Notes under the pieces: model-generated
The model's input: the letters and a program-made list of their open reading frames with translations, nothing else
Told to the model about the DNA's origin: nothing
The model's database searches: none
Source of the DNA: an uncultured Flavobacteriaceae bacterium
GTDB lineage: Bacteria; Bacteroidota; Bacteroidia; Flavobacteriales; Flavobacteriaceae
Direction: 5' to 3'
NCBI GenBank assembly: GCA_905181615.1
Contig: CAJIYH010000002.1
Span: 248,001 to 312,000, forward strand
DNA length: 64,000 nt
In this document: piece after piece, positions 1-64,000 of the stretch
How the letters are laid out: each line of letters starts with the position of its first letter
How positions within the stretch are numbered: position 1 is the first letter of the stretch
Made by a program: the position numbers and the translations under genes

Positions 1-407
1 AATGGTCTAATACAGTTGTTGTTACTGGAGGAGAGCCTTTGATGTGGCCAATGTACCCATTGACTACAGAGCTTAAGAGCAAAGGAATTATCACCCACAT
101 AGAAACTTCAGGTGCCTACAATTTAAGTGGTGCTTGGGATTGGTTTTGTCTTTCTCCTAAAAAAACTAAGTTACCAACCCCTGAAGCTTATAAAGCAGCT
201 GATGAACTAAAAATGATTATTCATAATCAGAATGATTTTAAGTTTGCGGAAGAACAAGCCGCATTGGTTGGTGAAGATTGTATTTTATTTTTACAGCCCG
301 AGTGGAGTAAACGTGAGCAAATGATGCCAGAAATGGTAGATTATGTTCTTAAAAATCCCCGCTGGAAAGTATCATTACAAACGCATAAATATTTAAATAT
401 TCCTTAA
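1..407 (+). CDS. queE: 7-carboxy-7-deazaguanine synthase QueE, 3' fragment
   Basis: This is the C-terminal part of a radical-SAM enzyme that makes 7-carboxy-7-deazaguanine, a precursor of queuosine in tRNA. The reading frame is open from base 3 and starts inside the protein, reading NTVVVTGGEPLMWP; the GGEP motif is the SAM-binding element of radical-SAM proteins. The tail (FLQPEWSK, then NPRWKVSLQTHKYLNIP) matches the ending I know for QueE proteins of Bacteroidota. The cysteine cluster that binds the 4Fe-4S centre must lie before the window, so it cannot be checked. The gene converges with the methyltransferase gene, and their stop codons overlap in a 4-nt TTAA. Confidence 0.88.
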   Translation, partial: WSNTVVVTGGEPLMWPMYPLTTELKSKGIITHIETSGAYNLSGAWDWFCLSPKKTKLPTPEAYKAADELKMIIHNQNDFKFAEEQAALVGEDCILFLQPEWSKREQMMPEMVDYVLKNPRWKVSLQTHKYLNIP

Positions 408-1111
408 ATACTGAGTTGTGCGAGGAAATCAAAATTCTCTCCTTGCTCGATTATTTTAAATTTAAACCCACAACTTTTTGAAACTTCTTTTAGAGTTTTA
501 GGATCAATATAAAGCCATGGAAATTCCTCGCTTTTACCCTGGAATCGGATTCCAAAATCTACTTCTCCATAATATGTTTTATCCTCTTTCCAGAGTGCGA
601 TATCTTCTTTTTCGAATAAGTAAATTAGGTCAGAGGAATCAACTAATATTTTACCCTCAGCTGCTATTAGTTTTTTAAGGTGTTTTAAGAGTTTCGGGAG
701 TTCGGCAATTGTTTTTCCAATTCCCATTCCATTCATAAGCAATAAAATGGTTTCGAATCCGGTTTCTTCAAAATCCCATATAGAAATATGCTTTGTTTTT
801 TTAACGCCTCTTTTTTCGGCAACATATATAGCTCCTTCAGAAATATCTAAAGCCGTTACATTATGGTTGCATAGGTTTTGTAAATACAAACTATGACTTC
901 CAGTTCCACAGCCAACATCAAGGATTTTACCACGTGCTAGTTCAAGTGCTTTTTTTTCTATTGAAGGCATTTTTTCAAAATCCCTAAAGAAATAAGATAG
1001 TGGAACATCATCTTCATCTGTAAGGTTAGTCCAGGTTGTGATGTTTTGGTTTTCAGGACCTAGAAAATATGTTTTAAGTGCTTTTCCAAATATATCGGTT
1101 TGTGCTTTCAA
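404..1111 (-). CDS. class I SAM-dependent methyltransferase
   Basis: A soluble protein of 235 residues with the glycine-rich SAM-binding motif LDVGCGTG at about residues 64-71, followed by acidic and hydrophobic stretches typical of the Rossmann-fold methyltransferase core (VTALDISEGA, KILVDSSDLIYLF). The substrate cannot be told from the sequence. I chose the TTG at 1111 as start because it gives LKAQTDIFGKAL, a normal N-terminus. The longer frame to 1213 runs into the opposite gene and reads like antisense translation. It is divergent from the YkgJ-type gene, and the two starts lie about 31 nt apart, so their promoters must overlap. Confidence 0.8.
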   Translation of the reverse strand: MKAQTDIFGKALKTYFLGPENQNITTWTNLTDEDDVPLSYFFRDFEKMPSIEKKALELARGKILDVGCGTGSHSLYLQNLCNHNVTALDISEGAIYVAEKRGVKKTKHISIWDFEETGFETILLLMNGMGIGKTIAELPKLLKHLKKLIAAEGKILVDSSDLIYLFEKEDIALWKEDKTYYGEVDFGIRFQGKSEEFPWLYIDPKTLKEVSKSCGFKFKIIEQGENFDFLAQLSI

Positions 1112-1142
1112 TTTAATTGTAGTTTTACGGAAAATATAAAAA

Positions 1143-1637
1143 ATGCAGGATCGCCTACTTTCACTTCCCAAGGATGCCAAAGATAAGGCAATAGAAACAA
1201 AAAAGTTTTTCAATAAGCTTAAAAAAAGAGCCCCTAAAAACTTAGATAATTTGGTTGAAGAAATTCATGATGATGTTTTTGAAAAAACTGACTGTCTTTC
1301 TTGTGCGAATTGCTGCAAAACTACAGGGCCTTTGTTTTTGAAACAGGATATTGCTCGTATATCTAAAGTCATTGGATTAAAACCAGCTCAATTTGAAAAA
1401 AAATATCTAAGAATTGATGAGGATAACGACTGGGTATTACAAAAAGTACCTTGTTCTTTTTTAGGAGCTGATGATGCTTGTACAATCTATGATGTTAGAC
1501 CAAAGGCTTGTCAAGAATTCCCTCATACAAATCAAAAAAATATTTATAAAATCACCGATTTAACAATCAAGAACACGAGTATTTGTCCAGCAGCTTTTGA
1601 TGTGGTAGAACGAATAAAAGCTTCAATTAAACTTTAG
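1143..1637 (+). CDS. YkgJ-family cysteine-cluster protein
   Basis: A protein of 164 residues with the conserved cysteine pattern of the YkgJ/UPF0153 family, which is thought to chelate zinc or iron. Visible cysteines are 51, 54, 57 and 58 (CLSCANCC), then C104, C113 in CTIYDVRPKAC, C123, and C148 near the end. The VRPxxCxxFP signature is present. Biochemical function in the family is poorly known. It starts with ATG. Its stop codon overlaps the stop of the convergent DUF1343 gene by 4 nt (TTAG). Confidence 0.85.
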   Translation: MQDRLLSLPKDAKDKAIETKKFFNKLKKRAPKNLDNLVEEIHDDVFEKTDCLSCANCCKTTGPLFLKQDIARISKVIGLKPAQFEKKYLRIDEDNDWVLQKVPCSFLGADDACTIYDVRPKACQEFPHTNQKNIYKITDLTIKNTSICPAAFDVVERIKASIKL

Positions 1638-2818
1638 TCATCATAGAGCAAATACTTAGATCGTATTTTTAAATAAGTATCTATCTGGGGTTTCCAACTC
1701 GCTCTAATTTCTTCTTCTGAGGCTCCTTTTGTGATTTGTTGTTGTAAGGTTTTGGTTCCTGCGATTCTAGCAAAGCTATCGAAGAAAAAAGCTTCTTTAT
1801 TTTGGATCATTTTATAACTATCGATCAACCAATTAATTTCTACTCGATCTAATCTCGATTGATTTCTAAGATCAGTTCCATAACATAATAAGCCTTTTTG
1901 TTTAGGGTATTTGGCACCAAAATTAGGTTGAGGTTTGAATTTAAAACCACCCTTTTTAAAATCAGGATGTCCATAAATTTGAAATTGCATTTCAGTTCCT
2001 CTTCCAATGCTAACAGGGGTTTGTTCTAGTAAACATAAGCTAGGATATAGGTTAATTGACCTGTCGTTGGGTAGATTCGGAGAGGGTCTGACCAGCAACG
2101 AATAAGGTGTTTTGTGGGTATAGTTTTTTATCGGAATAACATCAAGCTCACAGCGAACGTTGTTTTTCAACCATCCTTCATCGTTTATCATTGTTGCATA
2201 TTCACCAAGTGTTAGCCCATAAACAATCGGGACATTATGCATGCCTACAAAACTTTTAAATTCGTCTTCCATTAAAGGTCCATCAACATAATGTGCATTT
2301 GGATTGGGACGATCAAGAACCAGAAGCTGAACGTTGTTCTCGGCACATGACTCCATCACCAAATGAAGTGATGATAAGTAAGTGTAAAAACGAACTCCAA
2401 CATCTTGAATGTCAAAAACAATCAGATCAAGTCCTTCAAGGTCTTTGGGTTGTGGTTTTTTATATTTTCCATGTAATGAAATAAGAGGTAATTGTGTTTT
2501 AGGGTCTATAGAATTTCCGAAATCTTCTCCGTTATCAGATTTACTTCTAAAGCCGTGTTCTGGAGCAAAAACCTTAACTATTTCTATTTTGTGGGTGAGT
2601 AAACTGTCGATTAAATGAATCGAACCTTTAGAGGTTTCAATAAGACTAGATGCGTGAGCGACAATTCCAATTTTTTTATTTTGAAGTAAGGGTAAATAGG
2701 CTTCAATTTGTGCGGCCCCAACTTGAATTTGAGCATGAACGGAGCTAAAGAAAAATAGACTCAACGAAAACCATAATAAAAATGTATTTTTGAAGGCAAT
2801 AACCATAGAATAAGTCAT
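1634..2818 (-). CDS. NamZ-like exo-beta-N-acetylmuramidase (DUF1343)
   Basis: A secreted protein of 394 residues. After a hydrophobic signal peptide ending in SVHAQ (about residues 1-30) it carries the hallmarks of the DUF1343/NamZ family (GH171): KIGIVAHASS, VFAPEHGFR, DIQDVGVRFYTY, LDRPNPN and VRPSPNLPN. Characterised members remove terminal N-acetylmuramic acid from peptidoglycan fragments, so a role in cell-wall recycling is likely but inferred from the family. The first ATG (2818) abuts the start of the divergent permease. The ATG at 2806 is an alternative that still leaves a complete signal peptide. Confidence 0.85.
   Translation of the reverse strand: MTYSMVIAFKNTFLLWFSLSLFFFSSVHAQIQVGAAQIEAYLPLLQNKKIGIVAHASSLIETSKGSIHLIDSLLTHKIEIVKVFAPEHGFRSKSDNGEDFGNSIDPKTQLPLISLHGKYKKPQPKDLEGLDLIVFDIQDVGVRFYTYLSSLHLVMESCAENNVQLLVLDRPNPNAHYVDGPLMEDEFKSFVGMHNVPIVYGLTLGEYATMINDEGWLKNNVRCELDVIPIKNYTHKTPYSLLVRPSPNLPNDRSINLYPSLCLLEQTPVSIGRGTEMQFQIYGHPDFKKGGFKFKPQPNFGAKYPKQKGLLCYGTDLRNQSRLDRVEINWLIDSYKMIQNKEAFFFDSFARIAGTKTLQQQITKGASEEEIRASWKPQIDTYLKIRSKYLLYDD
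2785..2792 (+). promoter_or_regulatory. Possible Bacteroidota -7 element upstream of the LolE-like permease
   Basis: TATTTTTG matches TAnnTTTG exactly and lies 26 nt before the TTG start at 2819, inside the first codons of the divergent DUF1343 gene. No clear TTG -33 element is visible, so confidence is low. Confidence 0.35.
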
Positions 2819-4055
2819 TTGAATTTCGGATTATTTTTAGCGCATCGAATGCGAAGACAAAGCATTGATAAAAGTAGTGCATCGAGTCGGATTATAAAAA
2901 TTGCGATCACTGCAATTGCTATAGGAATGGTGATGATGATCGTTGCTTTATCAACAAGTTTGGGGCTTCAGCAAGAAATTAAGAAGAAGATAATAGTTTT
3001 TAGTGGTCAGTTACATATTGCACCATTTGAAAATAATAATTCAAAAGTTTCTACTCGAGCAATACGTCTGTCAGAATTAAATTTGAATGCATGGAATGAT
3101 TCTGAGGAAATAGATCATCTTCAAGCAACGGCCAGTAAAGCGGCTCTGGTAAAGTCAATAACTGACTTTGAGGGGCTTATAGTAAAAGGAGTTGGGTCTG
3201 AATATAGATGGAATAATTTAGACACTTACTTAGTTTTGGGCAGATACCCAATTACGAATCAAAATTTAAATAATGAAGTACTCTTATCAGAGACTATAGC
3301 TAATCGTTTACAGATTAATGTTGGAGATAAAATCACAGCATATTTTCAAAGTAAAACTTCATCGACTTCTCCTAATGCTCGTTATTTCAAGGTTGTTGGA
3401 ATTTATGAAACCGGGTTTCCAGATTTTGATTCTTCGTATCTTTTCGCGGACATTCGACATATTCAGAGAATTAATAAATGGAGCTCAGAGGAAGTGGGGG
3501 GAATTGAAGTTTTTTTAAAAGAAGGAGTTGATTTGACTCATAAGAATGAAGAGATTTATAATCAACTGCCACCACAAATTGACAGTATTACCGTTGATAA
3601 GATGTTTCCGGGTTTGTTTGAATGGGTTTCATTATTTGATTTTAATGTTGCTATTATACTAATTCTTATGCTTTTGGTAGGGACACTAAATATGGCAACA
3701 GCTTTGTTGGTTTTAATTTTAGAGCGCTCAAAAATGATAGGATTATTGAAATCTATGGGTGCTAGAAATAAGTTAATTCAGCAGGTTTTTTTGTGGAATG
3801 CTTTTTATATCATAATCAAAGGAATTTTTATTGGAAATTTGATTGGCTTAGTTTTGGTTTTTGGGCAGAAAAAATTCAGTTTTATTCATCTCGACCCCAT
3901 GACATATTATGTCTCTGAAATAAAGTGACTTATTATCTTTTTCAAATATTTTTTTTTTAAATTTAGGTATTATTATAACATGTACAATATTGTTGTATTT
4001 TCCTTCTTTAGTAGTCACTAAAGTTGATCCTACAAAAGTGATGCGTGTGCAGTAA
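2819..4055 (+). pseudogene. LolE/FtsX-type ABC transporter permease, frameshifted near the 3' end
   Basis: An inner-membrane permease of the lipoprotein-releasing (LolC/LolE) MacB-FtsX group. It starts at TTG (MNFGLFLAHRM), has a first membrane span at about residues 27-47, a large periplasmic domain, then further spans at about 275-300 and 325-350. Frame 1 ends at 3928 right after MTYYVSEIK, before the last span. Read in another frame from about 3927, the DNA gives DLLSFSNIFFLNLGIII, then TCTILLYFPSLVVTKVDPTK and MRVQ, ending at 4055. That is the missing last membrane helix and the conserved tail of the family. The full coding length is 3n+1, so one base has been gained or two lost. This is a broken gene or a sequencing error. 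No ATPase partner lies next to it, which is common for LolE-like proteins in this group. Confidence 0.82.
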
Positions 4056-4107
4056 TAATGAAGTAGACATTTTTAACTAATAAGACATATTTACTTTTAA
4101 ATAAACG

Positions 4108-4115
4108 TATTTTTG
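4108..4115 (+). promoter_or_regulatory. Possible -7 element for the cysteine synthase gene
   Basis: TATTTTTG matches the TAnnTTTG -7 consensus of Bacteroidota. It lies only 10 nt before the ATG at 4126, which would give a very short leader. No convincing -33 TTG is seen. Confidence 0.4.
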
Positions 4116-4125
4116 TATTAGATTT

Positions 4126-5106
4126 ATGGATTACGCAGAAAACATCCTCCAAACAATAGGGAATACCCCTTTAGTTCGATTGAATAAAATCACCAGTGAA
4201 GTAAATGCTTTGGTTTTGGCTAAAGTTGAAAGTTTTAATCCTGGGAATTCTACAAAGGACCGCATGGCATTAAAGATGGTTGAAGATGCAGAATCTGATG
4301 GCCGCTTAAATCCAGGATGGACAATTGTTGAGGGTACATCTGGAAATACAGGAATGGGTTTAGCTCTTGCAGCTATTGTTAAAGGATATAAGTTAATTTG
4401 TGTTTCAACCGATAAACAATCTAAAGAAAAATTTGATGTTCTCAGAGGAGTTGGAGCACAGGTTATAGTTTGTCCAACAGATGTCGCGCCAGAAGATCCA
4501 AGGTCTTATTATTCAACTTCTAAGCGCATTGCAGAAGAAACGCCAGACTCTTGGTATGTTAATCAATATGACAACCCCTCAAATTCCCTTGCTCATTACG
4601 AACAGACAGGGCCTGAAATATGGAAACAAACAGATGGAAAAATTACCCATTTTGTTGTTGGAGTTGGAACGGGTGGAACTATTTCTGGTGTTGGTAAATT
4701 TTTGAAAGAAAAAAATCCAAATATTAAAATCTGGGGAATTGACACCTATGGTTCTGTTTTTAAGAAATATCACGAAACAGGAATCTTTGATGAAAATGAA
4801 ATCTATCCTTACATTACTGAGGGAATTGGGGAAGATATACTTCCAAAAAACGTTGATTTCTCTATTATTGATGCATTTGAAAAAGTGACAGATAAAGATG
4901 CCGCATTGTATACGCGGAAGATGGCATTGGAAGAAGGTATTTTTGCAGGTAATTCTTGTGGTGCTGCTATCAAAGGATTATTGCAATTGAAAAGACATTT
5001 TAAGCCAGACGACATAGTAGTTGTTTTGCTTCATGATTCAGGGAGCCGATATATTGGTAAGATGTACAATGATGATTGGATGCGTAAAAAAAAATTTATA
5101 GATTAG
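4126..5106 (+). CDS. PLP-dependent cysteine synthase / cystathionine beta-synthase family enzyme
   Basis: A cytoplasmic fold-type II PLP enzyme of 326 residues. The PLP lysine is K44 in GNSTKDR, the substrate-binding loop TSGNTG is at 71-76, and the phosphate-binding loop GTGGTISG is at 181-188. It lacks C-terminal CBS domains. Members of this group use O-acetylserine or serine to make cysteine or cystathionine. The sequence resembles the CBS-like subgroup (IGNTPLVRLN, SFNPGNSTKDR, later EGIFAGNSCGAA) more than CysK sensu stricto, but the substrate cannot be settled here. It stands alone between the broken permease and the giant adhesin gene. Confidence 0.88.
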   Translation: MDYAENILQTIGNTPLVRLNKITSEVNALVLAKVESFNPGNSTKDRMALKMVEDAESDGRLNPGWTIVEGTSGNTGMGLALAAIVKGYKLICVSTDKQSKEKFDVLRGVGAQVIVCPTDVAPEDPRSYYSTSKRIAEETPDSWYVNQYDNPSNSLAHYEQTGPEIWKQTDGKITHFVVGVGTGGTISGVGKFLKEKNPNIKIWGIDTYGSVFKKYHETGIFDENEIYPYITEGIGEDILPKNVDFSIIDAFEKVTDKDAALYTRKMALEEGIFAGNSCGAAIKGLLQLKRHFKPDDIVVVLLHDSGSRYIGKMYNDDWMRKKKFID

Positions 5107-5185
5107 AAAACATATATAATCACTAAGGTTTTTGACAATATTTCCATAAATTAGTCGTTAATAAAAAGACGTATTAAAATTTATT

Positions 5186-8100
5186 TTGAATAAAGAATTA
5201 ATAACATTCCGAACATTAATGATTATAACAGGTTTTATGTTATTTCCATTTTTAAGTTTATCTGCTCAAACATCATGGGATTTAAGGTTAAACAACAGGG
5301 CTCAAATCACAACACCTGCAGCTGGTTCTCCATCACAATTTTGTTCAAGCGCTTCTTCAAATTTAATTTTTCAGGTTACTAATGATGGCCCTGACAATTT
5401 AGTTTTGGCTACTGTTTCGATGACTGCAACCCTAACACTTACGGGAAATACTTTTTCTCCATCAGGGTCTAATGTTGCAACTAACGCATTCACTACAAAT
5501 ACTTTCCCAGGTAGCCAGGTTCAAAATGAAATACGATCTGGACAGTTTGCTGTTTTTACTTGGCCTTCCCCTTTGCAGTTTGCAAGTACAGGAATAACAA
5601 CTGTTACTATTGAGGTTGCTCCTTTTTCAGGAACTGATGCTATAGCAAATAATACTCAAAGTTACGTTGTAACGGTTCAGGCCAATCCAACACAACCAAC
5701 TCTAACGTCTAACTATGGTAACGGTACAATTTCTATATGCCAAGGCGCTTCTGTTGAGTTAACTTCATCTGCAGTTGGTGATGAATATGAGTTTTATAGA
5801 AATGGTGTTTTACTTGGACCAAGACAAGCTTCTGTTTCATTTATAACTACCAATCTCAATAATAATGATGTAGTTAATGTAATAGCTTTCTTTACTTCAA
5901 ATTGTTCTTCTGTGAATTCTGCACCTATCAATGTGATTGCAGAAACTCTTCCAAGTGGTAGTATTGCCTCAACAGCAAATAATAATGTTGCTTGTGAAGG
6001 AGATTCTGTTTTATTTACAGCTACTGATTTGAATGGTAATCCAACTCCATATTTTGAGTTTTTTGTTAATAATATTTCAACTGGATCTGCTTCTACTGTT
6101 TCAACCTACACATATACACCTGTAATAACTGACAGTGTTTTAGTTACCGTTAGAACATGGTCTTCTAGTCCATCTTTATGTTATGACGAGGACTCTATTA
6201 CTCTTAGAATGAATTCTGTTTCAGGATCTAATAGTATTACTGGATCTCAAACAATTTGCTCTGGAGAAGATCCTTTTATTATTGCTAACACTTCTATTTT
6301 TGTTGCAGATCTTGCAGCAGAAGGAGCAGTTTTATTATATCAATGGCAAAGCAGAACAGCTTCGACTTCGTTTACAAATATTTTAGGAGCTAATGCTATA
6401 ACCCATGACCCAGGAATACTTTCAGAAACAACTGCATATAGACGTTTAATTTACTCATCATTTAATAGCGTCCAATGTAATACTTTGGCTGCTTCAGCAA
6501 CTTCTAATGTAGTTACTATAACAGCAGATCTGGTTTCTACGGCTGTTTTAACTTCTAATGCAATAAATCTTACAGTTTGTTCAGGTGATGATCTTATTGT
6601 TGATGGCTCAACTTCTTTAAATACTGCTAGTTATCGTTTTTATTTAAACGGAAATCCTCTTGGTTCAGGACCTCAATCTACCTCTTCTTATACAATTAAT
6701 GCAGGTACATTTTCAGATTCCTCATCTATAACTCTTAGAGCTTATCAAGGCACTTTGGGTTCAGGATGTTTTAATGATACTAGTTTTGTTATCCGAGTAA
6801 ATGGATTAACAGGGACAAATATAATTGGAAGTAATCAGAACGTATGTTCTGGGGAAACTCCAGCTGCTTTTACAAGTATTTCAACACCTACAAGCGATAG
6901 ATTATCAGATGGTGCTGTTTACACTTATCAATGGCAAAGTAGGATAGGATCAAACCCTTATTCTGATATTATAGGAGCAAATAGTGAAACTTTTACTCCT
7001 AGTTCAGTTACTACAACAACTGACTATCAACGAAAGGTTATAAGCACTTATAATTCAGTAGTTTGTGACATGATTTCAGCTTCGGTTCGAGTCACTGTTG
7101 ATTCTAATCCAGATGTTTTTCTATCTGCAGCATCTACATCTATTTGTGCAGGAGATTCTGTTATTTTCACAGCTTCTGGAGCCGTAAGTTATGAGTTCTT
7201 CGTTAGTGGAATTAGTCAAGGAGCAACATCTACATCAAACACTAAGACTATTTCTGGGTTTACCGATGGTCAGCTTGTAACTGTAATAGGTGAAAACGCT
7301 CAGAATTGTTTTACAACTTCAAGTGCGGTTACTATAACAGTTAATCCAATACCGTCAGGATCACTTTCGTCAGGCTTAACGCTTGACACGATGTGTAAGG
7401 GAGACTATCCGATATTTACGGCAACTGGTGGAACTACTTATGAGTTTTATGTGGGAGGGGTTCAGCAATTTGGTGCTGGAATTTCTGGAAACATATTTAA
7501 TACAGTTTCTAATTCTTTAGATTTAACAGATAGCTCAATAGTATCTGTTAGGGTTATTAATGCTGGTGGGTGTAGTGAAACAATATCATCAACAATCCGA
7601 GTAAATGGATTAACAGGGACAAATATAATTGGAAGTAATCAGAACGTATGTTCTGGGGATACTCCAGCTGCTTTTACAAGTATTTCAACACCTACAAGCG
7701 ATAGATTATCAGATGGTGCTGTTTACACTTATCAATGGCAAAGTAGGATAGGATCAAATCCTTATTCTGATATTATAGGAGGAAATAGTGAAACTTTTAC
7801 TCCTAGTTCAGTTACTACAACAACTGACTATCAACGAAAGGTTATAAGCACTTATAATTCAGTAGTTTGTGACATGATTTCAGCTTCGGTTCGAGTCACT
7901 GTTGATTCTAATCCAGATGTTTTTCTATCTGCAGCATCTACATCTATTTGTGCAGGAGATTCTGTTATTTTCACAGCTTCTGGAGCCGTAAGTTATGAGT
8001 TCTTCGTTAGTGGAATTAGTCAAGGAGCAACATCTACATCAAACACTAAGACTATTTCTGGGTTTACCGATGGTCAGCTTGTAACTGTAATAGGTGAAAA

Positions 8101-11100
8101 CGCTCAGAATTGTTTTACAACTTCAAGTGCGGTTACTATAACAGTTAATCCAATACCGTCAGGATCACTTTCGTCAGGCTTAACGCTTGACACGATGTGT
8201 AAGGGAGACTATCCGATATTTACGGCAACTGGTGGAACTACTTATGAGTTTTATGTGGGAGGGGTTCAGCAATTTGGTGCTGGAATTTCTGGAAACATAT
8301 TTAATACAGTTTCTAATTCTTTAGATTTAACAGATAGCTCAATAGTATCTGTTAGGGTTATTAATGCTGGTGGGTGTAGTGAAACAATATCATCAACAAT
8401 CCGAGTAAATGGATTAACAGGAGCTAACAGTATTTCAGGTTCTCAAACAATTTGTACAGGAGGAGATCCAGTGCTACTTTCAAGTGCAGCAGTTCCAAAT
8501 TTAGACATAGCTGGAGCAACCTTAAGTTACCAGTGGCAGAGTAAAACTGGAGCAAACCCTTTTAGTGATATTGTAGGAGCTACTTTATTAAACTACGATC
8601 CAAGTGCTTTAACAACAACAACAATATATCGTAGGGTGGCTTACTCAACATTTAATGGTGTTCAGTGTCCTGGGACAGATGATTTAGGATCTTCAAATAC
8701 GGTAACTGTAACAGTAGATTCAGCAGCAACTCCTGTGCTTAATTTTACATCAGGACTTTCTAATGATACGCTATGTTCTAATAGTAGTGTAACATTTGAT
8801 TCAACTGGAACAACAGGAGCAGACACTTTTGAGTATTTTGTGAATGGAGTAAGTGCAAGATCTGCTCTTGCTTCTCCAGCAGGATTAACATACACTCCGC
8901 CTCTTGGAAGTTTAAATGACGGAGATCAAATTACTGTAAGAGCATACTTATCATCAATCCCGTCTTGTGCTGTTGAACAAACTATAACAATCCGAGTAAA
9001 TGGATTAACAGGGACAAATATAATTGGAAGTAATCAGAACGTATGTTCTGGGGATACTCCAGCTGCTTTTACAAGTATTTCAACACCTACAAGCGATAGA
9101 TTATCAGATGGTGCTGTTTACACTTATCAATGGCAAAGTAGGATAGGATCAAACCCTTATTCTGATATTATAGGAGCAAATAGTGAAACTTTTACTCCTA
9201 GTTCAGTTACTACAACAACTGACTATCAACGAAAGGTTATAAGCACTTATAATTCAGTAGTTTGTGACATGATTTCAGCTTCGGTTCGAGTCACTGTTGA
9301 TTCTAATCCAGATGTTTTTCTATCTGCAGCATCTACATCTATTTGTGCAGGAGATTCTGTTATTTTCACAGCTTCTGGAGCCGTAAGTTATGAGTTCTTC
9401 GTTAGTGGAATTAGTCAAGGAGCAACATCTACATCAAACACTAAGACTATTTCTGGGTTTACCGATGGTCAGCTTGTAACTGTAATAGGTGAAAACGCTC
9501 AGAATTGTTTTACAACTTCAAGTGCGGTTACTATAACAGTTAATCCAATACCGTCAGGATCACTTTCGTCAGGCTTAACGCTTGACACGATGTGTAAGGG
9601 AGACTATCCGATATTTACGGCAACTGGTGGAACTACTTATGAGTTTTATGTGGGAGGGGTTCAGCAATTTGGTGCTGGAATTTCTGGAAACATATTTAAT
9701 ACAGTTTCTAATTCTTTAGATTTAACAGATAGCTCAATAGTATCTGTTAGGGTTATTAATGCTGGTGGGTGTAGTGAAACAATATCATCAACAATCCGAG
9801 TAAATGGATTAACAGGAGCTAACAGTATTTCAGGTTCTCAAACAATTTGTACAGGAGGAGATCCAGTGCTACTTTCAAGTGCAGCAGTTCCAAATTTAGA
9901 CATAGCTGGAGCAACCTTAAGTTACCAGTGGCAGAGTAAAACTGGAGCAAACCCTTTTAGTGATATTGTAGGAGCTACTTTATTAAACTACGATCCAAGT
10001 GCTTTAACAACAACAACAATATATCGTAGGGTGGCTTACTCAACATTTAATGGTGTTCAGTGTCCTGGGACAGATGATTTAGGATCTTCAAATACGGTAA
10101 CTGTAACAGTAGATTCAGCAGCAACTCCTGTGCTTAATTTTACATCAGGACTTTCTAATGATACGCTATGTTCTAATAGTAGTGTAACATTTGATTCAAC
10201 TGGAACAACAGGAGCAGACACTTTTGAGTATTTTGTGAATGGAGTAAGTGCAAGATCTGCTCTTGCTTCTCCAGCAGGATTAACATACACTCCGCCTCTT
10301 GGAAGTTTAAATGACGGAGATCAAATTACTGTAAGAGCATACTTATCATCAATCCCGTCTTGTGCTGTTGAACAAACTATAACTCTTACTGTTCAGGGGA
10401 TTAATGAACCTAACACTATTTCAGGGTCTCAAGTAATTTGTTCAGGTGATATTCCAGTTCAAATATCAGGATCAACTTTAACTGCATCTCCATCAGGTGT
10501 TATAACATATCAATGGCAAAGTAGAATAGGAGCAGATAGTTTTGTTAATATCATTGGAGAAACTTTACAAAATTATACTCCATCTGCTTTATCAACAACA
10601 ACAGCCTTTAAACGTAATGCAATATCTACTGTTAATTTTACTTCTTGTGTATTTGAAAGTAATACTGTTACTGTAACAACCGCTGCAGGTCCTGTGCCAG
10701 TTGCAATACTTTCATCTGGCGAAGTTGCAGATACTGGTTGTGCAGGTGAAAATTTTATTTTTGATGCTAGCGCAAGTACCGGAGGATTGAGCTATGAATT
10801 CTTCGTAAATGGAATTTCTAACGGAATTGCATCTTCAGTAAATACTGCATCCTTATCATTAACAGATGGTCAAACAGTTAGTGTAAATGTTTATCCGGCC
10901 GCAAATGGCGTTGGATGTGCAAGCAGTCAATCAATTTCCGTTAGAGTAAATTCAATCTTGGGGTCCAATTTTATTGGAGGTGATCAAACTTTATGTGTTG
11001 GTGAGAATCCTTCGGTTTTAAGTTCAGTTAGCACTCCCACATCATCAACAGGCACCCTAACTTTTCAGTGGCAATCCAGGTCAGGTGTCAATCCTTTTGT

Positions 11101-14100
11101 TAATATAAATGGATCAACAGATATATCATATGATCCTAATGTTCTACCTGTAACTACAATATTTAGACGTTTAGCAATTAGCACTCTTAATGGAGTTAGT
11201 TGTTCAAATCCAAGTAATGAAGTAACTGTTACTGTTGACTCATCCGCTATTGTAACAGGTACACTAATTTCAGATCAACCTTCTGATACAGTTTGTTTCG
11301 GTGATCCAGGAGTAATTACTTTTACCGTAAATTCTGCAGCTGCTCCAATAACTGTCTTCTTTGTTAATAATGTTGAAGTTCAAAGAAGTAATTCTCAAAC
11401 TTACACTTCTACACAATCTAATTTTGCTGATGGAGACGTTGTTAAAACTAGAATTTTAAATGCCGCAGGATGTTATAGTGAGCAAAACTTAATTGTCAGT
11501 GTAAATGTGGCTACCGCTGGAAGTATTTCTGGAGCTCAATCTATTTGTTTTGGATCTGATCCTCTTATGTTAACATCTGTAACTTCTGGAACTATTGACG
11601 GAGTTGCTATAACCTCACCAGGCACTGGAAATTATCAATGGCAAGACTCTACTGATGGAGTAACATGGAATAATATTCTTACTGCGACTTCTGATAATTA
11701 CTCCCCAACTGCAGTTCTTGTAGACAAATATTATAGAAGACTAACGGTTAGTTCACTTAATGGTGTTTCGTGTACTTTCCCGACAAATAGCTTCTTAGTT
11801 AGTGTTGATATACTTCCCATTCCAGGTTTAACTGCAAATGGAGGGGCAATTAGTGCCCCTGCAACAATGACTTCTTGTTTAAATGCAGAGATTGTTTTTA
11901 TTGCCTCAGGGGGAGTTGAATACGAGTTTTTTGTAAATGGAGTTTCAATTCAGTCAAGACAAGCCTCACAAAATTTCTCATCATCTTCACTAGTTGATAG
12001 TGATGAAATTATAGTCCGAGTATATGATAGTTCGTCTCCTACCGCTTGTTTTGATGATTCGGGAATTATAGATTTAACTATAGATCCCCTACCTATGGCT
12101 TCGATTTCTTCTTCAGCACCTAATGATACTTTTTGTTCATCAGACAGTGTTGTCTTTACAGCAGGATCTGGAGGAGCACCTGCAACATATGAATTTCTTG
12201 TAAATGGTACATCTTTTCAAAATAGCTCTACAAATTTATTTGACACTTCAGACTACCTTATTACACTTACTGATCAAACTGCTGTTCAAGTTATTGTTTC
12301 AACTATTTCTGGATGCTCAAGTAATGTAACTATAGTCTTAACTGAAAATGGAATTTCAGATTTTGGTACATTAAGTTCAACAACAGCTTCAGTTTGTATA
12401 AATGATATTCCTGATCCAATTATTGGAACTACCTCAATTGCCTCGGGAACAATGACTTATCAGTGGCAATCTTCTCCTGATAATATTACGTATAGCAATA
12501 TCAATGGAGAAACTTCGACGACTTTGACTCCTACAACACCATTGCTAATTACTACATATTTTAAAAGACTTACAATAAGTGAATTAAATAGCGTTGTTTG
12601 TTCAAGTTCAACTGTTCCTTTCAAATTAACAGTTGACCCACCACCAATTCCTGGCTTAATATCGAATCCAGGAGCTATTTCAGCACCAGGAACATCAACT
12701 TTATGTGACATCACTGGTTCCGCAAGTTTTGAGGCAACAGGGGGTGCTTCTTATGAATTTTATATAGATGGAGCTGTATTTCAAGCAAGATCTGCTGTAA
12801 ATTCATTTACAGCTACTACATCAGGCACATTATTTAATAATAGTAAAGTCTATGTTAGGGTTTTCAAAGAAATAACAGGTGGATGTTTTACAGATTCGAA
12901 TTTAATTAATATTGTTACAGTTCCACAACCTGTTATAAGTTTAACTAGCGATAAGTTTTCTAATATCTTCTGCGATACAGATGAAGTAATCATAACCTCT
13001 ACCTCAAGTGTAGCTGGAAGTACTTTTGATTTCTACGTAAATGGGACAAGTTACCAGAATAGTATCTCAGGCACTTTTTCTCCGACATTAAATGCCCCTA
13101 ATGCTGTTAATGGTGGAGATGTTATTACAGTAATTGTAACCACACCTGGTGGATGTAGTTCAAGTAGTAGCTTAACAATGGTAGAAAACTTTATTACTCC
13201 TCCAGCAACTTTAACAACAGCAATTGCTAATTTATGTTCGGGTGATATACCGACTCCAATAATCGGAACAACAGGAAGTGCATCAGGAACTATTTCCTAC
13301 CAATGGGAAAACTCTACTGACAATATAACTTTCACTAATATTGCAGGAGCTCAGTCATCAACTTATACCCCAACAACAGGAATCACAACAACCACTTATT
13401 ATCGTCTTCAGACAATAAGTACATTAGGTGGAATAGTTTGTCAGTTACCAAGCCCATCAATAAGGGTTCAGGTATTACCTCCTCCTATAGCGGGAATAAC
13501 AGGTACATCATCCTCAGGTAGCATTACTGGTTTAGGTAATTTAACAGTTTGTCCAGGTGATCTAGTAAGCTTTTCAGCAACTGGAGGGGCAAGCTATGAG
13601 TTTACAACAGAATTAGGAGTGGTATTACAAGCACGCTCAACAAGTAATACATACAGTTCAACTACTTTAATAAATAATGATAAAATTAGAGTAACCGTAT
13701 TTAACCAGGTTGTAAATGGATGTTCAAGCTTCTCTGACATTATTACTATTGTAGATGGAGTTGCAGCAATTATTTCACTTACAACCGATAAGATATCTGA
13801 CACCTTTTGTTCAGGTGATGATATTGTAATAATGTCTTCTTCTTCAATTGCCTCATCAACCTTTACCTTTTATGTGCAAGGTATTCTTCAGTCTGGTCCA
13901 TCAACTAATTCATCGTATACTGCTGCAGCAGGTTCTATTCAAAATCTTGATGAAGTATCCGTTATAGTAATTACTCCTGGTGGATGTAGTACAACTTCAA
14001 CGATTACTCTCAATGAGAACTTAATTTCAACAACAGGAAACTTAACATCTGCAAGTCTATCGATTTGTTCAGGAGATACTTCTTCTAGTATAATTGGTCC

Positions 14101-17100
14101 AACCTCAGTAGCCAGCGGGGTAATTAGTTATCAGTGGTCAGGTTCAAGTGATAATATAACATATACAACAATTAACGGAGCAAATTTATCGTCATATGAT
14201 CCAGGTATTTTAACATCAACAACATATTTTAAGAGAAAAACAATTAGTGAACTTAATGGAGTTCAATGTGAATCAATAGATACTCCCTTTATAGAAATTT
14301 TGGTTGGTGATTCACCTGTATTAAATCGAACTACAGGTGGCCCATCTCTTCAAGAATTATGTTCAGGTGATACTATTACACCTATTAGCTATGAATTCGG
14401 CGGGATAACTTCATCTGTTCAAATTAGAAATTTAGGTGCGAATCTTGCTCCTGTAATGGTTGGACCTGGATTAGTTACTGCTATTGCTGGACCGCCAAAT
14501 GGATGGTATAATATTACATCTGCAGCTGCAACCTCGAGCTTTACTATTTCAGGAAATATTTTGAACACTTCTGTATTCGATGTAGTAACAATTTTACCTG
14601 CTGGATCTGCCTGCCCTCAAATCACAGAAACCTATTCGATTATTGTATCTCCGCCTGCAGTTCAGCCAGACTTTATTAGAATGGATGTTAACCAGCCAGG
14701 ATATGAGGTTCTTTCTTCGGCAATGAGTAATACTCCCGCTATTGCTGCTTTAGCACCAGTACGATGGTATAATAATACTGTTTGCCAAGATAGATTGCCG
14801 GCTCCAACTACAGCTAGTACAGAATTTTTTACCTGTTACATTGATAATGCATTCAATCAACAATCTAATCAGTATGAGTGGGAAGTTACACCTCAAGGTG
14901 CAGGTAATATGGTTAATAATAATTTCCAGCAAACAACAATTCGAGTAAATGAAGTAGCTGCTCTTTTAAATGGGCAAAGCTATACAGTAACTATTACAAC
15001 TGCTTCTGGAACAATAACAGCATATCAATCAATATCCAGTGCTGCAATGCAAACCGCAGACTTAATAGGTTTAGATTTAGCAAATAAAATAAATGTTGAC
15101 GCTGAAGTAACTGCAATTTATAACAATGTTTCAAACCAAATAATTATTGAAGCTGCTGTTGCTAATACAGCGTTTACTGTTTCTGCTGCTCCGCTTGGTC
15201 TTGGACAATCAATTCAGTTAGGAACCCCAGTAAATGATCTTAATGGAATTACTCGCAGTGGAACTATGCAATGGGATCAAGCCTTCAGCGGATTAGCAAC
15301 TATAAGTGTTCGATCTGTAGGTTGTGGAGGTGGTAATTCGCCTTGGACCTCTGTTCAGATTGATGTAATTTCTGAAAGTGTTCCTGCTAATCCAGCTTCA
15401 GAACTAAATACTCCGATTGCTTTAGATGTAAATACTTGTAGTGGTGGAACTACTGGACCCATTCCTGAATGTCAAATAGATGCATTTTCCCTTCCGACTC
15501 AATTTTTCGCTTCCAGTAACAATGCAGCTAATGTCAATGATTACGCTTCTCTTGAATGGAGGATTATTAACGAAGCACCAGGGATTGGATCTTCAGTTGC
15601 TTCACCTGGAACTATAGCTCAAGCTACAGGAATTATTTCATGGAATATTGGTTGGTTTGGTGTATTTGATTTACAAGTTCGACCAAGGAGTTGTGATAAT
15701 GTTTTGGGAAATTGGATATCGACAACAGTAATTATTGGTTCAACAAGTGCAGCTCCTTCAATTAGTGTTGATCCCTCATCTGCTTTACCTGAATGTCCTA
15801 TTCCGTTAGCTGGTTTCACGACGTTATTAGAGTCCGATCAGTCAGTAAAATGGTATGTAAACAGTTCTGTAGGCTTAAGCGATACAACTTCTTTTATTAA
15901 TACTAATACACTTCAATTAACGCCAGAAGCAAACAATGATTTATTATTAGACTTCCAACCAGGTTACTCAGGAAATGTAATTATTACTGCTGAGCCAGAT
16001 TCATGCCCAGGATCTTCCACTACTTATATTATTCAAGTCCCTGAACCACCGACTTTAACTTTGACTTCAGTAGTTAATTCAAATTTACAAATAGGTTCTT
16101 CTTCGGTTTGTGTTGATACTTCTATAAACACAATCACATACGATATTGATGGTGCAGCTAATACAGTAACTGTATCAGGACTTCCTCTTGGTGTAAATGC
16201 TGCATTACAAACTACACCTCAATCTACAATACTAAATTTCTCTAATACTGGAACTGCTTTCTCAGCAAATCAAGTATACTCTTTAAATATTAATAACAGC
16301 ATATTTAGTTTTACAACTACTGGTGGAACAAATTCATTTGATGATGTTGCAATAGGATTACGAGATGCTGTAAATGCGCTTACAACTGATTTTGTAGCTA
16401 CCTATGTTTCTCCTAGTTTATCTCTTGAAGTAAGTGCATCAGGTAGAAGAGGGAACTCATATATAATTGCTCGATCAACACCATTTGGCAATTCAGTTGC
16501 AATCAGCGCCCCTTTGGTTACAGTTTTACAAAAAACACTTACCATTTCTGGAACACCTTTAGCATCTGTAATTCCAGGATTATACAATTATGTAATAACC
16601 ACAGAGGCTCCAGCAGCAAATTGTGCAGTGGTCAGTTCTACAGGAATTATAGAAATTGAAGCTCCTGCAACTATTTCAATTACATCCGGAATAGCTAATA
16701 ATGTTGGGACTAATTCTTTATGTAATGGGTCCTCCTTTAACCCTCCAGCAGCTTTAATGACTGTTAAGATTCAAAATGCTTCACAATTAATTGTAGATCC
16801 ATCCACACCTCTTCCAAACGGTTTGTCTTTATCATTATCAGCTAGTGGATCTCTCAATGAGTATGAAGTAGTTGGACAAATTAATGAAACGGTAGTAGTG
16901 CCTACATTATTTACAGTAAACCTTATTACTGTTGGGGCTGTTTGCGATGAAGCTTCAATTCAAATAACAATAGAAGTAGAGCCGAGCCCAGTTATTATTC
17001 CCGCTGACGCTAGTCTTGTAAATCAAACAGAATGTTCAAGATCACCCATTGATCCTATACGATTTGAAGTTTTTAACCCTGCTTTTGGATTGGGTACAAC

Positions 17101-20100
17101 AGCGGCTAGTGTTTACCCTAACGGAGTTACTGGTCAGCTTTATCAACAAGCTCAACTTTCACAATTTCAAGTTAATTTCACTGTTAGTGTTGCAGATACT
17201 TCAGCTGTTAGTGACACATTTACTTTTAACATTAATAACACGCTATACACTTATACCGCTGCAGCTACGCACAATTATATTCAGTTAGCTTCTGAATTGA
17301 ATACTTTCTTAACTGATCAACTACCCAATGCAAATTATAGTGTTCTCTATACTGCCGGTACAAATGTGATTCAAATTCAAGCAGTTAATCCAGGTATTGC
17401 TTTTGATATTATTTCTTCAGAAACTTCTGCTAACCTTGGCATTGGTAATACAACAGTTGTAACCCCACCAGCTTACTATGAGATCTCTGGGACACCGTCT
17501 GTTACTCTTGTTGTACCAACAGATTACATATACGAGCTTATCACCTCTGGGCCTTCCTGTATTGGAAGCTCTTTAGTAAGTGGAACAATTACAATAAACC
17601 CAAACACATATGCAACTTATTTCTCAGGAGATGCTAATCCTATTATTTGTGACACTGAAACAATTGGAGATATTGTATATAATACAGTAGGTGCTATTTC
17701 TGCTGCAATAGTAACGCCAACGACTCCATCTTGGGTTAGTGTTAACTTTGATTCTGTTGCACAATCAGTAACTATTTCAACCCCTATTGCCCCCAGTTTG
17801 AATGTCACCCAAACTACAGTTTACACCTATCAAATTAATTTGATTGGAAGTATATATGGCTGTACCGATACACCAACTCCAATTCAAGGTACAATTACTG
17901 TATCACCCATCGATCAAATTAGTCATATTATAACTTCAGGTTCTCAAACACAAGATATTTGTGTGACAGGAAATCCTTTAGCAATCGTTCCAATTGAATA
18001 TCAATTATCTGGAGGAGCAACAGATGCAACTGTAACCGGACTACCTCCGGGAATTACAGGAAACTTAACAGTTTCTAATACAATTTTAATATCAGGAACT
18101 GCAACTCAAATTCCAAGTTCAACGTTTACTTATAATTATCAGGTGGTAACTACACCAGCTGCATGTGTTTCCGCAACTGCTAACGGTTCAATAACAGTAT
18201 TCTCACAACCTGAATTAACATTAAAATCAACACCAACATCTAATAGTCAAATAGGAGTTAATTCAATTTGCGATCAAACACCAATTGAAACCATTATTTA
18301 TGAATATAGCCCAGTGCCATCCACTATGGTTAATTTTACCTGGACGGGATCAAATAGTCTAAATGGATTAGGAGTTACTGCATCAGTTTCTGGAACTAAT
18401 CAGTTTGTAATCCAAGGAACTCCTTCAACTGGAGTTACCCAAACGACAATTTACACCTATCAAATAGAAACAGTTGGAAGTAATTGTTCGCCAGAAATTG
18501 TTTTAACGGGAAGCATTGCTATTAACCCAAATGATTATATAGTACATATTCCAACATCAGGTTCAGAGACACAATCAGTCTGCGTGAATAATCAAGACAA
18601 TCCGCTTACAGCTCTCGCCGAAAATTTTGTAAATATTCAATACCAATTAGAAGGAGGAGCTTCAAATGTTGATGTTTTAGGTCTCCCTCTTGGTTTAGGT
18701 TTCACTATCACTGCGTCAAATACTGTATTAATTTCAGGTATAGTAAATGCATCAGCGACGCCGACACTTTATAACTATATAATAACGACAAATGGGTCTT
18801 GTTCTAACGTAACTGCAAATGGATCTATCGATGTTTTAGCTTTACCTACTTTAACTCTTACAAGCTCTAATTCAACAATCAATCAAACTGGAACTAATGC
18901 AATTTGTGATGCTACTCCAATTGAAACAATTACTTATGAAATGGGTGGTGGTGCAACACGACTTGACTTCTCATGGGTTGGTTCTAATACACTTCAATTC
19001 TCAGGAATCACTTCAACTGTTTCTGGTACTGAGTATATTATCTCAGGTACCCCAACTACTGGTGTTACTCAAACTACTATCTATACTTATGAATTAACTA
19101 CTGCAGATAGTGGTTGTTCGCCCGAAATTATTCTCACAGGTAGAATTGAAGTTATACCAAATCAATCTGTTTCTTTAATATCTTCTGCAACTACCAATAG
19201 TCAAATAATTTGTATTAATGATCAAATTAGTTCAGGATCATTCACTTCTAGTTTTACTTCAATTGAATATCAATTAGGAGGAGGGGCATCAGGAGCAGTT
19301 GTAACTGGTCTTCCAACAGGAATTGGTTATACTATCACAGCATCAAATACAGTATTAATTAGCGGATCTGCAGCTCCTTCAGCTACATCTATTGCTTCTC
19401 CAACAATATTATACACTTATACACTCGTTACCTCTGGAGATTGTGTTACTTCTCAAGTCCAAGGAACAATAGAAGTTCATTCATTACCTGTAATGAGCTT
19501 AACAACTTCTTCTTCTACTTCAAACCAAGTAGGAATTGCAGGTTCTGTCTGTATGAATACTCCAATTGATGAAATCGTTTATAAATTTGAGGGTGGTGCA
19601 ACCGGTGTTCAATTTAGTTGGATTTCACCAGGACCTTTAAATGGAGTTACAGCAACTAATTCTGGAACAAATGAATTTAGAATATCTGGTAATCCATCTG
19701 TTAATATAACTACAAACACAGTTTATCAATATCAAATTGTAACTACTGGAAGTGAATGTTCACCAGAGATTACATTAACCGGAAGTATTGAGGTTAAACC
19801 AGATGATTTACTTTTACTAACTTCTGCAGTTGAAACTGATAATCAAGATATTTGTGTTGGTGGTCTTCCAGTCGCTAACGATCTCATAGATATTACTTAT
19901 GAATTACGTAATGGCGCTCAAAGTGCATCAGTAATTGGACTCCCTCCGGGAATTGGCTTCAGTATCAACGCTTCAGGAACACTTAGAATTAGCGGTACTG
20001 CTCAAGCTTCTGCCTCTCTATCTTCTTCAACAATATCTCCTTATATATATACAGTAACAACTATTGGATGTTCTCCATTTGTTATGAATGGAACTATCAA

Positions 20101-23100
20101 TATCATACCAAAACCTGAAATGATTTTAGCTGTTGGAGCAGAATTTCAGGAGCCAGTTTGTAATAATACACCTATAACTCCTGTAGGTTACGTTTTTAAT
20201 CCTGCAGCGGGATCTAATCCCTTAGTTACTTGGCCAGACGGAAGACCTAATGGGATTTCAGAAAGTCTTAGTGTTTTTGGAGGGGGAGTAACTCCTAACA
20301 TGATTAGTATTCAAGGAACTCCAAATATTAATGTATCATCAACAACAACCTACAGATACGTTATTACATATTCAGGCACGTGTGACATAGACGCTATTAA
20401 CCCTGATGTAATTGTTTCTGGTTCTTTTGGAGTAATTCCTACACCTTTTATTGATTCTCCTTATATCATTGCAAATGATGTAACTAACGTTTCTTGTTTT
20501 CAAGGAAATGATGGATCAATTATAATTCCTGATGATACATTGGCTCAGTTTGAAGATCGTATTAGAGGTGGTTTATTAAGTCAAAGGCAAATAGATGAAA
20601 TAACCCTAACGGGTACTACAGCTATTGGTGATATTATTAGTATTAGTTTTGGAGGAAAAACCTATTCATATACAGTTAAAGCCGCTGTTTATTTAAATCC
20701 TACACCTGAAAATTTCCTAGCAGTTAGTAATGAGCTTGCAGATGTTATTAATAATGCAGTTGCACCTAACCAAAGTTATGCGACTGCTGTTCCTTTCGGA
20801 TCGCCTACACAGGGAGGAATTAGACTTACTGCTGATGTTGGAGGAATAGCGCTTGACACTTCTGTTAATGTTGTTCAAACAGCTAACATTAGCAATACTA
20901 TTGTTACTACTCAAATCAATAGAGCCCTAAATTATTCATACAGTTGGACTGGACCGAATAACTTTACAAGTTCTAATTTAAGTATTTCAAACCTTTTAGC
21001 TGGAGATTATTTCTTAACGGTTGATCTTAACGGATGTTCTGAAACTTCAACTGCAATAACAGTTACTGAGCCATTAGAATTAATAATTGCCATAAGTGCT
21101 TGTGGTGGATTAACAGGTTCATTCGAAGCTACAATAACAGGTGGAACTCCGCCATATACTCTGATTCTAGAAGATGATAATGGCGTTCAAATTGGACCTG
21201 CTGTAGTTTCTAATGGTGGACAAGTATATACAGGTCTTGCGGTTGGTGATGATTATGTTTTAGAGGTAACGGACACAACTTGTAATCTAGCTGTTCGTGA
21301 GGCTATAGAAATCCCTACTCAACTGTTATTTAATCATTGGGATCTAAACAATGGAGTTACAGATAGTTATTGTTCAACTTCCGCAGGTAACGGAAGTATT
21401 TCATTAACTAGATCTGTTGGTGGTGTTTTCCAAAGCGCATTCAGTGGTGGTTCTAATGTGTTTTCATATGTTTGGACAAGTTCTTCTTCTTCAGCAACAA
21501 TTGGAGTTACTCCTAATCTTAGTAATTTGGCTCCAGATATTTATACTTTAACAATAACTGACTTGATTCTAGGTTGTTCTGACATCAGATCGTTTACTGT
21601 TGGTGGTTATCCTCAATTAGAGCTTAATCCTATTTTGATCGGTGGCTTACAGCTAAATAGTTCAGGTGTTTCATCAAGTACAGCAGATTATGTTTATTTC
21701 TTAACGTGCAGCGATGATAATGATGCAGCATTTACATTTAATGCAGCAGGAGGAAATAATAGTTATACAATTACTTCATCTGTTCCAGTTGGGACAACAG
21801 TTAATAATATAGGTGGGTCAATTATTATTCAAGATGGTCTTCCTGGTTTATATACAATTACACTTCAAGATGCTGGGCCTAACGGATTAGTTTGTGATGT
21901 TATCAAAACTATTCAGGTTATTAATCCTCCAGCTTTATACCTTGTTGAAGCGGTAGACTTGAGAGTAGATCCTGTTTGCTCTGGTGAGTATGGTTACCTT
22001 GAGTTTAATGTTATTGGTGGAGAGCCTAATAAAGGGCCGTATACAGTCACTTTAAATGGAGGTCAACTTGTTGGAAGTTCACTTTCTGCGGGGGACAGAA
22101 GAGTAATATTTAGCGACATTGACACTTCAATGGTTAGTGAAATTGAGCCTTTAGTTGAAATAGAAGATGCTTTTGGTTGTAGTACCACTGCTTCTTTAGC
22201 GAGTTCAATAACCTTTAACATTACTCAAAGCTTCGAATTCGAAGCTCAGGTAACCGATATAGACTGTTCAATTCCTTCACCTGGAACTGTTATCTTTAAC
22301 GAAATAGGACCTGATACGTTTACTTCATCAGAAAACATACAAATTAGAGTATATAGATCTTCAGTATTAATTAATATTTATAAATCTTGGGGAACAGATC
22401 CAAATACTTCTGTTGAATTCCAATTAGATCAACCAGGTTTATACTCTTATGATATTACAGACAGTAATTCTTGTGTATTGATTTCTGGAGGCGAGTTTGA
22501 AATTGTGGTTGTTGGTAATCCAAATCCACTTGACATTGCAAGTATTGACGTTACTCAGGTAGGTTGTGAAAATGATGTAAGTATAATTGCTCTTGATGTA
22601 GTGAATATCCAGCCACCATTAACGATCAATTGGTTCCAATACAAATCAACTACAATAAGCTCTTCTACAGGAACAGGAACATCAACCACATCAACTAATG
22701 TTACAGTAATTGCATGGGTTCCTATAAGTTCTTTAGATGGAAATGCTACGGTGTCTAATTTAGACGAAGGAATATATAGAGCTGAGGTTTCTGATGGACG
22801 TTCAGGGAATTGTGGTGGAACATTAGTAACAAATAGTATTATACTTCAAGAAAGCTCAATTGAGATAACGAACTTTAGAACTATAGAAAACAACCCAGCT
22901 TTATGTGATAACTATGGAACTAGCTTCACTTCTGATGTACTATTTAGTATCAGTGAAAATTTAAGTAGAAATCTTGGTTCAAATAGCTTTAATATTACAT
23001 TATTATCTGAATCAGGAACTGTAATATCTAATCCTGCTGCATGGGATCTTGATAGCAATGGAATTTTAGATCCAAAACCACAAGGATATGTTTATCGTTA

Positions 23101-24736
23101 TCCTAGCCTTCAAGCAGATCGATATACTCTTATTGTAGAAGAAAGTATTCCTGCATCAAGTACATTAACCGCTTGTTCAGAGATTTTCTTCTTTGAAATT
23201 CAAGATTACTTACCAATCTCTTATGTCGGACAAACTATATTTGAAACAGATATATGTACAGGTAGAGTTGATTTAATAGATGGTTTAGCTTCAGGAGGAG
23301 TTCCATTTATCATAAACGGACTTCCAACCTATCAGTTTGAATGGACTTATACACCTGATGATCCAACTGAACGACCAGCTAAGTTCTTTGGAGAAACAAT
23401 TCAAAATGCTCTTCCAGGATCCTATTGTGTTAAGATTACCGATAGTAATGGATGCTTCTATGATTCTTGCGATACAAGCTCGGGGGGCCAAACTTTAGAG
23501 ATTCTTGTAGAAGATGTAGTTTTACCGTTTACTATTAGTCCTAACCTGACTGATCGCGATGATCCTACCCTCCTTGTTAAATCATTATCTCCTGATTGTG
23601 AAAGTGGTGGTCAAGATGGGCGTATCGGAGTAGAGTTGTCAGGTGGTTTATTGCCTTATGAAATCACATGGTTTTTAGAAGATCCTACAGCTGTAGTTTC
23701 GGGAACATCAGCATATATTCCGGTTCCAGATAGCACAAACAGAACATCGCTAGAAGGATTAACACCTGGGAATTATAAGATGGTGATAACTTCAATTAAT
23801 CCTCGTGGCGCTGCGTGTGCTGCAGTTGGTGACTTCTTACAAAACGATTATCTCTATTACGAAGAAATTATTCAGGTATCACCAAACCGTGAACTATATA
23901 TAATAGACGGACCGTTTGTAGATGAAGATCTTTGTTCTGGACTTCAAGGGAGAATAACAGTCGATGTGTTTGATAACAATAATGGAAATTTAAGTTTCTA
24001 TTACAATGATATTTTAATTCCTTCTGATGACGTTGTTCGTGTTAACGATCGTTCATGGTCTGTTGCAATTGTAAACGCTATTGACTCTGCAGACTTTAAA
24101 ATTGTAAACGAAGAAGGATGTTGGATTTCATCAGAAATTAGTAGAGGAATTGGAGTGCCGAATTTTGAATATACATCTCCAAACTTTGAAATTTCATCTT
24201 CGATTCTAGCGCGTGAAGAAGTAACCTTCTTAAACACGTCTACAGATCCGTTTGTGACTTCTGAATGGATTTTTGGTGATAACTCAGCTCCTGTAATTGC
24301 ACAGTCATCTACAAGCAGTGTAACACCAATAAGACATGCTTATGGGGTTTCAGGGACATATTTTGCTACTTTACGTATTTATAATAGCATTGGGTGTTCC
24401 GATGAAGTTACTCAGCCTATTGTAGTTGGTAGAGGATATAATATTATGATACCAAATGTATTTACTCCAAATAATGATTTAGTTAATGATAAATTTAGAC
24501 CATTATTTAGTGGGTTTAGTAAAATGACTTTTTCAGTTTATGATTATCGCGGTAATGTGATTTATAACGAATTTGTTGAAGAAGCTGACTTGACAAATAT
24601 TACAGGAATATCAGTCAGTGGTTGGGATGGAGCTTTAGCTCCATACTCACCTTATTATATATTTACCGCATCAGGTGTGCTTCTTGACGGAGAAACTGTG
24701 GTAGAAAAAAGTGGAACCTTTATTTTGATTAATTAA
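5186..24736 (+). CDS. SprB-like giant surface adhesin with T9SS type-B sorting domain (6516 aa)
   Basis: A single uninterrupted frame for a secreted protein of about 6500 residues, close to the size I recall for Flavobacterium johnsoniae SprB. It starts at TTG (MNKELITFRTL), giving a signal peptide that ends at SLSAQ near residue 28; the first in-frame ATG (5219) would lack basic residues. Order: N-terminal domain to about residue 170; some 12 modules with a YQW motif alternating with YEFFVNG-type modules to about 3050 (Ig-like, probably the CHU_C-associated Ig family); a second array of about 13 modules with PIxxIxY and ISGTP motifs to about 5090; SprB repeats (for example SYSWTGPNNF) from about 5100; a PKD-like domain near 6350-6415; and a gliding-motility-associated C-terminal domain from about 6418 (IMIPNVFTPNNDLVNDKF). 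It has no catalytic motif. Type-B domains direct export by the type IX secretion system. The next gene, overlapping by 1 nt, encodes a SprF-like helper. A role in gliding or adhesion is inferred. Confidence 0.9.
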   Translation: MNKELITFRTLMIITGFMLFPFLSLSAQTSWDLRLNNRAQITTPAAGSPSQFCSSASSNLIFQVTNDGPDNLVLATVSMTATLTLTGNTFSPSGSNVATNAFTTNTFPGSQVQNEIRSGQFAVFTWPSPLQFASTGITTVTIEVAPFSGTDAIANNTQSYVVTVQANPTQPTLTSNYGNGTISICQGASVELTSSAVGDEYEFYRNGVLLGPRQASVSFITTNLNNNDVVNVIAFFTSNCSSVNSAPINVIAETLPSGSIASTANNNVACEGDSVLFTATDLNGNPTPYFEFFVNNISTGSASTVSTYTYTPVITDSVLVTVRTWSSSPSLCYDEDSITLRMNSVSGSNSITGSQTICSGEDPFIIANTSIFVADLAAEGAVLLYQWQSRTASTSFTNILGANAITHDPGILSETTAYRRLIYSSFNSVQCNTLAASATSNVVTITADLVSTAVLTSNAINLTVCSGDDLIVDGSTSLNTASYRFYLNGNPLGSGPQSTSSYTINAGTFSDSSSITLRAYQGTLGSGCFNDTSFVIRVNGLTGTNIIGSNQNVCSGETPAAFTSISTPTSDRLSDGAVYTYQWQSRIGSNPYSDIIGANSETFTPSSVTTTTDYQRKVISTYNSVVCDMISASVRVTVDSNPDVFLSAASTSICAGDSVIFTASGAVSYEFFVSGISQGATSTSNTKTISGFTDGQLVTVIGENAQNCFTTSSAVTITVNPIPSGSLSSGLTLDTMCKGDYPIFTATGGTTYEFYVGGVQQFGAGISGNIFNTVSNSLDLTDSSIVSVRVINAGGCSETISSTIRVNGLTGTNIIGSNQNVCSGDTPAAFTSISTPTSDRLSDGAVYTYQWQSRIGSNPYSDIIGGNSETFTPSSVTTTTDYQRKVISTYNSVVCDMISASVRVTVDSNPDVFLSAASTSICAGDSVIFTASGAVSYEFFVSGISQGATSTSNTKTISGFTDGQLVTVIGENAQNCFTTSSAVTITVNPIPSGSLSSGLTLDTMCKGDYPIFTATGGTTYEFYVGGVQQFGAGISGNIFNTVSNSLDLTDSSIVSVRVINAGGCSETISSTIRVNGLTGANSISGSQTICTGGDPVLLSSAAVPNLDIAGATLSYQWQSKTGANPFSDIVGATLLNYDPSALTTTTIYRRVAYSTFNGVQCPGTDDLGSSNTVTVTVDSAATPVLNFTSGLSNDTLCSNSSVTFDSTGTTGADTFEYFVNGVSARSALASPAGLTYTPPLGSLNDGDQITVRAYLSSIPSCAVEQTITIRVNGLTGTNIIGSNQNVCSGDTPAAFTSISTPTSDRLSDGAVYTYQWQSRIGSNPYSDIIGANSETFTPSSVTTTTDYQRKVISTYNSVVCDMISASVRVTVDSNPDVFLSAASTSICAGDSVIFTASGAVSYEFFVSGISQGATSTSNTKTISGFTDGQLVTVIGENAQNCFTTSSAVTITVNPIPSGSLSSGLTLDTMCKGDYPIFTATGGTTYEFYVGGVQQFGAGISGNIFNTVSNSLDLTDSSIVSVRVINAGGCSETISSTIRVNGLTGANSISGSQTICTGGDPVLLSSAAVPNLDIAGATLSYQWQSKTGANPFSDIVGATLLNYDPSALTTTTIYRRVAYSTFNGVQCPGTDDLGSSNTVTVTVDSAATPVLNFTSGLSNDTLCSNSSVTFDSTGTTGADTFEYFVNGVSARSALASPAGLTYTPPLGSLNDGDQITVRAYLSSIPSCAVEQTITLTVQGINEPNTISGSQVICSGDIPVQISGSTLTASPSGVITYQWQSRIGADSFVNIIGETLQNYTPSALSTTTAFKRNAISTVNFTSCVFESNTVTVTTAAGPVPVAILSSGEVADTGCAGENFIFDASASTGGLSYEFFVNGISNGIASSVNTASLSLTDGQTVSVNVYPAANGVGCASSQSISVRVNSILGSNFIGGDQTLCVGENPSVLSSVSTPTSSTGTLTFQWQSRSGVNPFVNINGSTDISYDPNVLPVTTIFRRLAISTLNGVSCSNPSNEVTVTVDSSAIVTGTLISDQPSDTVCFGDPGVITFTVNSAAAPITVFFVNNVEVQRSNSQTYTSTQSNFADGDVVKTRILNAAGCYSEQNLIVSVNVATAGSISGAQSICFGSDPLMLTSVTSGTIDGVAITSPGTGNYQWQDSTDGVTWNNILTATSDNYSPTAVLVDKYYRRLTVSSLNGVSCTFPTNSFLVSVDILPIPGLTANGGAISAPATMTSCLNAEIVFIASGGVEYEFFVNGVSIQSRQASQNFSSSSLVDSDEIIVRVYDSSSPTACFDDSGIIDLTIDPLPMASISSSAPNDTFCSSDSVVFTAGSGGAPATYEFLVNGTSFQNSSTNLFDTSDYLITLTDQTAVQVIVSTISGCSSNVTIVLTENGISDFGTLSSTTASVCINDIPDPIIGTTSIASGTMTYQWQSSPDNITYSNINGETSTTLTPTTPLLITTYFKRLTISELNSVVCSSSTVPFKLTVDPPPIPGLISNPGAISAPGTSTLCDITGSASFEATGGASYEFYIDGAVFQARSAVNSFTATTSGTLFNNSKVYVRVFKEITGGCFTDSNLINIVTVPQPVISLTSDKFSNIFCDTDEVIITSTSSVAGSTFDFYVNGTSYQNSISGTFSPTLNAPNAVNGGDVITVIVTTPGGCSSSSSLTMVENFITPPATLTTAIANLCSGDIPTPIIGTTGSASGTISYQWENSTDNITFTNIAGAQSSTYTPTTGITTTTYYRLQTISTLGGIVCQLPSPSIRVQVLPPPIAGITGTSSSGSITGLGNLTVCPGDLVSFSATGGASYEFTTELGVVLQARSTSNTYSSTTLINNDKIRVTVFNQVVNGCSSFSDIITIVDGVAAIISLTTDKISDTFCSGDDIVIMSSSSIASSTFTFYVQGILQSGPSTNSSYTAAAGSIQNLDEVSVIVITPGGCSTTSTITLNENLISTTGNLTSASLSICSGDTSSSIIGPTSVASGVISYQWSGSSDNITYTTINGANLSSYDPGILTSTTYFKRKTISELNGVQCESIDTPFIEILVGDSPVLNRTTGGPSLQELCSGDTITPISYEFGGITSSVQIRNLGANLAPVMVGPGLVTAIAGPPNGWYNITSAAATSSFTISGNILNTSVFDVVTILPAGSACPQITETYSIIVSPPAVQPDFIRMDVNQPGYEVLSSAMSNTPAIAALAPVRWYNNTVCQDRLPAPTTASTEFFTCYIDNAFNQQSNQYEWEVTPQGAGNMVNNNFQQTTIRVNEVAALLNGQSYTVTITTASGTITAYQSISSAAMQTADLIGLDLANKINVDAEVTAIYNNVSNQIIIEAAVANTAFTVSAAPLGLGQSIQLGTPVNDLNGITRSGTMQWDQAFSGLATISVRSVGCGGGNSPWTSVQIDVISESVPANPASELNTPIALDVNTCSGGTTGPIPECQIDAFSLPTQFFASSNNAANVNDYASLEWRIINEAPGIGSSVASPGTIAQATGIISWNIGWFGVFDLQVRPRSCDNVLGNWISTTVIIGSTSAAPSISVDPSSALPECPIPLAGFTTLLESDQSVKWYVNSSVGLSDTTSFINTNTLQLTPEANNDLLLDFQPGYSGNVIITAEPDSCPGSSTTYIIQVPEPPTLTLTSVVNSNLQIGSSSVCVDTSINTITYDIDGAANTVTVSGLPLGVNAALQTTPQSTILNFSNTGTAFSANQVYSLNINNSIFSFTTTGGTNSFDDVAIGLRDAVNALTTDFVATYVSPSLSLEVSASGRRGNSYIIARSTPFGNSVAISAPLVTVLQKTLTISGTPLASVIPGLYNYVITTEAPAANCAVVSSTGIIEIEAPATISITSGIANNVGTNSLCNGSSFNPPAALMTVKIQNASQLIVDPSTPLPNGLSLSLSASGSLNEYEVVGQINETVVVPTLFTVNLITVGAVCDEASIQITIEVEPSPVIIPADASLVNQTECSRSPIDPIRFEVFNPAFGLGTTAASVYPNGVTGQLYQQAQLSQFQVNFTVSVADTSAVSDTFTFNINNTLYTYTAAATHNYIQLASELNTFLTDQLPNANYSVLYTAGTNVIQIQAVNPGIAFDIISSETSANLGIGNTTVVTPPAYYEISGTPSVTLVVPTDYIYELITSGPSCIGSSLVSGTITINPNTYATYFSGDANPIICDTETIGDIVYNTVGAISAAIVTPTTPSWVSVNFDSVAQSVTISTPIAPSLNVTQTTVYTYQINLIGSIYGCTDTPTPIQGTITVSPIDQISHIITSGSQTQDICVTGNPLAIVPIEYQLSGGATDATVTGLPPGITGNLTVSNTILISGTATQIPSSTFTYNYQVVTTPAACVSATANGSITVFSQPELTLKSTPTSNSQIGVNSICDQTPIETIIYEYSPVPSTMVNFTWTGSNSLNGLGVTASVSGTNQFVIQGTPSTGVTQTTIYTYQIETVGSNCSPEIVLTGSIAINPNDYIVHIPTSGSETQSVCVNNQDNPLTALAENFVNIQYQLEGGASNVDVLGLPLGLGFTITASNTVLISGIVNASATPTLYNYIITTNGSCSNVTANGSIDVLALPTLTLTSSNSTINQTGTNAICDATPIETITYEMGGGATRLDFSWVGSNTLQFSGITSTVSGTEYIISGTPTTGVTQTTIYTYELTTADSGCSPEIILTGRIEVIPNQSVSLISSATTNSQIICINDQISSGSFTSSFTSIEYQLGGGASGAVVTGLPTGIGYTITASNTVLISGSAAPSATSIASPTILYTYTLVTSGDCVTSQVQGTIEVHSLPVMSLTTSSSTSNQVGIAGSVCMNTPIDEIVYKFEGGATGVQFSWISPGPLNGVTATNSGTNEFRISGNPSVNITTNTVYQYQIVTTGSECSPEITLTGSIEVKPDDLLLLTSAVETDNQDICVGGLPVANDLIDITYELRNGAQSASVIGLPPGIGFSINASGTLRISGTAQASASLSSSTISPYIYTVTTIGCSPFVMNGTINIIPKPEMILAVGAEFQEPVCNNTPITPVGYVFNPAAGSNPLVTWPDGRPNGISESLSVFGGGVTPNMISIQGTPNINVSSTTTYRYVITYSGTCDIDAINPDVIVSGSFGVIPTPFIDSPYIIANDVTNVSCFQGNDGSIIIPDDTLAQFEDRIRGGLLSQRQIDEITLTGTTAIGDIISISFGGKTYSYTVKAAVYLNPTPENFLAVSNELADVINNAVAPNQSYATAVPFGSPTQGGIRLTADVGGIALDTSVNVVQTANISNTIVTTQINRALNYSYSWTGPNNFTSSNLSISNLLAGDYFLTVDLNGCSETSTAITVTEPLELIIAISACGGLTGSFEATITGGTPPYTLILEDDNGVQIGPAVVSNGGQVYTGLAVGDDYVLEVTDTTCNLAVREAIEIPTQLLFNHWDLNNGVTDSYCSTSAGNGSISLTRSVGGVFQSAFSGGSNVFSYVWTSSSSSATIGVTPNLSNLAPDIYTLTITDLILGCSDIRSFTVGGYPQLELNPILIGGLQLNSSGVSSSTADYVYFLTCSDDNDAAFTFNAAGGNNSYTITSSVPVGTTVNNIGGSIIIQDGLPGLYTITLQDAGPNGLVCDVIKTIQVINPPALYLVEAVDLRVDPVCSGEYGYLEFNVIGGEPNKGPYTVTLNGGQLVGSSLSAGDRRVIFSDIDTSMVSEIEPLVEIEDAFGCSTTASLASSITFNITQSFEFEAQVTDIDCSIPSPGTVIFNEIGPDTFTSSENIQIRVYRSSVLINIYKSWGTDPNTSVEFQLDQPGLYSYDITDSNSCVLISGGEFEIVVVGNPNPLDIASIDVTQVGCENDVSIIALDVVNIQPPLTINWFQYKSTTISSSTGTGTSTTSTNVTVIAWVPISSLDGNATVSNLDEGIYRAEVSDGRSGNCGGTLVTNSIILQESSIEITNFRTIENNPALCDNYGTSFTSDVLFSISENLSRNLGSNSFNITLLSESGTVISNPAAWDLDSNGILDPKPQGYVYRYPSLQADRYTLIVEESIPASSTLTACSEIFFFEIQDYLPISYVGQTIFETDICTGRVDLIDGLASGGVPFIINGLPTYQFEWTYTPDDPTERPAKFFGETIQNALPGSYCVKITDSNGCFYDSCDTSSGGQTLEILVEDVVLPFTISPNLTDRDDPTLLVKSLSPDCESGGQDGRIGVELSGGLLPYEITWFLEDPTAVVSGTSAYIPVPDSTNRTSLEGLTPGNYKMVITSINPRGAACAAVGDFLQNDYLYYEEIIQVSPNRELYIIDGPFVDEDLCSGLQGRITVDVFDNNNGNLSFYYNDILIPSDDVVRVNDRSWSVAIVNAIDSADFKIVNEEGCWISSEISRGIGVPNFEYTSPNFEISSSILAREEVTFLNTSTDPFVTSEWIFGDNSAPVIAQSSTSSVTPIRHAYGVSGTYFATLRIYNSIGCSDEVTQPIVVGRGYNIMIPNVFTPNNDLVNDKFRPLFSGFSKMTFSVYDYRGNVIYNEFVEEADLTNITGISVSGWDGALAPYSPYYIFTASGVLLDGETVVEKSGTFILIN
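6791..7594 (+). repeat. Adhesin DNA repeat A, copy 1 (804 bp)
   Basis: First of three nearly identical 804-bp (268-codon) direct repeats that begin at ATCCGAGTAAATGG. It encodes one YQWQ module and two YEFF/YEFY modules. Compared with copies 2 and 3 it has GAA instead of GAT at 6854-6856 (E rather than D). It shares AACCC and GAGCAAAT with copy 3. Confidence 0.95.
7595..8398 (+). repeat. Adhesin DNA repeat A, copy 2 (804 bp)
   Basis: Directly follows copy 1 in tandem. By eye I find only three base differences from copy 1: GAT for GAA at 7658-7660, AATCC for AACCC, and GGAGGAAAT for GGAGCAAAT (Gly for Ala). It is followed by repeat B, forming a 1395-bp A-B unit. Confidence 0.95.
8399..8989 (+). 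repeat. Adhesin DNA repeat B, copy 1 (591 bp)
   Basis: A 197-codon block encoding one YQWQ module and one FEYFVNG module. It begins with the same ATCCGAGTAAATGG junction as repeat A and then diverges (GAGCTAACAG). I see no base difference from copy 2 at 9794. Confidence 0.93.
8990..9793 (+). repeat. Adhesin DNA repeat A, copy 3 (804 bp)
   Basis: Starts the second 1395-bp A-B unit. It combines the GAT allele of copy 2 with the AACCC and GAGCAAAT alleles of copy 1, so it is a mosaic of the other two copies. Confidence 0.95.
9794..10383 (+). repeat. Adhesin DNA repeat B, copy 2
   Basis: Second copy of the 591-bp block, identical by eye to copy 1 until about 10383, where the sequence leaves the repeat (CTTACTGTTCAGGG instead of the ATCCGAGTAAATGG junction). 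This marks the end of the recent duplication block of about 3.6 kb. Confidence 0.93.
14950..15230 (+). other. Inserted approx. 90-aa module, copy 1, within the adhesin
   Basis: Protein segment of about residues 3256-3348 (NGQSYTVTITTASGTIT, then LANKINVDAEVTAIYNN, then IIIEAAVANTAFTVSAA). It shares a pattern of strand, strand, helix, strand, strand with three other segments of this protein. It interrupts a domain whose halves are seen on both sides (YEWEVTPQGAG before, GTMQWDQAFSGLATISV after). Confidence 0.55.
16231..16530 (+). other. Inserted approx. 90-aa module, copy 2, within the adhesin
   Basis: About residues 3682-3781 (VYSLNINNSIFSFTT, then IGLRDAVNALTTDFVATY, then LEVSASGRRGNSYIIA). 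It lies between the VSGLPLGVNA half and the LTISGTPLAS half of an Ig-like module. Neighbouring modules have no insert at this point. Confidence 0.6.
17162..17470 (+). other. Inserted approx. 90-aa module, copy 3, within the adhesin
   Basis: About residues 3993-4096 (DTFTFNINNTLYTYTAAA, then LASELNTFLTDQLPNANYS, then IQIQAVNPGIAFDIISS). It again lies between the P-N-G-V half and the YYEISGTPS half of an Ig-like module. Confidence 0.6.
20594..20900 (+). other. Inserted approx. 90-aa module, copy 4, within a SprB repeat
   Basis: About residues 5137-5237 (GDIISISFGGKTYSYTVK, then VSNELADVINNAVAPNQSY, then IRLTADVGGIALDTS). It splits a SprB repeat: VSCFQGNDGSIIIPDD lies before it and NYSYSWTGPNNFTSSN after it. 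Confidence 0.6.
24440..24733 (+). other. Gliding-associated / CHU_C type-B T9SS sorting domain
   Basis: The last approximately 98 residues of the adhesin read IMIPNVFTPNNDLVNDKFRP, then MTFSVYDYRGNVIYNE, GWDGALAPYSPYYIF and SGTFILIN. This is the pattern of the gliding-motility-associated C-terminal domain (TIGR04131). Such domains target proteins to the type IX secretion system and in known cases need a SprF-like partner. Confidence 0.9.
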
Positions 24737-25755
24737 TGATCTTGAAAAAAGCTACATATTATTTATTACTAATAATCCTTTTTGTTGGAGGATCCCTTCA
24801 TGCGCAAGAAGAATATATTGTTAATCATTCTAAATTTATGCAAAAGTCGAATCCAAGTTATTTTGGTTTCAACAGCTTAAATAAAGTTGGAGTATTATAT
24901 AATTCTATGAAGCTAAATGAGTACGATAGACTTGATAATAAGTACTTTTTTGGAGCTTTGACTTTTGAAGATCAGGGCTTTAGCTTGGGTGTAGATATTA
25001 ATTCATTTAAAATTCAAACTACTGGACTAACTTCAAACCTAGCTAATCTATCTTATATTTATAAGTTACAGTTTGACAATAATACATTCTTTTTACCAGC
25101 TGTAACTGTTGGTTTTGGAAGCTCTAGTGTTAACCCTGCTAACCTTATTTTCGAAGATCAATTAGACACTTCTACAGGATTTATTAATAGTGAATCTATA
25201 GACCCTTTAGCTCCAATTATAAGTAATGTAAATTATTTTGATTTAGGTGCCTCTTTTATTCTTCATTCAGATAAATATATGGCTGGATTATCTTTTAAAC
25301 ATCTTAATAGACCAAATACTTCATACAATAAAGAAGTTCCTTTTGAAAAGCCAATTCAGGTTTCTCTTCAGGGGGCTTATGAATTTGACTTAAATCCATA
25401 CGAAAGAAGGTTTTTGCCCAGATACTCATATTTATATGCTTACGGTTCTTTCACTAAATATGGTGATGCTTTACAAATTTATCTTTCTCAAGATTTTCAA
25501 CTTGGTGAATTTTCAATTGGATTAAGTCAACAAGCAGCTTCGCTAAATTCTTTCTCATTAAATAATGTTGGTGTTTCTATTGGTTTAGCTGTTGAAAATT
25601 TTGATTTTGGAATTTTATATAACTTCCCATTTCAATCTCCAGGTATTGTTTACTCTCCAAGTATTTTCGAATTATTTATTACCTTTGACTTTAGTGTTTA
25701 TCGCAGAAATAAGCGTGGTCAATACAACCGCTTACAAGTCGATAACTACTACTAG
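24736..25755 (+). CDS. PorP/SprF-family T9SS outer-membrane partner protein
   Basis: A protein of 339 residues with a signal peptide (to SLHAQEEY, about residue 24) followed by an outer-membrane beta-barrel sequence rich in alternating aromatic strands. The start of the mature protein (YIVNHSKFMQKSNPSYFGFN) and motifs such as FGALTFEDQGFSLGVDI match the PorP/SprF family. In F. johnsoniae, SprF is needed to bring SprB to the cell surface. Its ATG overlaps the stop of the adhesin gene by one base (TAATG), so the two are translationally coupled and this protein is most likely the dedicated partner of the adhesin. The sprC and sprD genes found beside sprB in F. johnsoniae are absent. Confidence 0.88.
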   Translation: MILKKATYYLLLIILFVGGSLHAQEEYIVNHSKFMQKSNPSYFGFNSLNKVGVLYNSMKLNEYDRLDNKYFFGALTFEDQGFSLGVDINSFKIQTTGLTSNLANLSYIYKLQFDNNTFFLPAVTVGFGSSSVNPANLIFEDQLDTSTGFINSESIDPLAPIISNVNYFDLGASFILHSDKYMAGLSFKHLNRPNTSYNKEVPFEKPIQVSLQGAYEFDLNPYERRFLPRYSYLYAYGSFTKYGDALQIYLSQDFQLGEFSIGLSQQAASLNSFSLNNVGVSIGLAVENFDFGILYNFPFQSPGIVYSPSIFELFITFDFSVYRRNKRGQYNRLQVDNYY

Positions 25756-25782
25756 ACAGTCAATTACAGCAACCGATAATTA

Positions 25783-27138
25783 TTAATTTCTAAGGATCTT
25801 ATTAGGAAAAACCACTGGACTTTCAATACCATTTTTTCCAACGGTAGTTACTCCGAAAAAGAAATTATCAATTACAATTCCTTTTAGAGTAGCTTCCGAA
25901 ACATCACCTACAAAACGCGAATGATCCCAAGTAGGAGAAGTTGTGTCTCTCCAATATATTCTATAGCCTTTTATGTTGGGATCGTCTGTTTTCGACCATT
26001 TGAATCTAGCTGAAGCTTCAACAATTCCTCCAATAGCTAGCTCCGAAACAGCAGGAGGCGCCCAGGCAATGGATGCTAAGTTTATTGCATTAACTGCAGT
26101 TAGCTTGTTTGCATAGTCAAAATTTACAGCCTCTAAAACATCTCCATAATCAATTCCTTTTTCTGTACGAATATCTTGGTGTTGTTGGGTGTAATTTTCA
26201 TGTGCTTCCATTATTCGAATTCCTGCAAAACCTTGATCGTTAAAGGGTCTGTGGTGCCCACCTCTTCCAAAACGATCTAATCGATAGATCATTTTTGGAT
26301 TCATTTCGGGCATGTATTGCTTTACTGTTTTATAGACATAACGAGCCAGTTGCCTGGAAATTCCATCAACTTCACCTCCATAAAATCTTCGACTTCTCCG
26401 TTCTCTTTCTGTTTCGGTATGAGGGACAGGTTCAGAAAAAATTCTAAAGGTTCTGTTGTCTATAACACCATCTACCCCTTTAATATTACCTATCATGTCG
26501 TTATTCAAAATCCCAATAATTTCCCAACCCTGCTCTTTAGCATATTGAGCCAATCCTTTTCCTCCAAACAGCCCTTGTTCTTCACCAGCAAGACCTGCAT
26601 AAATTATGCTATTTTCAAATGAATATTTAGACAATACTCTTGCAGCCTCTATGGTACCTGCCATTCCGCTTGCATTATCATTTGCTCCAGGTGAATCATC
26701 AGTGAAGTTATTGGAGTCAGAAATTCTAGAGTCAATATCTCCGCTCATAATAATATAACGATTAGGATATTTACTCCCTTTTTGAATCGCAATGACATTA
26801 TTAATCCAAACAGGTTTTATGATTCTTTTTTTATCAGGTTCCACATAATTTTTTTGATAACTTACTTCAATACAGCTTGAACAATCCGAGGATATTTTTT
26901 GAAAACTATCAAAAATCCATCTACGTGCTGCTCCTATTCCGCGTATTTTAGATAGGGTATCACTTAAGGTGTGTCGAGTTCCAAAATTAGCTAAAGTAGT
27001 AATGTCTTGCTCAATTCTTTCCGTTGAAATGCCATCAATTATGGAATAAAAATCACGCTCTGTTTGGGCTAGTAGCTTATCTGTATTTGAAAACAAAGCC
27101 ACTATTATGAGAATACTTAGCACAATTGATTTTTTCAT
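25783..27138 (-). CDS. M28-family zinc peptidase with C-terminal fibronectin-like domain
   Basis: A secreted protein of 451 residues; the signal peptide ends near LLAQ (residue 25). The M28 metal-site motifs are GANDNASG (D154), AGEEQG (E186/E187), NNDMIGN (D214) and EAHENY (H313). The first zinc-ligand position, normally H in HxD, is Asp here: SGDIDSR (D134). The last ~90 residues (PPAVSELAIG, RFKWSKTDDPNIKGYRIYW) resemble a fibronectin type III domain. Family members are aminopeptidases or carboxypeptidases, and the substrate is unknown. It converges on the SprF-like gene with a 27-nt gap and is separated from the acyl-CoA dehydrogenase gene by a terminator. Confidence 0.85.
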   Translation of the reverse strand: MKKSIVLSILIIVALFSNTDKLLAQTERDFYSIIDGISTERIEQDITTLANFGTRHTLSDTLSKIRGIGAARRWIFDSFQKISSDCSSCIEVSYQKNYVEPDKKRIIKPVWINNVIAIQKGSKYPNRYIIMSGDIDSRISDSNNFTDDSPGANDNASGMAGTIEAARVLSKYSFENSIIYAGLAGEEQGLFGGKGLAQYAKEQGWEIIGILNNDMIGNIKGVDGVIDNRTFRIFSEPVPHTETERERRSRRFYGGEVDGISRQLARYVYKTVKQYMPEMNPKMIYRLDRFGRGGHHRPFNDQGFAGIRIMEAHENYTQQHQDIRTEKGIDYGDVLEAVNFDYANKLTAVNAINLASIAWAPPAVSELAIGGIVEASARFKWSKTDDPNIKGYRIYWRDTTSPTWDHSRFVGDVSEATLKGIVIDNFFFGVTTVGKNGIESPVVFPNKILRN

Positions 27139-27211
27139 GATTCTATTTTAAATTTTGTTTTCAGCCATATATAATTTTCATCATACAATATAGTAGTTCT
27201 TATAAATATAT

Positions 27212-27243
27212 AAAAAAACCTCCAAGTAGAATTTGGAGGTTTT
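27212..27243 (-). terminator. Rho-independent terminator after the acyl-CoA dehydrogenase gene
   Basis: A perfect 11-bp inverted repeat, AAAACCTCCAA (27215-27225) and TTGGAGGTTTT (27233-27243), with a 7-nt loop. Read on the minus strand it is followed by a run of seven T. It lies 26 nt after the acyl-CoA dehydrogenase stop codon. The other strand also has a T run, so it may work in both directions. Confidence 0.85.
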
Positions 27244-27268
27244 AAATAAAACAAAACAGTGAATCTAA

Positions 27269-29065
27269 TTAAAAAGGATATTTATTTTCTTCGATTAAAG
27301 TAGAAGCTATACTTCTTCTTAAACCTACAATGTTTGGATAATTCGTGTATTTACTATATTGCTTCATTCCAGATAGCATTCCTTTAAGATGAACTCCTTC
27401 AGCAAATGATACAATAGCCTCTTTTCCGCTTCGATTGATGTTTTCAATAGCATTGAATAAGTACAATTGAGACATCTCTATTTGATTCTTTTGAGAATCG
27501 GCACCAAAGCGATCACAATTTTTTTCTGTTCTAAGTATTGTGGATTCAGCCATATATATTTCAATCAATATATCCGAAAGCGCAAGTATGATTTGTTGTT
27601 CTTTTTCAAACTTAGGTCCAAATTTTTGAACTGCAGCTCCTGTAATCATTAGTAAAACCTTTTTCATGTTTTCAATCAGATACTTCTCTTCCGCAAATAG
27701 CTTGTTCGAAATCTCTGCTTTAGGGATTCCAGTCATTAACTCTTGACCTACAGCTGTAGCGGGGTTCATTAAATCTACCTCACCTTTAAATGCTTTTTTC
27801 AAAAGCATTCCAATAGAAAGCATTCGATTTATTTCATTAGTCCCTTCATATATTCTGGCTATACGTGCATCTCTCCATGCCATTTCCATAGGAGCATCTG
27901 CAGAGAAGCCCATCCCTCCAAAAATTTGAATTCCTTCGTCTGAACATTTTTGAGCTTTCTCAGAAACAGATACTTTTAGAATAGAACATTCAATAGCAAA
28001 TTCTTCTACTCCTTTCAATTCTGCCTCTTGATGCGATACTCCTTGTTCTAGAAGTTCATTTATTTTCTCTTCAATATCAAAAGCTGCTCTGTAACTAGCA
28101 GATTCACTTGCATAAGTCTCCATTGCCATATTGGCTAGTTTGTATTGAATTGCTCCAAACTCTGCTATAGGAGTTTTAAATTGCACGCGTTCTGTTGCAT
28201 ATTGAATAGCCAAAGTCGATATTCTTCTTTGTGCTTCTATACAAGCTGCTGCAAGTTTAATACGTCCAACATTCAAAGCATTCATTCCAATCTTAAAGCC
28301 ATCTCCACGTCCTGCTAGCATATTTTCTAAAGGCACTTTCGTTTCATTAAAGAATACTTGGCGTGTGGAAGAAGCTTTAATCCCTAATTTATTTTCTTCA
28401 TCACCTAAGGTAATTCCGTTTTCTAGATCTTTAGGAACGATAAAACCTGTTATATTTTTATCATCTTCAATACGAGCAAAAACAATCAAAATATCTGCAA
28501 ACCCAGCGTTTGTGATCCACATTTTTTGACCCGTAATCTTATAGTGAGTTCCATCTTCAGAAAGTACTGCTTTGGTTTTTCCTGAGTTTGCATCAGAACC
28601 TGCTCCAGGTTCAGTTAAGCAATAAGCTCCAAACCATTCTCCGGTTGCAAGTTTACTTACATATTTTTGCTTTTGTTTTTCATTTCCATAAAGTGTTATA
28701 GGCATTGTACCTATTCCTGTATGAGCACCAAAAGCAGTCGAAAACGACCCATTTGCTCCTGATATATAATCACAGACTAACATAGTAGAAGTAAAAGGCA
28801 TTCCAAGACCATTATATTCTTCTGGGACAGCTACTCCTAAAAATCCAAGATCACCAGCTTTAGACATTAATTTTTTAGTCAAATCAAAGTCTTTTTGCTC
28901 AAAGCGCTCTCTGTTCGGGACGATGTCACGGTCAACAAACTCTATAACAGATTCCTTCATCATAAGTTGTTCTTCGCTAAAGTCTTCTGGAGTAAAAACA
29001 GTATTTGCAAGTGTTTGTTTGATTACAAAATCACCACCTAAAGTTTGTGTTTTAATGTTTTCCAT
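27269..29065 (-). CDS. acyl-CoA dehydrogenase (VLCAD-like, 598 aa)
   Basis: An FAD enzyme that makes the first double bond in fatty acyl-CoA during beta-oxidation. Visible motifs are AYCLTEPGAGSDANSG and MWITNAGFADILIVFARI (flavin and substrate binding), RVQFKTPIAEF, IQIFGGMGFS, and YEGTNEINRM, which holds the catalytic glutamate. With 598 residues it is longer than classical 380-residue enzymes; the extra C-terminal ~170 residues resemble the extension of very-long-chain dehydrogenases. It follows the MarR gene by 15 nt, so they form an operon. It ends at a clear terminator. Confidence 0.92.
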   Translation of the reverse strand: MENIKTQTLGGDFVIKQTLANTVFTPEDFSEEQLMMKESVIEFVDRDIVPNRERFEQKDFDLTKKLMSKAGDLGFLGVAVPEEYNGLGMPFTSTMLVCDYISGANGSFSTAFGAHTGIGTMPITLYGNEKQKQKYVSKLATGEWFGAYCLTEPGAGSDANSGKTKAVLSEDGTHYKITGQKMWITNAGFADILIVFARIEDDKNITGFIVPKDLENGITLGDEENKLGIKASSTRQVFFNETKVPLENMLAGRGDGFKIGMNALNVGRIKLAAACIEAQRRISTLAIQYATERVQFKTPIAEFGAIQYKLANMAMETYASESASYRAAFDIEEKINELLEQGVSHQEAELKGVEEFAIECSILKVSVSEKAQKCSDEGIQIFGGMGFSADAPMEMAWRDARIARIYEGTNEINRMLSIGMLLKKAFKGEVDLMNPATAVGQELMTGIPKAEISNKLFAEEKYLIENMKKVLLMITGAAVQKFGPKFEKEQQIILALSDILIEIYMAESTILRTEKNCDRFGADSQKNQIEMSQLYLFNAIENINRSGKEAIVSFAEGVHLKGMLSGMKQYSKYTNYPNIVGLRRSIASTLIEENKYPF

Positions 29066-29080
29066 TTAAGTATAATTAGA

Positions 29081-29518
29081 TTATTTGGTGTTAATTAGTT
29101 CCTTTTGCTCGACTGTTGTTTTTATATAATCAGTGACTTCAAAAAAGTGTTTCATTTTTTCCGAATTTATATTTTTTATAATAGAGTTGTTAAATTCAAT
29201 AACGGTTTTCTTAGAAATATCTCTTTTTTCTTTCCCTTTTTTGGTTAAGAAAATCAATACGCCACGCCCATCATTTGGATTGGGTTTACGTTTTATGTAT
29301 CCACGTTTTTCCAGGGAGTTAAGGATTCTAGACAAACTCGTCGATTCTATTCCCATTTTAGGACCTAAAGCGGTAGAGGGAGTTCCATCAGCATCTATAG
29401 AAAGTAAAGTAAACCCCATGGACATTGTTGAGTCATAAGCAGACGCTTTATCGTTATACATGTTTGTAACCGACTGCCATGCAGTTCTTAATGCGTATTC
29501 TATTGTAATTGGTTTCAA
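29081..29518 (-). CDS. MarR-family transcriptional regulator
   Basis: A regulator of 145 residues with a winged-helix region (PSTALGPKMGIESTSLSRIL, then NSLEKRGYIKRKPNPNDGRG, then LTKKG) and dimerisation helices at both ends. The TTG start at 29518 is chosen because the resulting N-terminus (MKPITIEYALRTAWQSVTNM) matches the way I recall these fatty-acid-linked MarR proteins of Bacteroidota beginning; the next ATG (29461) would remove a conserved helix. Position between an acyl-CoA ligase and an acyl-CoA dehydrogenase suggests it senses acyl-CoA or fatty acids. The palindrome 40-80 nt upstream of its start is its probable operator, so it should be autoregulated. Confidence 0.87.
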   Translation of the reverse strand: MKPITIEYALRTAWQSVTNMYNDKASAYDSTMSMGFTLLSIDADGTPSTALGPKMGIESTSLSRILNSLEKRGYIKRKPNPNDGRGVLIFLTKKGKEKRDISKKTVIEFNNSIIKNINSEKMKHFFEVTDYIKTTVEQKELINTK

Positions 29519-29536
29519 GTAGTTTTTTTATTTACT

Positions 29537-29544
29537 CAAATATA
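29537..29544 (-). promoter_or_regulatory. Putative -7 element of the marR-acyl-CoA dehydrogenase promoter
   Basis: Minus-strand TATATTTG matches TAnnTTTG and lies about 19 nt before the TTG start. The region expected to hold the -33 element is covered by the palindromic operator, so a bound repressor would block this promoter. Confidence 0.6.
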
Positions 29545-29556
29545 ATCAATTTTACT

Positions 29557-29597
29557 ATGCACACATAATTATGCACACATAATTATGTGTGCATAAT
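29557..29597. promoter_or_regulatory. Palindromic operator array, probable MarR binding site
   Basis: A perfect 30-bp palindrome at 29568-29597 with half-site ATGCACACATAA followed by its reverse complement TTATGTGTGCAT, extended by ATT/AAT at the ends. A further direct copy of ATGCACACATAATT at 29557-29570 precedes the copy at 29571-29584, spaced 14 nt apart. So three half-sites are present. Confidence 0.75.
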
Positions 29598-29602
29598 ACA
29601 TA

Positions 29603-29636
29603 TTTAAAATCAATCCCTTTGTTTAATTGGGATTGA
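29603..29636 (-). terminator. Weak hairpin after the acyl-CoA ligase gene
   Basis: Inverted repeat TCAATCCC (29610-29617) and GGGATTGA (29629-29636) with an 11-nt loop, followed on the minus strand by TTTTAAAT. The stem is short and the T run poor, so read-through into the marR promoter region is possible. Confidence 0.45.
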
Positions 29637-29639
29637 GTG

Positions 29640-31409
29640 CTAAGAATATATTTTATCGAAGAGCTCTTTGTAGCGTTCTTTAACTACTTTTCGCTTTACT
29701 TTCATGGTTGGTGTAAGATGTCCTAGTTCTATACTCCATAATTCAGGAGTTAATTCAAATTTTTTAACCTGCTCCCATTTTGCAAAGGTTGGGTTGTATT
29801 CGTCCAAATCTTTTTGAATTGCATCGATTACTTCTTGACTAGAGCAAATCGCTTCTATTGTTGGTTCAATTGATAGTTTCTGATCTTTAATCCAAACTTC
29901 AATATATTCAAATGCTGGCTGAATTAGAGCTGCTGGCATTTTCTGAGCCTCACCGATCACCATTATTTGTTCAATAAATAGGGATTGCTTCATTTTGTTT
30001 TCAATCAATTGAGGAGCAATATATTTCCCTCCAGAGGTTTTGAATAGTTGTTTTTTCCGGTCCGTGATTTTTAGAAAACCTTCGGAGTCAATTTCACCAA
30101 TATCTCCGGTATGGAAATATCCATCTTTAATTACTTCTGCGGTTTTTACTTCATCTTTATAATAACCCTGCATAATGTTGGGTCCTTTACATAGAATCTC
30201 TCCGTCCTTAGCAATTTTAAGTTCAACACCTTCAATTGCTTTTCCAACACAACCAAATTTTAGACCTCGGTTATTGATATCACTTACCGTTAGTACAGGT
30301 GAAGTTTCAGTTAAACCATAACCTTCAGAAATGGTAATCCCAGCGGCACTAAAAACACGCGCCAATCTTGGCTGAAGTGCTGCACTTCCAGAACTTATGG
30401 TATGTAAATTCCCGCCTAAAGCTGCTTTCCATTTAGAGAAAATAAGTTTTTGTGCGATTTTTAGTTTAAACTCATACCAAAATCCATTTGCACCATAAGG
30501 TTCATATTTTAACCCAAGATCTACAGCCCAATAGAAAAGTTTTTTCTTAACTCCATCTAAATCTGCTCCTCGAGCATATATTTTGTCGTAAACTTTTTCA
30601 AGAAGTCTGGGAACAGCAGTCATGAAATAGGGTTTTACTTCTTGTAGATTCTCAGATATTTTTTCAATCGATTCTGCAAAATGTATTCCAATCCCTTGAT
30701 AGTAGTATATGTATAGAATTACCCGCTCATATATATGACAAACTGGTAAAAAGCTTAACGCATGAGTTTTTCCAAGTTCAAGAGGTAATCTTTTGGCACT
30801 TGATATAACATTAGAAACCACGTTTCTGTGATTTAGCATAACTCCTTTTGGAACTCCAGTTGTACCTGAAGTGTATATTATAGTTGCAAGATTTTCCGGA
30901 TCAACAGCTACTTTAGCAGCAACAACTAATTCTTGTGTTTCTTTATCCTCTGCATCACTAAGTAGTTCTGTCCAAGAGAGACAGTCGGAAATAGAGTCAA
31001 AAGAATATACTTCATTAAGTTTTGGTATTGCTTTTCGAACAGAGTTTAATTTATTCAGGATTTCTACATCAGAAATAAAACAAAACTTGCTTTCCGAATG
31101 ATTGAGTACATATTCATATTCTGGAGCTGTAATAGTAGGGTAGATTGGAACAGTTACTGCTCCAAGCTGAAGAATACCGAGGTCCATGATACACCACTCT
31201 GTTCTGTTGTTGGTAGAAATTAAGGCAATTTTATCTCCTTTTTTTACCCCAAGTTTAATAAGGGATCTGCTTACTTGCTGTACTTTTTGATAGAATTCTT
31301 CTGTAGAAATACTTGTCCAAAGACCATCGTATTTAGTTGTCAAGCACTTTTTTAAAGGAACATTTTTTCTTTGTATTTCTAAAAAATCAAATAATCTAGT
31401 CGGATTCAT
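29640..31409 (-). CDS. long-chain fatty-acid--CoA ligase (AMP-binding)
   Basis: An adenylate-forming enzyme of 589 residues that activates fatty acids to acyl-CoA with ATP. The P-loop-like motif IIYTSGTTGVPKGVM, the adenine-binding YGLTETSPV, the hinge region GYFHTGDIGEID and ITDRKKQLFKTSGGKYIAP (with the catalytic lysine region) are all present. Length and the tail (HLTPTMKVKRKVV) fit the FAA1-like long-chain ligases of Bacteroidota. It lies upstream of marR and the acyl-CoA dehydrogenase on the same strand, and together they form a small fatty-acid degradation unit. Confidence 0.92.
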   Translation of the reverse strand: MNPTRLFDFLEIQRKNVPLKKCLTTKYDGLWTSISTEEFYQKVQQVSRSLIKLGVKKGDKIALISTNNRTEWCIMDLGILQLGAVTVPIYPTITAPEYEYVLNHSESKFCFISDVEILNKLNSVRKAIPKLNEVYSFDSISDCLSWTELLSDAEDKETQELVVAAKVAVDPENLATIIYTSGTTGVPKGVMLNHRNVVSNVISSAKRLPLELGKTHALSFLPVCHIYERVILYIYYYQGIGIHFAESIEKISENLQEVKPYFMTAVPRLLEKVYDKIYARGADLDGVKKKLFYWAVDLGLKYEPYGANGFWYEFKLKIAQKLIFSKWKAALGGNLHTISSGSAALQPRLARVFSAAGITISEGYGLTETSPVLTVSDINNRGLKFGCVGKAIEGVELKIAKDGEILCKGPNIMQGYYKDEVKTAEVIKDGYFHTGDIGEIDSEGFLKITDRKKQLFKTSGGKYIAPQLIENKMKQSLFIEQIMVIGEAQKMPAALIQPAFEYIEVWIKDQKLSIEPTIEAICSSQEVIDAIQKDLDEYNPTFAKWEQVKKFELTPELWSIELGHLTPTMKVKRKVVKERYKELFDKIYS

Positions 31410-31498
31410 TGTTAAAAAATTAGTTACTAAATGTACCCAAATATTTTAAAGAATGAAAGTAAAATAGTCTACAATGAAAATTTAATTTATAAAAAAAA

Positions 31499-34400
31499 TT
31501 AATTCTTCAACCAGTTGTATGCATTAACAAGGCTTGTCATCCATGGAGATACTTCATCATTTCTGTCGGCTTCATAATGTCCCCAATTCCAAGGAAAAGT
31601 AGAGCGTTCTAGGTGAGGCATCATAACTAAATGACGTCCATCATCGCTACAAAGCATTGCTGCGTTGTAATCCGACCCATTAGGATTTGCAGGATAGCCT
31701 TCGTAGGCATACTTTCCTGAGATTTGATATTGATCTTCATTTTGTGGAAAAGTAAATTTTCCTTCCCCGTGAGCAGCCCAAATTCCGAGAGTACTTCCTT
31801 CCATTCCTTTAAGTAAAATAGAACTACTTTCTTGAAGCGTAACCGATGTAAAGATACATTCGAATTTTCCTGAATCGTTATGTAGCATTTTAGGCTTTTC
31901 AATATGATCTGGATTAATCAATCCCAGTTCAATAAATAATTGACATCCATTACAAACTCCTAGTGATAGGGTGTCGGGTCTAGCAAAGAAACTATCTAAA
32001 GCTTTTTTTGCTTTAGCATTATATTTGAAAGCACCTGCCCAACCTTTGGCGGATCCTAATACGTCTGAGTTTGAAAAACCTCCCACAGCAACAATAAAGT
32101 TGATGTTTTCTAGAGTTTCTCTCCCTTCGATCAAGTCGGTCATATGCACATCACGAACTTCAAACCCGGCAATGTGCATGGCGTAAGCCATTTCTCTTTC
32201 AGAATTACTTCCTTTTTCACGAATAACGGCGGCTTTGATTTTATGAGTTGGAGTTGCTCTTAATTTACCTGTAAAGTTCTTAGGAAATTTATATTGAAGT
32301 GGTTGTTGATCCACGTTCTTAAAACGTTCAATTGAACAAGTTTTTTCTGTTTGCTCAGCATCTAGGAGTGCAGAGGTTTGATACCAGGTTTTTCTTAATT
32401 CCTTTATTGAGAAATCAGTTTTGAAATCATAGTTTTTAAGTGTTAATTTTGCTTCAGAATTTACAGAACCAATTTTGGTACACTTTATTCCAGCAGCTTC
32501 AAAATGAGCTTGTAAATCTGTATTCGATTGAATCAGAACTCCAATTTTTTCTGAAAACAAAACTCGTACTATATCTGCTTCTCCTAGGTTACTTAAATCA
32601 ACATCAAGTCCAACACCTAGGCTAGGAAAACAAAGTTCCAAAAGAGAAGTTATAAGTCCACCAGAACCAATATCGTGCCCAGCACTTAAAACATTTGTTT
32701 TAATTAATTCTTGAAGCATATTAAATGCTTTACCAAAGTAAGCAGCATCTTTTACAGAAGGAACTTCTGTTCCTATAGCATTTCTAGTTTGTGCGAAAGA
32801 AGAGCCTCCTAAGTGAAATTCATCCTGGGATATGTCTAGATAGTACAGAGCACCACCATTCGATTTCAAAACGGGTTTAATTATGTTTGTAACATCATTA
32901 CATTCTCCAGCTGCAGATATGATAACGGTTCCTGGGGCTTTTACTTCTTGGTCTTTGTATTTTTGTTTCATGGAAAGAGAGTCCTTTCCAGTAGGAATAT
33001 TAATTCCTAGCGCAATAGCAAATTCAGAACAAGCTTCAACAGCTTGATATAGTCGAGCATCTTCCCCAGGATTATTACAAGGCCACATCCAGTTGGCTGA
33101 TAGTGAAATAGAAGTTAATCCATTTGTTAGCGGAGCCCAAACCAAGTTGGTGAGTGACTCTGCAATAGCATTGACACTTCCAGCTTTAGGATCAATAAGC
33201 CCAGATAAAGGAGCGTGACCTAAAGAAGTCGCTATACCACTTGTTCCTGTAAAATCTAAAGCCATTACACCGCAATTACTCAAAGGAAGCTGAAGTTCTC
33301 CAATGCATTGTTGTTGAGCTACTCTTCCCGTTACACAGCGGTCAACTTTGTTTGTTAGCCAATCTTTGCAGGCTACAGCTTCTATTTGTAAAACCTGATT
33401 TAGATAGGTATTTAAATCAGACACTTTATATTCAATTTCTTTAAAATCTGCCACCAAAGCGTTGTCTTGCATTAAGGTTTTAGGTGAGCTTCCAAAAAGT
33501 GCACTTAGATCTAGGTCAATTGGTGTTTCATCAGTTTTTTCGGAATGAAAAGAAAAATGTTTGTCGTCGGTTACAACGCCAACGTCATAGAATGGTGCAC
33601 GCTCTCTGTTTGCAATTTTCTCTAAAATCCGAGCGTCTTCTTCTTTTAAAATAAGTCCCATTCTTTCTTGGGATTCATTTCCAATAATTTCTTTTGCTGA
33701 TAGTGTAGGGTCTCCAAGAGGTAGTTTATCGATATTGATGACACCTCCAGTTTCTTCGACTAATTCAGATAAACAATTTAAGTGTCCTCCAGCCCCATGA
33801 TCATGAATCGAAATTATAGGGTTATGTGTACTTTCTACCAAAGAACGAATGGCATTTGCAACTCTTTTTTGCATTTCTGGATTAGAGCGCTGAATTGCAT
33901 TAAGTTCTATTGAACTTCCAAATGCACCAGTATCTGCAGAAGAGACTGCAGCTCCACCCATTCCGATCCTATAGTTATCACCACCTAAAATAATGATGCG
34001 ATCTCCTTTTTTAGGAATGCTTTTTTGAGCTTGATCTTTTTTTCCAAATCCAATTCCACCTGCTTGCATAATAACTTTGTCAAATCCAAGTTTATGATTT
34101 CCTTCTTGATGCTCGAAAGTTAAAACAGATCCAGTGATTAAAGGTTGACCAAATTTATTTCCAAAATCTGACGCTCCGTTAGATGCTTTTATTAAAATTT
34201 CTAAAGGTGTTTGATATAACCAATCTCTTTTTTTAAAGCCATTTTCCCAAGCCCTGTTTTCAGCGACTCTAGAATAAGGGGTCATGTACACGGCAGTTCC
34301 AGCTAATGGTAAAGAACCCTTTCCACCTGCCAAACGGTCCCTAATTTCACCTCCAGAACCAGTTGCTGCACCATTAAAGGGTTCGACAGTGGTAGGGAAG

Positions 34401-35146
34401 TTGTGCGTTTCTGCTTTCAAAGAAAGAACAGTTTCGATTGATTGGGTACGATAGGAGCTCGGAACATCTCCTTTTTCAGGAGCAAATTGATCTATGGTGG
34501 GGCCTTCGATAAAGGCAACATTGTCTTTGTAAGCCGAAACAATGCTGTTCGGATTTTGTTTTGCAGTTTCCTTAATCATTTGGAAAAGACTTTTCTCTTT
34601 TTCTTCTTGATCAATAACAAAAGTCCCGTTGAAAATTTTGTGTCTACAGTGTTCTGAATTTACCTGAGAAAATCCAAATACTTCGGAATCAGTTAATGAA
34701 CGTCCAAGTTGTTTAGATAACGAATTAAGATATTCAACTTCATCGTCGTTCATTGCTAAACCTTCAGAAGAATTGAAATCAGCAATACCTTCAATAATTT
34801 TTACTTTTTCCGGGTCAAGTTCTATTTTAAATAAACTTTCGTTTAATGCATCAAATCGTTGAACTAACATATAGTCAACAACATCAATTTTCGTTTCTGG
34901 AATATACTTTTCAATGCGGGTAATCCCTTTAATCCCCATGTTTTGAGTAATCTCAACAGCGTTTGTACTCCAAGGAGTAATCATCGTTGCTCGAGGCCCA
35001 AAATAACTTCCTTTTATATTTTTTGAGTCAATGAGGGGAAGATCTCCAAACAGCCATTGTATTTTTTTTTCTGAGTCAGAAGACAAAGCTAGGTTAGTTT
35101 CAACGGCGAAGATTTCCTCTTGAGGTAAGCCAAAAAAATGGATCAT
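31499..35146 (-). CDS. purL: phosphoribosylformylglycinamidine synthase
   Basis: The large single-chain PurL (1215 residues) of purine synthesis, which converts FGAR, ATP and glutamine to FGAM. Motifs in order: DSEVFGFSQVNSEHCRHKIF, LKAETHNFPTTVEPFNGAAT with GSGGEIRD (substrate and ATP site), HDHGAGGHLNCLSE, the second half-domain with PTGKDSLSMKQ and SAGHDIGSGGL, and the C-terminal glutaminase domain with the nucleophile cysteine in LGVCNGCQLF and the later AAHGEGKF. Length is normal for the fused type of Proteobacteria and Bacteroidota. No ribosomal or other gene shares its operon. Confidence 0.96.
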   Translation of the reverse strand: MIHFFGLPQEEIFAVETNLALSSDSEKKIQWLFGDLPLIDSKNIKGSYFGPRATMITPWSTNAVEITQNMGIKGITRIEKYIPETKIDVVDYMLVQRFDALNESLFKIELDPEKVKIIEGIADFNSSEGLAMNDDEVEYLNSLSKQLGRSLTDSEVFGFSQVNSEHCRHKIFNGTFVIDQEEKEKSLFQMIKETAKQNPNSIVSAYKDNVAFIEGPTIDQFAPEKGDVPSSYRTQSIETVLSLKAETHNFPTTVEPFNGAATGSGGEIRDRLAGGKGSLPLAGTAVYMTPYSRVAENRAWENGFKKRDWLYQTPLEILIKASNGASDFGNKFGQPLITGSVLTFEHQEGNHKLGFDKVIMQAGGIGFGKKDQAQKSIPKKGDRIIILGGDNYRIGMGGAAVSSADTGAFGSSIELNAIQRSNPEMQKRVANAIRSLVESTHNPIISIHDHGAGGHLNCLSELVEETGGVINIDKLPLGDPTLSAKEIIGNESQERMGLILKEEDARILEKIANRERAPFYDVGVVTDDKHFSFHSEKTDETPIDLDLSALFGSSPKTLMQDNALVADFKEIEYKVSDLNTYLNQVLQIEAVACKDWLTNKVDRCVTGRVAQQQCIGELQLPLSNCGVMALDFTGTSGIATSLGHAPLSGLIDPKAGSVNAIAESLTNLVWAPLTNGLTSISLSANWMWPCNNPGEDARLYQAVEACSEFAIALGINIPTGKDSLSMKQKYKDQEVKAPGTVIISAAGECNDVTNIIKPVLKSNGGALYYLDISQDEFHLGGSSFAQTRNAIGTEVPSVKDAAYFGKAFNMLQELIKTNVLSAGHDIGSGGLITSLLELCFPSLGVGLDVDLSNLGEADIVRVLFSEKIGVLIQSNTDLQAHFEAAGIKCTKIGSVNSEAKLTLKNYDFKTDFSIKELRKTWYQTSALLDAEQTEKTCSIERFKNVDQQPLQYKFPKNFTGKLRATPTHKIKAAVIREKGSNSEREMAYAMHIAGFEVRDVHMTDLIEGRETLENINFIVAVGGFSNSDVLGSAKGWAGAFKYNAKAKKALDSFFARPDTLSLGVCNGCQLFIELGLINPDHIEKPKMLHNDSGKFECIFTSVTLQESSSILLKGMEGSTLGIWAAHGEGKFTFPQNEDQYQISGKYAYEGYPANPNGSDYNAAMLCSDDGRHLVMMPHLERSTFPWNWGHYEADRNDEVSPWMTSLVNAYNWLKN

Positions 35147-35238
35147 AGGTATTACGTATTTCTAGGATGTAAATTTACATATTTTTTACACAAGCAAACA
35201 TCTCAAATACCATCGTTTTTCATACAGTTTTACTAATG

Positions 35239-36462
35239 TTATTCACAACTATTCCGAATAAGTCGTGCCGCATAAAATCCATCAAAACCTGTTTGATGTG
35301 AATAAAGCATTTCCTCTTTTTCTAGAATATAACCAGCACCTTCGGGTTGTTTAAGGAACCAAGCAATTTGATTTTGATTTTCACTTGGTAAAATAGAGCA
35401 GGTAACATAGATCAGTTTTCCACCTCCTTTAACCCATTTTGATTGTTCTAATAAAATTTTTTGCTGTAGTTCAATAACTTCAGAAATTCTTTCTTCTGTA
35501 AGCTTCCATTTCAAGTCGGGGTTTCGTTTTAATGTACCCAAACCACTACAAGGTGCATCAATTAATACTCGGTCTGCCCAGTTTGTAAGTGTAGATTTGT
35601 ATTGAGCATCGGGTACCCAAGTGTTTTTAATAGCTTTTACTTTATTTCTTCTTGCTCGTCTAGAGAGTTCCTTGAGCTTATTTATTTCAACATCCAGGGC
35701 TATAATCTCTCCTTTGTTTCGCATTAAAGAAGCAATATGTAACGTTTTACCACCTGCTCCTGCACAGCCATCTATAACTTTCATTCCTGGTTTAACTTCT
35801 GTAAAAGGGGCTATTTTTTGCGAATTTGCATCCTGAATTTCAAAACAACCCTTTAAGTATAATGGGTTTTTTCTTAGGTTTTTTCGTTTATCTAAAAGTA
35901 AGGCATCATCATAACCTTTAATTTGGTGCGTCTCAATACTGTGTTTTGTTAATAATTCTTCTTGTAGTTTTTTGGGAGAAATTACAATTCGATTGACTCT
36001 TAAGATTAATTTAGCCTCAAGGTTCAAAGCGTCTAACTCGATGTTCCATTCCTTAGACAATTCTACTTTACCTTTTTCGTAAAGCCAAACAGGCATTGAT
36101 TTGGAAATTTCAGCTGTGGTCTTTTCTTTTTGTCTTGCTTTTATTTCCTTAGCATCTATATTTTTGAATTCTTCCCAATCAGGAACTTCAAGTCCATTGA
36201 TTATGAGCCAAACTCCGAGAAGTTCCCAATGAATTTCTTTTTCACTTGCATCTTCTTTTAGATTAGCTAAAAAAGTATAATAGCTTTTCCATCTAAGAAT
36301 GTCATAAGTTGCCTTGTGTACTGTGTTTCGATCGCCAGATCCCCATTTTGGATTTGCTAGGTTTAGTTTTTCCAAAATACGCGTAGCTCGAGCGTTGGTT
36401 GTAAGGGTAGATTTTAGGGTTTCTACAATACCTTGAGCTGTAATTCTATATAATTTTCTCAT
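35239..36462 (-). CDS. RsmB/NOP-family 16S rRNA m5C methyltransferase
   Basis: A SAM-dependent RNA methyltransferase of 407 residues. The SAM-binding motif is VIDGCAGAGGKTLHIASLM, and the two family cysteines are in DAPCSGLGTLKRNPDLKWK (catalytic motif IV of the family) and YVTCSILPSENQNQI (motif VI). The N-terminal ~140 residues look like the RNA-binding helical region seen in RsmB. It is expected to make 5-methylcytosine in 16S rRNA, but the target base cannot be inferred. The ATG start is preceded by a possible TAAATTTG element on the minus strand (36470-36477). Confidence 0.87.
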   Translation of the reverse strand: MRKLYRITAQGIVETLKSTLTTNARATRILEKLNLANPKWGSGDRNTVHKATYDILRWKSYYTFLANLKEDASEKEIHWELLGVWLIINGLEVPDWEEFKNIDAKEIKARQKEKTTAEISKSMPVWLYEKGKVELSKEWNIELDALNLEAKLILRVNRIVISPKKLQEELLTKHSIETHQIKGYDDALLLDKRKNLRKNPLYLKGCFEIQDANSQKIAPFTEVKPGMKVIDGCAGAGGKTLHIASLMRNKGEIIALDVEINKLKELSRRARRNKVKAIKNTWVPDAQYKSTLTNWADRVLIDAPCSGLGTLKRNPDLKWKLTEERISEVIELQQKILLEQSKWVKGGGKLIYVTCSILPSENQNQIAWFLKQPEGAGYILEKEEMLYSHQTGFDGFYAARLIRNSCE

Positions 36463-36503
36463 CAGGACGCAAATTTACGTCTCCCTTTTGAGCTGGATGC
36501 ATT

Positions 36504-36962
36504 TTATGGTATGTTTTTTTTATTTCTTGAATGATGTACCATTTTTCTTTGAAATTTTTCTTCAGCAACATGGATTTCAACAACTTGTTTTGCAGTCAGC
36601 CTACTTCTAAGAACTTTCATAAACTCTCGGTCCTGTAGTTCTTTTTGAGCTCTAAAATGAATTAATGAATCTAGGGCTTCTACTGCTTTCTCCTCGGACA
36701 GTTCATCTAGATTTTTGAATGTCTTGTATCTTAAAGACTTCATTTTTTTATTATATTTTATATAAACTGTTTTTTCGTATTTATCGAAAGCACTCCAGAC
36801 AAAAGATTCTTCTTCTGTATTTAGATCTACTTGTTCAATAATGTAATTTATTTTCAACGCTTTTAGACGCTCGAAACTCATTCTCTTTTCTTTTGTTTGT
36901 CCCCATACACTAGTGCTTATTAGTAATAATAGGAGGTAAAGTTGTGCGTTTTTAATCATCAT
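36504..36962 (-). CDS. secreted Spy/CpxP-like sensor protein of an ECF sigma operon
   Basis: A protein of 152 residues with a signal peptide (LLLLLISTSVWGQ, to about residue 22). The rest is highly charged and helical (NTEEESFVWSAFDKYEK, EKAVEALDSLIHF, LRSRLTAKQVVEIHVAEEKF), like periplasmic metal-sensing or CpxP/Spy-type proteins that are often called sensor of ECF-type sigma factor in this phylum. It overlaps the anti-sigma-like gene by 11 nt, so both should be co-expressed. What it senses is unknown. The ATG two codons in (MIKNAQ) is an equal start. Confidence 0.65.
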   Translation of the reverse strand: MMIKNAQLYLLLLLISTSVWGQTKEKRMSFERLKALKINYIIEQVDLNTEEESFVWSAFDKYEKTVYIKYNKKMKSLRYKTFKNLDELSEEKAVEALDSLIHFRAQKELQDREFMKVLRSRLTAKQVVEIHVAEEKFQRKMVHHSRNKKNIP

Positions 36963-37422
36963 AGTCTTCGTATATTAGGTTAAAGTCAGGATCATAAGCT
37001 TGTTGTAATTCGAATATAGTTTCGGAACTGAAATCTTCGAATACAATTGATTTAAAAATAATTTCATCGATTGATATGAGTTCAAGTAATTCATTTGTGG
37101 TTAAATTATTTTCTTGTTCTTCTAAATAACTTTCAACAAACGCGTTGCTGTTAATTTCTTCTGGCGGATTATTTAGTAATAGAATCATTATTAAGCAAGC
37201 TGCAATTAAAGCTGCATAAGGTATTAGCTGGATTATTTTGTTTTTGGGCCTCTTTGTGATGAGTTTTAAAAGATTTTTTTCTGATTGCTCAAAATACCCT
37301 TCAGGTACTTTGTAGCTAAATTCGACCCCTGAAATAGAAACCAGTTCATCTAGCAGATTGCTTTGCTTCTGAAAGTAGCCTTCTGGAACTTTATATCCGT
37401 TATGCTTATTTTTCGAGTTCAT
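36952..37422 (-). CDS. probable membrane anti-sigma factor
   Basis: A protein of 156 residues with one membrane span (about residues 64-83, IIQLIPYAALIAACLIMILLL). The cytoplasmic N-terminus holds two copies of a short motif, YKVPEGYFQ (about 9-17) and YKVPEGYFE (about 37-45). The acidic C-terminus (about 85-156) would be periplasmic. It overlaps the sigma gene by 17 nt and the sensor gene by 11 nt, which is the usual layout for sigma/anti-sigma pairs. It has no zinc-binding ZAS motif. Its assignment as anti-sigma factor rests on position and topology. Confidence 0.65.
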   Translation of the reverse strand: MNSKNKHNGYKVPEGYFQKQSNLLDELVSISGVEFSYKVPEGYFEQSEKNLLKLITKRPKNKIIQLIPYAALIAACLIMILLLNNPPEEINSNAFVESYLEEQENNLTTNELLELISIDEIIFKSIVFEDFSSETIFELQQAYDPDFNLIYEDYDD

Positions 37423-37945
37423 TCTTTATTTTTTTTACTGCATGATGATAAGACGCTTTTAATCCTCCGACACTTGTTTCTAGTATTTCAGAAATCTCTT
37501 CATATTTCAATTCTTCAAAATATTTAAGGTTAAACACAAGACGCTGTTTTTCGGGTAATTTTGCTACTGCAAATTGAAGTTTTTGAGCGATAACATCTCC
37601 CTCAAAAAACACATCAGCTTCTAATTGATTTATCTGATTCTCATTATATTCATTAATTGAAAGCCCAAGTTTTTTCGATTTTTGTGTTATAAAAGTCAAA
37701 GCTTCATTAGTTGCAATCCGAAACATCCAAGTAAATAGTTTGCTTTCACCCCTAAACTTTTTGATGTTTTTAAATATTTTGATGTACGTGTTTTGTAATA
37801 CATCATCTGCATCTTCATGATCAAAAACAATTTTACGAATATGCCAATATAAAGGTTGTTGATATTCCTTAATTAAGGTCTTAAATCCTGCTTCTTGCGT
37901 TTTAGGATTTTGCAAGGCATGTACTAAAATAGTTTGCTCTTCCAA
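37406..37945 (-). CDS. ECF-type RNA polymerase sigma factor
   Basis: A sigma-70 family protein of 179 residues with only regions 2 and 4. Region 2 is at about residues 24-95 (YQQPLYWHIRKIVFDHEDAD, then DVLQNTYIKIFKNIKKF, FRGESKLFTWMFRIATNEAL) and region 4 at about 125-175 (LPEKQRLVFNLKYFEELKYE, then EISEILETSVGGLKASYHHA). It is first in a three-gene operon with an anti-sigma-like membrane protein and a secreted sensor-like protein. It probably controls its own operon in response to an envelope signal. Confidence 0.9.
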   Translation of the reverse strand: MEEQTILVHALQNPKTQEAGFKTLIKEYQQPLYWHIRKIVFDHEDADDVLQNTYIKIFKNIKKFRGESKLFTWMFRIATNEALTFITQKSKKLGLSINEYNENQINQLEADVFFEGDVIAQKLQFAVAKLPEKQRLVFNLKYFEELKYEEISEILETSVGGLKASYHHAVKKIKNELEK

Positions 37946-38050
37946 GTAAAAGTGTTTATAGCTAGGACTCTAAATTTACGAAATAGTTTAATTGAATTGA
38001 ATAAGGGGGCTTTGTACCTTTTTTTATTCAAAACAAATGGTGTCGGACTA

Positions 38051-39871
38051 CTAGAGGGATTGCATTTCAACAAGCTTCTTGTAGGTGCTTTTGTTTTTTA
38101 TTAATTCTGCATGGGTTCCCATTTCAATGATCCTTCCATCTTGCATAACTACGATTTGATCTGCTTTCTGAATTGTAGATAGTCTGTGTGCAATGACCAA
38201 AGATGTTCTGTTGGTCATGAGGTTTTCTAAAGCCTCTTGAACTAATTTTTCTGACTCTGTATCTAAAGCTGATGTTGCTTCATCTAAGACCATTATGGGT
38301 GGATTTTTAAGAACAGCTCGAGCTATTGATAAACGTTGCTTCTGACCACCTGACAACTTGTTTCCTTGATCACCAATGTTAGTTTGGTATCCAAAGGGTA
38401 GGGTAACAATAAATTCGTGTGCATTGGCAATTTTTGCTGCTTTTATAACCTCTTCTTCGGTGGCATTTGCTTTCCCGATCAATAAGTTGTTTATTACACT
38501 GTCATTAAATAAGATAGAATCTTGAGTTACTACACCTATTAATTTACGTAGGGACTGGGCAGTAAGCTCTTTTATGTCCATTCCATCGATACAGATAGTT
38601 CCTTGTTGAACGTCATAAAAACGATTCAGTAAATTAGCCACAGTAGTTTTACCACTTCCAGACTGACCAACTAGAGCTATCGTTTGTCCTTTTTTAAGGT
38701 TTAATGAAAATTCTTTGAGCACTGGATTTTTTTCGTATTTAAAATCTATTTCTTTAAATTCAACTGCTGTATTGAATCCTTCTATGTTTTTAGCTTCAGG
38801 ATGGTCAACGAGTTCGTTTGGAGCCTCCAGTATTTCTAGAACACGTTCGGCTGCTGCGTTCCCTTTTTTTACAGCATAAGAAGCCTTACTTATCGCTTTG
38901 GCCGGAGTTAGAATGTTATAGGCTAAAGTAATGAATACAATAAATGTTGTTCCATCAAGGGTTTTGTCGACCATCACCATGGATCCGCCAAACCAAAGCA
39001 AACCTCCTATGACACCAATACCCATAAATTCACTTAATGGAGATGCTAGGTTTTGTCTGTTTAACAACTTGTTCGAGAAACTAAAGAATTTTGAAGTTGA
39101 TTCAAAAAACTTTGAGGTGAACTTCCCTTCAGCACTAAAGGCCTTAATGATGTTTAGTCCTCCTAGAGATTCTTCTACAATAGAGAGAAATTCTCCTAGT
39201 TCTTTTTGAATATTTTGAGAATATTTTTTCAACGATTTACCAATCGAAGATATAATGAATCCAGAAATAGGAATAAAAGTGAGAACAAAAATGGATAACT
39301 TCACATTCATGCTGAACATAACCGTCAACGTAAAGATTATGGTCAATGGCTCTCTTACAATTAACTCCATTATTGATAAAAAGGAGTGCTGAATTTCAAG
39401 TACATCCGATGTTATTCGGGCTAGAGTATCCCCTTTTTTCTTTTCTGTAAAATAGGATACAGGTTGTCCTAATATTTTAACATACATAGAATTACGGAGA
39501 TCTTTTAAAATCCCATTACGTAAAAAAGTAATGAAAAACATGGCTAAGTAGTTGAAAAAATTCTTCAGGAAGAATAAAACTAAAATTAATGCAATAGCAA
39601 GTGATAATGCACCTAAAGGATTTTCCTCTAGCGTTGATCCAACTCTAAAATTTATAGTATCGGTTATATAGCTTTTAAGGTTTAAAATTCCAGTGTAAAT
39701 AGGCTCTTTATCAACCGTGGGTGTTTTTTCGAACAAGACATTAAGCATCGGAATTAATGCAACAAAAGATAGCGCACTAAATAGAGCATAAAGAGCATTG
39801 AAAAATATATTCAAAAAAGCAAACCTTTTGTAAGGTAATGCGAAGAGTAATATTTTTTTAAAGTAGTTCAT
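38051..39871 (-). CDS. MsbA-type ABC exporter (fused permease-ATPase)
   Basis: A half-transporter of 606 residues. Six membrane spans occupy about residues 1-320, and the ATPase follows. Walker A is GQSGSGKTT, the signature LSGGQKQR, Walker B IMVLDEATSALD and the H-loop IAHRLSTI. The sequence is closest to lipid or polysaccharide exporters of the MsbA group. It starts directly after the stop of the phosphohexomutase gene (0-nt gap) and is third in an operon with a glycosyltransferase, so a role in lipid or glycan export is plausible. Confidence 0.88.
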   Translation of the reverse strand: MNYFKKILLFALPYKRFAFLNIFFNALYALFSALSFVALIPMLNVLFEKTPTVDKEPIYTGILNLKSYITDTINFRVGSTLEENPLGALSLAIALILVLFFLKNFFNYLAMFFITFLRNGILKDLRNSMYVKILGQPVSYFTEKKKGDTLARITSDVLEIQHSFLSIMELIVREPLTIIFTLTVMFSMNVKLSIFVLTFIPISGFIISSIGKSLKKYSQNIQKELGEFLSIVEESLGGLNIIKAFSAEGKFTSKFFESTSKFFSFSNKLLNRQNLASPLSEFMGIGVIGGLLWFGGSMVMVDKTLDGTTFIVFITLAYNILTPAKAISKASYAVKKGNAAAERVLEILEAPNELVDHPEAKNIEGFNTAVEFKEIDFKYEKNPVLKEFSLNLKKGQTIALVGQSGSGKTTVANLLNRFYDVQQGTICIDGMDIKELTAQSLRKLIGVVTQDSILFNDSVINNLLIGKANATEEEVIKAAKIANAHEFIVTLPFGYQTNIGDQGNKLSGGQKQRLSIARAVLKNPPIMVLDEATSALDTESEKLVQEALENLMTNRTSLVIAHRLSTIQKADQIVVMQDGRIIEMGTHAELIKNKSTYKKLVEMQSL

Positions 39872-41566
39872 TTATATGCCTAGGCTTTGTATTATTTTTT
39901 GACATTTACTTGCCAGTTTTTTTTTAGTTTCTGTGTAATCGTTAATGGATTCTAAGGTTGTATTTACGCTAAAGTAAAATTTTATTTTGGGTTCTGTACC
40001 ACTAGGTCGTATTGCAATTTTACTTCCATCTACTAAAGTAAAGTCAATTACATCTGATTTAGGGTAGGGAAGCTTTTCTTTCCCCCCATTTAATGATAGT
40101 TGAATTTGCTTACCGTAATCATCAATTTTATCAATCTCAATATCTGCAATAGACTTGGGGGTGTTGTTTCTAAAATCGTTCATAATTTGTTGAATTTCTT
40201 CAAAACCAGCTCTTCCTTCTTTTGTTATTGACACAAGCTCTTCGTGATACAATCCAAATTTTAAATAGCTGTCAATAAGGTATTCGTAAAAAGAACTTCC
40301 TAAGTTTTTTTGAGTAGCAGCAATTTCTGCAGCCAGCAAAGCAGAAGTAATGGCATCTTTATCTCTAACTTTATTTCCGACCATGTATCCGTAGCTTTCT
40401 TCTCCACCAGCTATAAAGGTTTTGTCAGGAAAATCTTCAATCATTTTAGCAATCCACTTAAAGCCGGTTAATCCTAATTTACATTCAACCCCAAAGTGTG
40501 CTGCTAAATTTATCATCACTGGGGACGAAACTATAGTAGAGCCAATAAAATGCTTTTGGGTTAAAGCTTCGGGATATTGTTCTAGTAGATGTCGAGTCAA
40601 CACTAACATGGTCTGATTTCCGTTGAGAAGCTCAAAGTCACCCGATGTGTTTTTAACTGCAATTCCAAAGCGATCTGCGTCAGGATCTGTGCCAATTAAT
40701 AAATCGGCTTGAAGTTCTTTAGCTTTTTTAAGCCCTAGTGTAAAAGCCTCCCGCTCTTCAGGATTTGGTGACTTAACAGTGGGGAAGTTTCCATCGGGAA
40801 CTTCTTGTTCTTTGATGCTATGAAATTGAGAGTAACCTGCGGCTTCAAATACTCGAGGCATTAGTGTAATTGCTGTTCCGTGAAGCGAAGTGAAAACAAC
40901 AGATAAATCTAACTTCGACTTTCTGGAAGTTTTACTAATTTGAACTGCAGTTTCACAAAAAGCATCATCAATTTCTTTATCAATCAATTTTATTTTTGAT
41001 GAATCAGCTTTAAAGTTAATTGAATCAAAATCTATTTTATTAATCTCGGAAATTATTTCTTTGTCTTGCGGAGGGACAATTTGACCACCATCTTTCCAGT
41101 AAACCTTATATCCATTATATTGTGAAGGGTTATGCGAAGCTGTCAAAACAATACCACAATGCGCTTTTAAATAACGTACTGCAAAAGATAATTCTGGAGT
41201 AGGGCGTAAGTCAGAAAAAAGACAAACTTCAATTCCGTTTGCCGAAAAAACATTGGAAACTGTTTGTGCAAATTTCTTGCTGTTGTGCCTGCAATCATAA
41301 GCAATTACAACTTTGATTGTCTCTGTAGAGAATATTTTTTTTAAGTAAAAAGAAAGACCTTGTGTGCTTTTTCCAAGCGTATACTTATTGATACGATTGG
41401 TTCCAACCCCCATAATTCCTCTAATTCCACCAGTCCCAAATTCAAGGTCTTTATAAAAAGCATCTTCTAGTTCTCTCGGTTTATCAAATAGAGATTTAAC
41501 TGCTTCTTGGGTGTCAGTATCAAAGGGCTTTTTTAGCCAAGAGTTTGCTTTTTCATCGAAACTCAT
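39872..41566 (-). CDS. phosphohexomutase (phosphoglucomutase/phosphomannomutase)
   Basis: An alpha-D-phosphohexomutase of 564 residues that interconverts hexose 1- and 6-phosphates. The phosphoserine loop is TASHNPSQYNGYK (S144), the metal loop GTDPDADRFGIAV, the sugar-binding loop GGEESYGYMVG and the phosphate-binding loop RPSGTEPKIKFYF. The length and the early GTGGIRGIMG motif fit the PgcA/PGM2-like group common in Bacteroidota. Its ATG overlaps the stop of the glycosyltransferase gene by 1 nt, so it is translationally coupled. Confidence 0.93.
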   Translation of the reverse strand: MSFDEKANSWLKKPFDTDTQEAVKSLFDKPRELEDAFYKDLEFGTGGIRGIMGVGTNRINKYTLGKSTQGLSFYLKKIFSTETIKVVIAYDCRHNSKKFAQTVSNVFSANGIEVCLFSDLRPTPELSFAVRYLKAHCGIVLTASHNPSQYNGYKVYWKDGGQIVPPQDKEIISEINKIDFDSINFKADSSKIKLIDKEIDDAFCETAVQISKTSRKSKLDLSVVFTSLHGTAITLMPRVFEAAGYSQFHSIKEQEVPDGNFPTVKSPNPEEREAFTLGLKKAKELQADLLIGTDPDADRFGIAVKNTSGDFELLNGNQTMLVLTRHLLEQYPEALTQKHFIGSTIVSSPVMINLAAHFGVECKLGLTGFKWIAKMIEDFPDKTFIAGGEESYGYMVGNKVRDKDAITSALLAAEIAATQKNLGSSFYEYLIDSYLKFGLYHEELVSITKEGRAGFEEIQQIMNDFRNNTPKSIADIEIDKIDDYGKQIQLSLNGGKEKLPYPKSDVIDFTLVDGSKIAIRPSGTEPKIKFYFSVNTTLESINDYTETKKKLASKCQKIIQSLGI

Positions 41567-42513
41567 TAAAGTGCTTTTAATCTTTTCTTAATGGTGTAGC
41601 GCTTTTGATTCTTTTGTTTTGCCCACAGTTCTCCTAAAAATCCTGCAACAAAAAATTGTGTTCCAAGAATCATGGTGGTTAGTGCAATGAAAAATTCGGG
41701 GCGTTGCGTAATTAGGCGACCGTCTGGGTCAAGATATAATTTATCAATACCGAGATAAAATGCCGCTCCAAAACCAATTAAAAACATAAGCGATCCCCAG
41801 AAGCCAAAGAAGTGCATGGGACGTTTACCAAACTTATTCAAAAAACTCAGTGTAATTAAATCTAGAAATCCATTTACAAAACGAATCCAACCAAATTTAG
41901 TAACTCCGTATTTTCTAGCTTGATGTTGAACAATTTGTTCACCAATTTTAGTAAATCCAGCATGAGCTGCCAAAACTGGAATGTATCGATGCATTTCGCC
42001 ATAAACCTCTACGGTTTTGATTACATCCCGCTTATAGGCTTTAATTCCGCAATTAAAATCATGTAAATATATTCCAGAACTGCGACGTGCTGCCCAGTTG
42101 AATAATTTTGAAGGTATATTTTTAAAGAAAAGAGAATCATAACGTTTCTTTTTCCATCCCGAAATCATATCCAAGTCTTCCGCTACAATGCGTTGATATA
42201 AATTGGGGATTTCGCTTGGTGCATCTTGTAAATCTGCATCTAAAGTAACAACTACATCTCCAGAAGCTTCAGCAAAACCCGCATGAAGCGCTTGTGATTT
42301 TCCAAAATTCTTTGAAAAACGAATCCCATAGGTTGAGCTATGGGATTGATGCAGCTTTTTAATTTCTTCCCATGAATTGTCAGAGCTTCCATCGTCTATA
42401 AAAATAAGTTCAAAAGACAAATTAGTTGATTTCAATTCGTCAAGAATCCACTGGTGAAGTTCAGGTAGAGATTCTGCTTCGTTGAGAAGCGGTATAATGA
42501 TGGATAGATTCAT
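41566..42513 (-). CDS. GT2 glycosyltransferase, DPM1/undecaprenyl-phosphate type
   Basis: A membrane-bound family 2 glycosyltransferase of 315 residues. The catalytic domain starts at the N-terminus (MNLSIIIPLLNEAESLPELH), with nucleotide and metal motifs FIDDGSSDNSW and TLDADLQDAP and the acceptor-side HDFNCGIKAYKRDV and QHQARKYGVTKFG. Two C-terminal membrane spans follow (about 225-250 and 265-295). Relatives move a sugar from a nucleotide sugar to a polyprenyl phosphate. It leads an operon with a phosphohexomutase and an ABC exporter. Confidence 0.9.
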   Translation of the reverse strand: MNLSIIIPLLNEAESLPELHQWILDELKSTNLSFELIFIDDGSSDNSWEEIKKLHQSHSSTYGIRFSKNFGKSQALHAGFAEASGDVVVTLDADLQDAPSEIPNLYQRIVAEDLDMISGWKKKRYDSLFFKNIPSKLFNWAARRSSGIYLHDFNCGIKAYKRDVIKTVEVYGEMHRYIPVLAAHAGFTKIGEQIVQHQARKYGVTKFGWIRFVNGFLDLITLSFLNKFGKRPMHFFGFWGSLMFLIGFGAAFYLGIDKLYLDPDGRLITQRPEFFIALTTMILGTQFFVAGFLGELWAKQKNQKRYTIKKRLKAL

Positions 42514-42530
42514 AGCATAAATAACGTACT

Positions 42531-42538
42531 CAAAGGTA
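42531..42538 (-). promoter_or_regulatory. Possible -7 element of the glycosyltransferase operon
   Basis: Minus-strand TACCTTTG fits TAnnTTTG and lies 17 nt before the ATG at 42513. No good -33 TTG is seen. Confidence 0.45.
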
Positions 42539-42551
42539 CAAAATTATAAGC

Positions 42552-43076
42552 TTATTCCGGACGGTTTCGCTTTAGGAAAAGTCCTGTAACTAAGGAAACA
42601 ACTAAACCGGTAAGAAGACTAAATATAATTATCACACTACTACTGATTAATGGTCCAGTAAAGCTTTCTTGCATATCTTTTACTTGTTCAATAAGTTCTT
42701 CACTTGCTTCAGGATTTTGATCTAAAAACTCATTCATTCCTACCTCAGTTGCCTTGTTCATCATTTCTGGATCAATAACATTAGAAAGAACCAAAAAGTA
42801 TAGAACATTAATAATTCCTGAAATTGCTGCCATTCCTAAACCAATTTTTATCCCTTGAGAAAGAGATAGAAAGCCATAATTATCTTTGCGGTAGTTGAAT
42901 TGAGCAAAAGCAATAACACCAATAGTTATTACAAGGCTTACGATGGTAGCATTTGTGTCGTTTTGATAATGCATTTCTAAAGAGTAAAGCATGAGTCCGA
43001 AGATAACAGAGATACCCCCTAGTATTGATCCGTATTGAAGAATGTGGTTTTTTAGTTCAAGATTTTGATCTTTCAT
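42552..43076 (-). CDS. DUF4199 membrane protein
   Basis: A protein of 174 residues with four predicted membrane spans: two near the N-terminus ([18 protein letters not shown] and [18 protein letters not shown]), one at [20 protein letters not shown] and one near the C-terminus ([20 protein letters not shown]). Between the third and last spans lies an acidic stretch with [17 protein letters not shown]. This matches DUF4199, a Bacteroidota family without known function. I chose the ATG at 43076; the frame extends five codons further to a TTG, which is less likely. It is divergent from rpmE2. Confidence 0.8.
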
Positions 43077-43108
43077 AATATTTGGTTTCAATTATTTGAT
43101 GATTTAAG

Positions 43109-43140
43109 TTGGTTAAATTTAGAAAAAACTATTACATTTG
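43109..43140 (+). promoter_or_regulatory. Promoter of rpmE2
   Basis: TTG at 43109-43111, a 21-nt spacer, then TACATTTG at 43133-43140, matching the Bacteroidota consensus TTG-N(about 19)-TAnnTTTG. The rpmE2 start follows 24 nt downstream. Confidence 0.6.
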
Positions 43141-43163
43141 CAAACGTTTTAAAAATAAAATTC

Positions 43164-43415
43164 ATGAAAGCAGGTATACATCCAGAAAATTATAGACTAG
43201 TAGCTTTTAAGGACATGTCTAACGAAGATGTCTTTCTAACGAAGTCAACAGTAAACTCTAAAGAAACTCTTGAAGTTGACGGTGTTGAATATCCTTTAAT
43301 TAAACTTGAAATCTCAAGAACATCTCACCCTTTCTATACAGGTAAAACTAAATTGGTTGATACTGCTGGTAGAATTGACAAGTTCAAAAACAAATACTCT
43401 AAGTTTAAAAAGTAA
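43164..43415 (+). CDS. rpmE2: 50S ribosomal protein L31 type B
   Basis: A ribosomal protein of 83 residues starting [20 protein letters not shown]. It lacks the zinc-binding cysteines of classical L31 and carries the C-minus type-B signature ([21 protein letters not shown]). A longer frame begins at 43065, but the family start and the promoter at 43133-43140 support the ATG at 43164. The gene has its own promoter and terminator. Confidence 0.95.
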
Positions 43416-43437
43416 TTTTTATTCTTATACCACATAC

Positions 43438-43469
43438 AGCTGTCCATTTATTTGGATAGCTTTTTTTTT
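43438..43469 (+). terminator. Rho-independent terminator after rpmE2
   Basis: Stem AGCTGTCCA (43438-43446) and TGGATAGCT (43453-43461), nine pairs including one G-U, with a 6-nt loop and a run of nine T. It begins 22 nt after the rpmE2 stop. Confidence 0.8.
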
Positions 43470-43506
43470 GATTTTTTTTGAAGTGGGCTAATCTTTAAAA
43501 AATTCA

Positions 43507-43514
43507 TAAATTTG
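43507..43514 (+). promoter_or_regulatory. Possible -7 element of the glmU-like gene
   Basis: TAAATTTG matches TAnnTTTG and lies 49 nt before the ATG at 43564. The nearest TTG upstream (43478-43480) gives a long spacer of 26 nt, so this is tentative. Confidence 0.4.
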
Positions 43515-43563
43515 AACCGTAACTATTAATATAAGTTAAACACCCTTGGGGATAATTAATTTT

Positions 43564-44754
43564 ATGTCAAAACAATTCAATGCTATTTTATTTGACGGGC
43601 CAGAACGTTCTCAGTTATTGCCTTTTACTTATATACGTCCAGTTGCTGAGCTTCGCATAGGTATTGATACCCTGAGAGAGAAATGGGAAGCTTTTCTGGG
43701 GCAAGAATGTTCTTTTGCTACACAAAATTATTTGTCTTCTAAATATCCATTGCATAATGCAGATTTAAATTACTTCATAAACCCAACCTATATTCCGACA
43801 AGATCTTTAGCTATTCAGGTTAAAAACTTGAAAGAAAACCAAGTATTGATTTTTGATTCTAATCCCTTAGCTTTTTGCACTACGAATTTCATTCTTCCTT
43901 CAGATACTTCTGGTTTTAATGAAATTGATGTCGATCAAGAACTGATTCAAATTAAAAACTGTTCGGATCTTTTTGTTCATAATGCTGAAGTTTTAGTACA
44001 AGATTTCAAGAGGCTTACTAAAGATAGAATATCACAAGTTTTAGATGATACAAATCGAGTTATTAATCCAGATCAAGTATTTGTTGAGCCGGGAGCTAGA
44101 GTTTTTTGCACCATACTAAATGCTTCCGAAGGACCAATATACATTGGAGCAGACGCTCAGATAATGGAAGGATCAATGCTGCGGGGTCCACTAGCAATTT
44201 GCGAAAACTCTGTAGTTAAGATGGGAGCTAAAATATATGGAGGAACTACTATAGGTCCAAACGCTAAAGTTGGAGGCGAATTGAATAATGTACTATTTCT
44301 AGGAAATTCTAACAAAGGACACGATGGTTTCTTAGGGAACGCTGTAATTGGAGAATGGTGCAACATTGGTGCTGCCACCGATGCATCTAATCTTAAAAAC
44401 AACTACAGTAAAATTAGAATATGGAATTACGTTACCGAGAACTTTGCTAAAACAGAATTGCAGTTTTGTGGACTTCTGATGGGTGATTATAGTCGTTGTG
44501 GAATTCACTCCATGTTTAATACCGCCACTTTAATTGGTGTCAATTCTAATGTTTTTGGGACAGGTTTTCCAAGGACCTTTATACCTAGTTATAGTTATGG
44601 TGGTGCTCAAGGATTTCAGACCTATGCTTTTGCAAAAGCAATGGAGTCCAATAATGCAATGATGGAACGTAAAGGGAGCAAATTAACGGATCATGATATT
44701 CAAATTCTTGAAACAATTTTTGACACCACTGCTGTTTGGAGAAAAGACAGCTAG
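43564..44754 (+). CDS. GlmU-family sugar nucleotidyltransferase/acyltransferase-like protein
   Basis: A protein of 396 residues of the Bacteroidota-type GlmU family (the group of TIGR03991). The N-terminal part (FNAILFDGPERSQLLPFTYI, RPVAELRIGIDTLREKW) replaces the classical pyrophosphorylase signature. The C-terminal part from about residue 180 has hexapeptide repeats forming a left-handed beta-helix (EGPIYIGADAQIMEGSMLRG, GAKIYGGTTIGPNAKVGGE). It is thought to help make UDP-N-acetylglucosamine, but this is inferred from the family. The ATG at 43564 is preferred over a TTG six codons upstream. Its stop overlaps the stop of the next gene by 4 nt (CTAG). Confidence 0.82.
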   Translation: MSKQFNAILFDGPERSQLLPFTYIRPVAELRIGIDTLREKWEAFLGQECSFATQNYLSSKYPLHNADLNYFINPTYIPTRSLAIQVKNLKENQVLIFDSNPLAFCTTNFILPSDTSGFNEIDVDQELIQIKNCSDLFVHNAEVLVQDFKRLTKDRISQVLDDTNRVINPDQVFVEPGARVFCTILNASEGPIYIGADAQIMEGSMLRGPLAICENSVVKMGAKIYGGTTIGPNAKVGGELNNVLFLGNSNKGHDGFLGNAVIGEWCNIGAATDASNLKNNYSKIRIWNYVTENFAKTELQFCGLLMGDYSRCGIHSMFNTATLIGVNSNVFGTGFPRTFIPSYSYGGAQGFQTYAFAKAMESNNAMMERKGSKLTDHDIQILETIFDTTAVWRKDS

Positions 44755-46379
44755 TCCTGGGTTTTATATACCCTTTTTAAATTCAATAAGTTAATTGCAT
44801 TCATTTCTAATCCATTCATATTTTTCCGTGTAAATCGAATTGCTTGATCATAATACAAAGGTATTACGGGGTATTTTGACATCAATAATTCATCCATCTT
44901 CTCATACAACAAGGTTCGTTCTTCCGGGTCTGATACCAGCATGGTTTTTTGATATAGACGATCAATTTCAATACTTTTAAAATGTGTATAGTTGGGTCCC
45001 TCGGGCGAAAAGTTTTTTGAATAAAACAGAGATAAATAATTCTCGGCATCAGGATAATCTGCAATCCAACTCGCTCTAAAGCTTTCTAAATTACCTGAAC
45101 TTTTTGCCTGACGTAAAGTTGCCGTAGGCATAAGGTCAATGGTAACATCGATTCCAATGTTTTGATAGGCTCGTTGTAAGTATTCGCATATATCGAGATA
45201 ATTCACATCAGTCGCCATTCTAATCTTGGGTTGTTCGTTGTATTCTTCAATAAATTCTAGGACTAAGGTTCGTGCTAACTGTGGATCATACTTGCTGAGG
45301 TTTTGATTTCCATGACCCGGAAGCCCTTTCGGTATAAAGCCTTGAAAAGCTGGAAATCCAATTGTGTTTCGTAAAAATAAAATCATTTTTTCACGATCAA
45401 ATCCAATATTCATTGCCTTCCTTATTTTTTGAGACTGTATCGCTTTGTTATCTGAGTCTAGGTAAAAACCGATGTATTCTGTATTTAAATAAGGCCCTTT
45501 TTCCATATCAATAACACCTTTATATTTTTTTTGAAGTTCTCCTAAAGGGGTAAGTAAATCATCTTTGTAAGAGGTGTCTAAAGAGTTTAAAAAATCAAAC
45601 TTACCTTGAATAAACAACATGAATTCACTTTGAATGTCAGGCAAAAAACTAATCGCTATTGCCTCTAAATAGGGGAGTTGATCTCCGTTTTCATCCTGCT
45701 CAAAATAGCGGTTATTTTTCCGAAGAACGAGTTTTACATCCTCTTCCCATTTTTTAAACTTGAAAGGTCCAGTTCCTATGGGGTTTGAGCGAAAATCCTC
45801 ATTAAAAAACAATATTCCTTCTACAGGAACAACCGAGCAATAGCGCATGGTTAGTAACCCTAAAAAAGCAGGAAACGGTTGCTTTAGTTCAATTAAGAGT
45901 GAGTGGTCATTTATGGCCTTGTAACCCGCGACATTTTTGAGAACCCAACCACCAGGGGAACCTGTTTTTTCATCTTTTAATCTGTCAAAACTATAAACAA
46001 AATCCTCTGCGTTGACTGTTCGAGTCATGGATTCTCCAAAAACAGGGGACTCATGGAAGTAAACATCTTCCCGAAGTTTAAAAGTGTATTTTTTTCCATC
46101 TGCACTGATATTCCATGATTTAGCAATTTCCGGTATTATATTTAATGAATCATCTAATTGAACCAAACCATTAAAAAGCTGCTGTATTGGCCATATATTC
46201 TGTGGATTTCTTGCGAAGGCTGGATCTAAGGAGGTGATGTTTCTAAATTCATTATACCTAAAGACATCATGATTATTAGTTGATGTTTCTGAGGCACAAC
46301 CATAAAGCAACAGATAAAGTAAAGGCAAAATCTTGCTTAGAAGTTGGAAGTTGAACTTGCTATGGAACTTGGAAATCAA
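44751..46379 (-). CDS. family 5 peptide-type ABC substrate-binding lipoprotein
   Basis: A lipoprotein of 542 residues with signal peptide and lipobox LLYGC (C28). The rest matches the DppA/OppA group: FRYNEFRNITSLDPAFARNP, then LFNGLVQLD, PEIAKSWNISADGKKYTFKL, VYSFDRLKDEKTGSP, NPIGTGPFKFKKWEED and IRKAMNIGFDR. These proteins bind peptides or other solutes for an ABC importer. No permease or ATPase genes are nearby. It is divergent from mtaB with about 69 nt between the starts. Confidence 0.85.
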   Translation of the reverse strand: MISKFHSKFNFQLLSKILPLLYLLLYGCASETSTNNHDVFRYNEFRNITSLDPAFARNPQNIWPIQQLFNGLVQLDDSLNIIPEIAKSWNISADGKKYTFKLREDVYFHESPVFGESMTRTVNAEDFVYSFDRLKDEKTGSPGGWVLKNVAGYKAINDHSLLIELKQPFPAFLGLLTMRYCSVVPVEGILFFNEDFRSNPIGTGPFKFKKWEEDVKLVLRKNNRYFEQDENGDQLPYLEAIAISFLPDIQSEFMLFIQGKFDFLNSLDTSYKDDLLTPLGELQKKYKGVIDMEKGPYLNTEYIGFYLDSDNKAIQSQKIRKAMNIGFDREKMILFLRNTIGFPAFQGFIPKGLPGHGNQNLSKYDPQLARTLVLEFIEEYNEQPKIRMATDVNYLDICEYLQRAYQNIGIDVTIDLMPTATLRQAKSSGNLESFRASWIADYPDAENYLSLFYSKNFSPEGPNYTHFKSIEIDRLYQKTMLVSDPEERTLLYEKMDELLMSKYPVIPLYYDQAIRFTRKNMNGLEMNAINLLNLKRVYKTQD

Positions 46380-46384
46380 AGTAG

Positions 46385-46392
46385 TATATTTG
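46385..46392 (+). promoter_or_regulatory. Possible -7 element of mtaB
   Basis: TATATTTG matches the TAnnTTTG consensus, 57 nt before the ATG at 46449. Candidate TTG elements upstream give spacers of 13 or 25 nt, neither ideal. Confidence 0.45.
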
Positions 46393-46448
46393 CTTCAAAA
46401 ATAACCTTTTATATATATATATTGGATTCATTGACTCCCAATCCCTCG

Positions 46449-47768
46449 ATGCTAGTAAAAAAAACTCGCGTTGCTTTTCATACGTTAGGTTGTAAACTTA
46501 ACTTTTCTGAAACAGCTTCAATAGCGCGTGACTTTTCGGAAGAACATTATCAACGTGTTGCTTTTGAAGATTCTGCCGATGTGTATGTTATTAATACATG
46601 CTCTGTTACTGAAAATGCAGACAAGCGTTTCAAAGCTTTGGTTGCAAAAGTTTTGCGTCAAAATCAGGATGCCTTCGTTGCAGCTATTGGATGTTATGCG
46701 CAGTTACAGCCCAAAGATTTGGCTAATGTTACTGGAGTGGATTTGGTTTTGGGTGCTTCAGAAAAATTCAAGCTAACACAATATCTAGATGATTTAACTA
46801 AAAAAGAAATTAGTGCCATACATTCTTGCGAAATAGATTCTGTAACTCAATATATCAGTAGTTTTTCTACAAGTGACCGCACACGTGCTTTTTTGAAGGT
46901 TCAAGATGGGTGCGATTATAAATGTACCTATTGCACAATTCCATTAGCACGTGGAATCTCTAGAAGCGATGACTTAAAGAATGTAATTGAGAATGCTAAA
47001 AAAATTGCAGCCCAAGACATTAAAGAAATTGTTTTGACCGGAGTTAATATTGGTGATTTCGGAAAAGGAGAATTTGGAACTAAAAAACACGAACATACTT
47101 TCCTTGATCTTGTAAAAGCTTTGGACAGAGTGGAAGGGATTAGTCGCATTCGAATTTCGTCAATAGAGCCTAATTTATTAAAAGACGAAACAATTGAATT
47201 TGTAGGCAAAAGCAATGCTTTTGTTCCCCACTTCCATGTTCCGCTTCAGAGTGGTAGTGATGTTATTCTCAAAAAAATGCGCCGCCGTTACTTATCTCAA
47301 CTATATATAGATCGTGTAAGGGCTATAAAAGAAGCAATGCCAAATGCATGTATTGGAGTTGATGTAATTGTTGGCTTTCCTGGAGAAACCGAAGAGGAGT
47401 TTTTAAAGACATATGCTTTTTTAGTAGATCTGGATATTTCGTATTTACATGTTTTTTCATATTCAGAAAGACCAAATACAGCAGCAGCATCAATGGAAAA
47501 AATTGTTTCTAAGCAAGTCAGAGCAAAACGCAGTAAAATGTTACGCGGTCTTTCGGTAAAGAAAAGACATCATTTTTACACCTCTCAATTAAGAACGTCA
47601 AGAGTTGTTCTTTTTGAAGGAGAAAATAAAATGGGTTATATAACTGGGTTTACAGACAATTATGTTAAAGTAAGAATGCCTTGGAATCCAAGTTTAGTTA
47701 ATACTTTGCGTAATGCAGAATTAAAGGAAATTGACGAAGAAGGTTTTGTGAGAATTAGTCTATTATAA
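46449..47768 (+). CDS. mtaB: tRNA (t6A37-C2) methylthiotransferase
   Basis: A radical-SAM methylthiotransferase of 439 residues that turns t6A into ms2t6A at position 37 of tRNA. The N-terminal UPF0004 domain binds one 4Fe-4S cluster through C15 (HTLGCKLNFSE), the cysteine in VINTCSVTENADKR and the one in IGCYAQ. The radical-SAM triad is in DGCDYKCTYCTIPLARG. The C-terminal part acts as a TRAM-like region. The ATG at 46449 gives MLVKKTRVAFHTLGC; the frame extends 35 codons upstream into the promoter region of the divergent gene and is not used. Confidence 0.92.
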   Translation: MLVKKTRVAFHTLGCKLNFSETASIARDFSEEHYQRVAFEDSADVYVINTCSVTENADKRFKALVAKVLRQNQDAFVAAIGCYAQLQPKDLANVTGVDLVLGASEKFKLTQYLDDLTKKEISAIHSCEIDSVTQYISSFSTSDRTRAFLKVQDGCDYKCTYCTIPLARGISRSDDLKNVIENAKKIAAQDIKEIVLTGVNIGDFGKGEFGTKKHEHTFLDLVKALDRVEGISRIRISSIEPNLLKDETIEFVGKSNAFVPHFHVPLQSGSDVILKKMRRRYLSQLYIDRVRAIKEAMPNACIGVDVIVGFPGETEEEFLKTYAFLVDLDISYLHVFSYSERPNTAAASMEKIVSKQVRAKRSKMLRGLSVKKRHHFYTSQLRTSRVVLFEGENKMGYITGFTDNYVKVRMPWNPSLVNTLRNAELKEIDEEGFVRISLL

Positions 47769-48056
47769 CTTAATTCCTACTGGTAAAAGATCTTTATAGC
47801 TTTTATTCTTTCTTAGAAAACCAGCTATTTCAGGACTTGTAGGAACAACTCTCATGTTTTTTTCAGCAACAAAATCAAGTACAGTTCTAATGAATTCATC
47901 TTTGAAAGCAGCCGAATCAATATTTTCAGGAACAATTAACTTGGTAAGAAAAATCTTACGTTCTTGCTCAGCATATTCAATTCGTGCCATAGATCCATTT
48001 GCAACAACTTCAAATTGACGTAAAAATTCATTATTTTCGAGGGTAAGTTGACTCAT
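47763..48056 (-). CDS. small GNAT-like N-acetyltransferase (YjdJ type)
   Basis: A protein of 97 residues that matches the short Gcn5-related acetyltransferase family (Acetyltransf_CG): ENNEFLRQFEVVANGSMARI, then EYAEQERKIFLTKLIVPENI, then LDFVAEKNMRVVPTSPEIAG and FLRKNKSYKDLL. It has only the core beta-sheet with the acetyl-CoA site. The substrate is unknown. The ATG at 48056 is preferred; the frame extends to 48080. It converges with mtaB with a 6-nt overlap. Confidence 0.78.
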   Translation of the reverse strand: MSQLTLENNEFLRQFEVVANGSMARIEYAEQERKIFLTKLIVPENIDSAAFKDEFIRTVLDFVAEKNMRVVPTSPEIAGFLRKNKSYKDLLPVGIKL

Positions 48057-48158
48057 GTCTGTTGATTTAGTTAAATTCAAAATTTAAAGGCCAAAGTTTG
48101 TTTACAATTTGAAATAAAAGGTAAAAGATGTTTTTACCATGATTTCTTAAACGGAGTT

Positions 48159-48166
48159 CAAAGATA
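48159..48166 (-). promoter_or_regulatory. Possible -7 element of the GNAT gene
   Basis: Minus-strand TATCTTTG matches TAnnTTTG, about 103 nt upstream of the start at 48056. The leader would be long, so this is uncertain. Confidence 0.35.
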
Positions 48167-48191
48167 CGAATTATTTGTTAATTAATTACTA

Positions 48192-48878
48192 ATGAAAGAT
48201 CACAGAGAAAATAAAAGTATGAAACGAGGTTTATATCTAATGCCTGGAATGGCAGCAAGTCCAAAGATATTTGAGTTTATAGATTTGTCAGCTTCTTTTA
48301 AGGTAATTTACTTGTCTTGGATTACCCCAGAACCTGAAGAGTCAATAGAAAGTTATGCAGTGAGAATGTGTGAACGAGTTGCGCATCAAGAGCCTATTTT
48401 ATTAGGGGTTTCTTTTGGAGGAGTTTTAGTTCAGGAAATGGCAAAGCACATTAAATGTCATAAGGTAGTTATTGTTTCTAGTGTTAAGTCGAATAAAGAG
48501 TTTCCTTTCTCAATGACTTTTTCAAAAAAAACAAATGCACATAAACTATTACCTACTCAGTGGATTAAAAATCTAGAAAGTTTAGCCCTTTTTGTTTTTG
48601 GTACTTCAGTTGAGCGCAAAGTAGATTTATATCAAAAGTATTTATCGGAACGCAATCCAGATTACTTAAAATGGGCAGTTCATACTTTGGTTAATTGGAA
48701 ACAGGAAGTCTTTGATTCTGAGATTATTCATATCCAGGGAGATAAAGACACGATATTTCCGTTTAAAAATATAATAAAAACGCGGCATCTTCATACCTTA
48801 CAAAACGGAACACATGCAATGATTTTAGCAAAATCACAATGGTTTAATAGTGAATTACCTAAAATATTATCTCAATAA
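48192..48878 (+). CDS. alpha/beta-hydrolase
   Basis: A protein of 228 residues with the nucleophile elbow GVSFGG (serine), an acidic residue in GDKDTIFP and a histidine in NGTHAMI, which complete the catalytic triad in the right order. Near the N-terminus GLYLMPGMAAS supplies the oxyanion region. The substrate is unknown. An internal ATG at 48219 (MKRGLYLMPG) is an alternative start. It precedes the lytic transglycosylase gene by 6 nt, so the two are probably co-transcribed. Confidence 0.82.
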   Translation: MKDHRENKSMKRGLYLMPGMAASPKIFEFIDLSASFKVIYLSWITPEPEESIESYAVRMCERVAHQEPILLGVSFGGVLVQEMAKHIKCHKVVIVSSVKSNKEFPFSMTFSKKTNAHKLLPTQWIKNLESLALFVFGTSVERKVDLYQKYLSERNPDYLKWAVHTLVNWKQEVFDSEIIHIQGDKDTIFPFKNIIKTRHLHTLQNGTHAMILAKSQWFNSELPKILSQ

Positions 48879-48884
48879 ATACAG

Positions 48885-49808
48885 ATGAAAATTAAAAATA
48901 AAATTTTTATTGGATCACTTCTTATAATAAGTGCTTTGATGCTATTCAGTTCAAGTTTGCTGAAAAGTAAAAGTGCTTTCAAATCTTACGGAATGATTGA
49001 ACCTTCTAAGGTTTATGCCTTAGATATTGCATCTGAATATACTTTTGCAGGAGAAACAGTGTCTCTAGAAGATCCAGACCTTCACGAACGAATGGATAAG
49101 GAGTTATTAGTTAATACGTACTGGCAGTCGAATATGATGTTGATGATTAAACGCAGTAATAAGTATTTCCCGTTAATCGAACGAATTCTAGAAGAGGAAG
49201 GTATTCCAAATGATTTCAAATACCTAGCTGTGATTGAAAGTGGTCTTGAAAACGTAAATTCACCAGCTGGAGCTAAAGGTTTTTGGCAGATTCTAAAAAC
49301 AACAGCACGTGAAATGGGACTTGAAGTAAACACAAATGTAGATGAACGCTATAATATTGAGTTTTCTACTCGTGTAGCTTGTGCTTATTTGAAAAAGGCG
49401 AAAAATAGATTAGGCTCTTGGACACTAGCAGCCGCTTCCTATAACAGAGGAATTTCTGGCATAGACAGGTTGCTTAAAATGCAACAAGTCGATTCGTATT
49501 ACGACCTATTACTTAATAGAGAAACTAAACGTTATGTTTTTCGGATTCTGGCAACTAAAGAAATCCTATCAAACCCTTCGAAATATGGATTTGTTTTTGA
49601 GAATCAAGATTTATATAACGTAATTCCTGTTTATAAAGTCGAGGTAGATACTGCAATCACTAATATTGCAAGTTTCGCAAAGAATATGGGGGTTAATTAT
49701 AAACAAATCAAAATCCACAATCCCTGGCTTCTTCAAAATCATCTGAATAATAAGTCAAGAAAACTGTATTACATTAAAATTCCACAGAACGTTAAGGTTG
49801 GTCCTTAG
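48885..49808 (+). CDS. MltD-like lytic transglycosylase
   Basis: A secreted peptidoglycan lytic transglycosylase of 307 residues with an N-terminal signal or anchor segment (IFIGSLLIISALMLFSSSLL). The SLT domain is at about residues 100-220: the catalytic glutamate lies in LAVIESGLENVNSP, followed by AKGFWQILKTTAREMGL and LAAASYNRGISGIDR. It cleaves the glycan strand of peptidoglycan to anhydro-muropeptides. No LysM repeat is visible; the C-terminal ~80 residues (VIPVYKVEVDTAITNIASFA) may be a divergent binding domain. Its stop overlaps that of the TPR gene by 4 nt (TTAG). Confidence 0.88.
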   Translation: MKIKNKIFIGSLLIISALMLFSSSLLKSKSAFKSYGMIEPSKVYALDIASEYTFAGETVSLEDPDLHERMDKELLVNTYWQSNMMLMIKRSNKYFPLIERILEEEGIPNDFKYLAVIESGLENVNSPAGAKGFWQILKTTAREMGLEVNTNVDERYNIEFSTRVACAYLKKAKNRLGSWTLAAASYNRGISGIDRLLKMQQVDSYYDLLLNRETKRYVFRILATKEILSNPSKYGFVFENQDLYNVIPVYKVEVDTAITNIASFAKNMGVNYKQIKIHNPWLLQNHLNNKSRKLYYIKIPQNVKVGP

Positions 49809-50320
49809 ATTCGTTTCATTTGTTGTTGCATTTGCTTAATCTGACCGCTTAAAACCCCTTGGGTATCGAGCTTTTTTGCTTTGTTAAGTAAAAGATTAGC
49901 TTCTCTTTTTCTTCTTTTTTGCATGTAAATTCCTGAGAGACTCAAGTTAGCCATTGCCAAATCGGTGTCCATTGATAAACCTAATTCTATGGCCTTTTTG
50001 AAATATTTTTCTGCTTTGGTAAGGTTCGTTTGTGAAAGAATAATACCATGTAAATAATTGAAATAACCTTGTTGTTTTCTTACCAAACTCTGCTCCGGAT
50101 TTGAAATTCGATTGAGCCATTTTAAAGTACCTTCAAAATTTTGCTTTCTCAATTGAAAAAAAGCAAGGAGTATAAACTCATTTTTGTAATAAAGTAAAAT
50201 AAACATACCTGCAATTAGCAGAAGAAAAATACCATTACCAATGGATCCTTCTATAAATTGGTAAATACTATATGCTGTTGTGAGCGCAGCAAGAATGAGT
50301 TTTATAATCTTAGGGAACAT
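49805..50320 (-). CDS. membrane-anchored TPR-like protein
   Basis: A protein of 171 residues with two membrane spans at about 5-50 (IIKLILAALTTAYSIYQF, GIFLLLIAGMFILLYY) and a cytoplasmic part made of helical repeats of the tetratricopeptide type (YLHGIILSQTNLTKAEKYFK, AIELG, then AMANLSLSGIYMQKRRKREA, NLLLNKAKKLD). It probably mediates protein contacts. I know no specific function. Confidence 0.7.
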   Translation of the reverse strand: MFPKIIKLILAALTTAYSIYQFIEGSIGNGIFLLLIAGMFILLYYKNEFILLAFFQLRKQNFEGTLKWLNRISNPEQSLVRKQQGYFNYLHGIILSQTNLTKAEKYFKKAIELGLSMDTDLAMANLSLSGIYMQKRRKREANLLLNKAKKLDTQGVLSGQIKQMQQQMKRI

Positions 50321-50508
50321 GCTTTAATGATTTTTGTCAAAGTTAAGAAAAACTAATCACTAAGGATGAATAAAGCACGACAACAGTTATAAGCTTATTT
50401 TAAGGGGTTATGTTTAAGTGATTTTTGGGTTATGAATGCAATTCTCTTAGATGTGTTTAATGTCGTGTTTTTTTTTTAAAATTTTAAAAGATTGTTTTTT
50501 AAAAACAC

Positions 50509-50538
50509 TTGTCTAAAATAAAACTTATCGTATATTTG
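50509..50538 (+). promoter_or_regulatory. Promoter of rpmH
   Basis: TTG at 50509-50511, a 19-nt spacer and TATATTTG at 50531-50538, a full match to the Bacteroidota promoter consensus. The rpmH start follows 50 nt downstream. Confidence 0.75.
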
Positions 50539-50587
50539 CTCACACTTTGGAAAGCAAGACATAAGTCTTTATTCAAACTTATATTTT

Positions 50588-50746
50588 ATGAAAAGAACAT
50601 TTCAACCCTCGAAGAGAAAAAGAAGAAACAAACACGGATTTCGTGATCGTATGGCTTCGGCTAATGGACGCAAAGTTTTAGCAAGTCGTAGAGCTAAAGG
50701 ACGTAAAAAAATATCTGTATCTTCTGAGCCAAGACATAAAAAATAA
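50588..50746 (+). CDS. rpmH: 50S ribosomal protein L34
   Basis: A highly basic protein of 52 residues starting [20 protein letters not shown], then [20 protein letters not shown]. This is the full L34 signature. The last residues ([12 protein letters not shown]) are the short tail usual in this phylum. It has its own promoter and terminator and stands alone, not next to rnpA or dnaA. Confidence 0.97.
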
Positions 50747-50767
50747 TGAATCAAATCATTTAAATTT

Positions 50768-50804
50768 AAGGTGTTACTTTTATAAGTAACACCTTTTTTT
50801 TTTA
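50768..50804 (+). terminator. Rho-independent terminator after rpmH
   Basis: Perfect 12-bp stem AAGGTGTTACTT (50768-50779) and AAGTAACACCTT (50784-50795) with a TTAT loop and a long T run. It starts 22 nt after the rpmH stop. Confidence 0.92.
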
Positions 50805-50826
50805 TACTATTTAACTATCATAGCCA

Positions 50827-53676
50827 ATGCCTAAAAAACACCACCTTAAAACAGTCCTTATCATCGGATCAGGCCCAATTATTATTGGTCAAGCATGTGA
50901 ATTTGATTATGCAGGAACACAAGCACTTCGTTCTCTAAGAGATGACGGAATTACAACTGTATTAATCAACTCTAACCCTGCTACCATTATGACTGACCCT
51001 ACCATGGCAGATCATGTGTATCTCAAACCGTTGACTACAAAATCGATTTTAGAGATTTTGAAGAAGCACGATATTGATGCGGTCCTTCCTACCATGGGAG
51101 GACAAACTGCATTAAATTTATGTATTGAGGCTGATGAAAAAGGTATTTGGAAAGATTTTGATGTAGAGCTTATAGGTGTTGACATTGACGCAATTAATAT
51201 TACAGAAGATAGAGAGCAATTTAAACAATTGCTTAAAAAAATAGGCATCCCTGTTGCCCCAGCAGAAACAGCAACTTCGTTTTTGAAAGGAAAAGAAATC
51301 ATACAAAAATTTGGTTTCCCAGTAGTAATTCGACCTTCATTTACTTTAGGAGGTACAGGAGCTGCTTTTGTTCATAATGCAGAGGAGTTTGATGAGCTTT
51401 TGACCAGAGGTCTAGAAGCCTCTCCTATTCATGAAGTGCTTATTGATAAAGCATTAGTTGGATGGAAAGAATACGAGTTAGAATTACTTCGTGATAAAAA
51501 CGATAATGTTGTAATTATCTGTACAATTGAAAATATGGATCCTATGGGAATTCATACCGGAGATTCCATAACAGTTGCTCCTGCAATGACATTATCAGAC
51601 ACTACCTATCAACGTATGCGTGATATGGCGATTAAAATGATGCGCAGCATTGGAGATTTTGCAGGTGGATGTAATGTTCAGTTTGCTGTTAGTCCAGATG
51701 AGAACGAAGATATAATTGCTATTGAAATTAACCCAAGGGTTTCTAGATCTTCAGCTTTAGCATCTAAAGCTACTGGATATCCTATTGCCAAAATAGCAGC
51801 TAAATTAGCAATCGGTTATTCTTTAGATGAATTAGAAAATCAAATTACCAAGTCAACTTCGGCTCTTTTTGAACCCACAGTTGATTATGTAATTGTTAAA
51901 ATACCACGTTGGAACTTTGATAAATTTGAAGGATCTGACAGAACACTTGGTCTTCAAATGAAGTCCGTAGGAGAAGTAATGGGAATTGGTAGATCATTTC
52001 AAGAAGCCCTTCACAAAGCAACACAGTCTCTAGAGATTAAGCGAAATGGATTGGGAGCTGACGGAAAAGGATATACCGATTATGATCAAATTATATCTAA
52101 ACTTACATACGCCAGTTGGGATCGAGTATTTGTTATTTACGATGCAATCCAAATGGGAATACCGTTGAGTCGAATTCATGAAATTACAAAAATTGATTTA
52201 TGGTTTTTGAGACAATACGAGGAGTTATATGCTTTGGAGAAAGAGATTTCTAATTACTCTATAGATACTATCGATAAGCCCCTGTTGTTAGAGGCAAAGC
52301 AAAAAGGATTTGCAGATAGACAAATTGCACATATGCTCGACTGCATGGAAAGCGAAGTTTATAACTGCCGCTCCAAACTTGGAATTCAAAGAGTATATAA
52401 ATTAGTTGATACCTGTGCTGCAGAGTTTTCTGCAAAAACACCTTACTACTATTCTACTTTTGAAGAAAAGATGCAACTAAAAGATCAAGACCCTTTTAGT
52501 GATAATGAGAGTATAGTTTCGGATCGTAAAAAAATAGTAGTCCTAGGTTCAGGGCCTAACAGAATAGGCCAAGGAATTGAATTCGATTATTGTTGTGTCC
52601 ATGGAGTTTTAGCAGCTTCAGAATGTGGCTATGAGACAATTATGATTAACTGTAACCCTGAAACTGTTTCTACCGATTTTGATGTTGCAGATAAATTATA
52701 TTTTGAACCTGTTTTTTGGGAACATATTTACGACATCATCCAACACGAAAAACCCGAAGGCGTTATCGTTCAATTAGGGGGACAAACCGCATTAAAATTA
52801 GCTGAAAAGCTAGAACGTTATGGAATAAAGATAATAGGAACTAGTTTTCAAGCGCTTGATTTAGCAGAAGATCGTGGAAGTTTTTCTACGCTTTTAAAAG
52901 AAAACAACATCCCTTATCCAGATTTTGGAGTTGCAGAAAATGCTGAAGAAGCTCTAGCTCTAGCTGATGAATTAGATTTCCCTATTTTAGTTAGACCTTC
53001 TTATGTACTTGGTGGTCAGGGAATGAAAATTGTAATTAATAAAGAAGAGTTAGAAACTCATGTTGTAGACTTGCTACGTAAAATACCAAACAACAAACTC
53101 CTTTTAGATCATTACCTTGAAGGTGCTGTAGAGGCTGAAGCAGATGCTATTTGTGATGGAGAAGATGTTTATATTATTGGAATTATGGAGCATATCGAAC
53201 CTTGTGGAATTCACTCGGGAGATTCTAATGCAACCCTTCCAGTATTTAACTTAGGAGAATTTGTTATTCAACAAATTAAAGACCATACCGTTAAAATTGC
53301 TAAAGAATTAAAAACGGTTGGACTAATCAACATTCAATTTGCAATCAAAAACGATAAAGTATTTATCATAGAAGCGAATCCTAGAGCATCACGAACGGTT
53401 CCTTTTATAGCAAAGGCGTACAAAGAACCTTACGTTAACTATGCAACCAAAGTAATGTTAGGCGAAAAGAAGGTTAAAGATTTTAATTTTAACCCTCAAC
53501 TAGAAGGTTATGCTATTAAACAGCCTGTATTTTCATTTGATAAATTCCATAATGTAAATAAACAGCTTGGACCGGAAATGAAAAGTACAGGAGAGAGTAT
53601 TCTGTTTATTGATAGCTTAAAAGATGACCAGTTTTATGACTTATATGCTAGGCGTAAAATGTATTTAACAAAATAA
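50827..53676 (+). CDS. carB: carbamoyl-phosphate synthase large subunit, lacking the C-terminal regulatory domain
   Basis: A protein of 949 residues with two ATP-grasp halves. The first half starts LIIGSGPIIIGQACEFDYAG, with FPVVIRPSFTLGGTGAAFVH and AIEINPRVSRSSALASKATG. The second starts VVLGSGPNRIGQGIEFDYCC, with FPILVRPSYVLGGQGMKIVI and IEANPRASRTVPFIAKAYK. It makes carbamoyl phosphate for pyrimidine and arginine synthesis together with CarA, which is not in the window. E. coli CarB has about 1073 residues; the missing part is the MGS-like allosteric domain, and I believe this short form is normal for Bacteroidota. It converges with the ABC ATPase gene with only 1 nt between the stops. Confidence 0.95.
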   Translation: MPKKHHLKTVLIIGSGPIIIGQACEFDYAGTQALRSLRDDGITTVLINSNPATIMTDPTMADHVYLKPLTTKSILEILKKHDIDAVLPTMGGQTALNLCIEADEKGIWKDFDVELIGVDIDAINITEDREQFKQLLKKIGIPVAPAETATSFLKGKEIIQKFGFPVVIRPSFTLGGTGAAFVHNAEEFDELLTRGLEASPIHEVLIDKALVGWKEYELELLRDKNDNVVIICTIENMDPMGIHTGDSITVAPAMTLSDTTYQRMRDMAIKMMRSIGDFAGGCNVQFAVSPDENEDIIAIEINPRVSRSSALASKATGYPIAKIAAKLAIGYSLDELENQITKSTSALFEPTVDYVIVKIPRWNFDKFEGSDRTLGLQMKSVGEVMGIGRSFQEALHKATQSLEIKRNGLGADGKGYTDYDQIISKLTYASWDRVFVIYDAIQMGIPLSRIHEITKIDLWFLRQYEELYALEKEISNYSIDTIDKPLLLEAKQKGFADRQIAHMLDCMESEVYNCRSKLGIQRVYKLVDTCAAEFSAKTPYYYSTFEEKMQLKDQDPFSDNESIVSDRKKIVVLGSGPNRIGQGIEFDYCCVHGVLAASECGYETIMINCNPETVSTDFDVADKLYFEPVFWEHIYDIIQHEKPEGVIVQLGGQTALKLAEKLERYGIKIIGTSFQALDLAEDRGSFSTLLKENNIPYPDFGVAENAEEALALADELDFPILVRPSYVLGGQGMKIVINKEELETHVVDLLRKIPNNKLLLDHYLEGAVEAEADAICDGEDVYIIGIMEHIEPCGIHSGDSNATLPVFNLGEFVIQQIKDHTVKIAKELKTVGLINIQFAIKNDKVFIIEANPRASRTVPFIAKAYKEPYVNYATKVMLGEKKVKDFNFNPQLEGYAIKQPVFSFDKFHNVNKQLGPEMKSTGESILFIDSLKDDQFYDLYARRKMYLTK

Positions 53677-53677
53677 A

Positions 53678-54436
53678 TTAAATACAGATTTTAAATTGCT
53701 TCTGAAGTGGATCAAATCCAACAGTTTCTTTAGGGAAAACAGTTTGAAAAACTCCTCTTTGAATCAATTCATCAGAAGTACCAAACTCCCATCTATCTGC
53801 CAAAAGCAGTAAAATTTTATCACATATTTGGATTGCACTATTAAGATCATGACTCGTAAATAGTATGGTCTTTTGTTCTAGTGAGACAATTTTTTTGATT
53901 TGTTGAAATAATAAAGCTTTGTTGTACAAATCCAAATGAGCACTGGGTTCATCTAACAAAACAATTGTTGTATTTTGTGCTAGTGCTCGCGCCAGAAGAA
54001 TTTTTTGAATTTCACCATCACTCATTGTCTTTAGCTTTCGGTCAGCAAGTGCACCAATATTCATTTGCTCAATAGTTTCAGAAACTAGCTCTCGATCTTT
54101 TGCTTTTTGAGAACCAATCCAATTGGTGTAGGGTTGTCTTCCTAGTTGTATTACTTCTTTACCTAAAAGGTCTCCAGATAAGGATCTTTCGGTCAAAACA
54201 ATACTCAGATTTTTTGCTCTGTCAATTGGGCTCATTTCATGGATGTCTTTCCCGTCGATTGTTATAGTTCCATTCAATGGATTTTCAAATCCTGCTAACG
54301 TTTTAAGGAGCGTACTTTTTCCAATTCCATTACTCCCCAAAACTCCAACTAAAGTACCTTTCTCGATTGTTAAATCAAGATCCTTAGAGATTTCTTCAGA
54401 AATATAGCCCGTAGTAAGTTTGTTGAGTGCTATCAT
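53678..54436 (-). CDS. ABC transporter ATPase of a vitamin B12/iron-siderophore importer (BtuD/FecE type)
   Basis: A cytoplasmic ATPase of 252 residues. Walker A is GSNGIGKST, Walker B IVLLDEPSAHLD and the H-loop FTSHDLNSA. The signature region reads LKTMSDGEIQKILLARALAQ, with SDGE in place of the usual SGGQ or SGGE. It follows the permease gene by 3 nt and belongs to a three-gene operon. Its position opposite a cobalamin-riboswitch-controlled receptor points to cobalamin as the substrate. Confidence 0.87.
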   Translation of the reverse strand: MIALNKLTTGYISEEISKDLDLTIEKGTLVGVLGSNGIGKSTLLKTLAGFENPLNGTITIDGKDIHEMSPIDRAKNLSIVLTERSLSGDLLGKEVIQLGRQPYTNWIGSQKAKDRELVSETIEQMNIGALADRKLKTMSDGEIQKILLARALAQNTTIVLLDEPSAHLDLYNKALLFQQIKKIVSLEQKTILFTSHDLNSAIQICDKILLLLADRWEFGTSDELIQRGVFQTVFPKETVGFDPLQKQFKICI

Positions 54437-54439
54437 AAC

Positions 54440-55468
54440 TTATTTTCGTTGGCGTAAAATGAGTAAAATAATTAAGGGGGCTCCAATTAAAGAAGTTATT
54501 CCATTAATTGGTAAAATAGATGCGCTACCGGGTATTTGAGCAATAGAATCGCAAACCAAGAGCAGCAATGCGCCACCTAAAAATACCGCTGGTAAAATGA
54601 TTTTATGGTCACGGGTAGAAGGAATTAAAAGGCGAATTAAATGAGGAGCCGCTAGACCAATAAACCCTATTGGGCCAATAAAAGCAGTTGTTGCTCCAGC
54701 CAATAAACTACTAGAGAATACAATTAAATACCGACTTCTTTTAAGAGATACCCCGAGCGACTGGGCATATTTTTCACCCAGAAGTAAGCTGTTGAGGTTT
54801 TTAATTGCAAAAACAGCCATGACAAGTCCTATGAAAATTACAGAACTTAGTATTTTTAATTCAGAAGTATTAATATTACCCAAGCTTCCAAAAGACCAAA
54901 AGATATATTTTTGCAAGGCTTCTTTACTTCCAAAAAACATTAAAATATTTACAATTGCGGCTGTAAAACTCCCAAACATTAACCCTAAGATTAAAAGAGA
55001 AGTACTGTTGTTTAGTCTTATTGATGCTAAAAGAATTACACTAAATACTCCCAAACTACCTAAGCTTGCAGCAATCATGATTGCCAATCGAAACCCTAAT
55101 TCTCCAGAGGCAAACCAACTTCCAAAGACTGAACTTCCCATGATAAGTAAAGCAACTCCTAGACTTGCTCCAGAGCTGATTCCGAGGACATAGGGGCCAG
55201 CCAAAGGGTTTCTGAAGTAAGTCTGCATCATTAGCCCACAAACGCCTAAACTTCCACCTGTAAGTATTGCTGTTATTGCTTTGGGAATCCTATAGTCCAA
55301 AAGTATGTATTCAAAAGTTGGCTTTGTTGTTGGGTAGCCCAGCGTAATTTTGATTGCTTCCCAAAGGGGAATATCAACTGAACCAAGACTTAAATTAAAA
55401 ATAATACACAGGAATAACAATCCAATTAGGAAGATGAAAAAGCCTCTGTAATTTCTAATTTCAATCAT
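54440..55468 (-). CDS. FecCD/BtuC-type ABC permease
   Basis: A protein of 342 residues with about nine to ten membrane spans and the family motifs YRIPKAITAILTGGSLGVCG, GLMMQTYFRNPLAGPYVLGI, SSGASLG, then AFIGPIGFIGLAAPHLIRLL and PINGITSLIGAPLIILLIL. This is the BtuC/FecCD permease family, which forms the channel for cobalamin or ferric siderophores. It overlaps the binding-protein gene by 8 nt. Confidence 0.9.
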   Translation of the reverse strand: MIEIRNYRGFFIFLIGLLFLCIIFNLSLGSVDIPLWEAIKITLGYPTTKPTFEYILLDYRIPKAITAILTGGSLGVCGLMMQTYFRNPLAGPYVLGISSGASLGVALLIMGSSVFGSWFASGELGFRLAIMIAASLGSLGVFSVILLASIRLNNSTSLLILGLMFGSFTAAIVNILMFFGSKEALQKYIFWSFGSLGNINTSELKILSSVIFIGLVMAVFAIKNLNSLLLGEKYAQSLGVSLKRSRYLIVFSSSLLAGATTAFIGPIGFIGLAAPHLIRLLIPSTRDHKIILPAVFLGGALLLLVCDSIAQIPGSASILPINGITSLIGAPLIILLILRQRK

Positions 55469-56582
55469 TTAAGGGTAAGAAATAAGTTGGTTTATATGAT
55501 TTGACTAATTCTGGGTAAAGATGATGAATTATGTCTTTTAAAACAAGGTCTGGATGACAAGCTCCAGATTCAAAAAATAAAATCCCTCCAGTACTCCCTT
55601 TTGTTAGCGAATAGGTAAAAATATTTTTTTCTTTAGCAGCTTTAAATCTAGAATATAGAACATGTTCTTGATTTAGAATAGAGTAGGAGGTGTGTTGCCC
55701 TGGAGCGAACCAAAAATCTGCATCTTGTCCTTGATCCAGAACAGCTTCTACACTAAGTGCTAAGCTTCCAGAATTCGTATCTTCTTTCCACAAATAATTT
55801 GTTTTTGCGTCCTCCAAAAGATTCGCTAAATAACTATTTCCTCCAGGAAGATACCAAGTGTCTTGATATATTGCGCCGGCTAGAATTGTGGGTCTATTTG
55901 TTATATTATTCACCAAATTCTTAGCTGTTATATATTTTTTTTCAGTTTCTAAAAACAATAAATTAGCTTCTTCTTTTTTTCCAACCAATGCCCCAAATAC
56001 CTTAATCCATTCTGCTCTTCCCAAAGGGTTTTGTTCATTCCATTCGCCTATAAAAACTGAAGGAATTCCCCTTTCATTAAAACGTTTCAAGGAATTGTCT
56101 ATACTCTCGACACCAAAACTTAAGATTAAATTTGGATTTAAATCGATTACCCTCTCAACATTCATTTGCTGACTTTGTCCTACGTCAATTATTTTTCCTT
56201 GTTTAATTCTCTCTTGTACTTTTGGTGACGAAATGTATTTTGGTTCAGAAAAACCTACAAGAATTTCGGTAGCATTTAGTTCTTCTAAAAAAGCAATATG
56301 GGTTGTTGAAGTCGCTACAAGTCGATTGATAGGGACTCTAATAATGCCTTCATATTTAACATCTTTTGGAGGTTGTACATTATTTGGTAATAAAACATAC
56401 TCAAAAACCTTTTGAGAATTAGGAACTATGTTTTTTAATGTAAGAATGTCATATTCTCCTTTATTTTCAATTGAAAATCCTCGGGCGTACTTAGCTAGAT
56501 TTATAACCCCAGATTGCTTTTGGGGTGCTTTGCATCCATAAAGTAAACAACCGAATAATATAAAAGCATAAATCTTTTTCAC
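55461..56582 (-). CDS. periplasmic B12/iron-type substrate-binding lipoprotein (BtuF-like)
   Basis: A lipoprotein of 373 residues with lipobox LLYGC (C17). It has the two-lobed binding-protein pattern of the BtuF/FepB group: VPINRLVATSTTHIAFLEEL, VGFSEPKYISSP, VIDLNPNLILSFGVESI, WIKVFGALVGKKEEAN, YLPGGNSYLANLLEDA. It is first in the operon and divergent from the TonB receptor gene, with 327 nt between the starts that hold a cobalamin riboswitch on the other strand. I see no riboswitch on its own strand, so its own control may be different. Confidence 0.85.
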   Translation of the reverse strand: MKKIYAFILFGCLLYGCKAPQKQSGVINLAKYARGFSIENKGEYDILTLKNIVPNSQKVFEYVLLPNNVQPPKDVKYEGIIRVPINRLVATSTTHIAFLEELNATEILVGFSEPKYISSPKVQERIKQGKIIDVGQSQQMNVERVIDLNPNLILSFGVESIDNSLKRFNERGIPSVFIGEWNEQNPLGRAEWIKVFGALVGKKEEANLLFLETEKKYITAKNLVNNITNRPTILAGAIYQDTWYLPGGNSYLANLLEDAKTNYLWKEDTNSGSLALSVEAVLDQGQDADFWFAPGQHTSYSILNQEHVLYSRFKAAKEKNIFTYSLTKGSTGGILFFESGACHPDLVLKDIIHHLYPELVKSYKPTYFLPLND

Positions 56583-56655
56583 AAGGCATAAAATTACAGC
56601 TAATTTTTAGTTCCAATAAAATTGTTTGTTTTTATTTTAAATCCTAGAATTAGTT

Positions 56656-56663
56656 TATTTTTG
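56656..56663 (+). promoter_or_regulatory. Putative -7 element of the TonB receptor (btuB-like) transcript
   Basis: TATTTTTG matches TAnnTTTG and lies just before the riboswitch, as expected for a transcript that begins near 56670. The TTG upstream is about 27 nt away, longer than usual. Confidence 0.5.
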
Positions 56664-56666
56664 AGG

Positions 56667-56836
56667 CATAATTTGGTTCTTGATTTTTTCAAGATTAAAA
56701 GGGAATTTGGTTAGAATCCAAAACTGTTCCCGCAACTGTAAGCTTTAGCCTCCATTTGAGGTTTTATTAATGCTTCGCCACTGTTCAAAGAATGGGAAGG
56801 TCGTTAAGTAAAGCAAGTCAGGATACCTGCCATTTT
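56667..56836 (+). promoter_or_regulatory. Cobalamin riboswitch
   Basis: The conserved blocks of the cobalamin aptamer are in order: GGGAATTTGGT (56701), CCCGCAACTGT (56729-56739), GCCACTG (56777-56783), GGGAAGG (56794-56800) and the B12 box AAGTCAGGATACCTGCC (56815-56831). It lies upstream of a TonB-dependent receptor gene on the same strand. I see no obvious terminator downstream, so control of translation or RNA decay is more likely than termination. Binding of adenosylcobalamin would reduce expression. Confidence 0.95.
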
Positions 56837-56909
56837 ATAATGTTTTAAAGTCTTCGGGATAAGGATTTTGAGTCATTTATATTTTGTTTGTCCTTTTAAT
56901 GCTTTGTTT

Positions 56910-58766
56910 ATGTACCCTAAATTTTATATATGTGGCTTAATGCTGCTTAATGCTTTCTTGGGATTTTCTCAAGAAAATCAATCTTCAGTTGAAGATGATC
57001 CTTTAAAAGAAAACACTTTATTAGAAGAAGTTGTTGTTGTCGATTCTAGGTTTGAAATTAAACGTTCACAATCGGGTAAGAATGTGATTAAAATTTCTGA
57101 AAAAGAGTTGAAGAACTTTCAAGGTCGAAACCTATCTGAATTATTACAAACCTATGGTGGAATTAATATAATAGGTAGTCGATCTGCTGCTGGTCAAAAC
57201 CTTAATTTTTCAATTCGTGGGGGTCGTAATCGACAAGTTTTAATTTTAATCGATGGGGTTCGTGTTTCTGATCCTTCTAGGATCGACAATGACTTTGATT
57301 TAAATTTCTTAAACTTATCAGATGTTGTTTCCATAGAAATTATAAAAGGAGCTGCGAGTACCCTTTATGGAAGTTCAGCCTCTACCGGAGTTGTTAATAT
57401 AACCACAAGAAAATTCACTAAAAAACTTACGGTTGATTTAGGCTCGACCGTTGGATCACATCAAGCGGCTAACACTTCCCTTAATAGATTTAGTTACCTT
57501 TCTAATTTTGCTACTATTTATGGTGTTCAAAAGGGGTTTTCTTATAAGTTTAACCTTGCTTCTCGAATCATAGATGGCCTGAGTTCTGTAAGTTTGGGAG
57601 AAGAACTTGATCGGTTTTACCGAACTAATTTTGGATTTCAGTTGGGTAAAAAGCAAAAAGCATTAGTTTGGAATTTCACTTATAACAAAGATCATATTGT
57701 TTCAGATTATGATAATGTGTTTCCAGTTGAGGATGCTGATTTTGTTTTATTAACAAAATTAGAAAGAATTTCATTCAAGTCCTCTTATTCTTATGCTAAA
57801 GGAAGTGTTCATGCTACGTTTGGTTTTCAGAATACAGATCGTGATTTCGAAGATAGTTTTCCAAGAATTTCACGAGCTTCAAACCTTACCTTAGATGTTT
57901 TTAATAAGTATATAATTCAGGATAAGTTTTATGCCATTTTTGGGTATGCCCACCAAAGGTCATCTTATAGAGGTGTTCCCGCAGTTGATCAGAACGATGC
58001 ATATTTTAATCTGGTTTATTTATCACCTTTTGGATTGAATATTAATGCCGGTATAAGACTCAATGTTCATGAAACTTACGGGAATCATCAAACCTATAGT
58101 GTTAACCCAAGCTATTCATTTCAATTAGCAAATGAAAACCGTTTGAAACTATTTTCATCTTTAAGTTCTGCGTTTATTCCCCCGAGTCTTTATCAACTAT
58201 ATGATTCTTATTCAGGTAATTTAGATTTAAAACCAGAAGAGAACACCACTTTTGAGTTTGGCTCTGAATGGAGTAGTGCTAAAAACTCAAAAGCATCCCT
58301 TGTGTTTTTTAAAAGAACAGAAAACCCGACTCTTGTTTATGATTATACAACATATCGTTATGGAAATTATGTAAATAAAGTTACTTATGAAGGTTTTGAG
58401 TTTGAATATAAAAACAAGATTTTTGCTGCTGTAGATTTACGATTTAACTATACGTATAATGAAACCACATCGGGCAACTTAATTAACCTTCCAAAGCATG
58501 CGTTTGGTGGGGTTTTAGATTATGATTTAAGCGCTTTGTTTCATTTTAACGCGAGTGTGCAGCATATTGGAAGTAGGAGAAGTCTGAGTGACTCAAAATT
58601 AAATCCATACACACTTTTTGATTATAAATTGACTCGTACTTTTTTAGATCAAAAGTTAACTGCCTTTTTTATTATAACCAATGCGTTAGATGCTCAATAT
58701 GTTGAAATTGAAAACTTCAGCACTCAAGGACGTAACTTTAGAATTGGATTTAGTTTTAGTTTTTAA
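56910..58766 (+). CDS. TonB-dependent vitamin B12 receptor (BtuB-like)
   Basis: An outer-membrane receptor of 618 residues. The ATG at 56910 gives a signal peptide MYPKFYICGLMLLNAFLGFS; the frame extends 14 codons upstream to a TTG that gives no better start. A TonB-box-like segment (EEVVVVDSRFEIKR) is followed by the plug domain (LSELLQTYGGINIIGSRSAA, LILIDGVRVSDP, IEIIKGAASTLYGSSASTGV). A beta-barrel follows, ending in an aromatic strand (FRIGFSFSF). With the cobalamin riboswitch upstream and an ABC importer divergent, the substrate is probably cobalamin. It overlaps the stop of the S41 gene by 11 nt. Confidence 0.9.
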   Translation: MYPKFYICGLMLLNAFLGFSQENQSSVEDDPLKENTLLEEVVVVDSRFEIKRSQSGKNVIKISEKELKNFQGRNLSELLQTYGGINIIGSRSAAGQNLNFSIRGGRNRQVLILIDGVRVSDPSRIDNDFDLNFLNLSDVVSIEIIKGAASTLYGSSASTGVVNITTRKFTKKLTVDLGSTVGSHQAANTSLNRFSYLSNFATIYGVQKGFSYKFNLASRIIDGLSSVSLGEELDRFYRTNFGFQLGKKQKALVWNFTYNKDHIVSDYDNVFPVEDADFVLLTKLERISFKSSYSYAKGSVHATFGFQNTDRDFEDSFPRISRASNLTLDVFNKYIIQDKFYAIFGYAHQRSSYRGVPAVDQNDAYFNLVYLSPFGLNINAGIRLNVHETYGNHQTYSVNPSYSFQLANENRLKLFSSLSSAFIPPSLYQLYDSYSGNLDLKPEENTTFEFGSEWSSAKNSKASLVFFKRTENPTLVYDYTTYRYGNYVNKVTYEGFEFEYKNKIFAAVDLRFNYTYNETTSGNLINLPKHAFGGVLDYDLSALFHFNASVQHIGSRRSLSDSKLNPYTLFDYKLTRTFLDQKLTAFFIITNALDAQYVEIENFSTQGRNFRIGFSFSF

Positions 58767-60291
58767 GGATGTCAATATATTTTTCTTGAGGAAAATCAAT
58801 ATGCATTCCATGCTTTGCTTCAAATGTGGGATCTTTCATTAGAGGAAAACTAGTTCCTTTTGGAATACTGTATCTTCCGGAACCTGATATTTGATTTAAT
58901 GCGGCTGCAAGAAAATTCTCTGTTGGATCTCCAAGCACCCCTAAATCAGACGCATACTCATTCAGTGCCGTATTTGGAACTAAACCATCAGAATAATCTG
59001 CAAAGCCCTCACTGTTAGCAATTTTAAGGACAATAGGTTGCATTGCATAGGTGTGATCAGGGTTTTTGGTTCCTTCATTGTCTATGTAATCATAGATGCT
59101 TATTGACCCCACATTTTTACCTACTGTAGTTTCACCAATCTGAACAACATTTATATGTGGAGCCAGTCCGTTAATCAATAGTTCACTAGCAGAAGCGCTT
59201 CTTTTGGTAGTTAAAATATATACGGTAGATAAATTCAATCCAGGTAAAGAAGCTCCATCAACAGTAGCATTTGTGAAATAGTTATTTAATTCACGGTCAT
59301 CATCTGGGTCCGAATTATTGTTTAAATCATCGAAATAGTCCATGAGTTTGGAATTCCATAATTGTTGTGCGAAAATTTCGTTAGTAAACTGACCGGTAAT
59401 CATACTTGCTAGGTAGGCACAGGTTCTTACAGAACCACCCCCGTTATATCTTAAGTCAAGAACTAAGTCCGTAATGTTTTGAGAAGCAAAATCAGAAAAT
59501 ACTTGTATGAGCTGATCATCAAAACTAGCAACAAATTGGTTATACATTAAATATCCAACGCTTCTGTCCCCTGCTTCGAGTATAATATTTTTGTGAATTG
59601 GATTTTCTTGAAAGTTTTCTACCTTATCTAGAACTACTGATCCACCCGTGCTTTCAAATATTTGTGTATCCTGATTGTAACTTGCCAAGCCTACGGTATA
59701 AGTCATTAAATCACCATAAAGCAATTGTACATAATTCTCAACACTTAAATCTCTTCCATTAATAGAGGTGATTAAGTTTCCCCGCTCAATTCCTTTTGCG
59801 GCAGCATCTGATTCAGGTAAAACATAGGTAACTACTGCTACCAATTCATTACAGGTTTGGCATTGTCTAGTAACATAAAACTTCATTCCGTTTGAGGCAG
59901 ATATTCCGGCCAGTTGATTTTGAAGGTCTACATAGTTTTCTTCAATCCAACTAAAACGATCATCTTCATGATTTAAGCTGTCAAAAAAGTCAGAGGGGTC
60001 TACTACACTTCCCAAGAAAGTATTGTATTCTGCTGCGTTAGTGGTTTTAGAATCGGCTAATTCATCTACTTCTTCTTGCCAGTAGTAATATTGGTTTAAT
60101 CCCTTCCAAATATAATCATTGATTTCAAGGTTAGCAACGGGTTCCGTTGGAGTAGAAGTGGTGGTTGTAGTTGTAGTCGATGCTGAGGTATCTGCAGGGA
60201 TGTTGATTATAGCATCATCTCGATCCTCAGAGGCACAACCAATTGATGAAATAGTAATTCCCAAAAGGCAGCAATAAAATATCTTCTTCAT
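58756..60291 (-). CDS. S41-family C-terminal-processing-like protease lipoprotein
   Basis: A lipoprotein of 511 residues; the lipobox is SIGC (C19), followed by a Thr/Ser-rich linker (about residues 34-50). A PDZ-like region (about residues 150-210, PESDAAAKGIERGNLITSIN) precedes the peptidase domain with VLDLRYNGGGSV and the catalytic-serine motif KRSASASELLINGLAP. The family degrades or processes proteins in the cell envelope. The gene converges with the B12 receptor gene and is not functionally tied to it by sequence. Confidence 0.87.
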   Translation of the reverse strand: MKKIFYCCLLGITISSIGCASEDRDDAIINIPADTSASTTTTTTTSTPTEPVANLEINDYIWKGLNQYYYWQEEVDELADSKTTNAAEYNTFLGSVVDPSDFFDSLNHEDDRFSWIEENYVDLQNQLAGISASNGMKFYVTRQCQTCNELVAVVTYVLPESDAAAKGIERGNLITSINGRDLSVENYVQLLYGDLMTYTVGLASYNQDTQIFESTGGSVVLDKVENFQENPIHKNIILEAGDRSVGYLMYNQFVASFDDQLIQVFSDFASQNITDLVLDLRYNGGGSVRTCAYLASMITGQFTNEIFAQQLWNSKLMDYFDDLNNNSDPDDDRELNNYFTNATVDGASLPGLNLSTVYILTTKRSASASELLINGLAPHINVVQIGETTVGKNVGSISIYDYIDNEGTKNPDHTYAMQPIVLKIANSEGFADYSDGLVPNTALNEYASDLGVLGDPTENFLAAALNQISGSGRYSIPKGTSFPLMKDPTFEAKHGMHIDFPQEKYIDILKN

Positions 60292-60415
60292 AGTATCAAT
60301 AATTAAACAATAATAATAGTTTTACTTTTCTAAAAAGTAAATTTAAGGAACTCTTTCGAATAATAATACATTTTAAAATATATCCTTATACTTGTACTAT
60401 CAAAAAACACTCCAA

Positions 60416-60964
60416 ATGAACAAATGCGCTTTTTTATTATTTATAGTATTCAATTTTAGCCAAGTAACAGCTCAGGATGTTTTTCAAAAGTATCAAAAAA
60501 ATCCGGATGCATCATACCTCAGTGTAAGCCCAAAAATGTTTGAAATGCTAGGAAAGCTATCTATTAATACAGGAGACCCTAAAATGGATGGTTTTATTGA
60601 AATGGTCAAAAGCATGAAGCATTTCAGGGTATTAAGCACCAAAAATCTGAGTATAGCTCAAGATATGGAAACCTGGTTAAAGTATCAATTAGCACAAACA
60701 GATTTGGAATCTGTTATGAATATTTCTGAGCAAGAAGTTGAAGTTCAGTTCTGTGTAGTTTATGGGTCTGATGATTCTAGAGTAGACCGTTTGGTTATGT
60801 ATGTAAGCGGTGCTCAAAAGATAGCAGATCAAGAAGGTTTAGAGCTTTCTAATTTAGATTTCATACTCCTCTCGATTGAAGGTAATATTGATTTAGAACA
60901 AGTAGCCGTCTTAACTGAAATTATAGATATTCCAGGGGGTAATTTCTTAAAAAAGATTAATTAG
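60416..60964 (+). CDS. DUF4252 secreted protein
   Basis: A protein of 182 residues with signal peptide (MNKCAFLLFIVFNFSQVTAQ). The DUF4252 pattern is visible: an early YLSVSPKMFEMLGKLS, then FIEMVKSMKHFRVLST and RLVMYVSGAQKI, then LLSIEGNIDLEQVAVLT. The family is found in Bacteroidota, function unknown. The ATG at 60416 is preferred over the upstream one at 60392. Its stop overlaps that of purB by 4 nt (TTAG). Confidence 0.82.
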   Translation: MNKCAFLLFIVFNFSQVTAQDVFQKYQKNPDASYLSVSPKMFEMLGKLSINTGDPKMDGFIEMVKSMKHFRVLSTKNLSIAQDMETWLKYQLAQTDLESVMNISEQEVEVQFCVVYGSDDSRVDRLVMYVSGAQKIADQEGLELSNLDFILLSIEGNIDLEQVAVLTEIIDIPGGNFLKKIN

Positions 60965-62304
60965 ATCCCCGTATAATTAAAAGGAGTGATCTTTCTTAAT
61001 TCTACTTTTATCTTAGTGTCAATATCAAGCTCATCAATAAAGCTATGTAACGATTCTTGATTTATCTCTTGATTAGTTCTTGTTAGCCCTTTAAGAGCTT
61101 CATAAGGATTAGGATATCCTTCACGTCTAAGAATTGTTTGAATTGCCTCTGCAACTACGGCCCAATTTTCACTAAGATCTTTTTCAATCTTTTCCTTGTT
61201 CAATAATAGTTTGCTAAGTCCTTTTTGAGTTGAAAGAAACCCAATAAGTGAATGTCCAAAGGGTATTCCTATGTTTCTAAGAACAGTACTATCTGTAAGA
61301 TCTCTTTGGAGTCTTGAAATTGGTAATTTTCCTGCAAAATATTCGAAAAGTGCGTTGGCAATTCCTAAGTTACCTTCAGAGTTTTCAAAGTCTATAGGGT
61401 TTACTTTGTGCGGCATTGCAGAAGACCCTACCTCTCCGTCAAGAATTTTTTGTTTAAAATAATCCATAGAAATGTAGGTCCAAAAATCTCTATCTAGGTC
61501 AATTACTATTGTATTAATTCTTTTGAGGCAGTCACAAAGAGCAGCAAAAAAATCATAATGTTCAATTTGAGTAGTAGGAAAAGAATGGTGTAAACCTAGG
61601 CTGTCTTCTACAAAATGAGTTCCAAATGACTTCCAGTCTAATTCAGGATATGCAACGTGGTGTGCATTGAAATTCCCTGTTGCACCTCCAAATTTTGCTG
61701 CATTTGGTATATTGAGTAAAGATTTTCTTTGATTTTCAATTCGATTTATAAATACATCAATTTCTTTTCCTAATCTAGTTGGAGAGGCTGGTTGTCCATG
61801 AGTATGTGCCAAAAGCGGAATTTCACTATATTCTTCTGATAAAAGTTTAAGGGCATCGATCAAACTACCTAATTCTGGTAAGTAAGCTTTTTCTATCGCC
61901 TCTTTTATTGATAAAGGGATAGCGGTATTATTAATGTCTTGAGAAGTTAATCCGAAATGAATAAACTCTTTGTATTCTTGAAGCTCTAGTTTGTCAAATT
62001 CTTTTTTAATAAAATACTCAACAGCTTTTACATCGTGATTAGTAGTTTTTTCTATTGCTTTAATTTCGAGAGCGTCATCTGCCGTAAAATGTTGATAGAT
62101 GGACCTTAATTCTTGGAAAAGAGAAGGGTTAAATGATTTTAGTTGTGGAAGTGGAAGTTCACATAATGCTATGAAATATTCTATTTCAACCCGAACTCTA
62201 TATCGTATAAGTGCTTCTTCAGAAAAGAATGGAGAAAGGTTTTTAGTCTTTACTCTGTACCGACCGTCTATAGGTGATATTGCATTGAGTGTATTGAGTT
62301 TCAT
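60961..62304 (-). CDS. purB: adenylosuccinate lyase
   Basis: A protein of 447 residues in the fumarase/aspartase superfamily that acts twice in purine synthesis (SAICAR to AICAR, adenylosuccinate to AMP). The N-terminus LNAISPIDGRYRVKTK, the motif HFGLTSQDINNTAIP, HTHGQPASPTRLGKE and the signature GSSAMPHKVNPIDFENSEGN (catalytic-serine loop) are all present. Length is normal. Confidence 0.96.
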   Translation of the reverse strand: MKLNTLNAISPIDGRYRVKTKNLSPFFSEEALIRYRVRVEIEYFIALCELPLPQLKSFNPSLFQELRSIYQHFTADDALEIKAIEKTTNHDVKAVEYFIKKEFDKLELQEYKEFIHFGLTSQDINNTAIPLSIKEAIEKAYLPELGSLIDALKLLSEEYSEIPLLAHTHGQPASPTRLGKEIDVFINRIENQRKSLLNIPNAAKFGGATGNFNAHHVAYPELDWKSFGTHFVEDSLGLHHSFPTTQIEHYDFFAALCDCLKRINTIVIDLDRDFWTYISMDYFKQKILDGEVGSSAMPHKVNPIDFENSEGNLGIANALFEYFAGKLPISRLQRDLTDSTVLRNIGIPFGHSLIGFLSTQKGLSKLLLNKEKIEKDLSENWAVVAEAIQTILRREGYPNPYEALKGLTRTNQEINQESLHSFIDELDIDTKIKVELRKITPFNYTGI

Positions 62305-62322
62305 AACTTCTTATTAGAATTG

Positions 62323-62330
62323 CAAAGATA
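62323..62330 (-). promoter_or_regulatory. Putative -7 element of purB
   Basis: Minus-strand TATCTTTG matches TAnnTTTG and lies 18 nt before the ATG at 62304. A TTTTG sequence about 24 nt further upstream could be the -33 element. Confidence 0.5.
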
Positions 62331-62353
62331 CGGTTCTTATGCCAAAATAGAAA

Positions 62354-62923
62354 TCAAAATGGTAGGATTTGTCTAAGTGTTGCCTTAAATACAGGCGAAT
62401 TTTTTGGAAGTTCCCACTCAATAAATGATTTTAATTCCTCTATAATCCATCCGTTATGATCTTTGAAATAGATTAGTGTTTTTTAGATTAAATACTTTTG
62501 GTGCAACCTTTTTGGCTTCTTGGAGCTAATTAAAGCAACAGGCAACAATTATATCAATTTGAGTAGTACTCAGTTGGGCTCTGTTTTTTTGTTTTCAAAA
62601 TAACAATAAAGTATTTTAGCAAAAGGTTTGCGCTTGATTTCGTGTTTTTGATTTCCAAGTGCATTTAAAAACGGGTAGATATATAGCTTTATTTCTATGA
62701 CTTCATCTATTAAAACTAATTGTTCAAATACCCAGTAAGCGACTATGTTTTCTCGATCTTGTTTTTTTGAAAAAGCTAAATCAATAAGTTCTTGCTTTAG
62801 CTCAGGATTTTTTTTTAATGAGGAACGTTCCTTTCTTTCTTCATTGGAAGCTGAATAAGACCTTAATGCTTCTTTAAGTAAAGAAGAGTTCTGTTTACAG
62901 CTGTAGAATTTTAAACTCTTCAT
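62354..62923 (-). pseudogene. Decayed gene upstream of purB (HEAT-like family)
   Basis: The first 117 codons (62923 to 62570) are open and read ...ENIVAYWVFEQLVLID... KRKPFAKILYCYFENK, then stop at 62570-62572. In other frames downstream I can read a continuous continuation: LSTTQIDIIVACCFN, a TAG stop (62526-62528), LQEAKKVAPKVFNLK, a shift in an A6/T6 run (62479-62484), then TLIYFKDHNGWIIEELKSFI and EWELPKNSPVFKATLRQILP, ending at 62354. Together they resemble the ~190-residue HEAT-like protein that I recall next to purB in flavobacteria, often misnamed adenylosuccinate lyase. So this is a gene with two frameshifts and one nonsense codon. The stretch 62305-62569 holds nothing else except the purB promoter. 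Confidence 0.72.
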
Positions 62924-63671
62924 AACAACCGCTAATGGCTTCTAATATTTGAAGGTCATTTGCCTCTGAAATGAAGGCTTTAGAGTAGTTGCAGTTTCTC
63001 AGAATTTCTTCAAGGTTACCCCGATTTATTCCTAAGAGTTGAATCAATACCTCCCGATCAAATTTAGAGGCAAGTAAATTTTTAATTTCATCATCAGCAC
63101 GCATTTTTTTGAGCTTGCGCATTTGAGCTGGATTTTTGCCAAAAAGATTGTAAAGAAAATCTGTAGGATTAAAAAGAGCACCAACAGCTTTTGATATGGA
63201 AGATTTATTTCTGTTTCCAGCTTCATATCCACTACTGGGAAGCCCTTGAATGTTGTAGCGCCCAGCTGGATTTAAAGGAACATTTTTTACATCAATAGCC
63301 AAATATCCAGTTAATTGATAAGGTCTTATTACAACTTCTTCGAGTGCAAATGCTAAAACAGTTAGTTTGAATTTTGGATTTTCAAACTTCAACATGTCTT
63401 GAGTCACAGCTACTTTTAGTGATTTATATCCTAAATATGAGAAATAGAGGGTGTCTTTAGGTTTCGCTTCAATTTCAAAAACACCCTTATCATTTGAAAT
63501 GGATCCTACGATAGTGTTGAGGTTGAGTACGTGGACACTATTCATAGTGACCTGTGTAATTTCGTTTTCGATTGTTCCCCTGAGGACTTGTCTTTCAGGG
63601 TCTTGGGCTAAAGCCAGACTTGTGAATAACAGAAAAAAGGTCAGAAAACCATTAAATATCTTATAACTCAT
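62895..63671 (-). CDS. CarboxypepD_reg-like domain protein
   Basis: A secreted protein of 258 residues; the signal peptide ends at SLALAQ (residue 23). Residues about 27-112 form a carboxypeptidase regulatory-like beta-sandwich (VLRGTIENEITQVTMNSVHV, then LNTIVGSISNDKGVFEIEA, DTLYFSYLGYKSL). The C-terminal half is helical and charged (GKNPAQMRKLKKMRADDEIK, NLLASKFDREVLIQLLGINR) with no known fold to me. Its end overlaps the pseudogene start by 29 nt. Confidence 0.78.
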   Translation of the reverse strand: MSYKIFNGFLTFFLLFTSLALAQDPERQVLRGTIENEITQVTMNSVHVLNLNTIVGSISNDKGVFEIEAKPKDTLYFSYLGYKSLKVAVTQDMLKFENPKFKLTVLAFALEEVVIRPYQLTGYLAIDVKNVPLNPAGRYNIQGLPSSGYEAGNRNKSSISKAVGALFNPTDFLYNLFGKNPAQMRKLKKMRADDEIKNLLASKFDREVLIQLLGINRGNLEEILRNCNYSKAFISEANDLQILEAISGCYEEFKILQL

Positions 63672-63744
63672 ATTGTAAAAGTATAAAGAAAAATATCGAA
63701 GCCCAGTAAATATCTTTTTTTGTTAATAAATTAACGAATGAAGT

Positions 63745-64000
63745 TTAGTTTCTTGATCTACGACCAAAGCCACCAGGCTTATTACTTTTAGCACCATAAG
63801 CTGGTTTTGATCCAGAATTTGATCTTCGAGGTGAGCTGCTAGATTGTTCTCTTTTTTTATCAGGATTGTTGTTAAAACCTCTTCTTTTACCGTGGTCATA
63901 TCCACCACCTCCCGAGCCTCCGGATGAATTCGATTTTTTATTGTAGCTACCACCACCAGATGAGCTTCCACCTTTATTAAAGTTTTTTCTTTTTCCACCG
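63745..64000 (-). CDS. C-terminal tail of a probable DEAD-box RNA helicase (partial)
   Basis: The frame that enters from the end of the window encodes a low-complexity basic tail of 84 residues: GGKRKNFNKGGSSSGGGSYN, then GGYDHGKRRGFNNNPDKKRE and GAKSNKPGGFGRRSRN, stop at 63745. Such Gly/Ser/Arg-rich tails are typical of RhlE-type helicases in Bacteroidota. In flavobacteria the helicase often lies before a CarboxypepD_reg protein and purB. The catalytic core is outside the window, so the call is inferred. A competing frame (63723-63998) has a composition unlike real protein. Confidence 0.6.
   Translation of the reverse strand, partial: GGKRKNFNKGGSSSGGGSYNKKSNSSGGSGGGGYDHGKRRGFNNNPDKKREQSSSSPRRSNSGSKPAYGAKSNKPGGFGRRSRN

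What the first reader, a model, noticed from the sequence alone, without database searches (positions are those of the whole stretch)
14950..20900. Four copies of a ~90-residue module inserted inside unrelated host domains
Segments at about residues 3256, 3682, 3993 and 5137 share one pattern: a beta pair (xxFxxNINNxxYxYT), a helix (LASELNTxL, VSNELADVINN), then a beta pair (IxIxAxxxGxAFxIxxS). Two split the same Ig-like module type between the G-L-P/P-N-G-V half and the ISGTP half, one splits a different domain, and one splits a SprB repeat. Neighbouring modules lack the insert. This looks like a protein module that has spread into loops of different domains, perhaps a ligand-binding or spacer element.
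Basis: partly seen in the sequence, partly recalled or inferred. Interest (0 to 1): 0.75.

Follow-up and report, generated by a model that had tools for sequence, protein, structure and literature searches.

The report
Insertion domain nested in giant adhesin
A giant surface protein of a marine bacterium carries four copies of a small domain, each set inside another domain, and this small domain resembles pieces found in virus tail sheaths and in the cap of the bacterial flagellum.

The parts
5186..24736 (+). giant ORF (6,516 aa; TTG at its first codon, a nearby ATG may be the real start): repetitive Ig-like/SprB-type surface protein
   Evidence: Ig_7 35.1 bits over the Pfam cut-off 27.3, SprB and CHU_C below cut-off
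14906..15217 (+). insert S1, aa 3241-3344 (HMM core 3263-3334)
14777..14905 (+). host of S1, N-terminal part (W-type beta module), start approximate
   Evidence: joined flanks 37.6 bits, whole region 18.1
15218..15373 (+). host of S1, C-terminal part, end approximate
   Evidence: 12.4 bits on aa 3356-3393 alone
15461..15739 (+). uninserted W-type module whose orthologs built the S1 host HMM (aa 3426-3518)
16223..16537 (+). insert S2, aa 3680-3784 (HMM core 3692-3763)
16100..16222 (+). host of S2, N-terminal half (PKD-like, G-L-P half)
   Evidence: host HMM partial match 24.3 bits; joined 60.6 bits
16538..16660 (+). host of S2, C-terminal half (ISGTP half)
   Evidence: host HMM partial match 17.5 bits
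17156..17476 (+). insert S3, aa 3991-4097 (HMM core 4005-4078)
   Evidence: AlphaFold model of aa 3940-4142
17021..17155 (+). host of S3, N-terminal half
   Evidence: 13.9 bits; joined 57.2 bits
17477..17602 (+). host of S3, C-terminal half (ISGTP half)
   Evidence: 22.5 bits
17636..20410 (+). nine consecutive uninserted PKD-like host modules (aa 4151-5075)
20573..20923 (+). insert S4, aa 5130-5246 (HMM core 5144-5228)
   Evidence: structure model failed
20468..20572 (+). host of S4, N-terminal part (SprB-type repeat), start approximate
   Evidence: Pfam SprB 19.9 bits, below cut-off 28; joined 29.1 bits
20924..21064 (+). host of S4, C-terminal part (YSYSW ... GDYFLTVD)
   Evidence: SprB-type HMM 8.5 bits on this half alone
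24736..25755 (+). PorP/SprF family type IX secretion membrane protein gene, directly downstream
   Evidence: TIGR03519 91.6 bits over cut-off 90.55; PF11751 68.9 over 22.3

Best explanation
The four segments are copies of one insertion domain: a beta strand, a beta hairpin, one helix and further strands. Each sits in a loop of an Ig-like module (three module types) of a giant, probably type IX-secreted, stalk protein. [quoted passage not shown] Shown: homology of the copies, nesting, host continuity by HMM score, antiquity. Supported by profile and fold comparison: kinship with sheath and FliD. Inferred: each copy projects sideways from the stalk, as additional domains sit on the outside of sheaths, giving the fibre lateral decorations that thicken it, space it, or offer variable surface, without interrupting the run of Ig-like modules.
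Against: Foldseek E-values are modest (8kee 1.1e-3) and the output gives no aligned ranges, so that the match lies in the insert is inferred from its length and from the profile; the one PDB row under 1e-3 is a collagen-binding domain at TM 0.18, rmsd 20.9, and none of the ten viral rows under 1e-3 is named a sheath. The top PDB profile hit is not a sheath but the MpAFP Ig-like tandemer, E 3e-4, matching mainly the hairpin; a related RTX adhesin has 0.0022 and designed Top7 proteins 0.0055-0.0097. Two of eight sheath rows score poorly (L104 10.9 bits, L105 1.5). A profile from S1-S4 alone gives hhalign only 40% with sheath and 27% with FliD, and sheath against FliD gives 15%. E. coli FliD and FliC score under 3 bits. 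The FliD rows were picked by the module HMM at per-genome E 4e-5 to 9e-4, so their 78% hhalign is biased upward. A tblastn of the module consensus in 50,697 phage records found nothing at E 0.01. The sideways projection rests on analogy; no coordinates could be measured and no ligand or assay is known.
Confidence: 0.62

Rival explanations
1. The inserts are ligand-binding (for example glycan-binding) modules held out on the stalk.
For: Location in a probable surface fibre with a PorP/SprF gene next to it; the insert diverges faster than its host in distant orthologs at S2 and S3.
Against: No residue is invariant over 56 copies, and the commonest consensus letters (G, N-G, Y, I, A, F) look structural. 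No binding family matched convincingly in Pfam, NCBIfam or PHROGs.
Confidence: 0.2
2. Not several insertions but one: a host-plus-insert unit was duplicated and the hosts then diverged, so the module never moved.
For: S2 and S3 share host type and host position, and S1 interrupts a comparable place. Other genera carry the same PKD-like host split near the same profile position, clearly at L056 2651 and L058 1784.
Against: S4 (SprB-type) and S0 (Ig type) interrupt other places by sequence, and the host HMMs do not recognise the other hosts. All hosts may still be remote Ig-like kin, so this is not excluded for S1-S3.
Confidence: 0.2
3. The module is homologous among adhesins, but its likeness to phage sheath and FliD is convergence of a simple strand-hairpin-helix-strand design.
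For: Short, Thr/Ser/Gly-rich sequence; modest Foldseek E-values; designed Top7 proteins also appear in the profile search (E 0.0055-0.0097).
Against: Profile, profile-profile and fold comparison agree on the same few protein classes, and matched controls stay near zero.
Confidence: 0.15
4. Compositional chance in a low-complexity repetitive protein.
For: The protein is rich in Thr, Ser and Asn (by eye).
Against: Reversed and shuffled proteins reach at most 6.4 bits; host HMM scores double on removal of just these stretches.
Confidence: 0.01

Closest known systems
Insertion domain of phage tail-sheath proteins (phages 7-7-1, Milano, Mu, A-1(L), XM1)
   Same: Recognised by the module profile in most of the rows tested; Foldseek probability 1.00 for several sheath chains; in XM1 also an insertion inside another domain (passage)
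   Different: No sheath core domain here; the host is an Ig-like module of a bacterial surface protein; several copies per chain
FliD (flagellar cap) D2-D3 region
   Same: Seven Bacteroidota FliD proteins found by the module profile; FliD D2-D3 structures at Foldseek probability 0.84-0.89, one at 0.54
   Different: No FliD_N or FliD_C here; E. coli FliD is not recognised; the Pfam Flagellin_IN model does not match the module
SprB-type gliding adhesins secreted by the type IX system
   Same: Giant repetitive ORF with SprB-like repeat and a PorP/SprF gene directly downstream; SprB binds SprF in F. johnsoniae (PMC9143113, passages)
   Different: Pfam SprB and CHU_C matches lie below the curated cut-offs; gliding was not examined
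MpAFP_RII / RTX adhesin Ig-like tandemers
   Same: Shared strand-hairpin sequence, best PDB profile hit E 3e-4
   Different: Match weak beyond the hairpin; the module has a helix in the S3 model where these are all-beta (recalled)

Membership tests
Superfamily of sheath-insertion / FliD middle domains | Sequence-profile match to phage sheath insertion domains | tested here: met
   PDB E 0.0013 and 0.0016; 31-32 bits on two sheaths, 16-20 on four; hhalign 93%; but 10.9 and 1.5 bits on two of the eight sheath rows
Superfamily of sheath-insertion / FliD middle domains | Same fold | tested here: inconclusive
   Foldseek probability 1.00 for sheaths, 0.84-0.89 for four FliD chains and 0.54 for one, but E 1e-3 or worse and no aligned range given
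Flagellin_IN (PF07196) | Match to the Pfam model above its cut-off | tested here: not met
   No match in the four segments, not among the 25 of 30 families shown for 56 copies, and in the whole genome only a 13.2-bit match elsewhere, cut-off 22.7
Phage tail sheath protein | Sheath core domain in the same chain | tested here: not met
   No sheath family in the Pfam scans that together cover the ORF
SprB-type T9SS adhesin | SprB repeats over the Pfam cut-off | tested here: inconclusive
   18.5-19.9 bits against 28
SprB-type T9SS adhesin | Type IX C-terminal signal | tested here: inconclusive
   CHU_C 19.9 bits against 27; no NCBIfam match at E 0.01 in the last 1,516 aa
SprB-type T9SS adhesin | Adjacent PorP/SprF gene | tested here: met
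SprB-type T9SS adhesin | Role in gliding | not testable with these tools
   needs a mutant

The most novel reading that the evidence does not exclude
One insertion domain has travelled between three kinds of surface filament (phage tail sheaths, flagellar caps and giant bacterial adhesins), lodging in loops of resident domains; the adhesins of some small-genome marine Flavobacteriaceae are an undescribed reservoir where it entered at least three different Ig-like host types.
Probability: 0.35. Interest if true: 0.75.

Novelty: new variant of a known kind. Interest (0 to 1): 0.6.

Why it matters
Domain insertion is much rarer than end-to-end shuffling (recalled), and here one module interrupts several host types in one chain, with uninserted neighbours as built-in controls. 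If the kinship with sheath and FliD domains holds, a domain noted in print for one phage sheath and the flagellar cap becomes a general 'insertable' building block of surface filaments. That makes testable how such domains enter a folded host without breaking it, and whether they move between phages and bacteria. No curated family convincingly covered the module in the Pfam, PHROGs and NCBIfam scans.

Tried and rejected
Pfam, PHROGs and NCBIfam scans of the four segments or of 56 of the 89 copies gave no convincing family; scattered hits such as Phage_nozzle 0.0018 (3 of 56) and Ca_tandemer 0.0048 (3 of 56) were not pursued as memberships. PADLOC was not searched. A tblastn of the module consensus against 50,697 phage records found nothing at E 0.01. 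Flagellin_IN as a family name was rejected. A recent mobile origin was rejected: copies group by site, composition is ordinary, and none of the orthologs found has an empty S1-S4 site. My first automatic alignments of the four segments were poor; one search's was used only as a search seed. The order search (1 of 246 genomes at E 1e-4, the own one) shows the module is rare there; the family search with the four-copy profile listed 18 of 149 at E 0.1, own included, where weak rows with stop codons inside are probably chance. Papers: eight searches; the titles and abstract starts they listed show no report of this module in adhesins, but only parts of the hit lists were shown; in four papers I read passages only.

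Full report
WHAT IS THERE. The window holds one very long ORF, 5186-24736 (+), 6,516 aa, followed directly by a PorP/SprF-family gene at 24736-25755 (TIGR03519 91.6 bits, cut-off 90.55). Pfam sees an Ig_7 module over its cut-off, and SprB and CHU_C matches below theirs. The closest named record holding an ortholog is Candidatus Arcticimaribacter forsetii (69% identity over the 916-aa query).

THE COPIES. I collected orthologs and other carriers from unnamed relatives. Profiles built from one site's orthologs recognise copies at other sites. An iterated profile settles at 89 matches with E below 1e-3 in the window protein and in 18 of the 19 fetched loci (L062 has none). Against reversed proteins the best score is 6.2 bits and against five rounds of local shuffles 6.4, while 88 real matches reach 20 bits.

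THE HOSTS. I built an HMM for the PKD-like host from 137 full-length uninserted modules only; 11 lie in this protein. At S2 and S3 it matches in two pieces, one on each side of the insert, the pieces running some residues into it. Scanning all deletions of 60 aa or more, the best join lifts the score from 30.3 to 60.6 bits at S2 (105 aa removed) and from 24.3 to 57.2 at S3 (107 aa removed); deletions of that same length at all tested places have medians 42.6 (n 70) and 42.4 (n 73), and four uninserted modules score 52-92. A W-type module HMM does the same at S1 (18.1 to 37.6, same-length median 20.0; 104 aa) and an SprB-type HMM at S4 (14.3 to 29.1, median 16.2; 117 aa). These two HMMs rest on few sequences (14 and 11), apparently mostly orthologs of one module, and are weaker tests than S2 and S3. 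The cut points were optimised, so some gain is expected; the same-length deletions are the control.

A FIFTH SITE. All nine orthologs that reach it carry a further copy about 330 aa upstream of S1; the window protein has a different Ig-like array there (eight of the nine aligned). In five orthologs tested, removing 125-133 aa raises the score of an Ig-type HMM from 20-30 to 36-49 bits (same-length medians 21.5-32.0); in four of the five the cut lies between the YYR..I and the SCQ..T strands, in L050 elsewhere. By sequence, S1-S3 interrupt the stretch before the ISGTP-like strand, S4 the stretch before YSYSW, and S0 the last loop, so at least three separate entries are likely. One entry for S1-S3 is not excluded.

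AGE. In a tree of 90 copies, those of S0, S1, S2 and S3 each form one side of a branch (support 92, 89, 100, 98). S4 is split in the quick tree, but holding it together gives a higher likelihood, p-AU 0.923 (few columns, 43 of 87 forks open). The insertions therefore predate the split between this genus and the related genus G083. The gene was not found in 8 of the 18 congeners searched, whose assemblies are 69-89% complete. Insert and surroundings share base composition (34-36% against 36.6%). At S2 and S3, insert identity is similar to host identity in the three closest orthologs (0.60-0.73 against 0.63-0.70) and lower in distant ones (0.31-0.44 against 0.42-0.62). S1 and S4 were not measured.

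DISTRIBUTION. Order sample: 1 of 246 genomes at E 1e-4, the own one. Phylum sample: 15 of 395 at E 1e-3: the own genome; six genomes of one other family with long to very long ORFs (2,341-15,320 aa); seven whose match lies in a FliD gene by Pfam (L087 shows FliD_C only); and one 2,298-aa ORF with RTX repeats. In other genera of the family some copies also sit between host halves: clearly at L056 2651 and L058 1784, more weakly at L056 2425 and 3175 and L061 2079; other copies there show one half or none. In the six distant genomes the context was read by eye only; copies there look serial rather than nested.

HOW IT MAY WORK. The stalk is a chain of Ig-like modules, probably secreted by the type IX system and held by its PorP/SprF partner, as SprB by SprF (PMC9143113, passages). 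Each insert appears to leave its host continuous, so it most likely projects sideways. Outside position of additional domains on sheaths supports that by analogy. Whether the projection spaces fibres, resists proteases, offers variable surface or binds a ligand is open.

VERDICT. A real, old, nested insertion module with a likely but not proven kinship to phage-sheath and flagellar-cap domains. I file it as a new variant of a known kind, not as a new fold and not as Flagellin_IN.

Noticed in passing
window 6791-7090, 7595-7894, 8990-9289: Three direct repeats of at least 300 nt, 99-100% identical, in the 5' part of the same ORF: probably recent duplication or gene conversion of Ig-like modules.
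   Followed up: no
window about 13733-14335 (aa 2850-3050): The window protein lacks the S0-bearing module found in all nine orthologs that reach the site; an Ig-like repeat array stands there instead.
   Followed up: partly
L064: In relative G005 the S4 copy lies in a separate ORF from S0-S3, so the long frame is split there; L066 shows a similar split between S3 and S4.
   Followed up: no
L076, L077, L090-L100 (G576 and G654): ORFs of 15,320, 11,708 and 10,321 aa in another Bacteroidota family carry the module, nine matches in G576.
   Followed up: partly
window 5186: The ORF's first codon is TTG; an ATG 11 codons on, before a signal-like stretch (MIITGFMLFPFLSLSAQ), may be the true start (by eye).
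   Followed up: no
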